DNA from: Gemmatimonadetes bacterium bin94
GTDB lineage: Bacteria; Gemmatimonadota; Gemmatimonadetes; Longimicrobiales; Gaopeijiaceae
Assembly: GCA_002238865.1 (NCBI GenBank)
Contig: MPNE01000014.1
Coordinates: 1 to 64,000 of the forward strand
Direction: 5' to 3'
DNA length: 64,000 nt
Shown: positions 1 through 64,000 of the stretch, in pieces
Layout: each line of letters starts with the position of its first letter
Position numbering within the stretch: position 1 is the first letter of the stretch
The notes under the pieces: model-generated
What the model was told of the DNA's origin: nothing
The model's input: the letters and a program-made list of their open reading frames with translations, nothing else
The model's database searches: none
Made by a program: the position numbers and the translations under genes

Positions 1-1
1 G

Positions 2-154
2 GGGGCATCCCAGTCGGACCCGCTTCCGCCGCCCCCGTCGCTACCACCCGGCGAGCTGTCCAACGGGGCGGCGCGGATGGTGGACGCGCCGGTCCCCTCG
101 GAGGTCGAGGCGGGCGCGCGGGAGGCGGTCGAGATGGCGCTGGACCCGGCGTGA
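2..154 (+). CDS. C-terminal end of an unidentified protein (cut by window start)
   Basis: An open frame runs from base 2 to a TGA at 152-154 and gives about 50 residues. It is proline- and serine-rich at first, then has an acidic alanine/glutamate-rich tail ending in EMALDPA. I do not recognise a family from this fragment. It is kept as a probable gene end because the frame is open to the window edge and the sequence after it changes to repeat-bearing, apparently non-coding DNA. The start lies outside the window. Confidence 0.3.
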   Translation, partial: GASQSDPLPPPPSLPPGELSNGAARMVDAPVPSEVEAGAREAVEMALDPA

Positions 155-195
155 GAGGTGGCGCCCCGGTCTCACCGATCGGCCCGCCGCGTCGC

Positions 196-235
196 CCCGA
201 CGTTTCCGCGGCAAAACCCGGGACGCCCGCATGTC
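196..235 (-). repeat. Dispersed 40-bp repeat, copy 1 (inverted relative to copy 2)
   Basis: Read on the minus strand, this segment matches 63080-63119 on the plus strand at 38 of 40 positions. The shared core includes GGTTTTGCCGCGGAAACGTC. Weaker similarity continues for several tens of bases on the GACATGC side. Both copies lie outside convincing genes, so this is a dispersed intergenic repeat rather than a shared domain. Confidence 0.75.
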
Positions 236-271
236 TCGATGGGACAGGGCGGGGGCCACCTCAAGGGTCGG

Positions 272-349
272 CGAGCCGCACCCCACTCGGCGAGCCGCAA
301 CCACTCGGAGGCCGCGCCCATTCGACGAGCCGCACCCACTCGGAGGCCG
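272..349 (+). repeat. Three imperfect copies of a 19-24 bp GC-rich unit
   Basis: The unit CGAGCCGCACCCACTCGG appears at 272-290 (with one extra C), 291-308 (A for C at one site) and 326-343. The last two copies are followed by the same AGGCCG tail. The copies are tandem except for a short insert around 315-325. The units carry no obvious gene. Confidence 0.65.
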
Positions 350-437
350 TTCTCACAAGGGCGCCCATTGGGCACGCCGGGGCCCGTTGGAATCGCCGGA
401 GGTGCTCACGCCGAGTTCTTCCTCGTCCGGCCACCGG

Positions 438-1394
438 TCACCCCGGCGGTGGATCCTCGCGCTTCAGCCGCAGGATTCGCCGGATCATGCGATCCCGCCA
501 CGCCGACAGCGCAGGCACCGAGCCGTCGCCGTACGCCGCCCTTGTCGCAGCGGCAATGCCGTCGATCACCTCGTCGCCGAAATCGGGTTCCGTATCAAGG
601 TCGCCCCAGAGCCCGCTGAAGGCGTCGCCGTAGTCACGGTAGTAGCGGCCCACGCCTCCGTCGGAGTTGGAGTGACCCGTCCCGAAAGGTCCCATCAGGG
701 CCCAGCGCAACCCGAGCCCGTCCCGCATGACCATCTCGACCGCCTCGGGTGAAGCCACCCCGGACCCGACCAGCGAGATCGCCTCCCGGACCACCGCCGC
801 CTGCATCCGGTTGAGGAGGAAGCCGGGCACGAAGCGGTTCATCTCGACCGGCAACATCCCCACCCGGCGGAGGAGGTCGAGCGTCGCAGCCACGACGCGC
901 GGATCCGTCTTCTCCCCCGGCAGCACCTCCACCACCGGGATCACGTGGGGCGGGTTGACCGGATGCGCCACGATGCACCGGTGCGCCCCGGCCACACCTT
1001 CCGAGATCACGCTCATGTCGTTGGCCGAAGTGGAGCTGGCCAGGATCACGTCGTCACTCGCGGCACGGTCGAGCTCACGGTAGATCGCCCGCTTGGTCGC
1101 GATCGCCTCGGGGCCGCTCTCCTGCACGTAGCCGGCCCCGGCGACCGCATCACCCAGCGTCTCGCAGGGAAGGATCCGGCTTTCCTCGGCGCGCGCCTCT
1201 TCACGTGTCAGGAACCCCAGCCGCACGTCCTCTTCCGCCGACCGCACCGCCCACCCGATGGCGCGGGCGAGCTGTCCAGCGTCGGGATCGTGGACACGGG
1301 TGAGGAATCCAGCCCGGGCGTACACCCGAATCCAGCTGCGGCCGACGACGCCCGCTCCCACGATGGCCGCCACTTCCGGCCCTCGGTATGTCAT
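438..1394 (-). CDS. 3-hydroxyacyl-CoA dehydrogenase family, probable L-carnitine dehydrogenase type
   Basis: This 318-residue NAD-dependent dehydrogenase has an N-terminal Rossmann fold with VGAGVVGRSW near residue 12 and the family signature HPVNPPHVIPVVEV in mid-protein, followed by the helical C-terminal domain. The length fits the single-domain lambda-crystallin / L-gulonate / L-carnitine dehydrogenase group rather than a fatty-acid oxidation subunit. The ATG is preceded by GAGGAGG at good spacing. It is divergent from a DUF849 cleavage-enzyme gene. In known carnitine catabolism such a pair oxidises L-carnitine to 3-dehydrocarnitine and then cleaves it with acetyl-CoA. Carnitine is thus the best substrate guess. 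L-gulonate or another 3-hydroxy acid remains possible. Confidence 0.75.
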   Translation of the reverse strand: MTYRGPEVAAIVGAGVVGRSWIRVYARAGFLTRVHDPDAGQLARAIGWAVRSAEEDVRLGFLTREEARAEESRILPCETLGDAVAGAGYVQESGPEAIATKRAIYRELDRAASDDVILASSTSANDMSVISEGVAGAHRCIVAHPVNPPHVIPVVEVLPGEKTDPRVVAATLDLLRRVGMLPVEMNRFVPGFLLNRMQAAVVREAISLVGSGVASPEAVEMVMRDGLGLRWALMGPFGTGHSNSDGGVGRYYRDYGDAFSGLWGDLDTEPDFGDEVIDGIAAATRAAYGDGSVPALSAWRDRMIRRILRLKREDPPPG

Positions 1395-1556
1395 GCCGTG
1401 CCTCCTCGCGTCCGGGAACGCGGCTCAGAATGCCGGGGGGACGGTTAGCCGCGAGCGCCCCGGGCGCAGGGTGCGCCGCGCCGCGGGCTGGAATAGTATG
1501 TCCCCGACGCGACACTATCACCCCGGAGCCAACCCGCTCAAGGAACGCGGTCACCC
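1395..1556. promoter_or_regulatory. Divergent intergenic region
   Basis: This 162-base gap separates two divergent, probably functionally linked genes and should hold both promoters. It includes a local AT-rich patch around 1491-1503 (GGAATAGTATG), the only plausible -10-like sequence I can see. No -35 box at proper spacing is convincing on either strand. Confidence 0.3.
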
Positions 1557-2522
1557 ATGACCAGCCTTCACGACCGTTGGAATCACGCCGACGCGCTTCA
1601 GTACCTGGCCCGGGTTGGACGCATGCCCCCGACAATCATCTGCGTTGCCTGCAACGGCGGGATTCAGGGCAAGGAGTCGAACCCCAACCTGCCCGAGACC
1701 CCCGAGGAGATCGCCGAATCCGTGGCCGGCGCCTACGAAGCGGGGGCGTCGATGGTCCACGTGCATGCGAGGCAGGCGGAATTCCCGACGCGGCCGGCGA
1801 TCACCACCGAGCGGTGGCTGGAGGTCAACGCGAAGATCCGTGATGCGTGCCCCGACATCATCATCAACGACACGACCGGGGGCGGACCGGACATGACCAA
1901 CGAGGAGCGGCTCCAGTGCCTCGACGGGCGGCCGGAGGTAGCGTCGCTCAACCTCACGCCCGACATGAGCCGCTTCGTGATCCGGGAACGCCCGGCACCC
2001 CTGCCGGACCCGCGGCCCGAGACCGTTTACGACGAGTGCCTGCCCTTTTCGTACGGCCAGATCAGGCACTTCGCCGCCGAGATGAAGGCCCGTGGGATCA
2101 AGCCCGAACTGGAGATCTATCACCCGGGCGGGGGATGGGTGATCCGCTACCTGATCGGCGAGGGGCTGCTAGAGAAACCCTACTGGATCCAGACCGTCAT
2201 GGGGTACCAGACCTCGAGCCTTCCGACGGTCGACAACGTGCTCCAGATCATCCGCGAATTCCCCGAGGATTCGGTGTGGCTGACCTCCGGAATCGGACCC
2301 CACCAGCTTCCCATGACAACGCTGGCCACCATGCTGGGCGGACACGTCCGGGTCGGGCTGGAGGACAATGTCTACTACCGCCGGGGCGAGAAGGCGAAAA
2401 GCAACCGGCAACTCGTGGAGCGCTCCGTGCGCATCATCCACGAGCTGAACCGCGAAGTCGCGACTCCCGCGCAGGCACGCACGATGTTGAACCTTGCCAC
2501 CGAGCCGACAGCCTATGACTGA
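1557..2522 (+). CDS. Beta-keto acid cleavage enzyme (BKACE, DUF849)
   Basis: The 321-residue protein carries family hallmarks: IICVACNGG near the N-terminus, MVHVHAR (His68 and His70 of the divalent-metal site) and NDTTGGG. BKACE enzymes are TIM-barrel, zinc-dependent proteins that condense a beta-keto acid with acetyl-CoA and split it into a new CoA ester and acetoacetate. Beside a carnitine-dehydrogenase-like gene, dehydrocarnitine cleavage to betainyl-CoA is the most likely reaction. Members using 3-keto-5-aminohexanoate or other keto acids look alike. The stop overlaps the next gene's start by 8 bases, so the following lipoprotein is probably translationally coupled. Confidence 0.85.
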   Translation: MTSLHDRWNHADALQYLARVGRMPPTIICVACNGGIQGKESNPNLPETPEEIAESVAGAYEAGASMVHVHARQAEFPTRPAITTERWLEVNAKIRDACPDIIINDTTGGGPDMTNEERLQCLDGRPEVASLNLTPDMSRFVIRERPAPLPDPRPETVYDECLPFSYGQIRHFAAEMKARGIKPELEIYHPGGGWVIRYLIGEGLLEKPYWIQTVMGYQTSSLPTVDNVLQIIREFPEDSVWLTSGIGPHQLPMTTLATMLGGHVRVGLEDNVYYRRGEKAKSNRQLVERSVRIIHELNREVATPAQARTMLNLATEPTAYD

Positions 2523-4422
2523 CCGTCGCCCCTCCATCCCGATCGCCCCTGCCGGCGTGCTGACCCTCGTCCTCCTGGCCGGTTGCGGCCAGCCCGCCGC
2601 GTTGGACGCCCCGGCAACCGAAGTCGCCGGCCCCTTCCCCCGTCCCGCGGGCGCGCACGAGGTACGGCTCGACCCCACGCACATGGTCCCCATGCGCGAC
2701 GGCGTCCGGCTCGCCACCGACCTGTACTTCCCCGCCGGGGCCGACACCCCGCTTCCGGTGGTGCAGATCCGAACCCCGTACGGGAAGCTCTCGGAACGTC
2801 GCGAGGGCTCCGCCGCCCGCTACTTCGCGAGCCACGGGTTCGCCGTCGCGGTCCAGGACATGCGGGGGCGCTTCCAGTCCGAGGGCGAGTACTTCGTGTC
2901 GCGCGCGGACCGGGAAGACGGCTACGACATGGTCTCGTGGCTTGCCGGGCAACCCTGGTCCAACGACCGCATCGGGACCTACGGGTGTTCGTACCTGGGC
3001 GAGAACCAGATGCAGCTGGCCGCCACGCGAAACCCGCATCATGCGGCCGCCCTGCCGCAGGCCGCCGGCGGCAGCTACCGCTACTTCGGCGTGATCTTCG
3101 GCGGCGTGACCGAGCTGGCCGCCAGCCTGGGGTGGTTCCGGGGCGCCGGTACCAAGGTCTTCTACCGGATCCCGCCGGGGACCCCGCGCGAGGTGATGCT
3201 CCAGGTGGAGGAGATGATCAATCCGGCGCCGACCCCGGGCGAACTCGACTTCCAGAGCGCGTGGCGGACCCTGCCGTACATCGACATGCTGAAGGCCTCG
3301 GGGGCCCCTCCGACCGACTTCGAGGCGTTCGTGTCACACGAGCCGGGCGACCCCTGGTGGGACCGGATCGGGTACGTGCAGCCCGACGACCGGTTCGACG
3401 TGCCGGCGCTTCACGTCAACTCCTGGTACGACCTCGGAGTGAGCGAGACGCTCAAGCTCTTCAACCTGCTGAGCGACAACGCCGAGTCCGACCGGGCCCG
3501 CGACAACCAGTTCGCGATCATCTCCCCGACGGATCACTGCACGTCGGAGCGCGCGACCTCGGCGACCGTGGTCGGTGAGCGCAACGTGGGTGACGCGCGT
3601 CTCGACTACTGGACGATCTACCTCGACTGGTTCAACCACTGGTTGCGGGACGACGCGGACGCCGACTTCGACATGCCCCGCCTCCAGTACTACCTCATGG
3701 GCGCGAACGAGTGGCGCACCGCCGGGTCGTGGCCCGTCGAGGGCACCGAGTTCCAGCCCCTGTACCTGCACAGCGGCGGCAACGCGAACACACGGGCCGG
3801 GGACGGCCGCCTGTCGTGGGAGGCGCCCGACGAGGAGCAACCCGCCGACGCATTCACCTACGATCCGGACGACCCGGTACCCACCATCGGAGGCCCCGTG
3901 TGCTGCACGGGGACGGCCGACGCGCCCGCCGGCGGATTCGATCAGTCCGCGGTGGAGGACCGCAACGACGTGCTCGTGTACACGTCGGAGCCGCTGGATG
4001 AGGGCCTGGAGGTGACCGGGCCCATCGAATTGGTGCTGTACGTGTCGTCCGACGCGCGCGACACGGACTTCGTCGGCAAGCTCGTGGACGTCCACCCCGA
4101 CGGCCGGGCGATCAACGTCCAGGAAGGGATTCTTCGCGCACGCTACCGCGAGGGATACGGTCGCAAGGTGTGGATGGAGCCGGGCGAGGTGTACGAACTC
4201 CGTATCGACCTCCAGGCGACGGCAAACTATTTTGGAGCGGGCCACCGGATCCGCCTCGAAGTCACGTCGTCGAGTTTCCCGAGATGGGAACGCAATCTCA
4301 ACTCCGGCGGTAGGAACTATGACGAGATCGAGTGGACCCTCGCCCGGAATTCGGTCCACCACGCCCCAGGGCACGCATCCCGTCTGATTGTGCCCATCGT
4401 ATCAAGGGAGACTGGGAATTGA
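2515..4422 (+). CDS. CocE/NonD-family (S15-like) alpha/beta hydrolase lipoprotein
   Basis: The 635-residue protein opens with MTDRRPSIPIAP and a hydrophobic stretch ending in the lipobox LLAGC, so it is an exported lipoprotein. An internal ATG inside the upstream gene is preferred because the signal peptide begins there. The N-terminal catalytic domain has MRDGVRLATDLYFP and the nucleophile motif YGCSYLGENQ (Ser in G-C-S-Y-L-G). The C-terminal half has the jelly-roll features of X-Pro dipeptidyl-peptidase/cocaine-esterase enzymes. These hydrolyse esters or amides such as acyl-amino compounds. The substrate cannot be told from sequence. It overlaps the BKACE gene and the next small gene. Confidence 0.85.
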   Translation: MTDRRPSIPIAPAGVLTLVLLAGCGQPAALDAPATEVAGPFPRPAGAHEVRLDPTHMVPMRDGVRLATDLYFPAGADTPLPVVQIRTPYGKLSERREGSAARYFASHGFAVAVQDMRGRFQSEGEYFVSRADREDGYDMVSWLAGQPWSNDRIGTYGCSYLGENQMQLAATRNPHHAAALPQAAGGSYRYFGVIFGGVTELAASLGWFRGAGTKVFYRIPPGTPREVMLQVEEMINPAPTPGELDFQSAWRTLPYIDMLKASGAPPTDFEAFVSHEPGDPWWDRIGYVQPDDRFDVPALHVNSWYDLGVSETLKLFNLLSDNAESDRARDNQFAIISPTDHCTSERATSATVVGERNVGDARLDYWTIYLDWFNHWLRDDADADFDMPRLQYYLMGANEWRTAGSWPVEGTEFQPLYLHSGGNANTRAGDGRLSWEAPDEEQPADAFTYDPDDPVPTIGGPVCCTGTADAPAGGFDQSAVEDRNDVLVYTSEPLDEGLEVTGPIELVLYVSSDARDTDFVGKLVDVHPDGRAINVQEGILRARYREGYGRKVWMEPGEVYELRIDLQATANYFGAGHRIRLEVTSSSFPRWERNLNSGGRNYDEIEWTLARNSVHHAPGHASRLIVPIVSRETGN

Positions 4423-4784
4423 TTGGAAGTAAGCTGGCGCGTCTTGCGCTCATCGCTGTCACAGCCCTCGCCGCCCAGGCCTGCGCGTCTGTCGGCGAGG
4501 TCCCCGTCGGCGACCGAAACACCGGCGACCTCACCCCCGTGGATTTCGAGGGGATATCCGAAAGGGACGTGATGCGGGCCATATCACTCCTGAGGCCCCA
4601 GTGGCTCAGGGCTCGCAACGGGTCGGCCACCGTGGTCGTCAACGGTCAGCGCACCAACCGGGACCGGCTTGCCACGATCCCGATCGGGTCGGTCGCGCGG
4701 GTCACCTTCATGTCCCCATCGGACGCCACCACGCGCTTCGGGACCGGTTTTTTCAACGGGGCCATTGTCGTAACCCTACGCTAG
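4419..4784 (+). CDS. Small lipoprotein resembling an isolated TonB-receptor plug segment
   Basis: The likely start is TTG at 4419, overlapping the previous TGA as TTGA, with AAGGGAG eight bases upstream. This gives 121 residues beginning with a lipoprotein signal (IAVTALAAQACA). The mature part contains VVVNGQR, then IPIGSVARVTFMSPSDATTRFG and a terminal GAIVVTLR. That pattern is seen in plug domains of TonB-dependent receptors, but no barrel follows. It may be a stand-alone periplasmic plug-like protein. Function is unknown. The ATG at 4332 lies inside the upstream gene and is unlikely. Confidence 0.7.
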   Translation: MIGSKLARLALIAVTALAAQACASVGEVPVGDRNTGDLTPVDFEGISERDVMRAISLLRPQWLRARNGSATVVVNGQRTNRDRLATIPIGSVARVTFMSPSDATTRFGTGFFNGAIVVTLR

Positions 4785-4929
4785 CCGGCGTCCCGCCCGC
4801 GGCGCCCTCGCGGTCGCGGCGGCCCTGGCGTATTGCCCCGCGCCCGGCAGGTCGCTAGAATCCGCGCGCCGAATTGGCGACCTTACATGGGACATGTTTT
4901 CAGGACAACAAGCCCGACGGGCGAGGACA

Positions 4930-5952
4930 ATGACGCGGTTCCAAACAGGGCAGTTCTGCCGCTCCTTCCGTGTATCCGCCACACTGCTGGTTCTGACGGC
5001 GGCATGCCGCGGATCCGAACCCGGTGTGGTACGCGGCGAGATGATCTTCGACGCCTGCTCCCCGTGCCACGGCGACGACGGCGCCGGCAAGCAGTCGCTC
5101 GGGGCACCCGCGATCGCCGGTGCTTCCGATTGGTACCTCTCGGCTCAGCTCGCAAAGTTCCGGGCAGGCCAGCGGGGATATCATCACACCGACGCGGAAG
5201 GGCTGCGGATGCGTCCCATGTCGCGGGCGCTGATCGAGGACAAGGGCGATGTCAGTTCGGTCGTGGACTACGTCGTCAGTCTGCCGATCCCCGATCCCCC
5301 GGCAACCGCCGAGGGAGACGCTGAAGCCGGCGAGGAGGAGTACACGGCGCTCTGTTCGAACTGTCACGGCGGAGACGGCAGGGGAGTCGACACCGGAGTG
5401 CTGGAGTTGAATGCTCCCTCTCTGCTCCACCTGAACGACTGGTACATCACGTCATCGCTGCAGAAGTATCGCGACGGCGCGCGGGGAGTCGGCGACGCCG
5501 CCGGGGCCACAATGCGCGCGCCGGTCAGCGGCATGTCCGACGAACGGATCGAAAACGTGACCGCCTACGTCATGACCATGCAGCGGCTGCCCCGGAAGAT
5601 CGCCGCTCCACCCGCTCCTCCGCTGCCGCCACTGGACGTCGACCCGGCGATCCTGCCCGAGGGAGTGACGGTGGCCATGGCCCAGGAGGGGCAGGAGATC
5701 TTCAACGGAGCCGTCGGAATCTGCTTTACCTGCCACCTGCGGGAAGGCGGGGGCGGACCGTTGGCGCCCGACCTCACCGACGACGTCTGGCTGAACATCG
5801 ATGGCGAGTACGAGTCCATTGTCAACATCGTCATGACCGGAGTTCCACAGCCGGTGGAGCACCCCGGACAAATGCAGCCACGTGCCGGACGGCCGCTCAC
5901 CGACGAGCAGGTGAGAGCCGTGTCCGCATACGTATTCACCCTGAGTCGGTAA
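4930..5952 (+). CDS. Tri-heme c-type cytochrome, likely electron donor of the oxidase
   Basis: The 340-residue exported protein has three CxxCH heme sites: CSPCH, CSNCH and CFTCH, one per repeat. The first two domains resemble tandem cytochrome c4-type units (GDDGAGK / GGDGRGV plus a Met-rich loop). The third is more divergent. A hydrophobic N-terminus ending LVLTAACRG suggests a lipoprotein. I chose ATG 4930 because it sits just before the signal sequence with GCGAGG upstream; ATG 4894 is possible. It is first in the cytochrome oxidase operon and probably delivers electrons to the CuA centre of subunit II. Confidence 0.85.
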   Translation: MTRFQTGQFCRSFRVSATLLVLTAACRGSEPGVVRGEMIFDACSPCHGDDGAGKQSLGAPAIAGASDWYLSAQLAKFRAGQRGYHHTDAEGLRMRPMSRALIEDKGDVSSVVDYVVSLPIPDPPATAEGDAEAGEEEYTALCSNCHGGDGRGVDTGVLELNAPSLLHLNDWYITSSLQKYRDGARGVGDAAGATMRAPVSGMSDERIENVTAYVMTMQRLPRKIAAPPAPPLPPLDVDPAILPEGVTVAMAQEGQEIFNGAVGICFTCHLREGGGGPLAPDLTDDVWLNIDGEYESIVNIVMTGVPQPVEHPGQMQPRAGRPLTDEQVRAVSAYVFTLSR

Positions 5953-5957
5953 TTCTC

Positions 5958-6140
5958 ATGGCAGCGAAACCGTCCCCCGACAGACCGACGCACGCCGAAC
6001 TGGCCGCGCAGATTCCGGATCCACCGCCCGACGCGTCCAACGAAGCGATCATCTTCGCCAGGAAGACCCTGACGTGGACGCTCGTGCTGGGCGTCCTCTT
6101 CATCGGTTCGGCCGTTGTCTACAACTTCATAATGCAATGA
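5958..6140 (+). CDS. Small single-span membrane protein of the oxidase operon
   Basis: The 60-residue protein has a polar, proline-rich N-terminus (about residues 1-37) and one transmembrane helix (LTWTLVLGVLFIGSAVVYNF). It starts 5 bases after the cytochrome gene and its stop overlaps the subunit II start as ATGA. Position and size suggest an assembly or accessory peptide of the oxidase. No named family is recognised. Confidence 0.75.
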   Translation: MAAKPSPDRPTHAELAAQIPDPPPDASNEAIIFARKTLTWTLVLGVLFIGSAVVYNFIMQ

Positions 6141-6892
6141 ACGACATGAGCTTCCTCGAGCGCGTCGGCCACTACTTCGACGAGATCGGCCTGATCCGGA
6201 TCGGGTCCACGTACGCCGCGGACATCGACTTCCTCATCATCCTGGTGCTCGTGGTGGTGGGGGTCTGGTTCCTCCTGGCCGAGTACATCTTCATCCACTT
6301 CATCCTGAAGTACAGGGCGAAGCCCGGTCGGAAGGCCGACTACATCACCGGGAAGGAAAAGCACCTGAAGCGCTGGATCACGATCCCGCACCTCATGGTT
6401 CTCGCATTCGACGTCCTCATCGTCGTCGTCTCCTTCCAGGTCTGGCACAAAATCAAGATGGACCTGCCGGAGAACCCCGACGCCGTGCTCCGGATCACCG
6501 GCCAGCAGTGGGCATGGACCTTCCAGCACCCGGGGGTCGACGGAGAACTGGACACCGCCGACGACATCTTCACCGTGGACGAACTCCACGTCGAAAACGA
6601 AAAGACCTATCACTTCAAGCTCGAGGCCACGGACGTCCTGCACAGCTTCTCGGTCCCGGTCTGGCGCCTCAAGCAGGACGCCATCCCGGGGAGGAGCATC
6701 ACCGGCTGGTTCCAGCCGACGATAACGGGAGAATTCGATGTCCAGTGCGCCGAGATCTGCGGCTTCGGCCACGGGGTCATGGCGGCGCGGGTGATGGTGG
6801 AGGACGCCGAAACACATGCATCCTGGGTGGCGGCGAACACGCCGGTCGCGGCAGCGCCCGCGGCTGGCCAGGCTACGCCCGGCACCCAGTAG
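6137..6892 (+). CDS. coxB: Cytochrome c oxidase subunit II
   Basis: This 251-residue protein has two N-terminal transmembrane helices (about 29-57 and 83-103) followed by a periplasmic cupredoxin domain. The CuA ligands are visible: His169 in DVLHSF, then CAEICGFGHGVM with Cys204, Cys208, His212 and Met215. It receives electrons from cytochrome c and passes them to subunit I. The start ATG overlaps the upstream stop. No C-terminal heme c domain is fused, which fits a separate cytochrome gene at the head of the operon. Confidence 0.95.
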   Translation: MNDMSFLERVGHYFDEIGLIRIGSTYAADIDFLIILVLVVVGVWFLLAEYIFIHFILKYRAKPGRKADYITGKEKHLKRWITIPHLMVLAFDVLIVVVSFQVWHKIKMDLPENPDAVLRITGQQWAWTFQHPGVDGELDTADDIFTVDELHVENEKTYHFKLEATDVLHSFSVPVWRLKQDAIPGRSITGWFQPTITGEFDVQCAEICGFGHGVMAARVMVEDAETHASWVAANTPVAAAPAAGQATPGTQ

Positions 6893-6917
6893 CGAAGATT
6901 GGAGAGGACCGAGAGAG

Positions 6918-8657
6918 ATGGTTGAGCCAGCGGTCGATCTGACACACGGCCACCCCCACGAGGACCACGCGCACCACGGTCCACAGGGGATCATGAAATA
7001 CCTCTGGTCCACGGACCACAAGGTCATCGCCATGCAGTACATGTTCACGGGCATGTTCATGGCTCTGATCGGCGGCTTCATGGCGTACGTCTTCCGGATG
7101 CAGCTGGCCTTCCCGGGTATGAACGTCCCCGGCTTCGGCATGGTCTCGCCCGGCGAATACAACGCCCTGGTGACCAATCACGGAACGATCATGATCTTCT
7201 GGGTCGCCATGCCCGTGCTGCTCGCCGCCTTCGGGAACTACCTGATCCCGCTCATGGTCGGGGCGGACGACATGGTCTTCCCCAAGGTCAACCGGCTGTC
7301 GTACCAGATCTTCTTCCTGAGCACGGTCGTCATCCTTGCCTCACTGGTCGTGGAAGGAGGCGGCTTCGCCGGAGCCTGGACCGCGTACCCGCCCCTTTCG
7401 GCGGACGAGACGTACAACCTGACACCGCTCGGGAGTACGTTATGGCTTGTCGGGGTCGGATTGGAGTTCGTCGCCTTCCTCCTGGGGGGGATCAACTTCA
7501 TCACAACCCTGATGAACTCCCGGGCGCCGGGGATGCGCGCCTTCGACGTGCCCATCGTCGTGTGGATGATCGTGGTCGCGAGCATCCTCTTCATGCTCTC
7601 GGTCGGGCCGCTGCTGGCCGGCGCGATCATGCTTCTCTTCGATCAGACGATCGGGACCGGTTTCTTCAACCCGGCGACCGGCGGCGACCCCATTCTGTGG
7701 CAGCACCTCTTCTGGTTTTTCGGCCACCCCGAGGTGTACGTCGTGCTGCTCCCGGCGATGGGCGTGGTGATCGAGATCATCACCACCTTCGCCCGCAAGA
7801 AGGTCTTCGCCTACCGCACGGTGATCTTCACGGTCGTGGCCATCGGCGTGCTGAGCTTCTTCGTGTGGGCCCACCACCAGTTCATCGCGGGGATCGACCC
7901 GCGCATGGCGAACATCTTTACGATCACCACCCTGCTCATCTCGGTCCCGATGGCGGAGCTGTGCTTCGTCTACATTGCCACGCTCTATCGAGGATCGATC
8001 ACCCTTTCCACGCCCATGCTCTGGGCGCTGGCCTTCGTGGCCGAGTTCCTGATCGGGGGTGTGACCGGAATCTTCCTTGGGGCTGCGGGCGCGGACGTCT
8101 ATTTCCACGACACCTACTTCGTCCTCGCCCACTTCCACTACACCTTCTTCCCGATCGCGATTATCGGGACCTTTGCGGCCTTCACCTACTGGTTCCCGAA
8201 GATGTTCGGGAAGATGATGGACGAACGCCTGGGGAAATGGCACTTCTGGCTCACCATCATCCCCTTCAACATGATCTTCATCCCGCTCTTTGTGCTCGGG
8301 ATGGGGGGTCAGCACCGGCGTATCTACAACTACGAGCACTTCCCGGAGTTGGCGATCCCCTGGTTCCAGGACATGCGGCAGCTCGCCACCTACTCGCTGC
8401 TGATCATGCTCGGCGCCCAGTTCATCTTCTTCTACAACTGCTTCAAGTCGTGGCGCTCCGGGGCGAGAGCCTCCAGGAATCCCTGGAAGGCGAATTCGCT
8501 GGAGTGGACCACCGAGTCGCCGCCGCCACACGGGAACTGGCACCCGGACGATATGCCCGTGGTGTACCGGGGCCCCTACGAGTACAGCGTTCCGGACCGT
8601 GAGGACGACTACTGGCCGCAGAATGAGCCTGCCCTGAAGGGAGGACCCGGCGAATGA
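6918..8657 (+). CDS. coxA: Cytochrome c oxidase subunit I
   Basis: The 579-residue polytopic protein is the heme-copper catalytic subunit reducing O2 to water and pumping protons. The CuB/heme region is clear: FFGHPEVY with His270 and Tyr274, and the His319-His320 pair in WAHHQF. The Glu in HPEVY is typical of A1-type proton-pumping oxidases. The soluble N-terminus is His-rich (HGHPHEDHAHHG). ATG 6918 follows GAGAGAG; longer upstream starts would run into subunit II. The stop overlaps the next gene as ATGA. Confidence 0.95.
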   Translation: MVEPAVDLTHGHPHEDHAHHGPQGIMKYLWSTDHKVIAMQYMFTGMFMALIGGFMAYVFRMQLAFPGMNVPGFGMVSPGEYNALVTNHGTIMIFWVAMPVLLAAFGNYLIPLMVGADDMVFPKVNRLSYQIFFLSTVVILASLVVEGGGFAGAWTAYPPLSADETYNLTPLGSTLWLVGVGLEFVAFLLGGINFITTLMNSRAPGMRAFDVPIVVWMIVVASILFMLSVGPLLAGAIMLLFDQTIGTGFFNPATGGDPILWQHLFWFFGHPEVYVVLLPAMGVVIEIITTFARKKVFAYRTVIFTVVAIGVLSFFVWAHHQFIAGIDPRMANIFTITTLLISVPMAELCFVYIATLYRGSITLSTPMLWALAFVAEFLIGGVTGIFLGAAGADVYFHDTYFVLAHFHYTFFPIAIIGTFAAFTYWFPKMFGKMMDERLGKWHFWLTIIPFNMIFIPLFVLGMGGQHRRIYNYEHFPELAIPWFQDMRQLATYSLLIMLGAQFIFFYNCFKSWRSGARASRNPWKANSLEWTTESPPPHGNWHPDDMPVVYRGPYEYSVPDREDDYWPQNEPALKGGPGE

Positions 8658-9223
8658 GGCCGATCGCGACAACGCGCGCCGCCACCGGGATCGCTACCGG
8701 CAAGCTCGCCGTATGGTGGGTACTTGCGTCGGAAGTGGTCATTTTCGGCGGGTTGCTGGCGTCGTACGTCATGCACCGCCTGGGCCATCCCGAGTGGGCG
8801 GACGCCGCGATCCACACCGACGTGCGGATCGGCGCCTTCAACACCTTCGTGCTCCTCAGCTCGAGCCTGACGGCCGTGCTGGCCCACCAGGCGGCGGAGC
8901 GGGGCGACGGCAAGAAGGCCGCGCGGTACCTCTACTGGACCATTTTTGGAGCCGTCACCTTCCTCGGGGTCAAGACCTTCGAGTGGTACACCGAGATTAC
9001 CCACGGCTACACGATCACGTCCAACACCTTCTGGTCGTTCTACTACTCGGCCGCGGGGCTCCACGCCCTCCACGTGATCGCGGGCGCGGTGATCATGGCC
9101 ATTGTCGCCCGGGACGCCGCCAGGAACCGCCAACTCCATCGGGTCGAACTGATCGGGATCTACTGGCACTTCGTCGACATTGTCTGGATTTTCCTGTTCC
9201 CTCTGCTCTACATCGCGAAATAG
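8654..9223 (+). CDS. coxC: Cytochrome c oxidase subunit III (first copy)
   Basis: A 189-residue membrane protein with about five helices and typical subunit III features: WWVLASEVVIFGG early on, KTFEWYTEI in the middle, and a C-terminal YWHFVDIVWIFLFPLLY. It overlaps subunit I by four bases. A second subunit III-like gene lies downstream at 9974-10570, so the two could be distinct subunits of one complex. Confidence 0.9.
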   Translation: MRPIATTRAATGIATGKLAVWWVLASEVVIFGGLLASYVMHRLGHPEWADAAIHTDVRIGAFNTFVLLSSSLTAVLAHQAAERGDGKKAARYLYWTIFGAVTFLGVKTFEWYTEITHGYTITSNTFWSFYYSAAGLHALHVIAGAVIMAIVARDAARNRQLHRVELIGIYWHFVDIVWIFLFPLLYIAK

Positions 9224-9226
9224 CCC

Positions 9227-9964
9227 ATGGCCGGTCACTCTGAGGGTCGCTCGGGTTTCTTCGGAAACCACTACGTCAGGATCTATCTCCTGCTGCTGGG
9301 ACTGCTGGCGGTCAGCATCGTGGGGCCCGTGGTGGGCGGGAACATCGACCGTCAGGTAGAGGTCTTCGGTCTGCAGATCAGCCTCGGGTTGACCCTGACG
9401 CTCATCACCGCCTTCGGCATCGCCGTGTGGAAGGCGTCGCTGGTGATCAAGCACTTCATGCACCTGTCGGTCGAGCGGCCGATCGCCAAGATCTTCCTGG
9501 CGGCATCGGTGCTGTTGCTCGCGCTCTTCTGGGGCGGCGTGGCGCCGGACGTACAGCTGCACGAAGGCCGCATGTGGGAGAATCTGGACGCCAAGGCGGC
9601 GGTGGCGCGCGGGATCTCCGAGCCCGAGCTGCACGTCGAGGACGACAGCCACGCGGCGGAAGGCGAGCACGCCGAAGAGGTCGCGCACGCGAGCCTCGTG
9701 CCGACCAGCAAGTCGACCGACAACCTGCTGCCGGGCGGCTACAACCTGGCCCACGCCGCCTTCTGGACGGTGCTCGCGCTGGTGGCCGTCGGGACCAACG
9801 CCGTGGCGATCATGCTGTCGATCGGGGTGCTGATCCTGCTTTACGAGACGCTGAGTCATATTCCGATCGTACGCCGGCTGGTCGGGCCGGTGGTGGACCG
9901 AGTGTCGAGGCTCCCGGGTGTGAGAACGATCCGTTCGCGCCTGGTCGGGGCGAAGGAGGGGTAG
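9227..9964 (+). CDS. Cytochrome c oxidase subunit IV-like (COX4_pro) protein with extension
   Basis: The 245-residue protein has three N-terminal helices with the subunit IV hallmark VIKHFMHL near residue 75. A His/Glu-rich soluble loop follows (about 120-160, LHVEDDSHAAEGEHAEE), then two more helices near 175-215. Bacterial subunit IV is usually about 100 residues, so the C-terminal half is an unusual addition that may be a fused accessory domain. It lies between the two subunit III genes. Confidence 0.8.
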   Translation: MAGHSEGRSGFFGNHYVRIYLLLLGLLAVSIVGPVVGGNIDRQVEVFGLQISLGLTLTLITAFGIAVWKASLVIKHFMHLSVERPIAKIFLAASVLLLALFWGGVAPDVQLHEGRMWENLDAKAAVARGISEPELHVEDDSHAAEGEHAEEVAHASLVPTSKSTDNLLPGGYNLAHAAFWTVLALVAVGTNAVAIMLSIGVLILLYETLSHIPIVRRLVGPVVDRVSRLPGVRTIRSRLVGAKEG

Positions 9965-9973
9965 GCCCGGTCG

Positions 9974-10570
9974 ATGAGCGCGCGCACGACGATCATCCCG
10001 TTCCGGCCGAGGCCTCGGCGAGCCGAGAAGGTCGTTTCGAACGGCGTGCTGGGCATGATTCTCATCGTCTTCGTCGAAATCATGCTGTTTGCGGGGTTCA
10101 TCTCGGCGTTCGTGATCGTGAAAGCCCGCGCCGTGGGCTCGGTGTGGCCGCCGCCGAATCAGCCCCGGCTTCCCTTCGAGCGCACCGCAATCAACACGAC
10201 CATGCTGATCGCCAGCGGAATCGTGCTGCTGATCGCCCACCGGGCGTACCAGCGCGGCAACCGATCCATCGGCCTGCTGCTCATGCTGGCGACCTTGCTT
10301 GGGGGTGCGTTCGTCACGCTGCAAGGGGTCGAATGGGTGGCGCTGCTGCAGGAAGGGCTGACCCTCACCTCTTCGACGTACGGCAGCCTCTTCTACACGA
10401 TCATCGGGGCACACGCCGCGCACGCGGTGGTTGCGATCGGGTTGCTGGCGTGGGCGTGGCTGCGCCTGATGGCCGGGACGCTGTCCCGGGAAGCGATGTC
10501 CACGGTGTCGCTCTTCTGGTACTTTGTGGTTCTGGTGTGGCCGTTTCTGTACTTCCAGGTGTATCTGTAG
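9974..10570 (+). CDS. Cytochrome c oxidase subunit III-like protein (second copy)
   Basis: The 198-residue membrane protein has subunit III traits: EIMLFAGFISAFVIV, then INTTMLIASGIVLLIAHRAY, TLQGVEWVALLQ, and a C-terminal SLFWYFVVLVWPFLYFQVYL. It differs clearly from the first copy at 8654-9223, so this is not a recent duplication. It follows the subunit IV-like gene by 9 bases and directly abuts the next small gene. Confidence 0.88.
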   Translation: MSARTTIIPFRPRPRRAEKVVSNGVLGMILIVFVEIMLFAGFISAFVIVKARAVGSVWPPPNQPRLPFERTAINTTMLIASGIVLLIAHRAYQRGNRSIGLLLMLATLLGGAFVTLQGVEWVALLQEGLTLTSSTYGSLFYTIIGAHAAHAVVAIGLLAWAWLRLMAGTLSREAMSTVSLFWYFVVLVWPFLYFQVYL

Positions 10571-10843
10571 ATGATGAAGACTCGTGAGATGATCCGGGCG
10601 CGTCGACGGCGCGTGGTGGCAGGCGTGATCGCCCTGGTGGCGATGGCCGTCTTCCCGGATGTCGCTCACGCCTGTCCCGTGTGTTTCGACCGGGACGACG
10701 AGGCGCGGATCGCCTTCCTTGCAACGACCGGCTTGCTGCCCGGCCTGCCGTTGGGGGTGGGAGCGGGGACGGGGTGGTGGCTGAGGAAGCGGGTGCGTGA
10801 GGTTGAGGCGAAGGCCGACCGCCAGGAGGCGCGGGGGCGGTAG
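10571..10843 (+). CDS. Small membrane protein with CPVCF motif, end of oxidase operon
   Basis: The 90-residue protein has an Arg-rich N-terminus, a signal-like helix (GVIALVAMAVFPDVAHA), a CPVCF motif just after it and a second helix (TTGLLPGLPLGVGAGTGWWL). It starts immediately after the second subunit III gene. The two cysteines next to the membrane could bind a metal or form a disulfide. Such a protein in an oxidase operon may help copper insertion, which is only an inference. Confidence 0.7.
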   Translation: MMKTREMIRARRRRVVAGVIALVAMAVFPDVAHACPVCFDRDDEARIAFLATTGLLPGLPLGVGAGTGWWLRKRVREVEAKADRQEARGR

Positions 10844-10857
10844 TCGCCGGGACGAGG

Positions 10858-11199
10858 CTAACGCCCCGAAACCATCTGCTTCAGATCGTCCCAGATGGTT
10901 CCCAGCACGTGCCGCGACTTCCAGGCAACGTATCCCACGCCACTCCACACCAGCGCTGCCGCGAGCACCACGCTCGCTCCCAGTCGCACTTTGTGATCGT
11001 CAATGTAGTCGCCGATGACCCGGTGGCCGGATCCGGGACCGGCTCTCAGGTAGAAGTCCCACCACGTGAACACGATGAACCCGATCGACGTTGCGACCAG
11101 GATCCCCACGGCGACCTGCAAGACCCTCTTCCCACCCATCAGCAACTTCCCCCTGGATTGAACCGGGCGTCCGTCGGGCTGCTGGAACACCCACGCCAA
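10858..11199 (-). CDS. Small two-helix membrane protein, unknown
   Basis: The 113-residue protein has helices near residues 25-47 (VLQVAVGILVATSIGFIVFTWW) and 72-92, and a charged C-terminus. It converges on the oxidase operon with a 14-base gap. An alternative ATG (MGGKRVLQ) would shorten it by about 20 residues. I recognise no family. Confidence 0.6.
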   Translation of the reverse strand: MAWVFQQPDGRPVQSRGKLLMGGKRVLQVAVGILVATSIGFIVFTWWDFYLRAGPGSGHRVIGDYIDDHKVRLGASVVLAAALVWSGVGYVAWKSRHVLGTIWDDLKQMVSGR

Positions 11200-11241
11200 C
11201 GTGAGACAGCCGAACCGCCCGAAGTGGTTGCTCCGACCCGG

Positions 11242-11751
11242 CTACCGTGTCAGCGCGGCTTCCAATCCGTCGATGAAGGTGGGGTCCCCTTCCGGGATCG
11301 GTCCGATCCAGCTGAACGCGACCGCTCCGTCCCGATCGATGAGCACGGACGTGGGCAGCCCGCGGGCGCGGAAGACGTCGCGCGACGTGGCGTCGGGGTC
11401 GAGCGCGATGTCGTACTCGACGCCGAACTCTTCCACGTATTCGATCACGGCGTCGTGGTCCGCCCGCCGATCGACCGACACGCCCAGGATGCGAAGGCCC
11501 CGGTGCCGGTACCTCTCGTACACGGATTGGAGGTAGGGTGTCTCGGCCAGGCAGGGATGACACCATGTGGCCCACAGGTTGACGAGCAGTGTTTCGCCCC
11601 GGTAGTCGGATAGTGAGACGGGCGATTCGGTGTCCAGATGGGTCGCGGTGAAGGCAGGCGCCGGGTCACCCCGCTGCAGGGTGGGCGACTCGGAGGGGAT
11701 GCACGCCGCGAGGGTCAGGGTGGCGAGCAGCCCGTGGATGAGCCGATTCAT
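11242..11751 (-). CDS. TlpA/ResA-type thiol-disulfide oxidoreductase lipoprotein
   Basis: The 169-residue protein starts at ATG 11751, where a lipoprotein signal begins (MNRLIHGLLATLTLAAC). The thioredoxin fold carries the active site WATWCHPC and the cis-proline region GLPTSVLIDRDG. Such proteins reduce disulfides in the periplasm, often of apocytochromes or copper-site proteins. The nearby oxidase operon, with its cytochrome c and CuA subunit, makes that role plausible. It begins 7 bases after the cupin gene, so the two form an operon. Upstream in-frame starts lie inside the cupin gene. Confidence 0.85.
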   Translation of the reverse strand: MNRLIHGLLATLTLAACIPSESPTLQRGDPAPAFTATHLDTESPVSLSDYRGETLLVNLWATWCHPCLAETPYLQSVYERYRHRGLRILGVSVDRRADHDAVIEYVEEFGVEYDIALDPDATSRDVFRARGLPTSVLIDRDGAVAFSWIGPIPEGDPTFIDGLEAALTR

Positions 11752-11758
11752 GCCACGG

Positions 11759-12241
11759 TCATCCCTGTGGCGGCGTGACGGGATGGGTCGAGAACGGACC
11801 CACACCTTGGACCTGGACGACGGTCTCTTCATCCGCCCACATGTACGCGGGTACGTTCGCCGCAATCGCGATGTAGCTGCCCGGGCCGTAGGCGGTGCCG
11901 GCCTCCTTGTCCATGGTCTCGCCCACGCCGACGAAAAACCGTCCGGAGAGGACCGTCATGTGTTCGGTGACAGGGTGGGTGTGGGGTCCCAACTCGAAGC
12001 CGGGCTGGACTTCGAGACGGAAGGCGAAGACCTCTCCGTCCGCGCTCATATCGCCATAGAGCGGCAGGAAGCGCACACCGTCGTTCGGCGCTCCCCAAGG
12101 AAGAGAATCGCCGCTGTGGAAGACGTTGTCGTCCGCGTCCTGTGCATGGGCGGGTGGCGCCGCGACGAGGGCCGCGAGGACGAGCAGAGCCGCTGCGAGC
12201 GCGGGCCGGATGGCCCGGCGGGGGGCGAAGCAATGGTTCAT
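11759..12241 (-). CDS. Exported cupin-domain protein
   Basis: This 160-residue protein has a signal peptide ending around APPAHAQ and one cupin barrel. The metal-binding motif is visible as PHTHPVTEHM (two His plus Glu), and the second motif lies around GPGSYIAI. ATG 12241 is chosen because the signal peptide starts there and AAGGA lies upstream. Enzymatic role is unknown; small single-domain periplasmic cupins are often called 'cupin domain-containing protein' only. It is the first gene of a pair with the TlpA-like protein. Confidence 0.8.
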   Translation of the reverse strand: MNHCFAPRRAIRPALAAALLVLAALVAAPPAHAQDADDNVFHSGDSLPWGAPNDGVRFLPLYGDMSADGEVFAFRLEVQPGFELGPHTHPVTEHMTVLSGRFFVGVGETMDKEAGTAYGPGSYIAIAANVPAYMWADEETVVQVQGVGPFSTHPVTPPQG

Positions 12242-12422
12242 CGTGGTGTCCTTGTCCGTTGAGAGGAGGGGCCGCCCGGGTTCGCTGTCCAGCGGCTCCC
12301 AGCCAATATGGGCCCCCGAGGTGGCGCGCGCATGATCCGGGAGATCCGCAGCCACTTGCCCGCCAAGGCAAGTCCCGGCGATGCTTACGCCCCAACCAAC
12401 ACCCCAGCCGAGAGGGTCGACC

Positions 12423-14954
12423 GTGAAGAAAACGGGCACCGGGACAACATGCACGCTCCTTCTCATCGCCGCGTCCCTGATCCCCGGACCCGGGGCTGGT
12501 CAATGGCAGAACCGGTACCCTCACGTCGATGGGTACGGGCATCACGTCTACCTGGAGGGCTACGAACTGCCCGTCCTCACCAACGGGCCGATCGATCCTG
12601 CACCCTCTCCGGACGGGCGGCAGCTCGCCTTTTCGTCGAGGGGATGGATCTGGGTGATGGATCTGGAGTCGCGGACGGCGCGGCGGCTGACGGCCGGGCG
12701 CGACATGGATTCCCGTCCGGCCTGGCATCCATCGGGCAACCGCATTGCGTTCGTGCGTGACAACGACCACGACACGCGCATCGTCGTCGTCGGCACGGAT
12801 TCGGGGGTTGAGCTGCGCACGATCGACACGCCCGCCATCGACCTCGACCCGGTGTATTCGGCCGATGGCCGCACGCTTTACTACACCTCCGGCCGGGCGG
12901 GAACGCTCGACATCCGGGCCGTGGATCTGGCGACGGGTGAAGAAGAAGCGGTGACGAACGAGCCCGGGATCGAGATGAAGGCACAACCGCTGCCGGGAGA
13001 CGACGCGTTTCTGGTACTCGCCAAGCGGGGGGGTGACCGCGTCGAGCTGCGCTCTCGGAGCGGCGGCGAACCCCGAGTGCTGATGTCCGGCAGCATCGTG
13101 TCCATGGCCCGGCCGGCGCTGAGTCCCGACGGAACGCGACTTGCGCTGAACTGGCCTGCGCAGGAGGGATGGGATCTGCGTGTGCACAGTGTCGAACAGC
13201 CGGGCCCTTCGGTGCTGCTCGCCAGCGGTGGGCTGCCTCTCACACCCGCGTGGAGCGCGGATGGAGAGTGGGTCTACTTCTCCGAGGCAAACGAGGACGA
13301 GGTCATGACCTTGAAGCGTGTGCGCCAGGTCGGCGGGCCCGTCGAGGATGTGGAGGTGGCCACCTGGCAATGGGGAACCGGGACGGCACGACTGAGGATT
13401 CGGACGACCCTCACCGGTGAAAACGCTCGCGCGAACATGGGGCGCTCCACCCAAGCGCGCCGCACGGCCCCCGTCCGCCTGAACGTCCTCGACGTAACCG
13501 GTCATCCCGCGGTCCCGGATGAGGGCGCCAGCCACTTTGATGGAGCCAACGGCCGCGTCTTCTTCTACAGCCCGGGGCTCATCGAGATCACGGTGCCCGC
13601 CGGCCAGGTCACCGTGTCCGCCGTGCACGGTCTGGCCACACCCGAGACCACGGCCACCGTCACCGCAGCGGCAGATGTGGTAACCGAAGTCGCCATCGAT
13701 CTGACTCCCGTCTGGAACGCGCGCTCCGCGGGCTGGACCTCGGGCGATCACCACTTCCACCTCAACTACGGCGGCCAGTACGACCTGGACCCGACCGACA
13801 TGGTCCCAATGATGGAAGGGGAGGATCTGGACATCGCCACGCCCCTCCTGGCCAATCTGCACAACCGCTACGAGGACCAGGACCTGTGGGGTTGGCAAAA
13901 GTCGGACGAGTCGCCGCTGATCCGCTTCGGCCAGGAGATTCGCTCGCATTTTCTTGGCCACATGGGCCTCATCGAGATCCCGGAGTTCCACTGGCCGTGG
14001 GTGTGGGGCCCCGGCTACGAGGTGTACGGAACCGATGACCGGCCCAACGCGGACGTCCTGGATTACGCGCACGGTCATGGCGGCATCGGCTATTACGTCC
14101 ACCCGGTTTCGGTTCCCGATCCGTTCGCTTCCGCGCCCGGGGCCGGCGTGCCGGTCGAACTGGTCGCGGACGCGGTGATGGGAGATGTGGACGCGCTGGA
14201 GGTCATGTGTCTGTGGAGCAGCTCCGAAGGGACGTCGGCGCTGTGGCACCGGTTCCTCAACCTGGGGCTGACCGTCGCGCCGTCAGCAGGCACCGATGTC
14301 ATGCTGAACCTGTACCGCACCATGGCTGTGGGGGCCACCCGGGTGTACGCGTACACCGGGGACCGGGTGAACTGGCCCGCATACCTGGAGGCGCTGACGG
14401 AGGGTCATTCCTTCGTCACCAACGGGCCCTTCCTCGACTTCCGGGTGGACGGCGCGCGCCCGGGCGAGGTGGTCCCGGCACGTGGCGACGGATCCGGTGC
14501 GGCTGGTGCGGACGAGTCCGGTACCGCCCAGTGGACCCTCGATCTCGCCACGGCCACCTCTGTGGAGCAGGTGGAGATCCTCGTCAACGGTCTCGTCGTG
14601 GCGTCCCATCCAGGTATTGCGGAGCCCGGCCAGCGCACCTACGGCGGAGAGGTCGACCTCCCCCTGGGGGGCTGGGTGGCCGCACGCGCACGAGGCGGTG
14701 AGACCCGGTGGCCGTCCATGGACACCGCGCCATTCGCGCACACGGCGCCGGTGTGGATCGGCGAGCGGGGGAGCGCCGATCCCGTGGCACGGCGGGGAGC
14801 CGCCACCGAGCTTCTCGAAATCCTGATCGCGTCGCGCGTCCGGCTCCGGGCCGGATACGGCGGCGCCAGCATCCCGCGCCTCGAAGCCCGTTTCGACGAG
14901 GCGGTCGCGCGGCTGGAAGCGCTGGCCGCCCCCGATTCGGCCCGCCCGCAGTAA
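12423..14954 (+). CDS. Exported TolB-like propeller plus CehA/McbA-type PHP metallohydrolase
   Basis: The preferred start is GTG 12423 (GAGAGG eight bases upstream, signal peptide VKKTGTGTTCTLLLIAASLIP), giving 843 residues. The first half is a PD40/TolB-like beta-propeller with repeated SPDGRQLAFSS-type blades (about 50-320). The second half is a PHP-type metallohydrolase domain starting at WTSGDHHFHLNYGG, with further histidines in EFHWPW and YYVHPVSVP. Members of this hydrolase group include carbaryl and methyl-aryl ester hydrolases. The propeller probably presents or gates substrate. The real substrate is unknown. Confidence 0.8.
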   Translation: MKKTGTGTTCTLLLIAASLIPGPGAGQWQNRYPHVDGYGHHVYLEGYELPVLTNGPIDPAPSPDGRQLAFSSRGWIWVMDLESRTARRLTAGRDMDSRPAWHPSGNRIAFVRDNDHDTRIVVVGTDSGVELRTIDTPAIDLDPVYSADGRTLYYTSGRAGTLDIRAVDLATGEEEAVTNEPGIEMKAQPLPGDDAFLVLAKRGGDRVELRSRSGGEPRVLMSGSIVSMARPALSPDGTRLALNWPAQEGWDLRVHSVEQPGPSVLLASGGLPLTPAWSADGEWVYFSEANEDEVMTLKRVRQVGGPVEDVEVATWQWGTGTARLRIRTTLTGENARANMGRSTQARRTAPVRLNVLDVTGHPAVPDEGASHFDGANGRVFFYSPGLIEITVPAGQVTVSAVHGLATPETTATVTAAADVVTEVAIDLTPVWNARSAGWTSGDHHFHLNYGGQYDLDPTDMVPMMEGEDLDIATPLLANLHNRYEDQDLWGWQKSDESPLIRFGQEIRSHFLGHMGLIEIPEFHWPWVWGPGYEVYGTDDRPNADVLDYAHGHGGIGYYVHPVSVPDPFASAPGAGVPVELVADAVMGDVDALEVMCLWSSSEGTSALWHRFLNLGLTVAPSAGTDVMLNLYRTMAVGATRVYAYTGDRVNWPAYLEALTEGHSFVTNGPFLDFRVDGARPGEVVPARGDGSGAAGADESGTAQWTLDLATATSVEQVEILVNGLVVASHPGIAEPGQRTYGGEVDLPLGGWVAARARGGETRWPSMDTAPFAHTAPVWIGERGSADPVARRGAATELLEILIASRVRLRAGYGGASIPRLEARFDEAVARLEALAAPDSARPQ

Positions 14955-14969
14955 CCGGGCGCCCGGGAA

Positions 14970-15641
14970 ATGGTCGAGCGCCGCTACGACGACGACGAAG
15001 TCGCCCTGATCCTCCATCGCGCGGTCGAGGCAACCGCCGATGGCTCCGAACGGGAGCCGGGCAAGGGGTTGACGCTCGCCGAACTCAAGGAGATCGGCGC
15101 CGAAGCCGGGATATCACGCACCGAAATCGACATGGCGGCCCGGACGCTCGATGTGCGCGAGGACCCGCCGGAGACCGGTGCGGTGCTGGGCCTGCCCACG
15201 ACGGTACAACTCGAAAGAGTGGTCCCCGTGCGACTCGAGGACGAGCACCTGCCACAGCTTCTGGACCTGATCCGCAGCGAGTTGGCGCGTCAGGGCATCG
15301 TGGAAGAGGTTCTTGGCGGATTCGAATGGCGCGCCCGGAGCGGGACCGGCGGGCGCTACGTGTCCATCCGGAGCGAGGGAGACCAGACGCGCATCCGGGT
15401 GCTCGGCAACTACCGCGACGGCTTGCTGGGGTGTACGCTCGGGGCCGGTCCGATCATGACCTTCGGAACCGGCGCTCTCGCCGCGGCACTGGGTGCCGCC
15501 ACTCCGTTCATCATCATTCCGGTGGCGCTCGCGGGCGGCGCCAGCTCCCTCGTTCCATGGAAGATCATCTTCGGCCGGGAAAAGCGGTCCCTGCACCGGG
15601 TATTGGACGCCCTGGAGCGGCGGTTGCTCGACATCGGATGA
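14970..15641 (+). CDS. Membrane protein with helical N-terminal domain, unknown
   Basis: The 223-residue protein starts MVERRYDDDEVALILHRA. Its first 60 residues look like a charged helical regulatory segment (LTLAELKEIGAEAGIS, resembling a helix-turn-helix-like unit). A mixed domain follows, then two hydrophobic helices (about 150-195). A second gene with a lipoprotein start overlaps its stop. I cannot name a family with confidence. Confidence 0.7.
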   Translation: MVERRYDDDEVALILHRAVEATADGSEREPGKGLTLAELKEIGAEAGISRTEIDMAARTLDVREDPPETGAVLGLPTTVQLERVVPVRLEDEHLPQLLDLIRSELARQGIVEEVLGGFEWRARSGTGGRYVSIRSEGDQTRIRVLGNYRDGLLGCTLGAGPIMTFGTGALAAALGAATPFIIIPVALAGGASSLVPWKIIFGREKRSLHRVLDALERRLLDIG

Positions 15642-15676
15642 AACGGGACGAAGTCCCCGGAGGCCAGAAAAGACAA

Positions 15677-16683
15677 ATGCACCGGACGGCGAGGGAATTG
15701 GGCGCGGTCGCGCTGCTCATCACCCTGACGGGCTGCGGATCCGGCTCCCCCCCGGCCCCCGCGCCCCCGCCCCCCACCCGGCCCGGGGGCCGGAGCCCGT
15801 ACCCGAGCCCGACCCGCTGCCGACACCCATTTCAATCCCCGCGCAGGGCACCGCGTCGACCCTTGACGTGGCAACCTGGAACGTCCTGTACTTCGGCGCG
15901 CAGAACCAGGGACCGCGAGACGAGGTGCTCCAGCTGGCTCGCATCCGGGACGTCATCCGCGGGACCGACGCCGATCTCTGGGGTCTCCAGGAAGTGACCA
16001 GCGCCACCGCCTTCGCGGCCCTCCTTTCCGAGCTTCCGGGCTACGCGGGCCTGCTGGCCAACGACTCCAGTGTCACTGACGGCACGGACTTCTACACCGG
16101 GGGCGAACAGAAGGTCGGCATCATCTACAAGACCTCCGTCGTCGCGGTGACCGGCGCGCAGGTGATCCTCACCGATTTCAACTACCAGTTCGCCGGGCGC
16201 CCTCCTCTCGAGGTACGGATCCGGCTGACCCTCGGCGGCACCGCGCGCGAGGCCGTGGTCATCGTGCTCCACGCCAAGGCCACCGCGGATGCCGCGTCGT
16301 GGGAGCGTCGGGTGGCGGGCGCAGTCGCCCTGAAGGACTACATCGACGCCACGCGGCCCGACGACCTCGTCCTCATTCCCGGCGACTGGAACGACGATGT
16401 CGACGAATCCATCACCCTGGGACGCGACACCCCCTACCGGCCTCTGGTTGACGCGGCACCCGATTGGGTGTACCCCACGGCGGAACTGAGCGCCGCGGGC
16501 CTGACCTCGATCCTGGGCTACGGCGACGTGATCGACCACATCCTCGCATCCGACGAAGCGATGGTGTCGTACGAGGCGGGCTCCGCAATGGTCTATCGGG
16601 TCGACGAGCACATCCCGGACTACGAGGACACGACGAGCGACCACCTGCCGGTGCTGGTGCGGTTCCAGCCGCCGGGGGGCTGA
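15677..16683 (+). pseudogene. Endonuclease/exonuclease/phosphatase (EEP) lipoprotein with an apparent frameshift
   Basis: A lipoprotein signal (MHRTARELGAVALLITLTGCGSG) begins at ATG 15677, or at 15638 overlapping the previous stop. The EEP domain lies in the next frame over: LDVATWNVLYFG, DLWGLQEV, PGDWNDD and TSDHLPVLV are all intact up to TGA 16683. The two frames meet in the C/G-run region around 15744-15796. Gaining one base there would join them into a single protein of about 335 residues. The cause may be a sequencing error in the C runs, a real mutation or phase variation. EEP enzymes hydrolyse phosphodiesters with a metal ion. Confidence 0.75.
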
Positions 16684-16684
16684 C

Positions 16685-17986
16685 TCATCCCGCGTCACCA
16701 ACCGGCTCCCCGGGCACGACCACCAGCACCAGCACCGCCGCGACCGCGGCCATCGCAGCGCCGAACACGAAGGGCGCGGCCGGGCCGAACCCTTCCCAGG
16801 CGAAGAGACCTTCCCACAGCACGCCGGCCAGCAGCGAAGCCGGCAGCGTGGCCAGCCCGATCGCCGCCGCGTAGCCTCCGTAGGCCGTCCCGCGCTGCTC
16901 CGGTGGCACCAGGTCGGCCACCATCGCCTTCGCCGCACCCGCGACGAGCCCGTGATAGCACCCGTAGACCAGGTACAGAACCGTGACGTGCACGGCCGTG
17001 TCCGCGAGCGCGAAGCCGAGGTAGACCAGCGCATAGAGCCCCCACGCAGCGGCAACCACGCGCTTGCGGGGGATCCGGTCCGCAAGTGACCCGGCGGGTG
17101 TCGACACGAGTGTGTAGACGACGTTGAAGGCGAGCAGCAGCCACAGGATCCCTGCGACCGAAAGGCCGCGTTCCTGCGCCCTGAGCACGAGGAAAGCGTC
17201 AGCGGAGTTGCCAAGCTCGAAGATCACGGAACAGGCGACGAATGCCCCGAAGCCCCGGCCAAGCCCACGCAGGCGAAGTCGGGGGCGGCTGGCGGCGGGG
17301 CCCGCACCGGGGCTGCCATGGCGACCCCTTCCACCATTGCCGCGCCCGTTGACCCTGACGTCCCTTGCCCCCGCCGCCAGAACCGCTACACCCAGGAACG
17401 CGGGAACAAGGCTCCACAGGACCAGCTTCCGAAACGTCTCGGCTTCCAGGAGGGCACCACCTCCCTGCACCTGCTGCACAACCCAGATCGACACCGCGAT
17501 CCCGATTACGGCCCCCGCCGTATCGGCGGCCCTGTGCAGCCCGAAGGCAAGACCCCGGCGCCCGGCGGGCGTCGAATCGGCAAGCAGCGCGTCGCGGGGC
17601 GCCGTGCGCACCCCCTTCCCGACCCTGTCGCCCCACCGGATCGCGGCCACCGCTCCCCAACTCGACGCCAGGTAGTAGAACGGCTTCGACACGGCAGAGA
17701 TCCCGTATCCGACGACAGCTGGCCACTTGCGGGTCCCGAGGCGATCCGACAACCACCCCGAATACAGTTTGAGGATGCTCGATGTCGCCTCGGCAAAGCC
17801 TTCCACCAGGCCGATGGCCCAGATGCGTACGCCCAGCACGTTGGCGAGGAACAGTGGGAGGACGTTGAGGAGCATCTCGCTCGACACGTCCGTGAGGAAG
17901 CTGGTGCCGCTCGTCGCCCAGACGTTGCGGTGAAGTTTGGGGGGCGAGGGGGAGGTGCGCTTCGGTCCGGCGGGCAAGCTTTTCAT
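16685..17986 (-). CDS. Major facilitator superfamily transporter
   Basis: The 433-residue protein has about 12 helices. It shows the MFS loop 2-3 motif GWLSDRLGTRKWP and the related GSLADRIPRKR in the second half. A Gly/Arg-rich central loop (about residues 205-250) separates the two six-helix bundles. ATG 17986 begins just before the first helix; longer starts would extend into the divergent regulatory region. The family fits drug or small-molecule efflux, with no visible specificity. Its stop is one base away from the convergent EEP stop. Confidence 0.85.
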   Translation of the reverse strand: MKSLPAGPKRTSPSPPKLHRNVWATSGTSFLTDVSSEMLLNVLPLFLANVLGVRIWAIGLVEGFAEATSSILKLYSGWLSDRLGTRKWPAVVGYGISAVSKPFYYLASSWGAVAAIRWGDRVGKGVRTAPRDALLADSTPAGRRGLAFGLHRAADTAGAVIGIAVSIWVVQQVQGGGALLEAETFRKLVLWSLVPAFLGVAVLAAGARDVRVNGRGNGGRGRHGSPGAGPAASRPRLRLRGLGRGFGAFVACSVIFELGNSADAFLVLRAQERGLSVAGILWLLLAFNVVYTLVSTPAGSLADRIPRKRVVAAAWGLYALVYLGFALADTAVHVTVLYLVYGCYHGLVAGAAKAMVADLVPPEQRGTAYGGYAAAIGLATLPASLLAGVLWEGLFAWEGFGPAAPFVFGAAMAAVAAVLVLVVVPGEPVGDAG

Positions 17987-18155
17987 GGAGCCGGGTCTGG
18001 TCGGACGGTGGGGTTGGATGCCGGGAGCGGAGACAGCTTGACTACTATGGCCGTTGCACGCAATCAGACCTTGATCACGGTGGCCCCGCGCCCGCCGGAC
18101 CCGCAGATTGGCACGGCGAGAAGCAAGTGCTTCAACCCGGCACCACGAGGACGAG
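17987..18155. promoter_or_regulatory. Divergent intergenic region
   Basis: This 169-base gap lies between the divergent MFS and alpha-hydroxy-acid dehydrogenase genes and should contain both promoters. Around 18035-18055 (GCTTGACTACTATGG) there is a TTGACT that could be a -35 box for the plus-strand gene. No good -10 follows at standard spacing. Confidence 0.25.
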
Positions 18156-19427
18156 ATGGCACTCGACCCCAACACCCCCGTCCACCGCCGCCACTTTCTG
18201 CGCTGGCTCGCAGCCAGCCCCCTTCTTGCCACCCTGCCCGGCTGTGAACCAGCCGGCTCCCGCTCCGGCGCGAGCGGCGACGCCCCCCCGGCACCCGGCC
18301 AGGTCCCCGGCACCGGCGGCCGGCGCCCCTCCCTCGACGACCTCGCCACGACCGCCGCCGACGCCCTCGACGTCTTCGACATGGAGAAAGTGGCCGAGAC
18401 CACCGTCCCGACTGCCCATTTCGGATACATCCAGACCGGCGTCGACGGCGAGGAGACCCAGCGCAACAACCGCGCGGCCCTTGAGGCCATGTACATCCGG
18501 GCACGCCGGCTGGTAGATGTCAGCCGCCTGGACACGCGCGTCACCCTTTTCGGGCGTGAGTGGCCGTCGCCGGTCATCGTGGCGCCGTGCGGAAGCCAGC
18601 GCGGATTCCACGACGAGGGCGAGCTGGCCACGGCACGCGCCGCGCAGGCACGGAATCACCTGCAGGTTCTCTCGTCGGTAAGCTCCACGGGGGTGGAAGA
18701 GGTCAACGAGGCCCGTGGCGAGCCCGTCTGGTATCAGCTGTACGCCACCTCGAACTGGGCGGTCACGGAAGCGGTCGTCAAACGGGTTCGGGAAGCCGGC
18801 TGCCCTGTGATCGTGCTCACCGTGGATCTGCCCGGCGGGAGCAACCGCCTCACTCTGGAGCGCTGGCGGCGCGTGGACGACCGCGACTGCCGCAGCTGCC
18901 ACCGTCCGCGCGGCGAGGCGCCATCGGTCAAGCCGATGTACCAGGGGACCGACTACAGCAGCTCCGACTTCCGGTCGCCCGGCATGACCTGGGACTTCAT
19001 CGGGCGACTGCGCGACATCACCGACCAGAAGATCGTGGTGAAGGGGCTGGTGACGCGCGAGGACGCCGCGCTCGCTCTGCAGAACGGCGTGGACGCGGTC
19101 TGGGTCTCGAACCATGGAGGCCGGGCGGAGGGCAGCGGGCGTGCAACCATTGACGCACTTCCCGAGATCGTGACAGCAGTGGACGGTCGTGTCCCCGTCA
19201 TCGTGGACGGCGGCTTTCGGCGCGGAAGCGACATCTTCAAGGGGATCGCCCGGGGCGCCGACGCGGTGGCCGTGGGACGGCCCTACCTGTGGGGCCTGGG
19301 CGCCTTCGGCCAGGCCGGCGTCGAACGTGTGCTCGAGATTCTGCGCAACGAGCTGGCTATCACGATGCGGCTTGCGGGCGCGCCGTCGCTGGCGAGCATC
19401 GGCCGGTCCTCGGTGGGGAGCGGGTAG
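18156..19427 (+). CDS. FMN-dependent alpha-hydroxy-acid dehydrogenase, Tat lipoprotein
   Basis: From ATG 18156 (GAGGACGAG upstream) the protein has 423 residues. The N-terminus carries a Tat-like RRHFLRWLA followed by a lipobox-like LATLPGC, so the folded flavoprotein is probably exported and lipid-anchored. The TIM-barrel enzyme has the catalytic SNHGGR with conserved ATIDALPE downstream, and the phosphate-binding VDGGFRRGSDIFK. The segment between them reads AEGSGR where lactate/glycolate oxidases usually have QLDGAP. The family oxidises L-lactate, mandelate or glycolate. A lut operon lies 11 kb away but no direct link is visible. Confidence 0.85.
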   Translation: MALDPNTPVHRRHFLRWLAASPLLATLPGCEPAGSRSGASGDAPPAPGQVPGTGGRRPSLDDLATTAADALDVFDMEKVAETTVPTAHFGYIQTGVDGEETQRNNRAALEAMYIRARRLVDVSRLDTRVTLFGREWPSPVIVAPCGSQRGFHDEGELATARAAQARNHLQVLSSVSSTGVEEVNEARGEPVWYQLYATSNWAVTEAVVKRVREAGCPVIVLTVDLPGGSNRLTLERWRRVDDRDCRSCHRPRGEAPSVKPMYQGTDYSSSDFRSPGMTWDFIGRLRDITDQKIVVKGLVTREDAALALQNGVDAVWVSNHGGRAEGSGRATIDALPEIVTAVDGRVPVIVDGGFRRGSDIFKGIARGADAVAVGRPYLWGLGAFGQAGVERVLEILRNELAITMRLAGAPSLASIGRSSVGSG

Positions 19428-19529
19428 AGTGGGCCCACCGTGTGCGCCTCGGCACCTCCGCCGCTACGTTGCTGGTGACTGGCCGGTCACATGGGCACCG
19501 GCGAATCTGCATCCGAAGAGAGGCAAGAC

Positions 19530-19838
19530 ATGAGCAAGATGACCCGGGCAACGTGCGGCACACTGGCGTTGACGCTGGTGATCGGCGCCGCGTGCGCCGG
19601 AGGCGACGATTCCATGGAGGAGGGCACCGTGGCGACGACGGAAAGCGGACTCGAGTACGAAGTCCTCCGCGCTGGCGACGGGGCCAGACCCACCATCGAC
19701 GACGAGGTCGTGGTCCACTACCGGGGCACCCTCACGGACGGGTCGCAGTTCGATGGAGAAGATGGCGCGGGCGACGTGATCGGTCCGAACGAGACGCTCA
19801 TCTCCGAGATCGAGTTGCTGGAGATTGTGGGGGGGTAG
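19530..19838 (+). CDS. FKBP-type isomerase lipoprotein, internally shortened
   Basis: This 102-residue protein has a lipoprotein signal (TLALTLVIGAACAGG) and begins like an FKBP: SGLEYEVLRAGDG, then DDEVVVHYRGTLTDGSQFD. It then jumps directly to GDVIGPNETLISEIELLEIV, the normal FKBP end. About 45-50 residues that form most of the prolyl-isomerase pocket are missing in frame, so activity is doubtful. GAGAGG precedes the ATG. The end overlaps the start region of a full-length FKBP gene. Confidence 0.75.
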   Translation: MSKMTRATCGTLALTLVIGAACAGGDDSMEEGTVATTESGLEYEVLRAGDGARPTIDDEVVVHYRGTLTDGSQFDGEDGAGDVIGPNETLISEIELLEIVGG

Positions 19839-20310
19839 CATCGGCCCCGCAGCGGGGGCGGCTCTCCTCCTCACCCTTGGCTGCGCCGCGTGCGCCGGGG
19901 GCGGGGCGAGCACGGCCGGCGCTCCTCCGACACCCGACCCGGACGGCTACATCACCACCCGGAGCGGCCTCAGGTACAGGGTCATCAGCCAGGCGGCCGG
20001 TCCGGGACCCACCGCGGGCGACCGGGTGATCGTCCACTACAGGTGCGAACTCGAGGACGGCACCGTGGTCGACTCGTCGTACGACCGCGGCGCGCCCGAC
20101 GTCGTCGTGATTCGCGACCTGATCCCCGGCTTCCGCGAGGCCCTGCAACTCATGTCGGTCGGCAGCCATTTCCAGGTCATTGTCCCTGGGCGACTCGGCT
20201 ACGGCCGGGAAGGCATCGACGGCGTGGTCGGTCCGAACGAGACCCTCTTCTTCGAAATCCAGCTCTTCCGGATCGTGGAGCGTCGCTCCCGGTCGTCCAC
20301 GGGCGGCTAG
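19825..20310 (+). CDS. FKBP-type peptidyl-prolyl isomerase lipoprotein
   Basis: The 161-residue protein has an N-terminal hydrophobic lipoprotein-like segment (GAALLLTLGCAACAGG) and a complete FKBP fold: SGLRYRVISQ, GDRVIVHYRCELEDGTVVDSSYDRG, LIPGFREALQLMSVG, RLGYGREG and GPNETLFFEIQLF. It catalyses proline isomerisation and should act in the periplasm. The only start before the signal is TTG 19825 inside the end of the shorter FKBP gene, which implies translational coupling. A 7-G run sits at this junction, so a sequencing indel could also affect the start. Confidence 0.8.
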   Translation: MWGGSIGPAAGAALLLTLGCAACAGGGASTAGAPPTPDPDGYITTRSGLRYRVISQAAGPGPTAGDRVIVHYRCELEDGTVVDSSYDRGAPDVVVIRDLIPGFREALQLMSVGSHFQVIVPGRLGYGREGIDGVVGPNETLFFEIQLFRIVERRSRSSTGG

Positions 20311-21803
20311 AAGACGCCCCGCAGCCACAGCACCACGAACGCTCCGTAGAACACCGACATCGCGACCAGCGCCGCCCGCCGCCACAGGGGCGGACGGATC
20401 TCCTCCGGCAGGAAGCGGGTGTTGATGTACAGCAGGTGCAGTGACGAGACCACGAAGACGATTCCGGCCATGTTGGCGCCCAGCTGCAGCAGGACGATCG
20501 GCTGCGCCAGCCCCAGCGCGATGACGCCCCATACCGCGAGCGCTCCAAGGACGGTGTAGTACACGACGCGTACATCGCCGCCGCGCCAGCGCCGCACCGT
20601 GCGCGACCCGGTCCACAGGATGTCCGTGATCGCGCGGGTCATCCCTTCGATGATGTCCAACTGGGTCTTGAAGAGCACCCACACGCCCATGAGCGCGATG
20701 GCTCCGCCGAATATGGCGCCCTCCCGGCTGGCCATTGCATTGGCCAGCGCGGCCGCGACCGAAAGGCCGCGGATGTCGGTGCCGCCCTCGATGAAGGTGA
20801 CGTAGAGCACGGCCGGAAGGACCATCCCGAGCATCGCGCCGATGAAGTAGACGCCCCACTGGTCGGCTCGTACGATGCGCCACCAGCCCTTCCAGCGAAC
20901 CATGGCTTCGGGGGTCGGATCGAAGGTGTAGCCGGTCGGCGCGAGCCGTTTGTGCGTTCCTCCCACGGCGGCCGGAATGTAGCCGACCCGTTCGCCCATT
21001 CCGTAGCCCTTGTCCCGGGCCCAGTTGGACAGGGTCAGGTTGATCACACCGCCCGCCCCGGAGTACGCCGCGAAGGCTCCGACCAGGAACCAGTCCACGC
21101 CCTCCGGAATGAAGCGGAAGGAGCCCGTCCCGGTGTCGAAGCCGACCAGCCCCGCGCCCGCGGCCACCCAGGTGTCGGCTGAGACGAAGGTCGCGGCCAG
21201 AATCAGGAAGCCGCCGATGATCGCCGCCACCAGCACCCAGTTGAGCAGCTCCAGGGTGCGCTCGATACGCTTGCCGAAAAGCAGGATGCCCACGCACAGG
21301 GCGAAGGTGCCCACGCCGATCCAGTACACCAGCAGCCCCTGCTCCGGGCCCGCGAGTTCGCGGAAGAAGAGGAAGAAGACCGCCCCCGCGGCCGCGCCGG
21401 CCCACCCCGGCCATCCCACCTGCAGGAAATAGAGCGCGGCGTAGAACCACGCCCAGAACTGCGACCACCGCCCGGTGCGCATGAACCCGGTCACTACGGG
21501 TTCCCCCGTGGCCATTGTCCAGCGCATCAGTTCCGTGTTGAAGACCGTCTGCAGGAAAGCTGCGACCAGAGTCACCCAGAGCAGCACCAATCCGTACTGA
21601 ACGAACGCCGCCGGGCCCAGCAGGAACTCCCCGCTCCCGATCGAAGCGCCCAGGATGATGACGCCGGGGCCCACAACACCCATCCACGCCAGGCCCTTCG
21701 GCCTCGGCGGCGCGGGAAGCTCGGCCTTTTCGAAAGCCCTCAGTCCGGAACGAGCTTCGGGTGGCAGGTCTTCAACTGGATCCCGTCCTCTCTCCCGGCT
21801 CAC
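20307..21803 (-). CDS. Nramp-related (LeuT-fold) transporter lacking DPGN/MPH motifs
   Basis: The 498-residue protein has about 12 helices. The start is GTG 21803, which overlaps the upstream peptidase stop as GTGA. Its first helix reads GPGVIILGASIGSGEFLLGP, similar in outline to Nramp helix 1 but without the metal-binding DPGN. Helix 6 (FAAYSGAGGVINL) lacks the MPH motif. It is therefore related to Nramp metal carriers but probably not a standard Mn/Fe transporter. It seems co-transcribed with the S9 peptidase upstream, which could hint at uptake of peptide-derived solutes. Confidence 0.75.
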   Translation of the reverse strand: MSRERGRDPVEDLPPEARSGLRAFEKAELPAPPRPKGLAWMGVVGPGVIILGASIGSGEFLLGPAAFVQYGLVLLWVTLVAAFLQTVFNTELMRWTMATGEPVVTGFMRTGRWSQFWAWFYAALYFLQVGWPGWAGAAAGAVFFLFFRELAGPEQGLLVYWIGVGTFALCVGILLFGKRIERTLELLNWVLVAAIIGGFLILAATFVSADTWVAAGAGLVGFDTGTGSFRFIPEGVDWFLVGAFAAYSGAGGVINLTLSNWARDKGYGMGERVGYIPAAVGGTHKRLAPTGYTFDPTPEAMVRWKGWWRIVRADQWGVYFIGAMLGMVLPAVLYVTFIEGGTDIRGLSVAAALANAMASREGAIFGGAIALMGVWVLFKTQLDIIEGMTRAITDILWTGSRTVRRWRGGDVRVVYYTVLGALAVWGVIALGLAQPIVLLQLGANMAGIVFVVSSLHLLYINTRFLPEEIRPPLWRRAALVAMSVFYGAFVVLWLRGVF

Positions 21804-23890
21804 TGGCTCACCGGCCTCTTGCCGACCCAACGATCGTACCACTTGCGCATGTAGAGCTGGGTGCGCATGAAGTTGGACGGCTTGCTGCCCGTGCCGTGGT
21901 ACTCCTCGTTGAAGCGGATGATCGCGGTCGGCACCCCCTCCATCTTGAGCGCCTGGTAGTACTCCTCGGTCTGCGACATCGGGGTGCGCAGGTCGAGCTC
22001 GCCGGTCAGCAGCAGCGTCGGTGTCGTCACGTCGCCCACGTACATGAGCGAGGAGTGGCGCAGCCACTTGTCCGGGTTCTCCCAGGGCAGCTCACGGAAG
22101 CGCCGGTAGCCCCACATGGCCACGTCGGCCGTGCCCGCAAACGACATCCAGTTGATGACCGGACAGCGTACGGCGGCGGCGGCAAAGCGGTCGTCGTGGC
22201 CGATCACCCAGCTGGAGAGCGCGCCCCCGCCCGAGCAGCCGCCGACGTACATCCTGTCCGTGTCGATGTATCCCCGGCTCACGACCTCATCGACGCCGTA
22301 AAGCAGGTCGGCCAGGTCGCGCTCGCCCGGGTATCGATCGTCGATTGCGTTGCCGAAGTCCGTGCCATAGCCGGTTGAGCCGCGCGGATTGGTGTAGAGG
22401 ACCACGAAGTCGTTGGCGGCAAAGTTCTGGAACATCCAGTTGAAGCCCACGTTGTACATGCCGTGGGGTCCGCCGTGGATCTCCAGGATGAGCGGATAGC
22501 GCCGCGACGGGTCGAACCCCGGCGGCTTCACGATCCAGCCCTGCACCTGCGCACCCTCGGTGGAACCGTACCAGATCTCCTCCAGATCTCCCAGTGCTAC
22601 GCCGGCGATGACGTCGGCGTTGACGTCGGTCAGACGGTGGGGATCCGCGCCCGCCTGCAGTTCGTACCGAACCACCTCGCCGGGAGCCTGCGGGGCCGAG
22701 CGCACCCCGACCGCCGTGCCACCCCCCACCGAAGTGAGCGACAGCATCTGCTCGCCTTCGGTCAACTGCTCCAGAACACCGCCGGGGGTCGCGGAATAGA
22801 CGTTCGACGAGCCGCGGTCCTGTACCGCAAAGTAGAAACGGCTGCCGTCTTCGTCCCAAATGATCCCGCCGATGTCCCGGTCGAGCTCCGGCGCGACCAT
22901 CCTCATGCCGCTTCCGTCGATGCCCATGGTGTACAGCTCGCCCACATGGTAGGTCTGGGGAGACCAGTCATACCCGGTGAAGGCGATCGTCTGCCCATCG
23001 GGCGACACGACCGGACTCGTCCAGAGCCCTTTCCTGGAGGTGATCTCGCGGGTCTCGCCGGTCGCCACGTCCACCGCGTTGATCGCCGACTCGAAGTAGC
23101 GAAGGTCCGAATCCTCATGCATCAGCCCGTCGAAGACGATGGTCCGCCCGTCGGGAGTCCAGTCGTACCCCATTCCCCAATAGATCGCGATGAAGCGGGC
23201 GCCGACGTGCCACTCTCCGCTTGTGATCTGACGGGCCGTACCCCCGTTGGCCGGGACGACGAAGAGGTGCATGTAGGCCGGATCCGTGAAGCCCACGCGG
23301 TCGGCCCGGAAGTGCATGTTCTCCACGATGCGGGGCGTTTCGGTCCAGCTGGCTCCCCCGGGCGCGGCCGGCAGGTCGATCGACCAGTCGCTCGGCAGCT
23401 CGCCGGGCGTGTACATGGTGAAGGAGATCATCGACCCGTCGGGCGACCACATGGCGTTCATGGGCGTTTCCGGAACCCTCGTGATCTGCGAGACGGAGCC
23501 CTCCTCGTCCATCCAGCGCACGAACAACTGGGTGGCGCCGGACCCGTCCGGGGCGGCGAAGAGGATGCGAGTGCCGTCCGGCGACCAGCGCGCCGAGGAA
23601 CCGTCGATCAGGAACCGCTTGCGCGTCCCGTCCGCGTCCATCATCCAGAGGCCCGAATCCCACCTGTCCTCGACCTTGTTCACCCAGCTCCGGGTGTAGA
23701 CGATCCGGGTCCCGTCCGGCGAGATCTGCGGGTCGGCCACGCGCTCCCAGTCAAGGTAGCGATCGACGGTGAGCCGGGGGGCGTCGGCGGGGTCCTGGGC
23801 GGCGAGGGGGGTCGACGTCAGGGCTTGGGCGCTCAACACGAGCACGGCTGCCACCATCAGCGGTGGCCGGGGACGCATGTACTCTCTCAT
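21800..23890 (-). CDS. S9-family dipeptidyl aminopeptidase/acylaminoacyl-peptidase, exported
   Basis: The 696-residue protein starts at ATG 23890 (AAGGAG upstream) with a signal peptide ending TPLAAQ. The first two thirds form a TolB-like propeller with SPDGT blades. The C-terminal alpha/beta hydrolase holds the triad: Ser in YVGGCSGGGALS, Asp in LTGELDLRTP and His in FNEEYHGTGS. HGGPHGMYN forms the oxyanion region. Such enzymes cleave short peptides, often after proline. A clear paralogue lies at 51074-53122. The next gene overlaps its stop. Confidence 0.9.
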   Translation of the reverse strand: MREYMRPRPPLMVAAVLVLSAQALTSTPLAAQDPADAPRLTVDRYLDWERVADPQISPDGTRIVYTRSWVNKVEDRWDSGLWMMDADGTRKRFLIDGSSARWSPDGTRILFAAPDGSGATQLFVRWMDEEGSVSQITRVPETPMNAMWSPDGSMISFTMYTPGELPSDWSIDLPAAPGGASWTETPRIVENMHFRADRVGFTDPAYMHLFVVPANGGTARQITSGEWHVGARFIAIYWGMGYDWTPDGRTIVFDGLMHEDSDLRYFESAINAVDVATGETREITSRKGLWTSPVVSPDGQTIAFTGYDWSPQTYHVGELYTMGIDGSGMRMVAPELDRDIGGIIWDEDGSRFYFAVQDRGSSNVYSATPGGVLEQLTEGEQMLSLTSVGGGTAVGVRSAPQAPGEVVRYELQAGADPHRLTDVNADVIAGVALGDLEEIWYGSTEGAQVQGWIVKPPGFDPSRRYPLILEIHGGPHGMYNVGFNWMFQNFAANDFVVLYTNPRGSTGYGTDFGNAIDDRYPGERDLADLLYGVDEVVSRGYIDTDRMYVGGCSGGGALSSWVIGHDDRFAAAAVRCPVINWMSFAGTADVAMWGYRRFRELPWENPDKWLRHSSLMYVGDVTTPTLLLTGELDLRTPMSQTEEYYQALKMEGVPTAIIRFNEEYHGTGSKPSNFMRTQLYMRKWYDRWVGKRPVSQ

Positions 23891-24044
23891 GGGGTCGACT
23901 CCTTGCACTGTCGGTCCTTGCACTTGCCGGGGGATTGGCTTTCAAGTGGGGGTCCCGGATCGGGTGGGTCAAGGAGGAGGGACCTTCCTGACGGGTAACG
24001 GACACTCCTTGATCTCTCCTCATTCCCGAGCTAATTCCAAGGCC

Positions 24045-24461
24045 ATGACAATCACAACTTCGCAGTCCCGGACCCTCATCGAGTCCGTCCTCGCGGGCTC
24101 GGAAGCCATCACCGCACTCGGCATCACCCTGGAAGATCTGGGTGAGGACACCGCCGTCCTCAAGATGCCCTGGCAACCCCACCTCACCCGGGGCGACGGC
24201 ACCATCTACCACGGCGGCCCCGTCGCGTCCCTGATCGACATCGCCGGCGACATGGTCGTTGCGGTTCGCGCCGGCGGCGGGGTCCCGACCATTTCGCTGC
24301 GTGTCGACTACCTGCGCCCGTCCACCGGTCCGCACCTGCTGGCCACGGGCCGGCTGCGCCGTTTCGGGCGTACCATCTCGGTATCGGATGTCGAGGTGCA
24401 CGACCACGAGGGCCGCCTCTGCGCCGTGGGTCGCGGGACCTACGCCTCGTTCGTGGGCTGA
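24045..24461 (+). CDS. PaaI-type hotdog thioesterase
   Basis: This 138-residue hotdog-fold protein has the PaaI signature GTIYHGGPVASLIDIAGDM in the middle and ends VGRGTYASFVG. These enzymes hydrolyse acyl-CoA thioesters, often clearing dead-end CoA esters. ATG 24045 is chosen because the fold starts there; the ribosome-binding site is weak. It heads a five-gene overlapping set that also contains an acyl-CoA ligase, so ligase and thioesterase could act on the same acyl group in opposite directions. Confidence 0.85.
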   Translation: MTITTSQSRTLIESVLAGSEAITALGITLEDLGEDTAVLKMPWQPHLTRGDGTIYHGGPVASLIDIAGDMVVAVRAGGGVPTISLRVDYLRPSTGPHLLATGRLRRFGRTISVSDVEVHDHEGRLCAVGRGTYASFVG

Positions 24462-24468
24462 CCCCCAG

Positions 24469-25479
24469 GTGAGAGCCGCGCTGTACGACCGCCACGGCAC
24501 CGTCGACGAACTCTACCTGCGCACCGTCCCCGTCCCCCGCCCCGACCCCGGCGAGGCCCTCGTCCGCATCCGCGCCTGCGCCCTGAACGGCTTCGACCCC
24601 ATGATGCTCGGCGGAACGACCGGACTGCGCGTCCCGCTCCCCATGATCCCGTGCGGGGACGCGGCCGGCGAGATCGCCGACTTCGGCCCGGGGACGGATC
24701 CGGTCGAATGGCACGCCGGCGATCGCGTCCTCCTCGACCCCGTTGTCCCGGGGCGCGGCATGATGGGCGAGAAGGCTCACGGAGCGGCAAGGGAATACGT
24801 TACGGTACCGATCGAGAACCTCATTCGCATACCGTCCGGTGTCTCGTTCGAACATGCCGCCGCCCTCCCGGTCGCCTATGGCACCGCCCTGCGCCTTGTG
24901 GAAGATCGTGCAAGAGTCAGGGCCGGTGAAACCGTGCTGATCCTGGGCGCCACCGGCGGTGTCGGCACCTGTTGCGTCCAGCTCTGCAAGCGCATCGGCG
25001 CCCGCGTGATCGCAACCGGCAGCGCGGAGTGGAAGCTGGAAAAACTGTCCGAGCTGGGTGCGGACCACGTCCTGTCGTCGCGCGACGGCGAATTGGTGCG
25101 GCCGGTGCGGAAGATCGCGGGCCGGCCCCGATACCATGACCCGAAGGCCGGCGGCGTGGACGTCGTCGTCAACTACATCGGCGGCGACACCTGGGCGGAC
25201 AGCCTGAAGACGCTGCGCTATCAGGGGCGAATGGTCACGTGCGGCGCGACGGCCGGATACGATCCGCCAACCGACATCCGCTACATCTGGAGCTTCGAAC
25301 AGACCATCATGGGGTCCGACGGGTGGACCCGCGAAGGGTTGGCGCGTCTGCTGCAGATGGTGGCCGGTGGCGAACTGGAGCCCGTCGTTCACGCTGCAAG
25401 ACCGCTTGCGCTGATCCGCGAGGCGATGGCGGAGCTTATCGCACGGCAGGTCTTCGGCAAGTCGGTACTGACGCTGTGA
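24469..25479 (+). CDS. MDR-family (quinone oxidoreductase-like) NADPH dehydrogenase
   Basis: The 336-residue protein starts at GTG 24469, seven bases after the thioesterase stop. It has the GroES-like N-terminal domain (EALVRIRACALNGFDPMML, GDAAGEIADFG) and a Rossmann domain with LILGATGGVGTCCVQL. The catalytic-zinc residues of alcohol dehydrogenases are not evident, which fits the quinone oxidoreductase / enoyl reductase branch. It probably reduces an enone or enoyl substrate. The stop overlaps the transporter start as GTGA. Confidence 0.85.
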   Translation: MRAALYDRHGTVDELYLRTVPVPRPDPGEALVRIRACALNGFDPMMLGGTTGLRVPLPMIPCGDAAGEIADFGPGTDPVEWHAGDRVLLDPVVPGRGMMGEKAHGAAREYVTVPIENLIRIPSGVSFEHAAALPVAYGTALRLVEDRARVRAGETVLILGATGGVGTCCVQLCKRIGARVIATGSAEWKLEKLSELGADHVLSSRDGELVRPVRKIAGRPRYHDPKAGGVDVVVNYIGGDTWADSLKTLRYQGRMVTCGATAGYDPPTDIRYIWSFEQTIMGSDGWTREGLARLLQMVAGGELEPVVHAARPLALIREAMAELIARQVFGKSVLTL

Positions 25480-26840
25480 GCGACGGTGGCGACCGCGTCC
25501 CCGTCAGCTATCCCATCGCCCGTCAGATTCCGGCAGATGTGCTCGACGGTGAGGCCCGGCGGCTGGCGACGATCGCCCGTGCGCCCTTGCACCGGCGCAT
25601 TGGCGGTTATGCGCGCCTCGCCGGACCGGGATTCATGGGCGCGGCGCTCACGCTCGGGGCGGGCACACTTACCTCGTCGATGCTGTCGGGCGCCACCTTC
25701 GGGTACCGCACCCTCTGGCTGATCTGGCTGGCGGCCGGGCTGGGCCTGTTCATGATGGCCGCCATGGCCCGCTTCACCTGCAAGGGTGGCTTCAGGGTCA
25801 TCCAGGTCCAGAATCGGCGTCATTCGTGGCTCGTCGGCTCCCTGATGACGGGATTGGTGGGGACTGCCGCGGTCGCCGTGATCTTCAACTTCGGCCAGGT
25901 CGCACTCGGCACCCATCTGATCGAGTCGCTTGCACCCTTCGTGGGCATCTCCTTTCCGGCGGAGTACAACTGGATCCTGTACGTGGCCGTCACCAGCTGG
26001 CTGATCCTGAGCTACGGGCGCCGTGGCGGGCTAGGCACGCGTCTGGTCGAAACGGTCATGAAGGGGGCGATCGCCCTCATGATTCTGGCCTTCGGCGCGG
26101 TCCTGCTCGTCGTGGGCGTGGATTGGGACGCGGCGGCGCGCGGCTTTTTCATCCCCTGGCTGCCGGGCGGCGGCGCGGGGCTGGACCTCTTCATCGCGTC
26201 CTCGGCGGCTGCGGTCGGCGTGATGGACTGGGTCTTCTTCCACTACGCCGGGCTGGCACGCGGATGGGGCAGGAATCACGAGTCCCTGGCGCGCTTCGAC
26301 CTTGTCGCCGGGCTGTTCCTGCCCTTTGTTCTCGTGAACTTCCTGGTCATCGGGGTGTTCGCGGCCACGCTCTTCCCGCAGGGGATCACGCCTGAGTCGG
26401 CACCCGAGCTCGCCGCGGCGCTCATGCCATTGCTTGGCCCGACCTGGTCGCAAATCCTCTTCTACGTGGGGTTCCTCGCGGTTCCGATCACGACCACCGT
26501 GGGCATGAGCCTGGCCGGCGCAATGGCCATTCACGAAGCCCTCGGATGGGAGCCGGACACGTCGTCGTGGCGCTGGAAGCTCACCGCGCTGCTCCCGCAG
26601 ATCGCCTTCCTGGCCGCGTGGAACGCGCGTCCGGTGTGGCTGGTCATCGCGATCGCCGCATTCCTGTCGCTCGCGAACAACGTGGTCGGCTGGTCCATGT
26701 ACCTGTTGCTCAATGACCGGGAGGTGCTGGGGCGCGACCGCGGCAAGTCGTACCTGTGGAACCTGGGGATCCTGCTGCAGGTCACCCTGCTGAACGCGAT
26801 CGCGATCGTATACGTCTTCAACCGGCTGGGGTGGTGGTGA
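25476..26840 (+). CDS. Nramp-like transporter lacking canonical metal motifs
   Basis: The 454-residue polytopic protein starts at GTG 25476, overlapping the MDR gene. Helix 1 reads AGPGFMGAALTLGAGTLTSS, where true Nramp carriers have DPGN. The helix 6 region (FIASSAAAVGVMDWVFFHYAG) has no MPH. Its genes on both sides handle acyl or carbonyl compounds, so it may import the organic substrate of this operon rather than a metal. That is inference from context only. Confidence 0.75.
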   Translation: MSDGGDRVPVSYPIARQIPADVLDGEARRLATIARAPLHRRIGGYARLAGPGFMGAALTLGAGTLTSSMLSGATFGYRTLWLIWLAAGLGLFMMAAMARFTCKGGFRVIQVQNRRHSWLVGSLMTGLVGTAAVAVIFNFGQVALGTHLIESLAPFVGISFPAEYNWILYVAVTSWLILSYGRRGGLGTRLVETVMKGAIALMILAFGAVLLVVGVDWDAAARGFFIPWLPGGGAGLDLFIASSAAAVGVMDWVFFHYAGLARGWGRNHESLARFDLVAGLFLPFVLVNFLVIGVFAATLFPQGITPESAPELAAALMPLLGPTWSQILFYVGFLAVPITTTVGMSLAGAMAIHEALGWEPDTSSWRWKLTALLPQIAFLAAWNARPVWLVIAIAAFLSLANNVVGWSMYLLLNDREVLGRDRGKSYLWNLGILLQVTLLNAIAIVYVFNRLGWW

Positions 26841-27091
26841 TGGACGCGGGCGTCACACGAACCCTCCAGCGCCTGCTGGAGCGTCCCATCGGGCCATGGT
26901 CGGGCCGCGTGTGGGGTCTGATTCTCAACCTGGCGGGCAATGCCATTGCCCTTTGGGGCGTCGCGTCGGTCATGCGAACAGGCGCCGGGTGGACCTGGAT
27001 CGTGATCGGCGGCGTGGGAACGGCTGTCTGCATCAGCGCGCTGGCCCTGCCGGCGCTGGAGAGCGAGGTGGAGCAGGAGGGGGACGAATGA
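26840..27091 (+). CDS. Small two-helix membrane protein next to the transporter
   Basis: The 83-residue protein starts with ATG 26840, one base overlapping the transporter stop (TGATG). It has two helices (VWGLILNLAGNAIALWGVASVM and WTWIVIGGVGTAVCISALAL) and an acidic tail (ESEVEQEGDE). Coupling on both sides suggests an accessory subunit of the transporter. No family is recognised. Confidence 0.7.
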   Translation: MDAGVTRTLQRLLERPIGPWSGRVWGLILNLAGNAIALWGVASVMRTGAGWTWIVIGGVGTAVCISALALPALESEVEQEGDE

Positions 27092-28677
27092 GCGTCGGGA
27101 CGGACGGAGGCCCCGACCCCCGCGACTTCAACCTCGGATACTGGCTCGGCGACGCCTGCGCCGCCTTCCCCGACCGCGTCGCGCTGATCGATCTCTCGCG
27201 TGCGATCCCCCGCGAAGTCACCTACGCCGAACTCGACGAGCGCATGGACCGGGTCGCCAATCTGCTGTCGGACGCGGGCATCGGAGTCGGCGACCGCTTC
27301 GCGCTGAGCGTCGGCAACCGCTTCGAATTCGTCGAAATCATGTTCGGCGCCATGCGCTGCGGTGCCGTCCCCGTCCCGCTGAACTACAAACTCGCCCACC
27401 CGTCCCTCGCCCACATCGTGGCCGACGCCGGCTGCCGGGCCGCGTTCGTCGAAACCGCGGTCTCGGAACGCTCGGCGGCGGTCGTCGAGCAGTTGGGGAT
27501 CGAGAGGAAATGGCAGGTCGGCGGCTTCGGTACGGGTCGGGAGCCGGCAAGCACCGGCTGGCTCGGCTACGAAGGTGCGCTTGCGAAGGCTTCGGCGGAC
27601 TTCGATCCCCCCCTTCTCGGCGCGAACCACCCCGCATTTCAGCCCTACACCTCCGGCTCCACCGGTAAGCCGAAGGGGGTCGTCCTGTCCCACGAGGGGC
27701 AGCTCTGGTGGGTGCGGTGTCTGCGGAAATACTGGCCCGCGGACCCCTCGGACCGGGCCCTCGCGGCGGTTCCACTCTACCACAAGAACGCAATGGCCGG
27801 AGCGGTCAAGCCGATGCTCCAGACGGGCGGATCGGTGGTCATTCTCCCCGGATTCGCCCCCGAGTCCTTCCTGCGGGCCCTGAGCGACCACCGCTGCACC
27901 CAGGTCGGCGCCGTGCCCGCGGTCTTCACGCTCCTCCTCGACCACATGGACCTCATCCGGGAGTTCGACTTCTCGGCGCTGCGCAGGGTCACGCTGGGGT
28001 CCGCGCCGGTTCAGCCGGAGCTGATGGACGCGGTCGAGCGTGCGTTCGGCGTCGATGTGGGCGAGAGCTACGGCCTCACGGAGGGCGGCCCCGTGATGCT
28101 CGGCCCGCCGACCGACGGTCGTCCGGTCCCGAGGGGCAGCTGCGGCGCCGCGTGGCCGGAGGGCGAAGTCATGCTTGTGCGGGACGGTGTCGAGAATCCG
28201 CGCTACGGGGAGCTCTGGGTGCGCAATCCCGGAGTCACGACCGGGTATCACAATCTCCCCGACGTCAACACGGCCCGCATTCGGGACGGCTGGCTCGCCA
28301 CGGGCGACCTCTTTCGTCGCGACGACGAGGGGTTCTTCCATTTCCAGGGCCGTACCGACGACATGTTCAACTCCGGAGGCGAGAACATCTATCCGAAAGA
28401 GGTGGAGAACCTCCTGCTGTCGCATCCGGACGTGCTGGACGCAGCGATCGTTCCCGTACCCCACGCAGTCAAGGGGGCGGTGCCGGCGGCGATGGTCGCG
28501 CTGGGTTCGGGGTCCACGCTGACCGCGGAGGCGCTGAAGACGTACACGCTGGAGCGGGGTCCGGCGTACGCGCACCCGAGGCACATCGTGCTGGTGGAAG
28601 AGATGCCCCTGACCGGCGTGGGGAAGGTGGATCGAGTGAGGGTTGCGGAGGCGGTGCGAAAGGTGATTTCCGGCTGA
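27088..28677 (+). CDS. AMP-forming acyl-CoA synthetase/ligase
   Basis: This 529-residue ANL-superfamily enzyme shows the P-loop-like YTSGSTGKPKGVVLSH, the A5-type ESYGLTEGG, the hinge region GWLATGDLFRRDDEGFFHFQGRTDDM and a terminal lysine in GVGKVDR. It activates a carboxylic acid to an acyl-AMP and then an acyl-CoA. The specific acid is not readable from the sequence. ATG 27088 has GGAGGGGG upstream and overlaps the preceding stop. It ends the operon that begins with the thioesterase. Confidence 0.9.
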   Translation: MSVGTDGGPDPRDFNLGYWLGDACAAFPDRVALIDLSRAIPREVTYAELDERMDRVANLLSDAGIGVGDRFALSVGNRFEFVEIMFGAMRCGAVPVPLNYKLAHPSLAHIVADAGCRAAFVETAVSERSAAVVEQLGIERKWQVGGFGTGREPASTGWLGYEGALAKASADFDPPLLGANHPAFQPYTSGSTGKPKGVVLSHEGQLWWVRCLRKYWPADPSDRALAAVPLYHKNAMAGAVKPMLQTGGSVVILPGFAPESFLRALSDHRCTQVGAVPAVFTLLLDHMDLIREFDFSALRRVTLGSAPVQPELMDAVERAFGVDVGESYGLTEGGPVMLGPPTDGRPVPRGSCGAAWPEGEVMLVRDGVENPRYGELWVRNPGVTTGYHNLPDVNTARIRDGWLATGDLFRRDDEGFFHFQGRTDDMFNSGGENIYPKEVENLLLSHPDVLDAAIVPVPHAVKGAVPAAMVALGSGSTLTAEALKTYTLERGPAYAHPRHIVLVEEMPLTGVGKVDRVRVAEAVRKVISG

Positions 28678-28697
28678 TTCAAATTTGGATCTTGAAT
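28677..28697. repeat. Inverted repeat overlapping the -35 box of the DUF4143 promoter
   Basis: ATTCAA (28677-28682) and TTGAAT (28692-28697) form a perfect 6-base inverted repeat with a 9-base spacer, inside an AT-rich patch unusual for the window. The right half coincides with the predicted -35 hexamer, so a repressor bound here could block transcription. This is a candidate operator only. Confidence 0.4.
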
Positions 28698-28720
28698 TAG
28701 CCAACACTTAGCGCTACACT
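28692..28720 (+). promoter_or_regulatory. Sigma-70-like promoter of the first DUF4143 ATPase gene
   Basis: TTGAAT (28692-28697) and TACACT (28715-28720) are separated by 17 bases. The ATG at 28730 lies only nine bases after the -10 box, so the transcript would have almost no leader. No ribosome-binding site is visible, which is consistent with a leaderless message. Confidence 0.5.
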
Positions 28721-28729
28721 TCCGGTGCT

Positions 28730-29911
28730 ATGATTAATCGTGATTTGGCTTCGGAGGTTATCAGGGCAGCGACCCAGGTCCCCGCCATCACGCTCACCGG
28801 ACCCCGGCAGAGCGGCAAGACCACTCTATGCCGAGCCCTGTTTCCGGAGCATTCGTACAGATCACTCGAAGCGCCCGACGACCGGGCGTTCGCGACGGAA
28901 GATCCGCGGGCCTTCCTGGCTCAGTTCCCGGACGGAGCCATCATGGACGAGGTGCAGCGCGTCCCCGGATTGCTTTCGTACCTGCAGGGCATCATAGACG
29001 CGGATCCGACACCTGGGCGCTGGATACTCACCGGCTCGCAGAACCTCTCGCTGCTGGAGTCGGTCGGTCAGTCGCTGGCGGGGCGAACCGAAGTGCTGCA
29101 CCTGCTACCCCTCACATGGGACGAGATCACACGCTTCGACCCACACCCCGCAACACTTGAGGAAGCTCTTTTCAGCGGCAGCTATCCCCGCATCTTCGAC
29201 CTGAACCTCGACCCTGTGCGCTGGCTCCGCTCCTATGTTGCCACCTACATCGAGCGCGACGTGCGCACCATCAGCAACGTCGGCGACCTGGTAACCTTCC
29301 AGCGCTTCGTCGAGCTTTGCGCCGGGCGCAGTGGTCAACTTCTGAACTATTCCGCGCTCGCGGGCGACTGTGGGGTTTCACAGCCCACGGCCAAAGCGTG
29401 GTTGAGCATACTGGAAACGAGCTTCATCGCGTTTCGCCTGCCGGCGCTTCACGCCAACCTGCGCAAGCGCCTCGTCAAGATGCCGAAGCTGTACTTCTAC
29501 GACTCCGGGCTGGTTTGCTGGCTTCTGGGCATCCGCGAGGCGGCGCAGCTGCGCTCGCACCCCCTCCGCGGACCCATCTTCGAGACCTGGGTAGTCTCGG
29601 AAATCGTCAAGCACCGGGCCAACCGGGGGGATAGTCGGGGTCTCTCGTTCTACCGGGACCGGAGCGGAGCCGAAGTCGACCTGATCATCGACAAACCGGA
29701 GGGCAGGACCCTGCTTGAAGTGAAGTCGGCCGCCACGCCCCGATCGAGCATGTTCAGGGGCGCCGAGCGTGTGCGGCGACATTTCCCGGACCCGGCTCAG
29801 CTCGATGTGGACGTGGTCTACGGTGGAGAGGAACTCCAGCAACGCAGCACGGGAAGGCTTGTCCCCTGGCGAAAAGTGCGGTGGGTGGCAGACCCCGCAT
29901 GCGTCATGTGA
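28730..29911 (+). CDS. AAA-type ATPase with DUF4143 domain (first of two)
   Basis: The 393-residue protein has a Walker A motif GPRQSGKTT, a Walker B-like GAIMDEVQRV and the sensor LTGSQN in its ATPase half. A winged-helix-like middle (LAGDCGVSQPTAKAWLSILE) follows. The DUF4143 end contains a nuclease-like SGAEVDLIID...TLLEVKSA, as in PD-(D/E)XK folds. The family is widespread and of unclear function. Its upstream AT content is well above the surroundings. A second member with similar architecture is at 61807-62976. The end overlaps lutC by 8 bases, convergently. Confidence 0.85.
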   Translation: MINRDLASEVIRAATQVPAITLTGPRQSGKTTLCRALFPEHSYRSLEAPDDRAFATEDPRAFLAQFPDGAIMDEVQRVPGLLSYLQGIIDADPTPGRWILTGSQNLSLLESVGQSLAGRTEVLHLLPLTWDEITRFDPHPATLEEALFSGSYPRIFDLNLDPVRWLRSYVATYIERDVRTISNVGDLVTFQRFVELCAGRSGQLLNYSALAGDCGVSQPTAKAWLSILETSFIAFRLPALHANLRKRLVKMPKLYFYDSGLVCWLLGIREAAQLRSHPLRGPIFETWVVSEIVKHRANRGDSRGLSFYRDRSGAEVDLIIDKPEGRTLLEVKSAATPRSSMFRGAERVRRHFPDPAQLDVDVVYGGEELQQRSTGRLVPWRKVRWVADPACVM

Positions 29912-30521
29912 CCCCGGTTGAAGCCGTGCTGCCTGGCCCAACCAGCGCAATGCAACGCCCCGGCCCATGAACCCCCGTCACCACCGTGCGCCCGATGTCG
30001 GCGGACTTGCTTGGCCCCGAGTGCAGCCCGACACCGGCCGGCAAGCCGTCCTGCAACTCCGCCAACGCATCCTCCAGCCGAGCGAACACCCGCCCCTCCG
30101 GCACCCACACGATGTGAACCGGCGGCAACAACTGGGCCGTCCGCGTCCCCGTCGACGGCAGGACCAGGCTCCCCGACTCCGCCACTGCCCCCCAGGCCAC
30201 GGAGATCCCCGCTCCGGCGTGTGCGGCGGCGACGGCGGGCAGCCGCGGCCTCAAGTCGGCGGGCACGTCCGCGCCGATGGCCACTCCGGCGACTGCGGGG
30301 TCCAGCCCCCCCAGGAACCCCGTCAGCCATTCACTCGGCGAGCGTTCCGGATCGGCCTCCGCGACTTCGCCGCCGCTGCTTGTGAATCGTTTCACGAACC
30401 CCCCCACCGGGTCGTCCGCCGGTGGCGTCACGAGAGCCCCCGGATGGGGAAGCCGCTGCCGGCTCGCGGTCGCCTTCGCGACCCGGGCCAGAATCCGCTC
30501 GCGCGAGCTGTCCCCCCTCAT
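29904..30521 (-). CDS. lutC: LutC, lactate utilization LUD-domain protein
   Basis: The 205-residue protein has the LUD fold with GAVAESGSLVLPS and HIVWVPEGRVFARLED, matching LutC/YkgG. It is the third part of the LutABC complex that oxidises L-lactate to pyruvate. Its ATG at 30521 overlaps the lutB stop as ATGA, and GAGGG precedes it. The order lutA-lutB-lutC on the minus strand supports the call. Confidence 0.88.
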   Translation of the reverse strand: MRGDSSRERILARVAKATASRQRLPHPGALVTPPADDPVGGFVKRFTSSGGEVAEADPERSPSEWLTGFLGGLDPAVAGVAIGADVPADLRPRLPAVAAAHAGAGISVAWGAVAESGSLVLPSTGTRTAQLLPPVHIVWVPEGRVFARLEDALAELQDGLPAGVGLHSGPSKSADIGRTVVTGVHGPGRCIALVGPGSTASTGVT

Positions 30522-31909
30522 TCGATACCCTCGCGCCAAAGCTGCCGGAATGTTTGCCTGCTCGGCTTCGGCAGCGCCCGGTCGCGCGCCCATTCTCCGA
30601 GCATCGGCAGCGCCCGCGCCACTCCCGTCGCCCCCAGCCGGGACCCGATCCTGCCCGCCAGCCGATACAGCCCCGGCCGCGTGGCAACGCTCGCCAGTCC
30701 TGCCAGCGCCGCACGTTCCTTCCAGGGGGTGAGGCCTTCTTCCTGGGCCTCCTCACGCCAATGCAACAGCAATTCCGGAATCGGGATCCGCACCGGACAG
30801 GCATCGGTGCAGGCACCGCAGAGCGAAGACGCGAAGGGTAGCGGCATCGCCTCGTGGAGCCCCAGCAGTCCGGGGTCCAGCACCGACCCGATCGGCCCCG
30901 AGTAGACCCACCCGTACGCGTGACCCCCCGTCTGGCGGTACACGGGACACGCGTTCAGGCATGCGCCGCAGCGAACGCAACGGAGTGCCTCCCAGGCGTG
31001 CTCGTGGGCCAGAACATCCGTGCGGCCGTTGTCGACGAGCACGACGTGCACTTCCTCGGGGCCGTCGTCGTCCGGGTGCACCGCCGGTCCCTGAACGAGC
31101 GATACGAAGCACCCGATCGGCTGCCCGGTCGCGGCGCGCGCCGTCAGCTGAAGAAAGCCCGCCAGGTCGGTCATCCGCGGAAGCAGCTTCTCGATCCCCA
31201 CGACGGCGACATGCACACGGGGCAGCGACGTCGTGAGGCGAATGTTCCCCTCGTTTTCGATGAGGGCCACCGTGCCCGTCTCCGCAACGAGGAAATTGCC
31301 GCCCGTAATACCCATGTCCGCACGGATGAAGGCGTCGCGCAACACGAGCCGAGCAGCCTCCGCGAGGGTGTCCGGATCTCCGTCCGGCGCCGAGCCGAGC
31401 CGGTCGGCGAAGAGTCGCTGTACCTGTTGCAGGGACTTGTGTATGGCGGGTCCCAGAATGTGGCTGGGGGGTTCCTCCAGGAGCTGCAGGATGTATTCGC
31501 CAAGGTCCGTTTCGAAGACCTCGATCCCGGCATCTTCAAGCGCGAGATTCAGGTCGATCTCCTCCGTCGCCATGCTCTTGCCCTTGACCACGCTCCTGAC
31601 GGAGTGCTGTTTCGCAAGCCGCGTGACGATCTCCCGGGCTTCCGTCGCATCCGACGCCCAGTGCACCTGCGCGCCGTTGGCCTCGAGTCGAGCCTCGGCT
31701 TCGGTCAGATAGTGGTCCAGGTGCGTCAGGGTGTGGTTCTTCACCCCCTCGGCCCAGCGCCGCCAGGCGTCGGCGTCGATCTCCGAGTAGCCTTGTCGCC
31801 GCTTCTCGTCGAAGGCGATGGTCGCGCCCGTGACGGCTTCCCTGACCCCCGGCTCCTCCTTGATGATCTCGCGGGAGCGCGACGCGTAGTCCCTGATCTC
31901 GACGCGCAT
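30518..31909 (-). CDS. lutB: LutB, iron-sulfur lactate utilization protein
   Basis: This 463-residue protein combines an N-terminal LUD domain (KGKSMATEEI, GITGGNFLVAETGTVALIENEG) with a C-terminal ferredoxin-like part holding two cysteine clusters: CVRCGACLNACP and CGACTDACP. That is the LutB layout. It transfers electrons in L-lactate oxidation. ATG 31909 is one base past the lutA stop; longer starts would run through lutA. Confidence 0.92.
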   Translation of the reverse strand: MRVEIRDYASRSREIIKEEPGVREAVTGATIAFDEKRRQGYSEIDADAWRRWAEGVKNHTLTHLDHYLTEAEARLEANGAQVHWASDATEAREIVTRLAKQHSVRSVVKGKSMATEEIDLNLALEDAGIEVFETDLGEYILQLLEEPPSHILGPAIHKSLQQVQRLFADRLGSAPDGDPDTLAEAARLVLRDAFIRADMGITGGNFLVAETGTVALIENEGNIRLTTSLPRVHVAVVGIEKLLPRMTDLAGFLQLTARAATGQPIGCFVSLVQGPAVHPDDDGPEEVHVVLVDNGRTDVLAHEHAWEALRCVRCGACLNACPVYRQTGGHAYGWVYSGPIGSVLDPGLLGLHEAMPLPFASSLCGACTDACPVRIPIPELLLHWREEAQEEGLTPWKERAALAGLASVATRPGLYRLAGRIGSRLGATGVARALPMLGEWARDRALPKPSRQTFRQLWREGIE

Positions 31910-31910
31910 G

Positions 31911-32684
31911 TCAGCGGGCTCCGGCCGGCCGGTGGGCGCCGGTGACACCCCGCCACAGAGCGGTCGCCAGGTGCACGAACTCGACGCCCATGCCCCGGGC
32001 CCGGTTCCGCCCGTCCAGGTGCAGCATGCAGCCGCCGTCGCCCGAGACCACCCAGTCCAGCTCCGGCAGCGTCTCGAGCTTGCGGTCGGCCATCGCTGCG
32101 GAGACATCGGTCATCTTCACCGAAAAGAGGCCGCCGAAGCCGCAACACTCGTCCTGGGCCTCCCACGGAACGACCTCGGCCCCGGCCCCTTCGAGCAAAA
32201 CGGCAAGCTCGGTCTCCAGCCGCAGCTCCCGCAGTGCATGGCACCCCTGGTGGACGGCGACGCGACGGCCGGCGAGTCCGTCGCCGAGCTCGGTGACTCC
32301 CAGACGGTGATGGATGAACTCGGCCAGGTCGAAGGTCTTGTCAGCGAGCGCGGATGCCTGGGCGGCCCGTGCCCCGGCCCCGGCCTGTCCCGCGGCCCCG
32401 GCCGCGCCCCGCACGACGCGCGGGTAGAATTTCTTGACCATCGTCGCGCAGGAACCGCTGGGCAGCACGACGGCTTCCGAGTCGGCGAAGACGTCCATGG
32501 TGTGACGGGCCATGCGCATGGCGTCGCGGGACTTCCCCGCGTTGTAGGCCGGCTGGCCGCAGCAGGTCTGTCCGGGCGGAAAGGTCACATCGCACCCCAG
32601 GTGCCGCAGCAGGCGCACGGCGTCGGCGGCCGCGTCCGCGAAGTAATGGTCGGCCAGGCAGGTGACGAAGAGGGCGACGTTCAT
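31911..32684 (-). CDS. lutA: LutA, CCG-domain lactate utilization protein
   Basis: The 257-residue protein starts MNVALFVTCLADHYF and holds the two cysteine-rich CCG domains: QTCCGQPAYNAG and ECCGFGGLFSVK. These bind an unusual iron-sulfur centre in heterodisulfide-reductase-like subunits. It is the first gene of lutABC. An Ala/Gly-rich insert (about residues 115-135) is unusual for the family. I see no strong ribosome-binding site before ATG 32684. Confidence 0.9.
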   Translation of the reverse strand: MNVALFVTCLADHYFADAAADAVRLLRHLGCDVTFPPGQTCCGQPAYNAGKSRDAMRMARHTMDVFADSEAVVLPSGSCATMVKKFYPRVVRGAAGAAGQAGAGARAAQASALADKTFDLAEFIHHRLGVTELGDGLAGRRVAVHQGCHALRELRLETELAVLLEGAGAEVVPWEAQDECCGFGGLFSVKMTDVSAAMADRKLETLPELDWVVSGDGGCMLHLDGRNRARGMGVEFVHLATALWRGVTGAHRPAGAR

Positions 32685-32724
32685 GCGGGAAAGGTAGCCG
32701 CCCCACCCCACCGGGACAGCACCT

Positions 32725-33357
32725 TCATGCGGCAAGCACGACTCCGCCGGCGACGATGAGCGCGATCCCGATCGGCCCGGGCAGCCGCCCGCCGAAGGGC
32801 AGGGTCGTTTCCGCGACCATCACCGCCATGAGAAGTCCCATCCAGACCAGGTCGATCATGCCGACCACCAGCGCCAGGGCCATGAGAGCCCAGCAGCACC
32901 CGACACAGTGCAGGCCGTGCCCGAAGCCCAGCCGTGCGTGGCTGGCCGCACCCTCGCGCCAATGCGTGAGGAGGTAGCCGGCCGGCGACCGGCAGTGGGA
33001 CAGGCACGCGTCCTTCAAGCCGGTGAACTGGAAGAAACCGGCCAGGAACAGGGCCGCGGCCGAGAGGACCGGGGCATCGAGTCCGAAGGGAACAGGAACG
33101 CCCAGCGACAAAACGGACACTTGAACACCCGCCGCTGCCGCGCTGAACCCGGCCCACGCCGCCGCGTATCCCGCTGCGAAGGGCACGACGGAGGTGATGC
33201 CGCCGGTGACGGTGGTGGCTTCGGATTCCCGTTTGGCCGGACCGCCCGCGCGACCCTCCGCCACCCTCCCGAGAGCCCGCAGCCAGGGGAAGACAACCGG
33301 GGCCATCATGACGCCGGTCATGGCCAGCCACATCGCGAAGGCTGACACGTAGCTCAC
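32725..33357 (-). CDS. DUF2182 integral membrane protein
   Basis: The 210-residue protein has about five to six helices. It shows DUF2182 features: FAMWLAMTGVMMAPVVFP at the start, DACLSHCRSP and GLHCVGCCWALM in the middle. The Cys/His/Met-rich helices suggest metal, possibly copper, binding, and the family is annotated as predicted metal-binding. A DUF1326 gene lies 9 bases upstream, a known partnership. Confidence 0.85.
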   Translation of the reverse strand: MSYVSAFAMWLAMTGVMMAPVVFPWLRALGRVAEGRAGGPAKRESEATTVTGGITSVVPFAAGYAAAWAGFSAAAAGVQVSVLSLGVPVPFGLDAPVLSAAALFLAGFFQFTGLKDACLSHCRSPAGYLLTHWREGAASHARLGFGHGLHCVGCCWALMALALVVGMIDLVWMGLLMAVMVAETTLPFGGRLPGPIGIALIVAGGVVLAA

Positions 33358-33366
33358 GGTCGCGCC

Positions 33367-34005
33367 TCAGCCCGCGTTCCGCACCCGGTCCCCGGTCCAC
33401 CGAAACCGCGACCAGAGCCCGTGGGTTCCGTCGTTGGAGATCACGAACTCCCCGTCGTCGTAGCGTGTCGAGCCCGTGGCGATCACCTGCGTCGGGTCAT
33501 GGATCTGGTTGTAGATGTTCTCGAATGTGACCGGTTCAGCCCGGTTTCTGCCCCGAATGGCCTGCACGGCGCCCTCCAGGATCCCCGCAATCGTCACCGA
33601 CTTTCGCTCCGGCACATCCTCGATCGTCACCGGAGCCGTCCGGGTCGGCAACGCGTCCGACACGAACCGCGACAGCACCTTCCAGGGGCCGCCCCGCACA
33701 CCCGAGAGGATCTCTTCAATGGCTCGGCGCTGCACCGCCTCCGCCCGGTCCGACACGATGACCATCTGTTTCCAGCCCCCGTCGACCATCACCTGGGGCG
33801 CTTCGTAGACCACGACCACGTCGATCCCGGCAAGGTCCGCGTCGCCCACCCGCCCCGCTTCGAAGCGAATGGCCCAGAAGCCACGGCAAACCTCGTGCGT
33901 GCATTTCTGGCTGAAGTGGATGTGGCCGGGGCAAACCGCCGTGCAATTGCAGTTCTCGAAGAGAAGCCCTTCGGCCCACCAGTCGTTCGCTGTCGCCTCT
34001 TGCAT
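33367..34005 (-). CDS. DUF1326 domain protein
   Basis: The 212-residue soluble protein begins with the family motif FENCNCTAVCPGHIHFSQKCTHEVCRGFW, shown here as two clusters: NCNCTAVCPGH and KCTHEVCRG. The remainder is a mixed alpha/beta domain (GGWKQMVIVSD, YDDGEFVISNDG). DUF1326 proteins occur beside DUF2182 membrane proteins, and the pair may handle a metal. No enzyme activity is established that I know of. It starts 13 bases after the DUF4159 stop. Confidence 0.85.
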   Translation of the reverse strand: MQEATANDWWAEGLLFENCNCTAVCPGHIHFSQKCTHEVCRGFWAIRFEAGRVGDADLAGIDVVVVYEAPQVMVDGGWKQMVIVSDRAEAVQRRAIEEILSGVRGGPWKVLSRFVSDALPTRTAPVTIEDVPERKSVTIAGILEGAVQAIRGRNRAEPVTFENIYNQIHDPTQVIATGSTRYDDGEFVISNDGTHGLWSRFRWTGDRVRNAG

Positions 34006-34018
34006 TGTAATCGCGGGG

Positions 34019-34951
34019 TCAGTGGGTCAGGGCGTAGATCACGACGTTGATCCCCACCGCATACGCGTTCGGCGAGAACAGGTAGAAGAACTCGTCGTCT
34101 TCCCCTTCCCGTTCCCACCCGTCCGCAATGTCGGTGTTGTGCGTCATGATCACCATCAGACGACCCGACTCGTCCATGATGCCGTGCATCGTCGGCGTCG
34201 CGCTCTCCGCTCCCCTCTCGGAGGTGTCGAGCCGGCCGCTTCGTCGCCAGTACTGGATCGACGGCACCTGCGGGATGCTGTCGACGGAGTAGAGCGTGTG
34301 GAAAAGAACATGATCCCGGGGTAACCGGACAATGGAATGGCCGGGCAGGACCCTGGCCATCTCGAACGTCCAGTTTTGCCAAGCGCGGTCGCCCCAGAAG
34401 TCGTCCGCCCAGAGGAAGCCGCCCTTGAGCAGGTAGTCCCGCAGACGGACCACCTCGACTCCGGTAAACCCGATGGTGCCCACGTCGGACGCGAAGAGGA
34501 ACGGGCACTCGTAGAGGCTGGCCTCGGTGGCTCTGACCACCGCGTGGAACGGGTCGCCACCCTCGGTCCGCGCGATGTCCGCCGTGGTCAACTGGGAGAG
34601 CCGGAGAGGCAGGTTGCGGTCTCCGTCGGGATAGTCGGTGTCCCAGCCCGTGCCCAGCCACTCGCTCCGGACGGGTTGGTACTCGAGGCGGCAGAAGGTG
34701 AACCCACCACGCTCGGCCGCCTCGGACGGTTTGCGGATGGGGGCCCGGCGGCGCCGGCCCCACTGGCCGGCGAGAGGCTCGGCGAAGGTCACTGCCAGCA
34801 CCAACAGCAACAGCCCGCTCCGACCGAGCCCCGGCAAGCGTCGGGCCGCGCCCCGGAAGGGGAGGCCCGCCCGGTTTCGGAGCGTCGTGCGGAAAGATCT
34901 CAAGGGGTTGCCGGGGCGCGAGAACGTGTGGGCGCAATCGGGGGCCGCCAC
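34019..34951 (-). CDS. DUF4159 domain exported protein
   Basis: The 310-residue protein has one hydrophobic segment near residues 45-63 (GLLLLVLAVTFAEPLAG) that is probably a signal peptide with an overlong, Arg-rich leader. The true start may be internal. The domain contains FTFCRLEYQPV, GWDTDYPDGDRNLPLRLSQLT and LRDYLLKGGFLWADDFWGD, typical of DUF4159. The fold resembles glutamine-amidotransferase-like proteins, with no known reaction. It heads the minus-strand run leading into lutABC. Confidence 0.8.
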   Translation of the reverse strand: MAAPDCAHTFSRPGNPLRSFRTTLRNRAGLPFRGAARRLPGLGRSGLLLLVLAVTFAEPLAGQWGRRRRAPIRKPSEAAERGGFTFCRLEYQPVRSEWLGTGWDTDYPDGDRNLPLRLSQLTTADIARTEGGDPFHAVVRATEASLYECPFLFASDVGTIGFTGVEVVRLRDYLLKGGFLWADDFWGDRAWQNWTFEMARVLPGHSIVRLPRDHVLFHTLYSVDSIPQVPSIQYWRRSGRLDTSERGAESATPTMHGIMDESGRLMVIMTHNTDIADGWEREGEDDEFFYLFSPNAYAVGINVVIYALTH

Positions 34952-35019
34952 CGGGGTGACGGCGGCCCCGACAAACGCGGGTTACGTTTCAATCCTGACA
35001 AGGATAGTCGAGTCTGACA

Positions 35020-36138
35020 ATGAGACGCCTCCCCTCGCTGCTGGCCGTCGCCGTCCTGCCGGTCTCGGGCTGCTCGCTCGAAGACGGCATCGGCACGGGC
35101 CCGATCCCGGACGAGCCACTCGTCTGTGACCTCGACCCCGCCTACCTGGCCGACGGAGGCGTGGGGCGCGACGGCATTCCGGCACTTTCGGATCCGCTGC
35201 TGGTCCCGATCTCTCCCGTCGTGCCCGCGAACGCCTACGTGAGAGACGAAGACCGCGTGATCGCCGTCCGCGTCGGTGCGGAGTGGATCGTGATCCCCCA
35301 CAACATCATGTGGCAACACGAAATCGTGAACTTCAGTGGCGGCCTGGACCGGATGTCGGTGACCTACTGCCCCCTGACCGGTACCGCGCTGGCGTTCGAC
35401 AGGACTGCCGCGGGAGGTGCCGAGCTCGCCGTTTCGGGGCTGCTGTACCAGGCAAACCTGATCATGTACGACCGCAACGAGCCGGAGGAGTCCTTCTGGC
35501 CCCAGATGCTGGGCGAGGCGCGGTGCGGTCCCCGTTCGGGCGCGCGGCTCTCCAGGTTGCCGGTTGTGGAGATGACCATGGGCGGATGGAAGGAGCTTCA
35601 CCCGGACTCGAGGATGGTGGGGCTGAGCGGCGGGCTGAACGACTGGAGACTCTACGTCCGCAATCCGTACGGGGAAGGCTACGACGACCCTCACAACGCC
35701 GATTTTCAGGACTATCCGATCCCGCTGGACGACGGCCGTCTTCCCCCGAAGGAGCGGGTGCTGGGACTGCCCGCAGATGGTCCCGGAGCGGCACCGGTCG
35801 CGCTCTCGTTTGCGGCGATGGGACGATCCGGAGACCACGCCGTTTTCGAATTCGACTACGGCGGCGCCCCCGCAATCGTCATATGGGACGGACTCCGCCG
35901 GGCCGCCATGGCCTATCGCCCGGAAGTCGGGGGGAGCCCGACGACGTTCCGCGCCACTCCCCAGGGCGTCGTGGACGAGCTCACGGAAACGACGTGGGCG
36001 GTCGACGGAATCCCCGTTGCGGGGCCGCTCGCGGCAACCGGCCGGCGGTTACCGCCCGTGGCGGACGCCTACGTCGCCTTCTGGGGGGCGTGGGCGGCGT
36101 TCCACCCCGGGACGGCGCTGCTTCTCACCCCCGGGTAG
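35020..36138 (+). CDS. DUF3179 domain lipoprotein
   Basis: The 372-residue protein starts with a lipoprotein signal (MRRLPSLLAVAVLPVSGC). DUF3179 marks are seen in the middle: YCPLTGTALAFDR, LLYQANLIMYDR and PQMLGEARCGPRSG. It is divergent from the DUF4159 gene and converges with a GMC dehydrogenase, overlapping it by 14 bases. Function is unknown. Confidence 0.85.
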   Translation: MRRLPSLLAVAVLPVSGCSLEDGIGTGPIPDEPLVCDLDPAYLADGGVGRDGIPALSDPLLVPISPVVPANAYVRDEDRVIAVRVGAEWIVIPHNIMWQHEIVNFSGGLDRMSVTYCPLTGTALAFDRTAAGGAELAVSGLLYQANLIMYDRNEPEESFWPQMLGEARCGPRSGARLSRLPVVEMTMGGWKELHPDSRMVGLSGGLNDWRLYVRNPYGEGYDDPHNADFQDYPIPLDDGRLPPKERVLGLPADGPGAAPVALSFAAMGRSGDHAVFEFDYGGAPAIVIWDGLRRAAMAYRPEVGGSPTTFRATPQGVVDELTETTWAVDGIPVAGPLAATGRRLPPVADAYVAFWGAWAAFHPGTALLLTPG

Positions 36139-37720
36139 CCAGCCCCTTCGCAATCTCCTCCGCCGACATGAGCGACAGTGCACAGAAGGTGAGCGTTCCG
36201 TTCGCGCAGCCGCTCGACACGATGGTTGGAGCGCCGACCACGAAGAGATTCTCGTGGTCGTGGGTCCGGCCCCAGCGGTCCACTACGCTCGTCGCGGGGT
36301 CGTCGCCCATCCTGCACCCGCCGCCGGGATGCTCGAACAGCCGGGAAGACCGGGTGCTCTTCATCGAACCACCCGCGGCACGGGCCAGCTGCTCGAAACG
36401 GCCCTGAATGGTGTCGTGCGTGTGGCGCTCCAGGTCGATGGTCGCCTGGGCCGAGCGAAAGTCGATACGGGGCATCGGGTCGCCCATGGCGTTCTTCATC
36501 GCCCCGTCCAGGGTCAGGCGGCTCTCCCGGTCGGGGATCACGTCGTAGTAGGCGCGGATGCGGGCGGTTGCGCCGGAATCGGTGCGTTCACGCCAGTCTG
36601 CCATGATCCCGTCTCCCCACAGGAGGCTGCCGTCGTCGTCACGGAGTCTCGGAGCTCGTCCCACATCCGACTCCCACAGGCGCAGATCGTGCCGCAGGTA
36701 GCGGTCGAGCGGCCCCGGGCTTGCAAAACGGTGCGACAGAAGGCTGTTGTTGGCGAAAATGCCGGGGTACAGGCGCATCGGCAGGTCGATGAAACCGCTC
36801 ACATACCAGTGACCGGTCATGTAGTGGCCAACGTTGCCCGCACGGTTGGCCAACCCGTCGGGGAAGCGGTTGCTTGCCGAGAGCAGGAGGAGATGGGAGC
36901 TCCAGGCGTGTCCCCCCGCCAACACGAAGGTGCCTGCCCGGAACTCGACGGGCTCGTCGGGGGAGTCACGGTCCACCGCCTGGGCCACGGCGATCCGGTC
37001 GGTTCCCGGCTCGAGCGCGAGGCGGCGCACCAGGGTGCGGGTGACCAGGTCGATGCGTCCGTCGGCGAGGAGCTGGTCGAAGGCGAAATCCGGGGTGTAC
37101 TTGGCGCCGGTCGGGCAGACGGCGCAGGTGTCGCAGCGCTGGCAGACGTTGCGTCCCCGGTACGGTCGGGTGTTGCGCGCCCAGGGCTGGGTCCAGAAAG
37201 GGATCCCCGCGCCATCGGTCCACTCGCGCATGCGGGCCAGGTTGTACGACAGCGGCAACGGCGGCATGGGGTACGGCTTCGAGCGAGGATCGCAGTCCGG
37301 GGGGCCCTGCTCGCCCGCCGCGCCGATGCGTTCCTCCGCCTCCTGGTAGTAGGGCTCCAGGTCGTCGAAGGAAATCGGCCAATCGAAGCCGACGCCGTAG
37401 AGGGAGCGGAGTCGGAAGTCTTCCGGGGAGTAGCGCGGAATCGCCCCGCCCCAGTGCATGCCTGACCCGCCCACGACCATCTGGCGGTACATCTCGCCCG
37501 TGCCGGTCTGATCGGCGATGTGGTCGTTCGGGTAGGGGTTCTCTCCGTAGGCCAGCATCCGTGCCCGGGTACGGGACCGTTCCTCGAGGGACGCGGTCCT
37601 CCCGCCGGCTTCGACTACGGTGACGGAAGCGCTGGTGCGCTCGGCGAGGCGTTCGGCGACCATCGCGGCGGTGATCCCCGCCCCGATGATGCAGACGTCG
37701 CTCTCGACGACGCGGCTCAC
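36125..37720 (-). CDS. GMC-family FAD dehydrogenase (large subunit) with Cys cluster
   Basis: The 531-residue flavoprotein has the FAD-binding motif CIIGAGITAAMVAERLAE and a C-terminal GMC_oxred_C part (EHPGGGCRMGDDPATSV). Mid-protein it carries CQRCDTCAVCPTGAK, four cysteines spaced two apart, which could hold an iron-sulfur cluster as in membrane sugar dehydrogenases. GTG 37720 (GGAG eight bases before) overlaps the subunit 3 stop. It lacks its own export signal and probably rides out with the Tat-tagged subunit. It likely oxidises a sugar or polyol and passes electrons to the respiratory chain. Confidence 0.85.
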   Translation of the reverse strand: MSRVVESDVCIIGAGITAAMVAERLAERTSASVTVVEAGGRTASLEERSRTRARMLAYGENPYPNDHIADQTGTGEMYRQMVVGGSGMHWGGAIPRYSPEDFRLRSLYGVGFDWPISFDDLEPYYQEAEERIGAAGEQGPPDCDPRSKPYPMPPLPLSYNLARMREWTDGAGIPFWTQPWARNTRPYRGRNVCQRCDTCAVCPTGAKYTPDFAFDQLLADGRIDLVTRTLVRRLALEPGTDRIAVAQAVDRDSPDEPVEFRAGTFVLAGGHAWSSHLLLLSASNRFPDGLANRAGNVGHYMTGHWYVSGFIDLPMRLYPGIFANNSLLSHRFASPGPLDRYLRHDLRLWESDVGRAPRLRDDDGSLLWGDGIMADWRERTDSGATARIRAYYDVIPDRESRLTLDGAMKNAMGDPMPRIDFRSAQATIDLERHTHDTIQGRFEQLARAAGGSMKSTRSSRLFEHPGGGCRMGDDPATSVVDRWGRTHDHENLFVVGAPTIVSSGCANGTLTFCALSLMSAEEIAKGLATRG

Positions 37721-38349
37721 GGGGCGTCTCCGAGCGCGGCGGGTTCCGCGGCGGCCCCGTCGAGTCCCCGGCACTGCTGCTTGCCGATACCCCGACGATA
37801 GCACAGATCGGTCGCCACCGGGGACGCGAAAAAGTGCGACATGAGCGCTGCGGCGACGTGGCTGGCGTTGGCGGGTGAACCCATGCCCGGCCCGGCCTGC
37901 CCGAGGGGACGCGCAAGCAGTTCTCTTCGCACGGGCATGTCAATGGCGCTCAGGGACACCCCATGCCGGCTCGCGCACTCCTTTTCGAGTCCCTCAAGCT
38001 GTGCGACCCATCCCGGCCTCGGGTCCGGTCCCGAGTAGCGGGTCTCGGGCACCAGGTACGGGTGAGCCAACTCGGCGACCGGCTCCAGCCCGTCCGACCA
38101 CCGTTCAAAGGCAGCCACGGCGCGCTCACGGCCCCGATCCCCAAGCTCGGCGGGCAGGACGGCCTCGGCCACGGCGCGCAGCGTCTCTCCGGGGAGGGGC
38201 ATCGCGGAAGCACCTGCCGATCCCGCGCCCGCGGCACTTTCGGGCCGGTCACTCGAATCGCGGCTTGCGCCGGGTGCACACCCGGCTACTGAAGCCGCGG
38301 CGACCGTCGCCACCGACTGCTTCAGAAAAGACCTGCGAGTTTCGGACAT
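37717..38349 (-). CDS. Gluconate 2-dehydrogenase subunit 3-like, Tat-exported
   Basis: This 210-residue protein starts MSETRRSFLKQSVATVAAASVAGC in outline: a Tat motif (RRSFLKQS) followed by a lipobox-like Cys. The rest is helical and fits the small subunit 3 family that partners GMC dehydrogenases. Its stop overlaps the dehydrogenase start. Together they would form a periplasmic dehydrogenase. A cytochrome c subunit, often the third member, is not adjacent. Confidence 0.82.
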   Translation of the reverse strand: MSETRRSFLKQSVATVAAASVAGCAPGASRDSSDRPESAAGAGSAGASAMPLPGETLRAVAEAVLPAELGDRGRERAVAAFERWSDGLEPVAELAHPYLVPETRYSGPDPRPGWVAQLEGLEKECASRHGVSLSAIDMPVRRELLARPLGQAGPGMGSPANASHVAAALMSHFFASPVATDLCYRRGIGKQQCRGLDGAAAEPAALGDAP

Positions 38350-38524
38350 CGAATCCTCCGCCTTGCGCCCAGAGCCAACTCCTCCTCAACGCACTATTAC
38401 GCGTCGCTCCGGGGCTCGTCAACGGAAGCTCCGGATACGGCCGGTGGGTGGAGGCGGCCTAGTGTTGGCGCACATGGAACCCCATTCTAATGGCCGACCG
38501 AGGCAATCTCACGGAGAAGAGACC
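38350..38524. promoter_or_regulatory. Divergent intergenic region
   Basis: This 175-base gap separates the Tat-exported subunit 3 gene and the divergent aminotransferase gene. GGAGAAGAG before ATG 38525 is a good ribosome-binding site. I see no convincing promoter. Confidence 0.25.
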
Positions 38525-39811
38525 ATGAAACCGAGTGTACCGCGAAACACGCTGAATCGGCGACGCTTCCTGAAGACCACGGCCGCAGCCGGACTCGTCA
38601 CGCTGCCGGGGGCTCATACGCTCGCGGACGCGGAATCGCCCGGGCGTGCGCAACCCGTACCCCATGGCCGGCCCGCACGCCTGGGCCCCGACGACGATCC
38701 CCTGGGCGTCCGCGCCACCTTTCCGGTCACCGAGGAACTGGCATACCTGAACACGGCTTCCGTGGGACCGGTGCCCGTCCCCGTCCGCGACGCCCTGCAC
38801 GCCTACGCCGACAACAAGATGCGGCGCCGCGACACGGCCTCCGGCCGAGAGTCCATCGGTCGCGCCCGCACCCGCTTCGGGAATCTCTTTGGTGCCGACG
38901 AGGACGAAATCGCCTTCCTGTACGCCACCAGCGGTGCGGAGAACATCATCGTCAGCGCCATGGACTGGCGCGAAGGCGACAACGTCGTGGTCGACGAGCT
39001 GCACTTCGTCACGACCTTCGTGCTCTACCGCGAGCTGGAGCGCCGATCCGGGGTCGAAATGAGGATCATTCCGTCCCGCGACGGGGTCGTGACGGTGGAC
39101 GACTTCGCTGCGCACACGGACGAGCGAACCCGGCTGATCAGCGTGGCCTGGGTGTCGAACCGGAACGGCTTCCGCTACGACCTGCCGCCCCTCGCCGACC
39201 TTGCGCACGCGCACGGCGCCTACCTGTACGCTGACGCCATTCAGGCGTGGGGGACCTTCCCCACCAACCTCCACGACGAGGGCGTCGACTTCGCTTGCGG
39301 CAACGGATACAAGTGGCTGCACGCCGACTTCGGCTGCGCGCCCTTCTACGTTCGCCGCGAACACCTGGAGTGGATGACCCCAGATCGGTACGGCCACAGT
39401 CAGGTTGCAGAGACTCTGCCCGGGCAGCGTTTCCGCCTGAAGACGAGCGCCGAAAAGCTCCAGTACGCAAACCCCGCCTACGGTCCCGTGGCCGCCATGG
39501 ACGCGGCGCTCGGCTTCCTTGAAGGGGTGGGGCCGGACCGCATCGCCGAGCACACGCATACGCTGGCCGGCGAGCTCCGCGCGGGTGCCGAAGCGCTGGG
39601 AATGCGACTGTTCACACCGCCCGACAATCCCTCCGCCATCGTCAGCTTCCATCACGGGCTCGAGCCCGAGCGGCTGGCCGACGCCCTGGCCGAAGAAGGC
39701 GTGTCGATCACCTTCCAGGAGGACGGGGAATTGCTGCGCGCGGCGGTGGGGATGTTCAACAACCGTGCCGACGTGGACCGGTTGCTCGGGGTGCTGGCGG
39801 GGCTGGTGTAG
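38525..39811 (+). CDS. Tat-exported class V aminotransferase-fold protein
   Basis: The 428-residue protein has a Tat signal (NRRRFLKTTAAAG) and a fold-type I PLP domain. The cofactor-binding Asp is in YADAIQAWG and the Schiff-base Lys in GNGYKWLHADFG. Homologues include isopenicillin N epimerase-like enzymes and cysteine desulfurase relatives. Export of a PLP enzyme is unusual and suggests folding with cofactor before Tat transport. It precedes the GcvT/FAD cluster by 18 bases and may be part of the same operon. Confidence 0.82.
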   Translation: MKPSVPRNTLNRRRFLKTTAAAGLVTLPGAHTLADAESPGRAQPVPHGRPARLGPDDDPLGVRATFPVTEELAYLNTASVGPVPVPVRDALHAYADNKMRRRDTASGRESIGRARTRFGNLFGADEDEIAFLYATSGAENIIVSAMDWREGDNVVVDELHFVTTFVLYRELERRSGVEMRIIPSRDGVVTVDDFAAHTDERTRLISVAWVSNRNGFRYDLPPLADLAHAHGAYLYADAIQAWGTFPTNLHDEGVDFACGNGYKWLHADFGCAPFYVRREHLEWMTPDRYGHSQVAETLPGQRFRLKTSAEKLQYANPAYGPVAAMDAALGFLEGVGPDRIAEHTHTLAGELRAGAEALGMRLFTPPDNPSAIVSFHHGLEPERLADALAEEGVSITFQEDGELLRAAVGMFNNRADVDRLLGVLAGLV

Positions 39812-39829
39812 AATCAGCCACTTTCCCGC

Positions 39830-41038
39830 ATGCTCCTCCAAACCCCCTTTCACCCCCGCACCGCCCCCCTCTGCCATCATCGCCGCTGGCGCAGCTGGTC
39901 CGGGTACGCGAGCGCGCTCAGCTACGAGCCCGGCCACGAGTACGAGTACTACGCGGTGCGCAGCGGGTCGGCGCTCTTCGACATCTCGCCGCTGCGCAAG
40001 TACGAGATCACCGGTCCCGACGCAGCCTGGCTGGTGGACCGGTTGGTCACGCGGAGCGCCTTCGCCTGTCCAGTGGGGAAAGTGCTCTACACTCCGTGGT
40101 GCGACGAGGCGGGCAAGATCATCGACGACGGGACGGTCCAGCGTCTGGACGCGGACTGCTTCCGCATCACGGCCGCCGACCCCTGTCTGCGCTGGTTGCA
40201 GGACTGTGCGCTCGGCATGGACGCCTCCGTGCGCGACATCACTCTCGATATCGCCGCGCTCGCGCTACAGGGCCCCACCTCGCGGGACATCCTGTCCCGG
40301 GTCGCAACCGGAGCAGCCATCGTCACGCTTCCCTTCTTCGCGCTCACGGAAGGGTTCATCGGCCCGGCCCCGGTCACGATCACCCGCACCGGCTACACCG
40401 GCGACCTGGGCTACGAGATCTGGGCGCGTCCCGAGCACGCGCTCCGGGTCTGGGACGCTCTTGTCGAGACGGGCCGCGGTTACGGACTCGCGCCAGCCGG
40501 GCTCGACGCGCTCGATGTCGCCCGCATCGAGGCCGGGCTGTTGCTCAAGGAGGTGGACTACGTGTCGAGTTGGACCGCCCTGATCGAGTCGCGAAAATCG
40601 TCCCCGTACGAGGCGGGGCTCGGATGGACGGTGCAGCCGCGCCCGGGCCGTGACTTTGTCGGCAGCAGGGCGCTCGAGCGGGAAGCCGCGAAGCCGTCCG
40701 ACTGGGCGCTGGCCGGGCTCGAGGTCGATTGGCCGCGCATCGAGGAGCGCTTCGCCGCCGTCGGGCTGCCCCCGCTGGTGGCTGGACGGGCCTCGCGTGA
40801 CGCGGCGCCGATCTTTGCCGCCGGGGCGCGCGCCGCCCCCAGGCAGGTCGGATACGCCACCAGTTCGACCTTTTCGCCCATCCTCAAGAAGTACATCGCC
40901 CTGGCCACCATCCGGCGCGGCTTCGCGAAGCCCGGCACCCGGGTCGACTTTGAACTGACGGTCGAGTTCGTGCGCCGTACGGTGTCCGCCACGGTGGTGG
41001 AGACCCCCTTCTTCGATCCGGCCCGGAAGCGGAGCTGA
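39830..41038 (+). CDS. GcvT-fold aminomethyltransferase (first of two)
   Basis: The 402-residue protein has the GcvT folate-binding domain with VRSGSALFDISPLRKYEITGP in pieces, RTGYTGDLGYEIW and ARIEAGLLL, and a C-terminal barrel. These proteins move a one-carbon unit from an N- or S-methyl compound to tetrahydrofolate. The first residues before WSGYASAL are poorly conserved and the true start may be slightly downstream. It is followed 6 bases later by an FAD oxidoreductase, so an oxidase/methyltransferase pair as in dimethylglycine or sarcosine breakdown is likely. Confidence 0.82.
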   Translation: MLLQTPFHPRTAPLCHHRRWRSWSGYASALSYEPGHEYEYYAVRSGSALFDISPLRKYEITGPDAAWLVDRLVTRSAFACPVGKVLYTPWCDEAGKIIDDGTVQRLDADCFRITAADPCLRWLQDCALGMDASVRDITLDIAALALQGPTSRDILSRVATGAAIVTLPFFALTEGFIGPAPVTITRTGYTGDLGYEIWARPEHALRVWDALVETGRGYGLAPAGLDALDVARIEAGLLLKEVDYVSSWTALIESRKSSPYEAGLGWTVQPRPGRDFVGSRALEREAAKPSDWALAGLEVDWPRIEERFAAVGLPPLVAGRASRDAAPIFAAGARAAPRQVGYATSSTFSPILKKYIALATIRRGFAKPGTRVDFELTVEFVRRTVSATVVETPFFDPARKRS

Positions 41039-41044
41039 CGGCCG

Positions 41045-42679
41045 ATGGCGCGCCAGTACGATGTGATCGTGGTCGGCGGCGGACACAATGGCCTGGTCCA
41101 CGCCGCCTATCTGGCCCGTGCGGGGCTGGACGTGTGTGTGCTCGAAGCGCGGCCGATGGTGGGCGGCGCCACCGTCACCGAAGAGATCTTCCCGGGCTTC
41201 CGCTACAGCGTCTTTTCGTACGTGGTGAGCCTGATGCGCCCGGAGATCATCCGCGAACTGGACCTCCCCGGCCACGGGCTCGCGATTCTGCCGCTCGAGA
41301 GCACCCTCACACCGTTGCCGAACGGCGACCGCCTCTACCGCGACGGCGACCATCACCGCACCTGGCGCGAGATCGCCCGCTTCTCCGTGCGCGACGCGGA
41401 GGCATACGACGACTACGGCCGGACGCTGTTCTACATGGCGCGGGCCGTGAAGTATCTGCTGGGGATCGCCCCTCCCGATCCCGGACGGATGGGTCCGGGT
41501 GACATCCGTGGCCTGCTGGGCCTTGCCCGACACTTCCTGAACCTCGAATCCGACCAGCTCCACCTGCTCGTGAAGCTCATGACCATGAGCGCCGCCGATT
41601 TCGTGGACGAGTGGTTCGAAACCGACGCGCTCAAGGCGACACTGTCCGCAAGCGGGATCATCGGGACCTTTCTGGGCCCGCGTTCGCCGGGCACCGCGTA
41701 CGTCCTGCTCCATCACTACATGGGCGAGATCGACGGGAACTTCCGGGCGTGGGGATTCGCCAAGGGCGGAACCGGAGCCGTCGCGGAGTCGATTGCTTCC
41801 GCTGCGCGCGCGGCGGGGGCCGAGATCAGAACGGACGCGGCGGTGGCACGGGTACTGGTGAAGAACGGGCGCGTCAATGGGGTGGCGCTCGCCAACGGGG
41901 ACGAACTGCGGGCACGGGTGGTGTCCTCCAGCCTGGACCCGCGACGCACCTTCCTCGATCTGGTCGACGAGGCCGAACTCCCCGGCGAGGTGGTCCGGGC
42001 CGTGCGCGGCTTCCGTTTCCGCGGTTCGTCCGGCAAGGTGAACCTGGCGCTCGACGCAGCCCCCGACTTCAGCTGCATGCCCGGCCAGGGTCCCCATCTG
42101 CGCGGCGCCGTCTCCATCAGCCCCTCCATCGACTACCTGGAACGCGCCTATGACGACGCCAAGTACGGGGATTTCTCGCGCGAGCCCTACATCGACATCG
42201 TCATCCCGTCGGCGATCGATCCGGGGATGGCCCCACCCGGCAAGCACGTCATGTCGTGCTTTGTGCAGTACGCGCCCTACAAGCTTCGCGAAGGGTCCTG
42301 GGACGACCGGCGCGAGGCCTTCGGCGACACCGTCGTCGACACGCTGGCCCGCTACATCCCGAACCTGAAGGACATCATCCTGCACCGCCAGGTCGTCACG
42401 CCGCTGGATATCGAGCGCACCACGGGATTGTCGCAGGGCAACATCTTCCAGGGTGAGCTGACGCCTTCGCAGCTCTTCTTCCTGCGCCCGGTCCCGGGCT
42501 ACGCCGCCTACCGGACGCCGGTCCGCGGCTACTACCAGTGCGGATCGGGGACTCACCCGGGAGGCGGCATCATGGGAGCGCCGGGGAAGCTGGCTGCGGG
42601 CAGGGTGCTGGCGGACCTGGGGAAGGGGCCTCGCAGGGCACGGGGACCCGTGCCGGGGCGCCGAGGGAGCGGAAGGTGA
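41045..42679 (+). CDS. Phytoene desaturase-like FAD-dependent oxidoreductase (first)
   Basis: The 544-residue flavoprotein has the dinucleotide motif VIVVGGGHNGLVHAAYLARAG and a C-terminal SGTHPGGGIMGAPG. The desaturase/PYROXD2-like group oxidises C-C or C-N bonds with FAD. A second similar protein follows in tandem, overlapping its stop as GTGA. Neighbouring GcvT-fold enzymes make an amine or methyl-compound oxidase plausible; carotenoid genes are absent. Confidence 0.85.
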   Translation: MARQYDVIVVGGGHNGLVHAAYLARAGLDVCVLEARPMVGGATVTEEIFPGFRYSVFSYVVSLMRPEIIRELDLPGHGLAILPLESTLTPLPNGDRLYRDGDHHRTWREIARFSVRDAEAYDDYGRTLFYMARAVKYLLGIAPPDPGRMGPGDIRGLLGLARHFLNLESDQLHLLVKLMTMSAADFVDEWFETDALKATLSASGIIGTFLGPRSPGTAYVLLHHYMGEIDGNFRAWGFAKGGTGAVAESIASAARAAGAEIRTDAAVARVLVKNGRVNGVALANGDELRARVVSSSLDPRRTFLDLVDEAELPGEVVRAVRGFRFRGSSGKVNLALDAAPDFSCMPGQGPHLRGAVSISPSIDYLERAYDDAKYGDFSREPYIDIVIPSAIDPGMAPPGKHVMSCFVQYAPYKLREGSWDDRREAFGDTVVDTLARYIPNLKDIILHRQVVTPLDIERTTGLSQGNIFQGELTPSQLFFLRPVPGYAAYRTPVRGYYQCGSGTHPGGGIMGAPGKLAAGRVLADLGKGPRRARGPVPGRRGSGR

Positions 42680-44280
42680 AGACGTACGACGCGGTCGTTG
42701 TGGGTGGTGGCCACAACGCACTGGTGACCGCCGCTCTGCTGGCCCGCGAGAAGTGGAGGGTCGTCGTGCTGGAGCGTCGTGGAGTCGTGGGGGGCGCAGC
42801 GGCGACGGAAGAGCTGTTTCCCGGTTGCCGCGTCAACGTGGCCGCGCAGGACGCCGGACTCTTCCCGGCCGAACTCGTCTCGGAACTCGGTCTCGGCGCC
42901 CATGGGTTCGAACCGATCCACCCCCAGGCCGTGACAACCTCGCTCACCGGGGGCGGTGAGGCGCTCACCCTCTGGCGCGATGCCGCGCGGACCCGCGAGG
43001 AGATCGCCCGCTTCAACCGGGAGGACGCGTCCCGGTTCTCCGAATGGGCCGCCTACCTCCGCTCGATGGCGCGCGTACTGCGCCTCGCGCTCGATCTTCC
43101 GGCGCCGGCACTGCACGAGACAACCACCAGGGAACGTCTGCGTCTGCTCCGCCCACTCATCAAGGCGCGGAGGCTCGGCAAGCACAACGTGGTGGAACTG
43201 CTGCGCGTGCTGCCGCTCCCGGCCCGGGACCTTCTCGACGACTGGTTCACCGACGACACGCTGAAGGGAATGCTGGGGAGCAGCGCACTGCTCGGAGCAG
43301 GCAACGGACCGAGCGCCATGGGCGGCGCCTTCCGGATGCTGTACCACGCCAGGGGCTGTGATGCTCACGGCTTTCGCTCCTCGGCGTTCGCGAAGGGCGG
43401 CATCGGCACGCTTTCCGAGGCGCTGGGCTCTGCGGCGCGCGCAAACGGAGCCGAAATCCGCACCCGGGCAGAGGTGGTACGCGTGCTCATGGAGGACGGG
43501 GTGGCCACCGGGGTGCGACTGGCCGGCGGAGAGCAGATCCTTGCCCGCTGCGTCGTGTCGGGCGTCGATCCTCGACGCACCCTGCACGGACTGGTGGGCG
43601 CACCCCGCCTGGGCCCCGAGTTCAACCGCAAGGTGGGCAACATCCGGCTGCGCGGGACCACGGCCGTGCTGCACCTCCTGCTCGACGACCTCCCGCCGCT
43701 CTCCGGCGCCGCGTCAAGACTCTCAGGTCACACTCTGGTGGCTCCCGACCTCGACTACCTGGAGCGCGCCGGCGACGCCGTCAAGTACGGCCGCTGTTCC
43801 GCCCGTCCGCACCTGGACATGGTCATTCCGACGCTGCACGACCCCGCGATGGCACCCGCGGGGCAACATGTGGCCTCCATCCGGATCCGCTTCGCTCCCT
43901 ACCGGTTGCGCACAGGCGACTGGGGTCACGCCGCCCAACGCGACGCCCTGCTCTCCGACGTCTTCGCCGTGCTCGACGAGTTCCTCCCCGGCATGCGCGA
44001 TCGCATTCTCGACCAGCGTCTCTTCTCGCCTCTCGACCTCGAGAATGAGCTCGGGCTCACCGGCGGCGACGAATATCACGGCCGGATGGACCTCGACCAG
44101 TTCCTTTTCATGCGCCCGATCGCGGGATGGGCACGCTACCGGACGCCCGTGGAGCGGTTGTTCCTGTGCGGGTCGGGGTGCCATCCGGGCGGTGGCGTGA
44201 CGGGAGGACCGGGCCGTCTTGCCGCAGGCGAGATCTTGCGCAAACGGGGGCCGGTCGCGCGATTGAGCCGACGCTTGTGA
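42676..44280 (+). CDS. Phytoene desaturase-like FAD-dependent oxidoreductase (second)
   Basis: The 534-residue protein starts at GTG 42676 with VKTYDAVVVGGGHNALVTAALL and ends with CGSGCHPGGGVTGGPG. It is clearly paralogous to the preceding gene over its whole length but well diverged, suggesting two related substrates or a heteromeric enzyme. Its stop is 43 bases before the DmdA-like gene. Confidence 0.85.
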   Translation: MKTYDAVVVGGGHNALVTAALLAREKWRVVVLERRGVVGGAAATEELFPGCRVNVAAQDAGLFPAELVSELGLGAHGFEPIHPQAVTTSLTGGGEALTLWRDAARTREEIARFNREDASRFSEWAAYLRSMARVLRLALDLPAPALHETTTRERLRLLRPLIKARRLGKHNVVELLRVLPLPARDLLDDWFTDDTLKGMLGSSALLGAGNGPSAMGGAFRMLYHARGCDAHGFRSSAFAKGGIGTLSEALGSAARANGAEIRTRAEVVRVLMEDGVATGVRLAGGEQILARCVVSGVDPRRTLHGLVGAPRLGPEFNRKVGNIRLRGTTAVLHLLLDDLPPLSGAASRLSGHTLVAPDLDYLERAGDAVKYGRCSARPHLDMVIPTLHDPAMAPAGQHVASIRIRFAPYRLRTGDWGHAAQRDALLSDVFAVLDEFLPGMRDRILDQRLFSPLDLENELGLTGGDEYHGRMDLDQFLFMRPIAGWARYRTPVERLFLCGSGCHPGGGVTGGPGRLAAGEILRKRGPVARLSRRL

Positions 44281-44323
44281 AATCGTTCACAAATACCCCT
44301 CCACCACTCCAGGAGTGTCCAGA

Positions 44324-45490
44324 ATGACGTCCACCTTCGATATGGCCCTCATCCAGCGTGGAGCCCGGCTTCGTCGTTCGCCGTACTTCGATGCCACGCT
44401 GCGCGCCGGCTGCCGCAGCTATACCGTGTACAACCACATGTTCCTCCCCACCCGCTACGACGATCTGCACGCGGAATACGAGAAGCTGCTGACCGGGGTC
44501 ACGGTGTGGGACGTGAGCGTCGAGCGGCAGGTGGAGATCACCGGTCCGGACGCCTTCAGGTTCACGAACCTGCTCACGCCCCGGGACCTGTCGAAGTGCG
44601 CCGTCGGGCAGGGCAAGTACGTCGTCATCACCGCCGAGGACGGGGGCATCGTCAACGATCCGGTGCTGCTGCGGCTCGGCGAGAACCATTTCTGGCTGGC
44701 GCTGGCGGACAGTGACGTTCTGCTGTGGGCGAAGGGTGTGGCGCTCAACTCCGGCATGGATGTGACGATCCGCGAGCCCGATGTCTCACCGATGCAGGTT
44801 CAGGGTCCGAAGTCGAAGGAGGTGGTGCGGAGGCTCTTCGGCGACGAGGTGTCGGGACTCCGCTACTACTGGTTCCTGGAGACCGACCTGGAGGGCATCC
44901 CGGTGGTGGTGACGCGAACCGGGTGGAGCGGCGAGGTCGGCTACGAGATCTACCTGCGGGACGGCAGCCGTGGGGTAGAGCTCTGGGACCGCGTAATGGA
45001 TGCGGGACGAGACCTGGACATTTCCCCCACGGGCCCCTCGGACATCCGCCGAATCGAGGCGGGCATCCTCAACTACGGGATCGACATGACGCTGGACACC
45101 AACCCGTACGAAGTCGGATTGGGGTGGCAGGTGGATCACGACCAGGAGGGCGATTTCATCGGGCGCGACGCGCTCGCCCGCATTGCCTCGGAGGGACCCC
45201 GGCGCCGACTCGCCGGGGTGGAGATCGGCGGCGACCCACTGGACCTGAACATGACGCGGTGGCCGGTGGTTCCGGACGGCCGCGACCGCCAGGGCGGCCA
45301 GCGGATCGGCTTCGTCAGCTCGGCCGTGCATTCGCCGCGCCTGGGCAGGAACATCGGGTATGCGATGGTGCCGACGGCGTTCGCGGAACCGGGGACGCGG
45401 CTGCGCGTCACCACGCCGGATGGGGAGCGCGAGGCCAGGGTGGTGCCCAGGCCCTTCGTGGATCCCGACAAGGAAATCCCCAAGTCGTAG
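44324..45490 (+). CDS. GcvT-fold methyltransferase of DmdA type (DMSP demethylase-like)
   Basis: From ATG 44324 (AGGAG eight bases before) the protein has 388 residues. Several blocks fit what I know of DMSP demethylase DmdA: SYTVYNHMFLPTRYDD, TPRDLSKCAVGQGKY, ALADSDVLLWAKGVAL and VSPMQVQGPKSKEVV. TGWSGEVGYEIY has the DmdA-like Trp-Ser where glycine-cleavage T protein has Tyr-Thr. DmdA moves a methyl group from dimethylsulfoniopropionate to tetrahydrofolate. The substrate here may be DMSP or another methylated osmolyte. An alternative upstream ATG at 44315 is in frame. Confidence 0.75.
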   Translation: MTSTFDMALIQRGARLRRSPYFDATLRAGCRSYTVYNHMFLPTRYDDLHAEYEKLLTGVTVWDVSVERQVEITGPDAFRFTNLLTPRDLSKCAVGQGKYVVITAEDGGIVNDPVLLRLGENHFWLALADSDVLLWAKGVALNSGMDVTIREPDVSPMQVQGPKSKEVVRRLFGDEVSGLRYYWFLETDLEGIPVVVTRTGWSGEVGYEIYLRDGSRGVELWDRVMDAGRDLDISPTGPSDIRRIEAGILNYGIDMTLDTNPYEVGLGWQVDHDQEGDFIGRDALARIASEGPRRRLAGVEIGGDPLDLNMTRWPVVPDGRDRQGGQRIGFVSSAVHSPRLGRNIGYAMVPTAFAEPGTRLRVTTPDGEREARVVPRPFVDPDKEIPKS

Positions 45491-45507
45491 GAGCCCGGGA
45501 AGCCTCT

Positions 45508-48500
45508 TCAGAACCGTAGCTTCGCCCCCAACTGGGCCCGCCGCGTATCACCCAGTCCGCTCCGGATCGTGCCGTCGAAGTTGAAGAGGAGCGACCCGCG
45601 CGCGGCGTCGAGAGAGTTGTCGGCGTTGGTGAGGTTGAAGACCTCGAGGACCGGCTCGACCGTCCTGCCGCCTCCGACCTCCACGGGTCGTGACAGCTTC
45701 ACATCCCAGGTGAAAAAGGCGTTGTCGCGGCGCAGCGTGTTCCGCTCCAGAATCGTGCCGTCCGGGCAGATCCGGTCCGATGGCTGGCTCGCCCGCTCTC
45801 CCCGCCGCGAACAGCTTTCCGAAACCGGCGAAGCCGACAGATACCGCAGGATGTTGCTGAACGCGACGCGTCCCGGAAGCGAAAACGCGAAGTAGCCGGT
45901 GGCCTTGTGTCGCCGATCCCGGTCCGACCACCCGTAGTCGGGCTCGAGATTCGAAGCGTCCGCGTATCGGAACGTGAAGGGATCCCGCTCGTTGTCGTCG
46001 TCGGACCTGTCGAGGGAGAGGGTGTAGCTCAGGTCGAAGGCGAGCCTTCCGTCAAGAGCTTCCCCCGCACGCACGCCTGCCGTTACGGCGTGGTATCTGG
46101 AGCTAGCCGTGCTCTCGGCCACCGTGAGCGTCCCGATTCCGCCGCCCTCCGGGTGCGTCCCGAGTCCGTAGGGCGATCCGAAGACGGCGTCGTTCCGGTT
46201 CACGAAGCGGAAAAGGTGGTCGCCGCGCGCATGCTGGTATGAGACGCTCGCAGCCACTTCACGCGACAGCTCCCGCTCGATCTCCGCGGCGAACGACCAG
46301 GTGCGCGGCAACTCCAGGTCCTTCGAGGTGACGTGGATGTCCGGGAGGAAGGGCGCGGTCGAGCTTCCGTCGATGAGCTCTCCGACCGGCGGCGGCCCCT
46401 GACCCGGAAGCCCGAAGCTGCTTCGGAAGAACACTTGCTGGAAGGCCCCGTTCGTCGTCACGCTCTGGGCAAACACCAGGATGGGGATGCGCGCGTGGTA
46501 CGCACCGGCATTGAGCCGCACGACCGTCCGGTGGTCGCCGGAGACGTCCCATGCCAGGCCGAGCCGGGGCTGAACGTTGTCGAGGTCGTCGGGAATCGTC
46601 CCGTCGGACGGGAAGCGCGGGTCGGACAGGTAACGGGCGTAGAAGGTCGCCTCCGGCTCCACCACGACGTCCGGATGCCAGGTTCCCTCCCAACGCAGGC
46701 CGAGGTTCACGGTAAGCCTGTCGTTGGGCTTCCAGGTGTCCTGCACGTAGAACGCCAGCTCGTCGACACCGAAGTCCCCCCTGCCCAGACGATCCGGCGC
46801 CACTCCGGGCACCGTTCCCGACTGAAGGTATGTGAGCACCGGCCCGGTGATGTCGGTTCCCGCAGGGCACGCTCCGGTCGCGCTGTCCGATCCGTCCGAA
46901 CAGGTGACGTAGCGGCTGCCCTGGTTCACGAAGCCCATGAAGCCGTCCACCGAATCGAAGATGTAGCGGCCGTTCGCGAAGCCAATGAACTGCTGGAATG
47001 TCCCCGTCCGGTTGTATTCGACCCCCGCCTTGAACAGGTGTCGGGCCCGGAGCCAGGACCAGTTGTCCACGACTTGCAGCCGCGTGTCGTAGGCTGGATC
47101 GATCGGCAGGAAGAAGGGCAGGCCGATGCGGAAGCCATCGGCGAAGTCCATGGCGATGTCAGGGAATGGCCGGCCACCGAGGGTTTCGAACTGCGGCGTG
47201 GCCGGCGGCGTCGATCCGGGCATCAACGGGCCGTCGTACCAGCGCACCCGGTCCTCGCGCGCCAACTGCACGCGCAGCTCGTGGGCCAGGGTGCTGCCGA
47301 GCAGAGACCGCCAGCTGACGTTGAAGGCGTGTGCCTCGTCCGTCTCGACGCCGTTTGCCGACAGCCCCCAGGAATCCACGTCGAAGGTGCCGTTCAGCTG
47401 CTCCGACCAGTTGTAGTTGTACTTGAGGGAGACCTGGTTGCGACCGTCGAAGTGGAGATCCGTCTTGACGAGCAGCGCCCGAGCGTCGTCGGTGCGGGTG
47501 ATCGGCCCGAACTCGTCGTCGAAGAGACCCGGCCACTGTGCGTTCAGGAAGTCCTCGAGCCTGGCAAGATTCGCCGGTTCGTTGACCAGCCGCCGGGTTT
47601 GCTTGGTCTCGGTCGCTTCCTGCTGGTCGTACGCCACGAAGAAGAAAGCCCGATCGCGTACGATGGGGCCGCCGAACGTGAAGCCGGCCTGACTGCGAAG
47701 AAAGTCCGGATCGCCTGCTCGAACCGCCACGGGGTACGCCGCCGAGACACCGTCCCACTGGCCGAAGTAGTGGGCGGAGCCCACCAGCTCGTTGGTGCCC
47801 GACTTCGTGATCACATTCACAAACCCTCCGGCCGAGCGTCCGAACTCGGCCGTGGCACCCTGATTCACCACCACCACCTCCTCGATCGCGTCCTGGCTGA
47901 AGGTGAAGGCCGGTCGCTGCCCGCCCCGCTGTTCGCCGAAGAAGGGGTTGTTGAAGTCGGCGCCGTCCACGATGAAGTTGTTGAAGATGCCGCGCTGACC
48001 ACTGATGTTGAGTTCGTCGCCGTCGGGTCCCTGCGAGATCGCGACGCCCGGAGTCAGAAGCGCGAAGTCCAGGTAGTTGCGACCGTTGTTGGGAAGTCCG
48101 TCGACCACCTCCTCGGACAGGCGGGTCGAGCTGGTCACATCCTCGGGATGCACGAGGTGCTCGCGATGGCCTTCGACGGTTATCCCTTCGAGCTCGACGG
48201 CACTGAATCGCAACGACAGTGACAACTCCTCGCCCACGCGCAGGATCAATCCCCGTGAGGTCGCCGGGGCGAGCTGCCCGTCGGCGAAGGCCTGAACGTC
48301 GTATGTGCCGAGGGGGAGGAGCGGGCGCACAAAGGTGCCGGACGGAGTTGTCGTCACGGTACTGTGGAGCCCCGTTTGCCGGTGCGTGATTTCCACGCTC
48401 GCCCCGGCGACGGGCGCCCCGAGCGCATCGAGAACCACGCCCCGGATCACCCCTGTCGAGGCTTGTGACTGGGCAGACACGTCACGGGTCGCTGTCGCGA

Positions 48501-48564
48501 ACGCCAGGACGTGCACCGAAAGCAGGACGATCAGCCCCGGAAGGCTGCGGACGAGAGCGCTCAT
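45508..48564 (-). CDS. TonB-dependent receptor with carboxypeptidase-like N-terminal domain
   Basis: From the ATG at 48564 the signal peptide is typical (SLPGLIVLLSVHVLAFATATRDVSAQ). A longer ATG at 48621 would give 1037 residues. A CarboxypepD_reg-like domain follows (VIRGVVLDALGAPVAGASVEI), then the plug (ELNISGQRGIFNNFIVDGADF, FGRSAGGFVNVITKSGTNE) and a large OAR-type beta-barrel ending RAQLGAKLRF with a terminal Phe. It imports a large or scarce substrate across the outer membrane using TonB energy. No SusD-like partner is adjacent. It converges on the methyltransferase operon. Confidence 0.92.
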   Translation of the reverse strand: MSALVRSLPGLIVLLSVHVLAFATATRDVSAQSQASTGVIRGVVLDALGAPVAGASVEITHRQTGLHSTVTTTPSGTFVRPLLPLGTYDVQAFADGQLAPATSRGLILRVGEELSLSLRFSAVELEGITVEGHREHLVHPEDVTSSTRLSEEVVDGLPNNGRNYLDFALLTPGVAISQGPDGDELNISGQRGIFNNFIVDGADFNNPFFGEQRGGQRPAFTFSQDAIEEVVVVNQGATAEFGRSAGGFVNVITKSGTNELVGSAHYFGQWDGVSAAYPVAVRAGDPDFLRSQAGFTFGGPIVRDRAFFFVAYDQQEATETKQTRRLVNEPANLARLEDFLNAQWPGLFDDEFGPITRTDDARALLVKTDLHFDGRNQVSLKYNYNWSEQLNGTFDVDSWGLSANGVETDEAHAFNVSWRSLLGSTLAHELRVQLAREDRVRWYDGPLMPGSTPPATPQFETLGGRPFPDIAMDFADGFRIGLPFFLPIDPAYDTRLQVVDNWSWLRARHLFKAGVEYNRTGTFQQFIGFANGRYIFDSVDGFMGFVNQGSRYVTCSDGSDSATGACPAGTDITGPVLTYLQSGTVPGVAPDRLGRGDFGVDELAFYVQDTWKPNDRLTVNLGLRWEGTWHPDVVVEPEATFYARYLSDPRFPSDGTIPDDLDNVQPRLGLAWDVSGDHRTVVRLNAGAYHARIPILVFAQSVTTNGAFQQVFFRSSFGLPGQGPPPVGELIDGSSTAPFLPDIHVTSKDLELPRTWSFAAEIERELSREVAASVSYQHARGDHLFRFVNRNDAVFGSPYGLGTHPEGGGIGTLTVAESTASSRYHAVTAGVRAGEALDGRLAFDLSYTLSLDRSDDDNERDPFTFRYADASNLEPDYGWSDRDRRHKATGYFAFSLPGRVAFSNILRYLSASPVSESCSRRGERASQPSDRICPDGTILERNTLRRDNAFFTWDVKLSRPVEVGGGRTVEPVLEVFNLTNADNSLDAARGSLLFNFDGTIRSGLGDTRRAQLGAKLRF

Positions 48565-48602
48565 TTGCAGGGCGGTGCCAGACGTTTTGAAGATCCGGAA
48601 TG

Positions 48603-48638
48603 GATACGACGGTTTCAACATAACGATACGACAGTTTC
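48603..48638. repeat. Pair of 14-bp direct repeats upstream of the TonB receptor
   Basis: GATACGACGGTTTC (48603-48616) and GATACGACAGTTTC (48625-48638) match at 13 of 14 positions. Their 22-base spacing equals about two helical turns, typical of tandem sites for one regulator. They lie 39-74 bases upstream of the preferred receptor start in an AT-richer patch. Confidence 0.5.
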
Positions 48639-48699
48639 GATCATTGGTGCGTCATCCCCCGAAGGGACTCCCCACTGTGGTTCGACCGGTTGCCAGGAA

Positions 48700-48729
48700 T
48701 TGACAGCAAGGCGGACCGAACGAAAGAAT
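48700..48729 (+). promoter_or_regulatory. Sigma-70-like promoter for the UDG-like gene
   Basis: A perfect TTGACA (48700-48705) is followed after 18 bases by AAGAAT (48724-48729). Transcription would begin near 48736, giving a leader of about 45 bases before ATG 48782. The upstream in-frame ATG at 48728 falls within the -10 box, which argues against it as the start. Confidence 0.45.
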
Positions 48730-48781
48730 GCTGTGTAACCCGTGCCAGTGTGGGCGTCCACCTCAACCGGACCCGATACCC

Positions 48782-49399
48782 ATGTCACTCCCGTTCGACC
48801 CGCTCGGCCCGCGTTCGCTCAGGCATCGCGAGGTACGTGAGGAACGGCTGGGTCTGCTGAATCTGCCACACGTCCAACCACTGAACGACTACGCCAGGCA
48901 GCTGCGGGAGGAACGCCCGGAGACGGTGGTCCCGCACTTCGATCCGTTCGACGGAGGGACCGCGGCTCGCGTGCTGTTCCTCTTCCTCAAGCCCGGACCC
49001 AAGAACGACTCCTCCAACCCCCGCGGTTCAGGATTCATGTCGCGGGACAACGACGGTCGAACCGCAGAGTGGACGTTCAGGTTGATGAGGATTGCCGCGG
49101 TTCCCCGCACGCTGACGGTGTTGTGGAACATCGTGCCATGGTGGGACCGACGCAGAGCCGTCACCCCCGAAGAGCTCGAGGAAGGCGTGGGGAGGGTCAG
49201 GGAGCTGAAACGGTACCTGCCGTTGCTCGACTCGGTAGTACTCGTTGGCGAGAGCGCGGCAAGAGCCGAGCCACTGATCAGGCGCGAGGACTGGCGGCTC
49301 TTCGAATCCTACCACCCGTCGCCCAAGGTCAAGGCAGCCTGGGCGTCCAAGTGGCTCGCCATCCCGGACGACTGGGCCAGGGTCATGGAGGGTCGTTAG
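48782..49399 (+). CDS. Uracil-DNA glycosylase superfamily-like protein
   Basis: The 205-residue protein has RVLFLFLKPGPKND near residue 62, then TVLWNIVPWW, LLDSVVLVGESAA and a late ESYHPSPKVKA. This order (motif A-like loop, WN..PW, and a HPSP motif) matches the uracil-DNA glycosylase fold family, although the sequence is divergent. It could remove a damaged base or be a non-glycosylase relative. No operon partner is obvious. Confidence 0.65.
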   Translation: MSLPFDPLGPRSLRHREVREERLGLLNLPHVQPLNDYARQLREERPETVVPHFDPFDGGTAARVLFLFLKPGPKNDSSNPRGSGFMSRDNDGRTAEWTFRLMRIAAVPRTLTVLWNIVPWWDRRRAVTPEELEEGVGRVRELKRYLPLLDSVVLVGESAARAEPLIRREDWRLFESYHPSPKVKAAWASKWLAIPDDWARVMEGR

Positions 49400-49547
49400 C
49401 AGCACGACGCGCGCCCGGCCGGAACGGATCGACCGCTCCGACCAGGGGTGCGCTGCCCGGTCGCGTGCCGGTTGTGCGCTTGCGCGGTCCCGCATCGGCA
49501 GCCAAGTCTCACACTCGACCATCGCGACCCTCACCGGATCCAGCACC

Positions 49548-51017
49548 ATGCAATTCCCCACGCCCCGGCCCCGCCACCTCCTCCCCGTCCTGCTCGTCGC
49601 GGCCGCGTGCACGTCGCCCCACGACACCGTCATCCTGCACGGGCGCGTCATGGACCCCGAGACCGGGCTCGACGCGACCCGCAACGTCGGGATCAGGGAC
49701 GGCACGATCGCAGCCGTCACGGAGGACGGCATCGCCGGCCGGGACACGATCGACGCGACCGGCCTCGTGGTCGCGCCCGGCTTCATCGACCTGCACGCGC
49801 ACGGGCAGGATCCGGTGAGCAACCCGCTCCAGGCGCTGGACGGCGTGACCACCGCCCTGGAGATGGAGATCGGGGTATACCCGGTGGCTTCCTGGTACGC
49901 TTCCCGCGAGGGCAATGCCCTGCTCAACTTCGGCGCGACGGTCAGCCACCCGAACGCGCGGGCCAAGCTCCTCCTCGGCGTCGACACCGGACATCAGCCG
50001 ACGCTCCCCCCCGGCGAGAACGAGTCGATGGGATCCGACGTCATCTACCAGGCCCTCGACGACGACCAGATCGCCGAACTCGCCGCCCTGATGGAGGGAG
50101 GTCTGGCAGAAGGGGGTCTCGGCTACGGCTTCGGCATTACCTACACACCGGGAGCATCGCGCACCGAGATCGTCCGCCTCTTCGAGTCGGCGGCCACGGC
50201 GGGCGTGCCCGCGTATGTGCACCTGCGCGGGGCCGGTTCGATGGGCAACCTCGGCCCCTTCCAGGAGGTCATCGCCAACGCCGCGGCGACCGGGGCCTCC
50301 GTTCACGTCGTCCACCTCAACTCAAGCGCCGACGAAGACGCGCGGGAAGCGCTGGGGATGATCCGCGGCGCGAGCGAGCGAGGCGTCGACATCACCACCG
50401 AAGCGTACCCCTACACGGCGTCGTCCACCTTCATCGAATCGGCCCTCTTCGATTCCTGGGTGGGTCTCGACGATTCCGACTACCGGCGGCTTCAGTGGCC
50501 CGGCCAGGAGGAGCGGCTCAACGCCCGCACCTTCGCCGAATACCGTGAGCAGGGGGGATGGGTGGTCATCCACGGCCGCAACGAGGAGACCAACGAGTGG
50601 ATCGTGGCCCAGCCGGACGTGATCGCGGCCAGCGACGGCATCCCCTTCCTGCACCTTTCCGTGCACCCGAGGGGCGCCGGCACCTTCGCCCGCATTCTGG
50701 GGCACTATTCCCGGGACCGCGGGGCGCTCTCGCTGATGGACGCCCTGGCCAAGATGACCATTCTGCCGGCCCGCCGGGTCGAGGGGGCGGCCCCCGAGAT
50801 GGCGCGAAAAGGCCGCGTCCAGGCGGGAGCCGACGCGGATCTGGCCGTGTTCGATCCGGAAACGGTGCTGGACCAGGCCGACTACGACGCTCCCGCCACG
50901 CCGTCCCGGGGGTTCATGTTCGTGCTCGTCGGCGGTACGCCCGTCGTCCGGGACGGCACCGTGGTGGATGGGGTCTACCCGGGGCAGGCGATCATGCACC
51001 CGTCCGATCCCGATTGA
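49548..51017 (+). CDS. N-acyl-D-amino-acid deacylase family amidohydrolase lipoprotein
   Basis: The 489-residue protein has a lipoprotein signal (LLPVLLVAAACTSP) and a metal-dependent amidohydrolase fold. The first metal ligands are in GFIDLHAHGQDP, with others in AYVHLRGAG, VHVVHLNSS and FLHLSVHPRG. The C-terminal MARKGRVQAGADADLAVFDPE is typical of D-aminoacylases. It hydrolyses acyl-amino compounds or cyclic peptides, here outside the cytoplasm. It lies just before an S9 peptidase, which fits extracellular peptide use. Confidence 0.85.
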   Translation: MQFPTPRPRHLLPVLLVAAACTSPHDTVILHGRVMDPETGLDATRNVGIRDGTIAAVTEDGIAGRDTIDATGLVVAPGFIDLHAHGQDPVSNPLQALDGVTTALEMEIGVYPVASWYASREGNALLNFGATVSHPNARAKLLLGVDTGHQPTLPPGENESMGSDVIYQALDDDQIAELAALMEGGLAEGGLGYGFGITYTPGASRTEIVRLFESAATAGVPAYVHLRGAGSMGNLGPFQEVIANAAATGASVHVVHLNSSADEDAREALGMIRGASERGVDITTEAYPYTASSTFIESALFDSWVGLDDSDYRRLQWPGQEERLNARTFAEYREQGGWVVIHGRNEETNEWIVAQPDVIAASDGIPFLHLSVHPRGAGTFARILGHYSRDRGALSLMDALAKMTILPARRVEGAAPEMARKGRVQAGADADLAVFDPETVLDQADYDAPATPSRGFMFVLVGGTPVVRDGTVVDGVYPGQAIMHPSDPD

Positions 51018-51073
51018 CGCTACTGCGCACGGATCATCCGCATATGAAGCACTGCACAAAGGAGCGAGAATCG

Positions 51074-53122
51074 ATGAAACGCCTGTTTCCACACCTCCCG
51101 CGGCTCCAACACGGGCTGATGGCCGCCGCGGCTGCCGCAACCATCGCGGCGGCGCCGGCGTCCGCCCAGGAACCACTCTCCCTCGACCACTACATGGACA
51201 TGGAGACCGTGTCCAACCCCCGGATCTCGCCCGACGGCTCCCGCGTGATCTACACCCTCGGGCGCATCGACGAGGTCAACGACCGCCGCGAGTCGTCGCT
51301 GTGGATGATGAACATCGACGGATCGAGGAAGCGGCACCTCGTTGACGGTGGCGGGGCGGCGTGGTCCCCGGATGGCACCCGGATCCTCTACACAGCCCCC
51401 GGTGAGCCGCAGGGCTCCCAGATCTTCGTAAGATGGATGGACGCCGAGGGCGCGACCAGCCCCGTCACCCGGCTGGAAAACGGACCCTCCAACCCGCGCT
51501 GGTCGCCCGACGGCAACTGGATCGCCTTCACCGGCCGCGTACCCGACAGGGCCGACTTCGCCGGGGTCGACCTGCCCTCGAGGCCCGACGGATCGACGTG
51601 GACCCCCGCACCCAAGGTGGTCGAGCGGGCCGCGTACAAGCGGGACCGCGCCGGATACGTGGACACCGGCTGGACACACGTCTTCGTCGTTCCCGCGGAA
51701 GGCGGCACACCCCGCCAGCTCACCGACGGGAACTGGAATCACTCGTCGATCCGGTGGAGCCCCGACGGCAGCGAGATCTACTTTACCTCGTACAGGGAGG
51801 AGGACTGGGACCGGCCCGAGCACTGGCAGGAATCCGAGATCTACGCGGTCGACGCCGCAACCGGGGATATCCGGCAACTGACGCACCGGCGCGGCCCGGA
51901 CGGCGGTCCGGTCCCCTCCCCCGACGGTTCCCTGATCGCGTATACGGGAATCGACGCGCACCGCGACACCTACCGCAACGTGAAGATCCACGTCATGAAC
52001 CGCGACGGGTCGGGTTCGCGCGTCATCTCGGAAGGCTACGACCGCCAGGTCGGGCCGATGACCTGGGCGCCGGACGGCGGCGGGCTCTACTTCAACGTCA
52101 ACCGCGACGGCTACGCGCAGCTCCACTTCGTCTCGCTGGAACGCGGCGTGAGCCAGCTCACGTCGGGCAAGCACATGTTCTCGATGTCCTCGTTCGCCGA
52201 CGACGGCACCGCCGTCGGGGTCATCTCGGACGCCCACGAACCCGGAGACATCTTCCGTTTCAACCTCACGCACCCGGAAGCCACGGTCCGTCTGACCGAG
52301 GTCAACGAGGATGTGCTGGGACATGTCGGACTGGGCGAGGTCGAGGAGGTCTGGTACGACTCTTCCGACGGTTTCCGCGTTCAGGGCTGGATCGTCAAAC
52401 CGCCGGACTTCGACCCCGAGCGCACGTATCCGCTGATGCTCGTCATCCACGGCGGCCCACACGGCATGTACAACGGGAGCTTCAACTTCGCCTTCCAGGA
52501 GCACGCATCGAACGGCTACGTGGTCCTGTACACCAATCCTCGCGGCTCGACGGGCTATGGGACGGAGTTCGCCAACGCAATCAACCACGACTATCCGGGC
52601 GCCGACGTCCCCGACCTCATGAACGGCGTGGACGAGATGCTCGAGCGGGGCTATGTGGACGAAGACAACCTGTTCGTGTACGGCTGTTCCGGCGGGGGCA
52701 TCCTGACCAGCTACATCGTGGGCAACACGGATCGGTTCCGCGCAGCCTCCGCCAACTGTCCCATCGTGAACTGGATCTCGGCGATGGGTACATCCGACGC
52801 CACCGGCTACATGCGCACCTTCGAGAAGCCGTTCTGGGAGGACCCGGCCGAGTGGATCGACCGTTCGTCGATCTTCTACGTCGGCAACGTCACCACCCCC
52901 ACGATGTTCCTGACCGGGGAGATGGACCTGCGCACGCCCATGGCCCAGACGGAGGAGTTCTACCAGGCCCTGCACTACATCGGCGTGCCGACCGTGATGG
53001 TCCGCTTCCAGGGCGAATGGCACGGCACGTCGTCCAGGCCTTCCAACTTCCTGCGCACTCAGCTCTACCTGCGCAAGTGGTTCGAGAAATGGGGCACGCA
53101 CAAGGAAAAGATGGCGACATGA
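51074..53122 (+). CDS. S9-family exported peptidase (paralogue of the 21800-23890 gene)
   Basis: From ATG 51074 (AAAGGAG nine bases before) the protein has 682 residues with a signal peptide ending APASAQ. A TolB-like propeller with SPDGS blades precedes the hydrolase domain. The triad is visible: Ser in VYGCSGGGILTS, Asp in LTGEMDLRTP and His in FQGEWHGTSS. Long stretches such as QGWIVKPP, HGGPHGMYN and YTNPRGSTGYGT are shared with the other S9 gene. It cleaves short peptides in the periplasm or outside. Its stop overlaps the next gene as ATGA. Confidence 0.9.
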   Translation: MKRLFPHLPRLQHGLMAAAAAATIAAAPASAQEPLSLDHYMDMETVSNPRISPDGSRVIYTLGRIDEVNDRRESSLWMMNIDGSRKRHLVDGGGAAWSPDGTRILYTAPGEPQGSQIFVRWMDAEGATSPVTRLENGPSNPRWSPDGNWIAFTGRVPDRADFAGVDLPSRPDGSTWTPAPKVVERAAYKRDRAGYVDTGWTHVFVVPAEGGTPRQLTDGNWNHSSIRWSPDGSEIYFTSYREEDWDRPEHWQESEIYAVDAATGDIRQLTHRRGPDGGPVPSPDGSLIAYTGIDAHRDTYRNVKIHVMNRDGSGSRVISEGYDRQVGPMTWAPDGGGLYFNVNRDGYAQLHFVSLERGVSQLTSGKHMFSMSSFADDGTAVGVISDAHEPGDIFRFNLTHPEATVRLTEVNEDVLGHVGLGEVEEVWYDSSDGFRVQGWIVKPPDFDPERTYPLMLVIHGGPHGMYNGSFNFAFQEHASNGYVVLYTNPRGSTGYGTEFANAINHDYPGADVPDLMNGVDEMLERGYVDEDNLFVYGCSGGGILTSYIVGNTDRFRAASANCPIVNWISAMGTSDATGYMRTFEKPFWEDPAEWIDRSSIFYVGNVTTPTMFLTGEMDLRTPMAQTEEFYQALHYIGVPTVMVRFQGEWHGTSSRPSNFLRTQLYLRKWFEKWGTHKEKMAT

Positions 53123-54045
53123 CGATCCGGGAGATCGGGGGCGGCACCGCGATCGTCGACCTCCTTCACCAGGGCTCCGCGGATGTGATCGGGGCCAATG
53201 TCCTCGATCTCGCCGACGGCATCGCGCTGGTCGATCCGGGCCCCGAGGCCCGCCTGCACACGCTCCGCGAAGGGCTCGCCGCGATGGGGCACTCACTGGG
53301 CAGCGTGCGCGCCGTCCTGCTCACGCATATCCACCTGGACCACGCCACCGCGACCGGCGCGATCGTACGGGAAGCCCCGCGCGCCAAGGTGTACGTGCAC
53401 TCGGTGGGCGCTCCCCACATGGCCGATCCTTCTCGCCTCCTGGCGTCGGCAGGGCGAATCTACGGCGACGCGATGGCGACGCTCTGGGGAGACTTCCTGC
53501 CCGTGCCGCGGGGGTCGATCCGGGAGGTGGGCGAGGGTGACGTGGTGGCGCTGGGCGGCCGCCGCTTCCAGGTAGCCTACGTCCCCGGACACGCCAAGCA
53601 CCACGTCGCCTACTACGAGGCCGCAACCGGAACCGCGTGGGTGGGTGACGTCGGCGGAATCCGGATCGGGGGCGGCCCGGCGCTGCCCGTCACGCCACCA
53701 CCCGACATCGACGTGGAAGCGTGGGGCGCGAGCATGGACCGGGTCATGGCGTGGGCGCCCCGGCGCATCGTGGCTACCCACTTCGGCGCGTACGACGATG
53801 TTGCGGAGCACTTCGCCGAACTGCGCCGGGGACTCGCCGGGTGGGCCGGGCATGTGCGGGGGTCGCTGGCGTCGAGAGACCGCACCGTCCCCGACGATCC
53901 CGCGCGGGCCCGTGCGTTCGGACAGTGGGTGGCGGCGGGACTGCGCGAACAGGTGCCGCCCGAACTGGCGGACACATACGGGACCGCGTCCGGTTTCGTG
54001 GGTTCGTGGTGGGGGCTGGCGCGGTACTGGCGAAAACGCGCCTGA
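53119..54045 (+). CDS. MBL-fold metallohydrolase
   Basis: This 308-residue protein has the metallo-beta-lactamase metal sites: LLTHIHLDHATATG, VPGHAKHHVAYY, WVGDVGG and IVATHFG. No signal peptide is visible, so it is cytoplasmic. The family includes thioesterases, lactonases and beta-lactamases. The ligands are intact but the substrate is unknown. It is translationally coupled to the S9 peptidase and may process a product of it. Confidence 0.85.
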   Translation: MTIREIGGGTAIVDLLHQGSADVIGANVLDLADGIALVDPGPEARLHTLREGLAAMGHSLGSVRAVLLTHIHLDHATATGAIVREAPRAKVYVHSVGAPHMADPSRLLASAGRIYGDAMATLWGDFLPVPRGSIREVGEGDVVALGGRRFQVAYVPGHAKHHVAYYEAATGTAWVGDVGGIRIGGGPALPVTPPPDIDVEAWGASMDRVMAWAPRRIVATHFGAYDDVAEHFAELRRGLAGWAGHVRGSLASRDRTVPDDPARARAFGQWVAAGLREQVPPELADTYGTASGFVGSWWGLARYWRKRA

Positions 54046-54054
54046 GAGCACATA

Positions 54055-54411
54055 GTGACTTCCATGAGTATCGACGTGACATGGCGGCAGGAGGCAGGCG
54101 TGCTTGTTGGCGCGATCCAGGGCCGCATCGACAGCAGCCACGCCATGGACTTCCTGAACCTGGTCGACGGAAAGCTCACGCTGAACGACACGCGTCTCGT
54201 TCTCGACTTCGAGGGCGTGGGGTTCATCAGCAGTGCCGGTCTGCGGGCGTGCCTGATCGTGGCCCGACGGTTTAGCGCCTCGGATCGCAAGTTCGGGATC
54301 TGCGGACTCTCACAGTTCAACCGCGACATCATGTCCGTGAGTGGCTTCGACCAGCTCATCACGGTGTACGAGACCCAGGCGGTGGCCGTAGGCGCTGTCC
54401 AGGATTCCTGA
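54055..54411 (+). CDS. STAS-domain protein (anti-sigma factor antagonist type)
   Basis: The 118-residue protein is one STAS domain with the phosphorylation-site loop FEGVGFISSAGLRAC; the second serine matches the target of anti-sigma kinases. GTG 54055 has GAGAG nearby, while ATG 54064 is an equally possible start. No anti-sigma kinase or sigma factor is adjacent. It may act in partner-switching signalling encoded elsewhere. Confidence 0.82.
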   Translation: MTSMSIDVTWRQEAGVLVGAIQGRIDSSHAMDFLNLVDGKLTLNDTRLVLDFEGVGFISSAGLRACLIVARRFSASDRKFGICGLSQFNRDIMSVSGFDQLITVYETQAVAVGAVQDS

Positions 54412-54455
54412 CACGACCATCGGGATCGGCTCCGCGCGCTACCCCTCGATTGGCG

Positions 54456-55676
54456 CTATCCCTCGATCGCCAGGTTCACGATTTCCCGAAACCGGCTGAC
54501 AGGATTGTTGCCCCGGGGCGTCTGCGTAAAGACCAGCACGATCAGGTTGCGGGACGGATCCACGAACGCGTTGGTCCCGTCCGACCCGCCGTGCGAAAAG
54601 ACCCCCTCCTGCGACACCGACCACCCGTATCCGTAGTAGCCGGCGGGCCCGTCGGAGCCCGGGTTGGTACGGATCCTGGGTGACGTGACGAGCTCCACGC
54701 TCTCCTCCGAGAGGAAGCGTTTCCCGCCGTACACACCGCCGTTCAGAAACATCTGGCAAAAGATCACATAGTCGTCGGCTGTCGAGATCATCCCGCCGGA
54801 AGCCCGCACGAACGGCACCTGTGGCGGGTCGCCGGGGGTCCATCCGGGCATCCAGCCGCCCTCCCCGTTCCTCTCATAGTACACGACAGACATTCTGTCC
54901 AGCTTGCCGTCCATCTTCTCGTCCACTTCGTGATGGTAGCTGTCGTGCATGCCCAGCGGCGTGTACAGCTCCCGGTCGAGGTAGTCGTCCAGCGGCATCC
55001 CCGACGCCATTTCGGTCAGCGCGCCGAGGGTGTTGTACCCGGGGTTGTTGTAGCTGTAGGTGGTCCCGGGCGCGACCTCGGCCCCGACGTGACCGAACCG
55101 CGCGGCCTCCAGCTGCAACGTGGGCGCGTCCGGGTGCTCCGCGCTCGGCTGCATGTAGGGTTGCAGGAACAGGGTCGGGATCCTGAGTCCGCTCGCGTGC
55201 GACAGCAGGTGGCCGATGTTGACGAACCCGGCCCGGTAGTTGTCCCACGAGGGGATGTGCTCGCGCACCAGGTCCCCATAGGCCAGCTTCCCGTCCTCCA
55301 CGAGCATGGCGACGCCCGTGGCGACGACCGGCTTGGTGTTCGACGCCATCCGAAACAGGGTGTTCGGCTCCATCGGGATGTCCCGCGCCCTGTCGCGCCA
55401 CCCCAGCGCCTCGTGGAGCACGACCTTCCCGTCCTTCGCGACCAGCAGCACCGCGCCAACCAGGTCCCCGCGCGCGATCGCCTCCTCGTAGAGCGCGACG
55501 CCTCCGGCGAGCACCCCCGCCGACATGCCTGCCTCCGCCGGGGTCGCGCGGGTGACGACGGTGCCCTGGGCGGTTGCCGGCATCGAATGGGCCAGCACGG
55601 CGGCAGCCGCCAGGGCAGCGATCACGAGCTTTCCGGGGGTGCCCCGGGCACCTCTCGGGCGAATGGATGTTCTCAT
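54456..55676 (-). CDS. Exported serine hydrolase of the beta-lactamase/esterase family
   Basis: The 406-residue protein has a signal peptide ending SMPATAQ and a penicillin-binding/class C beta-lactamase fold. The catalytic SxxK is SNTK in FRMASNTKPVV, the second motif is YSYNN and the third HGG in FSHGGSDG. Such proteins may be D-peptidases, esterases or resistance enzymes; no ampR is adjacent. Its ATG overlaps the stop of the DUF2891 gene upstream. Confidence 0.88.
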   Translation of the reverse strand: MRTSIRPRGARGTPGKLVIAALAAAAVLAHSMPATAQGTVVTRATPAEAGMSAGVLAGGVALYEEAIARGDLVGAVLLVAKDGKVVLHEALGWRDRARDIPMEPNTLFRMASNTKPVVATGVAMLVEDGKLAYGDLVREHIPSWDNYRAGFVNIGHLLSHASGLRIPTLFLQPYMQPSAEHPDAPTLQLEAARFGHVGAEVAPGTTYSYNNPGYNTLGALTEMASGMPLDDYLDRELYTPLGMHDSYHHEVDEKMDGKLDRMSVVYYERNGEGGWMPGWTPGDPPQVPFVRASGGMISTADDYVIFCQMFLNGGVYGGKRFLSEESVELVTSPRIRTNPGSDGPAGYYGYGWSVSQEGVFSHGGSDGTNAFVDPSRNLIVLVFTQTPRGNNPVSRFREIVNLAIEG

Positions 55677-57001
55677 GGGACAGCTCCTCTCGTTGCCTGT
55701 ACCAGGTACTTGAGCGCGAAGGACCCGATCCAGTGGGATCCCGCGTAGTCTGCGTCGAACATGGTCTCGAACCCGGCCTGGACGTGTGCGTCCACGAGCT
55801 CCCGCAGGCGAGCCACCCTGGGGTCGTCCGCCGGCAGCGCCAGGGCGATGCGCACCATCGCATCCGCGCGGGTGAAGGCCAGGCCGATCAGGTGGGAGCG
55901 GGCACCCAGCACCGCCCGCAGCGAGTCGTTGGTGATCACGGCCCCACCCTCGGACGGTGGCGCGTCGTCGCTGGAACCCGCCGGAGCGGGGGTGCGCAGG
56001 GTCGCGAATTCGTCCGAATCGAGGGGGGGAAGAAAGTCATCCAGCCACTCGACGTAGGCGTCCCCTTCCATCACCATGGCCATCAGGGCCGCTTCTTCGA
56101 GACACGGCGACACGAAGTCCGACCGCCCCGGCTCGTAGGCGGTTGGACACCTCCGGTCGCCGGCGAAGAAGCGGACGGCGGCGTCCCTGAGCGCCTGATC
56201 CAACTCGGGGCGTTCGGCCATCCCCGTGGCCTGAAGGCTCATGGCAATGGCAAAGGCCGTGTTCGCGTGCACGCCGGTCCGCACCGGCCCCTCCAGCTCC
56301 GCCAGGTACGCGGCCAGCCGCTCGCTCACCAGGCCGGTGACGGGCTCGAGGCGCTCCGCCCACACCGATGCATCCGCGTCGTTCCACGCCGCCAGTTCGG
56401 CGTGTAGCAGGATGAGCCACGCCCAGCCGTAGGGCCGCTCAAAAGCGGGATTCTCCGTGAGGTATTCCAGCTCGCCCTCGATGGCGGCCTCGGAAAGATG
56501 GTCCCGCAGCTTCTCCCGGATCAGGGGCGTGACGGCCAATTCGGGCACCTCCTTCATCAGCCGGACCATGGTCCAGGTCGAGTTCACCGCCGAATGCCAG
56601 TCCCAGCACCCGTAGAATGCGCGATTCCGGTCAAACCCGCGCCGCCTCGTGTAGGCGATGTCGTCCAGGTACCCCGCGCGGTCGGGACGCAGCGTGTGCG
56701 GCCGGTCGACGCAGGAAAGGGGCATGGCAGCAAGGGCGAGCGCGGTTTCGGTGTCGAGGAGGGCGGCCGGGCCGACTGTGCCGACTGTGCCGACAGCGTC
56801 GGAGGCCCCGTCAGGCTCGGCCGTCGCGGAGGCGGCAGCAGGGGCCGCAACGGGGGCCGTGTCCGTGGTGCTCGCGCTGTCTCCCGGTGTCCCGGCGGGT
56901 ACGTCGGCCACGCAAGCGGTCGCCGCGAGGGACAGCGCCACCGCGCTGAAGCACGAAACGCCGCCCGGGGTGGAGGGCTTGAGGCGCTGGGCCATGGGCA
57001 T
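55673..57001 (-). CDS. DUF2891 exported protein
   Basis: The 442-residue protein has an N-terminal signal peptide and an Ala-rich linker (about residues 38-75). The helical domain carries the family motif RAFYGCWDWHSAVNSTW and a final SHWIGSFALKYL. DUF2891 has no established reaction that I know; the fold is an alpha/alpha toroid-like helical repeat. It is coupled to a serine hydrolase, so the two may act on the same extracytoplasmic substrate. Confidence 0.82.
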   Translation of the reverse strand: MPMAQRLKPSTPGGVSCFSAVALSLAATACVADVPAGTPGDSASTTDTAPVAAPAAASATAEPDGASDAVGTVGTVGPAALLDTETALALAAMPLSCVDRPHTLRPDRAGYLDDIAYTRRRGFDRNRAFYGCWDWHSAVNSTWTMVRLMKEVPELAVTPLIREKLRDHLSEAAIEGELEYLTENPAFERPYGWAWLILLHAELAAWNDADASVWAERLEPVTGLVSERLAAYLAELEGPVRTGVHANTAFAIAMSLQATGMAERPELDQALRDAAVRFFAGDRRCPTAYEPGRSDFVSPCLEEAALMAMVMEGDAYVEWLDDFLPPLDSDEFATLRTPAPAGSSDDAPPSEGGAVITNDSLRAVLGARSHLIGLAFTRADAMVRIALALPADDPRVARLRELVDAHVQAGFETMFDADYAGSHWIGSFALKYLVQATRGAVP

Positions 57002-57043
57002 CGATCGGTGGGCCGCGGGAATGAACCGGTGGGTCGCGCGGAC

Positions 57044-58729
57044 CTACCCGATCTCCGGTCTCCGCGAGTGCCAGTCGCTCCCCTTCTGGAACGCAGCCGC
57101 CACACTCAGGATACGATCGTCCGCGAACAGGTCCCCGATCAGGGTCGTGGTCAGCGGCATCTCGGTCGGGCTGTCACCGTCGGGGTTGCGCACGCCATAG
57201 TCGTACGGGACGACCGCGGCCGGGTGCCCGGTCTGGTTGGTCAGCCCCACCTGCCCCGACCCGCTGACGAACATGTCGAAGCCGTCCATGGCCCTGGCCA
57301 TCTCCTTCATGAGGATCAGGCGACGGCGCTGGGACTGTACGAAGTCGAGGGCGAGCGCGTCCCTTCCCCCCCGGAACCGGCTGAGCCGCCTGCGCTCCTC
57401 TTCGCTGACATCGTCGGGGATCGGCTCCGGCTCGCCCTCCGGCGCGACGTAGAAGTCGAACGCCGCCGACGACTCGACGCCCAGCGCGTTGGAGCGCCCG
57501 TCCGGGATTTCGGACATGGGTTGCGGGTCGGCGCCGAGGGCGCGCAGCTGTTCCAGAAACGACTCGGGCGCGTCCTCGGTGTAGCCGATCCGCATGGCAG
57601 ACAGGTCGGGGTCGGGATCGAACCGGAACGGCGTGGTAAGCGATCCCGGGTCCTTTTCGTCGGACCCGTGGATCGCGTTGAAGACGAGGGCGCAGTCGAG
57701 CGCGCTGCGGCACATCGGTCCGGTCTTGTCCATGCTCCACGACAGGACCATCCCGCCGTAGCGGCTCACCCGGCCGAAGGTGGGCCTCAGCGCGGTCAAC
57801 CCACACCGCCGCGAGGGCGACACAATGGATCCCTGGGTCTCGGTTCCGATGGCGAACGCCACGCACCCGGCGGCGGTTGCCGATCCCGGGCCCGCGGACG
57901 ACCCGCTCGATCCCTCGTCGAGGTTCCACGGGTTCAGGGTGCGTCCCCTGTACCAGCGGTCGCCCCGCGCGAACTCCCCGGTCGCCAACTTGGCCGCCAG
58001 CACCGCGCCCGCACTGCGAAGGCGCACGACAACCTCGGAGTCTTCCCGCGTGAATCGGCTGCGGAAGTCGGCGGCACCCCATGTGGTGCGGGTCCCCGAC
58101 ACGGCGAAGAGGTCCTTCACGCCGTAGGGGATGCCGTGCAGGGGTCCTCTCCAGTCGCCCGCGCTGATCTCGGCGTCGGCCTGGCGCGCCTCTTCCCGCG
58201 CCCGCCCTTCCAGGATGGTCACCGCGCAGAGCAGCACGGGATCGAGGCGCTTCAGACGGTCGAGGTAGACCTCGGTGAGCTCCGCCGACGTGATCTCGCG
58301 GGCCCGAATCAGCGCGGCGAGGCGGTGAACCGGAAGGAAGGCGAGGTCCTCTTCGCTGGTGGGAACCGGTCCGCTCCACGCCTCGATGTCGATCTCCGTG
58401 CGCGCGAAGGGGTTGCCGTCCGTCTCGTGCCACAGCTTCTCCATCAGGGCACCGGTCCCACCGGGATACGCCTGGTAGTGCATCGCCGGGGCTTCGCCAT
58501 TGCCGAGCGGGACGGGTACGGGTACCTCCTGGGGCGGCACCTGCACGATGGCAGCGCCCTCCTCAAGCGGTCCCGACCCGGGCAGCGCTCCCCGCGCGCC
58601 GGCGGTTGCCGCGGGCAACGGCTCCGGCCGCAGGGTCCCCACCGCCGCCGCGGCGGCCGCGGTGGCAAGGAAGCGGCGCCTCTCGATCGGATTGCCGGCA
58701 GGAGGTGGTGTCTTCCGTGATCTGGTCAT
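57044..58729 (-). CDS. Tat-exported amidase (amidase signature family)
   Basis: The 561-residue protein has a Tat signal (ERRRFLATAAAAAAVG) and the amidase-signature triad: Lys in GIPYGVKDLFAVSG, the middle Ser in EGSSGSSAGPG and the nucleophile Ser in GTETQGSIVSPS. It hydrolyses carboxamides to acids plus ammonia. GatA is unlikely given the export signal. ATG 58729 begins with the Tat signal. The LeuT-fold transporter gene ends 19 bases upstream. Confidence 0.87.
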   Translation of the reverse strand: MTRSRKTPPPAGNPIERRRFLATAAAAAAVGTLRPEPLPAATAGARGALPGSGPLEEGAAIVQVPPQEVPVPVPLGNGEAPAMHYQAYPGGTGALMEKLWHETDGNPFARTEIDIEAWSGPVPTSEEDLAFLPVHRLAALIRAREITSAELTEVYLDRLKRLDPVLLCAVTILEGRAREEARQADAEISAGDWRGPLHGIPYGVKDLFAVSGTRTTWGAADFRSRFTREDSEVVVRLRSAGAVLAAKLATGEFARGDRWYRGRTLNPWNLDEGSSGSSAGPGSATAAGCVAFAIGTETQGSIVSPSRRCGLTALRPTFGRVSRYGGMVLSWSMDKTGPMCRSALDCALVFNAIHGSDEKDPGSLTTPFRFDPDPDLSAMRIGYTEDAPESFLEQLRALGADPQPMSEIPDGRSNALGVESSAAFDFYVAPEGEPEPIPDDVSEEERRRLSRFRGGRDALALDFVQSQRRRLILMKEMARAMDGFDMFVSGSGQVGLTNQTGHPAAVVPYDYGVRNPDGDSPTEMPLTTTLIGDLFADDRILSVAAAFQKGSDWHSRRPEIG

Positions 58730-58748
58730 GTCTGTCTTTCCCGTTTGC

Positions 58749-59852
58749 CTATTGCCTGGCCCCGGCATCCCCGCCGGGCGGCCGCCGCAACTTGTAGACC
58801 CCCACCGTCAGCAGCGGCACCACCACGATCGCCATGAACACGATGCTCATGGCATTGTAGCCCTTGCCGATCAGTTCCACGAGGCCGACCCGCGACAACA
58901 GATACCCGGCCAGGAGGAGTCCGGCACCCGTAAGCGGACGCAAGCGCCTGGGCATCTCGCGGCCGCGGGCCCGATACACGCTGTTCACCCGTTCGTTGAA
59001 TGCGTGGATGAGCCCGGCACCGGTCTCGATGAGCGTCCCGAAGAGGATGACCTGGAAGGTGATCTGGAACGTTCGCGATCCCAGCACCTCGAGCAGATGG
59101 TTCGCCGGCACGGGACGTTCCAGCACACCCGGGTACTGCCCTGCAAGCGCGAAGTAGAAGAGCAGCCCCGGGATGATCGCGAGCGGCCCCGCGAGCGCCC
59201 CGGCCCACATCGCTTCGCCCCGCCGCCTTATGTGCCGCGTCGCAAACAGCATGGCCGGCACCAGCGAGATCTGCAGCGCCCCGTAGCGCGCCCCGGACGA
59301 AAACCAGCCGGGCCGCACCTCCCCGGTCCCGAGCGCGGCGCCGATCTGGTCGCCGAAACGGGCGATGCTCCACGCAAACAGGACGAGGTAGGCGCCGTAC
59401 AGCAGGAACGACCACCCCGCGAAGAAGCGCTCGATCGTGGCCGTCCCGCGAAAGACCAGCACCGCGATCGCGAGAAGCAGCCCGACCGCACCGACCCATC
59501 CCGGAAGCCCGAACGTCTCGGAGAGAAAGGTCCCGCCCGCCGATCCGATCACCGCGACGATCAGGAGGACCGCCGTGAGGTATCCGACCTCGTACAGAAC
59601 CCACCCGCGGCCGAGCAGGTGCTGGAAGTAGGAACGGTAGTCGTAGCTTGCATGCGCGCGCGCAAACTCGAAGCCCACCATGCACGTGACGCTGACCAGG
59701 ATCGTCGAGGGTATCATCCCGAGCAGACCGCCGAGAGGACCGTACTCGAGGAAGAACTCGACGAGTTCCCGACCGGTGCCGTAGCCGCCCGCGATGATGA
59801 TCGACTGGAAGACCAGGCCGGGAAGCAGATAGCGCCGGAACCAGGACGGCAA
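58749..59852 (-). CDS. YkvI-like LeuT-fold membrane transporter
   Basis: The preferred start is TTG 59852, six bases after GGAGG, giving 367 residues with about ten helices; an ATG at 59918 would overlap the ThiS-like gene. Helix 1 reads LLPGLVFQSIIIAGGYGTGRELVEFF, a YkvI/Nramp-relative pattern with no DPGN motif. It probably moves an organic solute or amino-acid-like compound. The following amidase suggests the substrate may be an amide product, which is inference. Confidence 0.75.
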   Translation of the reverse strand: MPSWFRRYLLPGLVFQSIIIAGGYGTGRELVEFFLEYGPLGGLLGMIPSTILVSVTCMVGFEFARAHASYDYRSYFQHLLGRGWVLYEVGYLTAVLLIVAVIGSAGGTFLSETFGLPGWVGAVGLLLAIAVLVFRGTATIERFFAGWSFLLYGAYLVLFAWSIARFGDQIGAALGTGEVRPGWFSSGARYGALQISLVPAMLFATRHIRRRGEAMWAGALAGPLAIIPGLLFYFALAGQYPGVLERPVPANHLLEVLGSRTFQITFQVILFGTLIETGAGLIHAFNERVNSVYRARGREMPRRLRPLTGAGLLLAGYLLSRVGLVELIGKGYNAMSIVFMAIVVVPLLTVGVYKLRRPPGGDAGARQ

Positions 59853-59854
59853 CT

Positions 59855-60133
59855 TCAACCTCCGGAAACGGCTTGCATGAAGAGGACGACGTCCCCGTCG
59901 GACACCGGACCGTCCCATCCGTCCATCCAGCGCGTGTTGGTCCCGTTGTGGAAGCAGAGGACATGCCGGCGAAGGTCGCCCGACTCGTCGAAGAGGTGGG
60001 GCTTCAGGCGGGGTTCCTGTTCGACCAGGTCGGCGAACACGCCGCGCAACGTCTCGCCGGACGCGGAAAACTCACGGACTCCGCCCGTCGCAGGCTCCAG
60101 GAGGGACGGGAGGGTCACGGTCACGGAAGGCAC
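59855..60133 (-). CDS. MoaD/ThiS-family sulfur-carrier-like protein
   Basis: GTG 60133 has AGGAG six bases before it, giving 92 residues. The beta-grasp fold ends VSDGDVVLFMQAVSGG, with the C-terminal Gly-Gly used for thiocarboxylation in MoaD and ThiS. No moaE, thiG or E1-like gene is nearby, so it may serve another sulfur transfer or a ubiquitin-like role. It lies between an Asp-box propeller gene and a membrane transporter and overlaps neither in coding sequence if TTG 59852 is the transporter start. Confidence 0.75.
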   Translation of the reverse strand: MPSVTVTLPSLLEPATGGVREFSASGETLRGVFADLVEQEPRLKPHLFDESGDLRRHVLCFHNGTNTRWMDGWDGPVSDGDVVLFMQAVSGG

Positions 60134-60200
60134 GATGCGCTCCTCGCCCGCCCGCCGGCACGCGGATGGCGGGGCCGCCCGGACACCCTGGCCGACGCCA

Positions 60201-61262
60201 TCAGTCCACCCACGCGGACACATGCAGGATGCGCGGCAGGACGACCGGCAGATTGGTCCAACTCTCGCCCAGATCGGTGCTGACGTGGAGCGTCCCGGAC
60301 GTTGTGCCCATGTACACGCCACCCGGCTCCAGGTCGTCCACCGACATGGCACCCCTGAGGACGGTCCCGAAGGCATGCGCCGCCGGAAGACCCGCAGACG
60401 CCGAATGCCAGCTGTCGCCACCGTCGGTGCTGCGCATGACCTTCAGCGCGCCTCCCACCGGAACGCGGTACTGGTCGCTCTCCTGGGGCACGGCAAAGAG
60501 GAACCTGGTTGCCCGGTCGAGCACGATGGGAAAGCCGAAGGCCGAATCGAGCCCGCTCTCGTTGCGTTCCCAGCGCTCGGCGCCGTCCCGGCTCCGATAC
60601 ATGCCGGAGTGGTCCTGCCGGTAGATCACCTCCGGGTCGTCCGGATCCTGCGCCAGGCCGTGAACGCAGTAGCCGATCTCCTTGAACTCCTCGTCCTCGT
60701 GGGCCCAGTACACGCCCCGGTTCTTCGGCACCCAGCTGGCGCCGCCGTCGTCTGTGCGGAAGACGCCGACCGCGGATATCCCGCACCACATCCGCTCGGG
60801 GTTGTCCGGGCTGAACAACATCGCATGGCAGCAGAGGCCGCCCGCGCCGGGCATCCACGCCTCGCGCGTCGCGTGTTCGTTCAGCCCCGTCAGCGGATCC
60901 CAGGAGTTGCCACCGTCGGTGCTCCTGAAGAGACCCGCGTCCTGCACCCCGGCGTAGAGCGTGCCCCGGTTTTCCGCGAGGGTCCAGATCTGACGGAAGC
61001 GGCTCGGCCCGCCTTCAGGGTACTCGGGCCCACCGGGAAGCTGCTCCCACGTCGAATTATGTACATAATTTCTGTACATATGTATCGCCGGGCCGTACAC
61101 ATCGCTCGCCACCGCCGCCAAGAACCGCCCGTCGGGGAGACGCAGCCCCGCCGTCACCTTCCATCCCTTCAGGAAGGGTCCCGCCACCTCCCAATCCCGC
61201 CGGTTCCCGCTGGTGACCCAGAAGCCACCTTTCGCCGTCCCCACCAGGACCCTCACACCCAT
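60201..61262 (-). CDS. Asp-box (BNR/sialidase-like) beta-propeller protein
   Basis: The 353-residue protein has repeated Asp-box motifs: STDGGNSW, TDDGGASW, SRDGAERW, STDGGDSW and STDLGESW, one per blade. These occur in sialidases, sortilin and photosystem assembly proteins. No signal peptide is seen and sialidase Arg residues are not obvious, so a binding or scaffold role is likely. Residues 60-70 come from a sharply AT-rich, palindromic patch (61055-61085). It lies 67 bases before the ThiS-like gene. Confidence 0.8.
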   Translation of the reverse strand: MGVRVLVGTAKGGFWVTSGNRRDWEVAGPFLKGWKVTAGLRLPDGRFLAAVASDVYGPAIHMYRNYVHNSTWEQLPGGPEYPEGGPSRFRQIWTLAENRGTLYAGVQDAGLFRSTDGGNSWDPLTGLNEHATREAWMPGAGGLCCHAMLFSPDNPERMWCGISAVGVFRTDDGGASWVPKNRGVYWAHEDEEFKEIGYCVHGLAQDPDDPEVIYRQDHSGMYRSRDGAERWERNESGLDSAFGFPIVLDRATRFLFAVPQESDQYRVPVGGALKVMRSTDGGDSWHSASAGLPAAHAFGTVLRGAMSVDDLEPGGVYMGTTSGTLHVSTDLGESWTNLPVVLPRILHVSAWVD

Positions 61263-61327
61263 CCACGCTCTCCTTGCCTGTCAGCACTCACGTTCCGGCG
61301 CGGCGCACCGGCCATCAGTTCACGGAC

Positions 61328-61336
61328 TGCTATACT
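61328..61336 (+). promoter_or_regulatory. Extended -10 promoter of the DCC gene
   Basis: TGCTATACT forms an extended -10 element (TGn plus TATACT) with transcription expected near 61343. No good -35 is seen, which is common for extended -10 promoters. The leader to ATG 61372 would be about 29 bases. Confidence 0.45.
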
Positions 61337-61371
61337 TGGACGGCACCCCACACACCCGTCAAGTTGGCACG

Positions 61372-61797
61372 ATGAACGACCCCCGCCCCGTCATCCTCTT
61401 CGACGGCGTCTGCAACCTTTGCAACGCCTCGGTGCGGTGGGTCCTCAGACACGACTCCCGCAAGCGGTTCGACTTCGCTTCCCTGCAATCCGGCACCGCA
61501 CGGCGACTCCTCGCCGCTGCCGGCGCGCCCGCACCCGGCTCCCTCCCCGACGCGATCGTCCTGATCGACCAGGGCGGGGTTCACACCGGTTCGGCCGCGG
61601 CCACCAGGATCGCCCGGCAGTTGCGGTTCCCGCATTCGCTCCTCGGCCTGGGCGCCGCCCTTCCTGCCTGGCTCCGCGACCCCGTCTACCGCTTCGTCGC
61701 CCGCAACCGCTACCGCTGGTTCGGCCGCCGTGAACGCTGCGAACTCCTCCAGCCCGACCACGCCCACCGCTTCCTCGACGCTCACGAGCTTAACTGA
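61372..61797 (+). CDS. DCC-family thiol-disulfide oxidoreductase-like protein (DUF393)
   Basis: The 141-residue protein starts MNDPRPVILFDGVCNLCN. The DxxCxxC motif (DGVCNLC) gives the DCC family its name. The domain is thioredoxin-like and its two cysteines may catalyse thiol-disulfide exchange. Other conserved pieces are RWVLRHD and RFVARNRYRWFGRR. It converges on the second DUF4143 gene. Confidence 0.88.
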   Translation: MNDPRPVILFDGVCNLCNASVRWVLRHDSRKRFDFASLQSGTARRLLAAAGAPAPGSLPDAIVLIDQGGVHTGSAAATRIARQLRFPHSLLGLGAALPAWLRDPVYRFVARNRYRWFGRRERCELLQPDHAHRFLDAHELN

Positions 61798-61806
61798 CGC
61801 GGGTAC

Positions 61807-62976
61807 TCACACGCGGCCCGCACCCGGCACAAGGTCACCTTCCCGGAGGCGCTGCACGAACGTGTCGGCCGGTACGACGTCGATCCCGTCGCGGGTCCGG
61901 CGCGGCCGCGGCTCCAGGCAGACGATCATGCGCCGCTTCACGGGGTGCTCCGTCGCCAGGCTCCGCAGGCCTTTGAGGTGTTGCCGGGTGACCGCCGCGG
62001 TTGCCTTCGCCTCGATGGCCAGCACCATGTCGCCGATGATGAAGTCGACCTCGATCCCGCTCGGGAGGCGCCAGTACGAAAGTTCTTCGTCGAAGTCGCG
62101 ATATCCGAGGAGGGCGGAGAGCTCGTGACAGACCCAGTTCTCGAAGGCCTTGCCGTAGAGTTCGGAGCGGGGCAGGACGGCTCCGCGCCGGGCCAGCCGG
62201 TTTACGACCCCGACATCGGCAAAGTAGAACTTCGGCGCCCCGATGACCCGTCGTTTTCGGCGCTTGCGGTATGCGGGCAGCCAGCGGGCAAGCAGGGTGT
62301 CTTCCAGGATCCCGAAATATGCCTTGGCCGTCGGATTGGAAACACCGCATTCGCGGGCGACATTCGAGAAGTTGACCATCTCGCAGTCGCTCAGCGCCGC
62401 CACGTCCAGAAAGCGCGAGAAGGCCGGCAGGTTGCGCACCAGGCCCTCGGCGGCGACTTCTTCCCGCAGGTAGTCGGCAATGTACGAGTCGAGCAGTTGA
62501 CGCGGCCGGCTCGCCTGGTAGATCCGGGGCAGGTAGCCCCGGTTGAGCAACCGGTCGAGGTCGAAGTCGCTCCCGAGCTCTCCGGCGGTGACGCCACGCA
62601 ACTCGTAGCGCACGGCCCGGCCGCCGAGCAGGTTGGCGCCGCCGCGACGCACCTTTCGCGCGCTCGATCCGCAGAGGGCGAAGTGGAGTCCCCGGTTTTC
62701 CATGAGCCAGTGCACCTCGTCGAGGAGAGCCGGGACCTTCTGGACCTCGTCAATGACGATCTGGCGCCCGGGATCAGGTGCCTCCGCCTCGACTTCCTGG
62801 CGCAGCAGTTCAGGCCGGGTAGCGTAGCGGCGGAACTCATCGCTCTTCAGAAGGTCGATCCAGTGCCCGTCCGGGTAGCAGCGGCGCAGGAGCGTGCTCT
62901 TGCCCGCCTGGCGGGGCCCCCAGAGAAAGAAGGTCTCCTCGCCGGAGGGCGGCAATATCAGTGATCGATTGAACAT
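61807..62976 (-). CDS. AAA-type ATPase with DUF4143 domain (second)
   Basis: The 389-residue protein has Walker A GPRQAGKST, Walker B-like QIVIDEVQKV, sensor LCGSSARK and a DUF4143 end with IEVDFIIGD and LAIEAKATAA, resembling a PD-(D/E)XK core. ATG 62976 directly abuts a perfect inverted repeat; a longer reading frame would run into the dispersed repeat and is improbable. It shares the layout but not close identity with the protein at 28730-29911. Confidence 0.85.
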   Translation of the reverse strand: MFNRSLILPPSGEETFFLWGPRQAGKSTLLRRCYPDGHWIDLLKSDEFRRYATRPELLRQEVEAEAPDPGRQIVIDEVQKVPALLDEVHWLMENRGLHFALCGSSARKVRRGGANLLGGRAVRYELRGVTAGELGSDFDLDRLLNRGYLPRIYQASRPRQLLDSYIADYLREEVAAEGLVRNLPAFSRFLDVAALSDCEMVNFSNVARECGVSNPTAKAYFGILEDTLLARWLPAYRKRRKRRVIGAPKFYFADVGVVNRLARRGAVLPRSELYGKAFENWVCHELSALLGYRDFDEELSYWRLPSGIEVDFIIGDMVLAIEAKATAAVTRQHLKGLRSLATEHPVKRRMIVCLEPRPRRTRDGIDVVPADTFVQRLREGDLVPGAGRV

Positions 62977-63000
62977 GAATATCAAGGTATCATGATATTC
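62977..63000. promoter_or_regulatory. Palindromic operator-like site at the second DUF4143 gene
   Basis: GAATATCA (62977-62984) and TGATATTC (62993-63000) are a perfect 8-base inverted repeat with an 8-base centre, in AT-rich DNA touching the start codon. This is a typical repressor-site layout and suggests tight, possibly autogenous, control. Confidence 0.5.
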
Positions 63001-63079
63001 TGAAGTATGGTATCCCGATTTCCCACTCATCAGGCGGTCGCTGGCCAACGTGGGCCACAGCTCCGCACCGTCCCAATCC

Positions 63080-63119
63080 GACATGCCGGCGTCCCTGGTT
63101 TTGCCGCGGAAACGTCGGG
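63080..63119 (+). repeat. Dispersed 40-bp repeat, copy 2
   Basis: This segment matches the minus strand of 196-235 at 38 of 40 positions. It lies in the 209-base gap between the DUF4143 gene and the DinB gene. The remaining part of that gap shows no gene. Confidence 0.75.
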
Positions 63120-63209
63120 CAAACATGCCGGCCCGTTGCCGCCACCCGGTCTCGGGAATCAATTTGAGCAGTTGCGATCAACCCGACCCTATTGCCAAGG
63201 AGCCCCGAA

Positions 63210-63746
63210 ATGATCCGACGTACACCCATCGCCCTACTCTTCCTCGCCGCCGCGCTCTTCGCCGCGCCCGCCAGCGCCCAGCACACCCCCGACTTCCGCG
63301 CCGAGTTCGAGGGGCAGTTCGAAGCGTCGGCCAGGAAGCTGGTCGCGCTGGCCGAGGCGATGCCGGCCGAGTCCTACTCGTGGCAGCCCATGGAGGGCGT
63401 CGCCAGCGTGGCGAAGGCCTACATGCACATCGCCAGGTACAACTACATGTACCCGCACCTGAACCTGGGAGTCGCGCCGCCGGACGGGATGGACTACCAG
63501 TCGCTGGAAGACGCGGTCACCGGGAAGGACGAGGTGGTGAGGATCCTCGCCGCGTCCATGGATCATGTGCGCGGGGTGGTGGACGGGATGTCGGACGCCG
63601 ACCTGGCGGCGCCGGTCGAGCTGTACGGGCGTGAGGTGGCGAGCTGGGCGGTGCTGCTGCAGCTCATCACCCACATGAACGAGCACCTCGGCCAGGAGAT
63701 CGCGTACGCCCGCATGAACGGGGTGGTGCCGCCCTGGTCGAGTTAG
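63210..63746 (+). CDS. Exported DinB-family protein
   Basis: The 178-residue protein begins at ATG 63210 with AAGGAG seven bases before. A signal peptide ends APASAQ. The four-helix DinB fold has metal-ligand histidines in YMHIARYN and ITHMNEHLGQ. DinB-like proteins are metal-binding and include thiol-dependent transferases (mycothiol or bacillithiol S-transferase types). Export is unusual for those and suggests another role. Confidence 0.82.
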   Translation: MIRRTPIALLFLAAALFAAPASAQHTPDFRAEFEGQFEASARKLVALAEAMPAESYSWQPMEGVASVAKAYMHIARYNYMYPHLNLGVAPPDGMDYQSLEDAVTGKDEVVRILAASMDHVRGVVDGMSDADLAAPVELYGREVASWAVLLQLITHMNEHLGQEIAYARMNGVVPPWSS

Positions 63747-63759
63747 GGCCGAAACCGCG

Positions 63760-64000
63760 ATGACCGCCACGCCGCGCCGGCGAGTCGCCCTCGCGACGCT
63801 CCTGTTCGCCGCTGGGCCAACCCCCGCCCTCGCCGCCCCCCAGGACACCACCCGGGCCGCGGGCATGAACATGATGATGTCCACGGACTCTGTGAGAGGG
63901 TCCGGCGACATGATCATGACCATGCTGCGCAACCCCATGCTGCCGGGCCTGCGGGAGGTAAGCCCATCAGTCGACCCGTTCCTGCCGGGCGAAGGCGTCG
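63760..64000 (+). CDS. N-terminus of an exported protein (cut by window end)
   Basis: The frame from ATG 63760 is open to the window end, giving 80 residues. It has a signal peptide (RRRVALATLLFAAGPTPALAA) and a Met-rich segment (GMNMMMST, GDMIMTML). I do not recognise the family. It begins 13 bases after the DinB stop and probably shares its transcript. Confidence 0.6.
   Translation, partial: MTATPRRRVALATLLFAAGPTPALAAPQDTTRAAGMNMMMSTDSVRGSGDMIMTMLRNPMLPGLREVSPSVDPFLPGEGV

Follow-up and report, generated by a model that had tools for sequence, protein, structure and literature searches.

Within PF01566, Slc11, an outgroup and NRMT were separated by Cellier (PMC9606685). The NRMT motif consists of DxxG in TM1 together with TxxA/T in TM6, and the TM1 Asp has been described as universally conserved in SLC11 (PMC8806188). 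Nramp-related groups devoid of metal and proton motifs, most of them entirely uncharacterized, are reported in a 2026 preprint (PMC12873925). Nramp-related proteins of this kind are diverse, and family names still call them divalent metal transporters. In Corynebacterium glutamicum, deletion of pxpT, the gene of an NRAMP-family protein, abolishes growth on 5-oxoproline (PMC13274462). YcsG (MntG), the Bacillus homologue of PxpT, was reported as a Mn importer, and a ycsG-like gene was noted together with urea-utilisation genes in Acinetobacter (PMC10448178). Whether Nramp relatives without metal motifs carry organic solutes is disputed for YcsG; a conserved operon with CoA enzymes ties such a protein in a concrete, testable way to the metabolism of a substrate, which would help to settle the question. 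A literature search for Nramp proteins in acyl-CoA operons returned nothing relevant.

The block analysed here is situated in the window (the whole 64,000-nucleotide stretch of DNA that was analysed), which belongs to a 4.42 Mb Gemmatimonadota genome. It comprises five plus-strand genes. As in PxpT and YcsG operons, an NRAMP-family protein is encoded with enzymes that would act on one organic acid. The pxpABC 5-oxoprolinase genes of those operons are not found among the annotated neighbours of the present transporter; instead, the block holds a CoA ligase, an MDR protein, a thioesterase and the gene of a two-helix partner.

Genes of the block at positions 24045-28677 of the window
Feature	Position	Strand	Details
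Hotdog (PaaI/YigI-like, TIGR00369) acyl-CoA thioesterase	24045..24461	+	138 aa; Pfam 4HBT, NCBIfam
MDR-superfamily reductase, enoyl-CoA/quinone-reductase-like	24469..25479	+	336 aa, GTG start; ADH_N/ADH_zinc_N
Nramp-fold transporter of an uncharacterised branch, TM1 GAGT, TM6 VMDW	25476..26840	+	454 aa, GTG start; PF01566
Two-helix membrane protein, proposed transporter partner	26840..27091	+	83 aa; no family in Pfam or NCBIfam
AMP-forming acyl-CoA ligase	27088..28677	+	529 aa; AMP-binding and AMP-binding_C

The initial annotation had described five overlapping or nearly touching genes, and this layout was borne out by coordinates, spacings and Pfam and NCBIfam families. The thioesterase and MDR genes are separated by 7 bp, the MDR and transporter genes overlap by 4 bp, the transporter gene and the gene of the 83-aa protein by 1 bp (TGATG), and the latter and the ligase gene by 4 bp (ATGA). 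The ligase matched the AMP-binding and AMP-binding_C domains of Pfam with 261.3 and 64.4 bits, and the usual motifs (YTSGSTGKPKG, TGDL and a C-terminal GK) are present. By inspection, the MDR protein is without the Cys at the usual catalytic-zinc position, where NGFD is found. All five genes are under purifying selection as judged by dN/dS, the ratio being about 0.1 in the transporter gene and about 0.2-0.3 in that of the small protein in comparisons with four loci. The recurrence of the block in other genomes (see below), together with this purifying selection, indicates that the layout is not due to chance. The assignment of a specific substrate from the enzyme families was attempted and dropped, as the ligase, MDR protein and thioesterase scored below the NCBIfam equivalog cut-offs among the matches listed. 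These three families are broad, so that their substrates cannot be read from sequence.

The transporter matched PF01566 with 119.7 bits (cut-off 29.8). Its ligand-free AlphaFold model (pLDDT 81.7, pTM 0.84) gave Nramps as the top structural matches, indicating an Nramp-type LeuT fold for the predicted model. The best match was the canonical Nramp/MntH DraNramp (PDB 6D91; Z 39.9, rmsd 2.5, 389 residues, 20% identity), followed by the Mg2+ transporter EleNRMT (PDB 7QIA; Z 37.0) and the YcsG model 9a52 (Z 34.0, 13% identity). Although the fold is shared, the DPGN and MPH metal motifs of the DraNramp type are absent. In TM1, DPGN aligns with G61-A62-G63-T64 (GAGT), which is invariant over eight orthologues. 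In TM6, Met-Pro-His is missing in either of two alignment registers that lie one residue apart, G248-V249-M250 (profile, MAFFT) or V249-M250-D251 (pairwise to DMT1); an invariant Asp251 is at or beside the His position in both. TM3 has no Asp or Glu within residues 118-148, and the proton-path Glu is thus missing. EleNRMT likewise falls outside the canonical Nramps and has lost the TM6 Met, but it has retained both the Asp of TM1 (DxxG) and the Glu of TM3. The lack of Nramp metal motifs asserted in the initial annotation was therefore confirmed, and the Mn/Fe-binding residues are gone, including even the Asp that EleNRMT retains.

In a phylogenetic tree, the orthologues of the transporter formed one clade (support 1.0), apart from the canonical Nramp and from EleNRMT, which occupies a separate branch; the NRMT motif does not apply, the TM1 Asp being replaced by Gly61. 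Thus, the transporter is a PF01566 member that is neither a canonical Nramp nor an NRMT. Its nearest relatives in the tree, at about 30% identity, are a group with GSGT/GAGS/GGGS-type motifs from Acidobacteriota and others. This branch (L058-L071, L120, L122, L123) consists of Nramp-like proteins of Acidobacteriota and gammaproteobacteria. At a further locus (L073), genes resembling a Gfo/Idh-type oxidoreductase and a sulfatase were seen by inspection to adjoin an Nramp-like gene. The 'G-motif' groups of the 2026 preprint have a TM1 glycine motif and no metal or proton-path residues, as read from the group name and text, and the same combination is found here; the likeness is one of motif description and not of group placement, and the passages compared mention no partner protein (PMC12873925).

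The substitution of DPGN by GAGT, the absence of MPH and the lack of a TM3 acid make metal transport by this protein unlikely, although the report of YcsG as a Mn importer implies that loss of the canonical ligands is not strict proof of lost metal transport. A metal importer was rejected as the main reading, every signature ligand being absent. An organic and probably carboxylic substrate would fit best, and the transporter may work like PxpT. The initial interpretation is supported in part: a non-metal carrier linked to CoA chemistry survived the checks of both gene content and metal residues.

To follow the block in other genomes, a pattern scan with the transporter was carried out over 84,980 genomes. 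It yielded 21 loci, 15 of them from Gemmatimonadota. The closest named matches were Gemmatimonadota assemblies, among them a Longimicrobiales bacterium chromosome with 91% identity in the transporter, and Candidatus Palauibacter (88-89%). The five-gene order of the window was found in 14 of the 15 Gemmatimonadota contigs; the remaining one (L032) is truncated by a contig end. It occurs in two families, that of the window and the Palauibacter type; some contigs in this comparison were the same ones met twice. Upstream of the block, the genus of the window has a gene for an S9 peptidase and another Nramp-like gene, whereas Na+/H+ antiporter-like genes, and not the S9 peptidase, were seen by inspection at the Palauibacter-type locus. 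Since the flanks differ while the block stays whole, the linkage is more than a shared neighbourhood. A strong transporter match was found in 10 of 22 relatives within the window's genus, over half of the genomes searched being without the transporter. In a third Gemmatimonadota family (L119), only the transporter and the small protein are present in the stretch seen, the CoA genes not being nearby. A search of a plasmid collection gave no match.

Outside Gemmatimonadota, transporter orthologues of 58-71% identity have a patchy distribution over six lineages: Thermoanaerobaculia (L041), Acidobacteriota (L042), Parvularculaceae (L043), Alphaproteobacteria (L044), Aminicenantes (L045) and Luminiphilus (L046). 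The gene order is transporter-small protein-thioesterase-MDR-ligase in L041, with the ligase cut by the contig end; transporter-small protein-beta-lactamase family-MDR-thioesterase-ligase-VOC in L043; and amidohydrolase-BAAT_C-transporter-small protein-VOC-MDR-thioesterase-ligase in L044. In Luminiphilus the set is rearranged across about 25 kb. Window proteins were also searched against six whole genomes from other lineages. The best MDR match lay beside the transporter or within 25 kb of it in four of the six (G059, G061, G062 and G064), with 258-386 bits vs 94-115 for the runner-up. The best ligase match was local to the transporter in G061, G062 and G064, and the best thioesterase match was co-located with it in G059, G061 and G062 and within 25 kb in G064. 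If the three best matches were placed at random, such co-location would arise with a chance of about 1e-7 per genome in G061, G062 and G064. The Acidobacteriota genome is fragmented; its best ligase fragment (69%) lies on the same 3.5 kb contig as the best thioesterase, and a different contig holds the best MDR match. The Aminicenantes genome (G063) has only the transporter and the small protein in the stretch seen, with no CoA genes nearby. Sampling of two proteobacterial classes, at about 290-370 genomes, and order-wide sampling around the genome from Parvularculaceae revealed no further orthologue, and sampling of the order of Luminiphilus gave more distant relatives only.

Thus, across phyla gene order is not conserved and gene content largely is. 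A strictly conserved order everywhere was rejected. The order conservation on which the initial annotation depended holds within Gemmatimonadota and fails between phyla, where the order is shuffled and the content mostly persists. The occurrence of the same gene set in several unrelated phyla suggests that the block is probably an uptake-and-processing system for an organic compound.

The 83-aa protein matched no known family in Pfam or NCBIfam profiles. It has two hydrophobic segments, near residues 24-45 and 52-73, and an alignment across phyla revealed the signature R-x-WGL-x-x-N-x-x-x-N ... [YW]-G ... P, in which R-x-WGL, the two Asn and the Pro are kept throughout and the Gly after the aromatic residue in most. 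Its gene is directly 3' of the transporter gene in every lineage but one; in Luminiphilus it is found about 2.6 kb upstream. Of the four other products of the block, the small protein is the one most faithfully linked to the transporter, a point absent from the initial annotation, and it accompanies the transporter even where the CoA genes are missing. This constancy is the strongest argument for one carrier, and the transporter and the 83-aa protein probably form a single two-part carrier. No relative of the small partner was detected with the GSGT/GAGS/GGGS-type Nramp-like proteins. Sodium:solute symporters with DUF485/DUF4212-type partners are symporters having a small two-helix subunit. 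They likewise combine a large carrier with an adjacent small two-helix protein; however, they belong to another carrier family, and the 83-aa protein matches no Pfam family. To our knowledge, the small partner would be the first subunit of an Nramp-fold carrier. A literature search on small symporter subunits returned nothing usable. As G063 and L119 retain the transporter and its partner without nearby CoA genes, the carrier may also act outside the CoA pathway.

On the evidence above we lean, by a little, towards the block being an uptake-and-processing unit in which a two-part carrier for an organic acid is joined to CoA enzymes. The Nramp-fold protein would work together with its two-helix partner as a single secondary carrier, and the small organic solute that they move would most likely be a carboxylic acid. 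The ligase, by its enzyme class, would convert the imported acid into its acyl-CoA; the zinc-less MDR protein might then reduce this acyl-CoA or a derivative, and the hotdog thioesterase could free CoA from the product or from stalled thioesters. The proteobacterial islands, those of Alphaproteobacteria and Luminiphilus, additionally hold outer-membrane TonB receptors, predicted secreted amidohydrolases, a VOC protein and an AraC-type regulator, along with CocE-type hydrolases in Luminiphilus; the TonB receptors of alpha- and gammaproteobacteria are 53% identical and the VOC proteins 45%. These genes form a catabolic context and suggest extracytoplasmic hydrolysis of an amide- or ester-linked acid, followed by import of the freed acid, the predicted secreted amidohydrolases (with the CocE-type enzymes in Luminiphilus) being the candidates for its release. 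Amidohydrolases and CocE hydrolases are common, and their proximity is thus weak evidence. We advance more tentatively the wider proposal that this separate Nramp branch is a two-component organic-acid carrier, whose two-helix subunit is obligate and represents a new family, and that the carrier, coupled to the ligase/MDR/thioesterase module, has passed between phyla as one unit.

In place of a simple acid, the carrier could alternatively import an amino acid, a dipeptide or another nitrogen compound, which would have to be deaminated or hydrolysed in the cytoplasm before the CoA enzymes act. The Nramps are part of the APC superfamily, amino-acid carriers such as AdiC (Z 26.9) and SLC7A10 (Z 25.5) are among the structural matches of the model, and glycine-rich TM1 motifs are found in APC amino-acid carriers. 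In several lineages the neighbouring genes encode Xaa-Pro-dipeptidase-like amidohydrolases, S15/S9 peptidases, a proline-racemase-family protein and threonine dehydrogenase. However, a common fold is uninformative on substrate, and the conserved core has no aminotransferase or deaminase, its conserved partners being the CoA enzymes. We consider a nitrogenous substrate rather unlikely. Export of the acid released by the thioesterase, in an operon serving reduction or detoxification and not uptake, would explain why one operon holds both a thioesterase and a ligase, a pairing that seems futile for pure catabolism, and LeuT-fold carriers can work in either direction. Such a role is improbable, as the Nramp carriers of known function in the bacterial literature compared are importers, and the TonB receptors and predicted secreted hydrolases of the proteobacterial islands point inward.

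A third alternative, that the protein still transports divalent metals and that its gene is grouped with metabolic ones because a metalloenzyme needs the metal, would agree with PF01566 membership, with the Mn import reported for YcsG of the oxoprolinase operon and with the ycsG-like gene beside Acinetobacter urea genes (PMC10448178). We consider it still less probable: the metal-binding motifs and the TM3 acid are absent, Gly61 takes the place of the Asp that has been called universal in SLC11 and that EleNRMT also has, and the MDR protein, without the usual zinc Cys on inspection, leaves no obvious metal client. That the five genes share no pathway and merely travel together by horizontal transfer, as their patchy spread over distant phyla and rearranged order might suggest, is very improbable, since shuffled order with kept content argues for functional selection and the best matches cluster in several unrelated genomes.

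The new role claimed initially for this transporter branch is partly anticipated by PxpT/YcsG, growth on 5-oxoproline being the precedent (PMC13274462). What is new here is this Nramp branch, its small partner and the CoA module. Luminiphilus syltensis NOR5-1B, a named isolate genome, holds the whole gene set, with the Nramp-like gene at about 83.3-84.7 kb of NZ_DS999411.1, and could open the way to genetics.

Several other genes of the window were recorded. A second, distant Nramp-like protein with TM1 GSGE (20307-22067, minus strand; the GTG at which the listed ORF begins probably lies upstream of the true start) adjoins the operon. It scored 193 bits against NCBIfam NF037982 ('Nramp family divalent metal transporter', cut-off 50) yet is without the metal motif, so that the family name may mislead. 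A protein resembling the YkvI-type membrane protein, with no Pfam match, is encoded at 58752-59918 (minus strand). A DmdA-like gene at 44315-45487 (plus strand; 402.2 bits vs a cut-off of 410 for the DMSP demethylase model) lies beside FAD oxidoreductases, and a second GcvT-type protein is encoded at 39830-41035. At 441-2519, a 3-hydroxyacyl-CoA/carnitine-dehydrogenase-like gene is divergent from the gene of a BKACE beta-keto acid cleavage enzyme. The DmdA-like gene (44.3 kb) and the BKACE/3HCDH pair (0.4-2.5 kb) suggested a connection to DMSP or carnitine, which was not adopted, as these genes are 16-24 kb off and, in the other lineages covered, were not seen next to the operon. A CocE/NonD hydrolase (2494-4419, plus strand) has 46% identity to one of the Luminiphilus cluster. 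Genes for an FMN-dependent (lactate-type) dehydrogenase and for LutA/LutB-type lactate utilisation (18144-19424 and 30521-32735) flank the operon.
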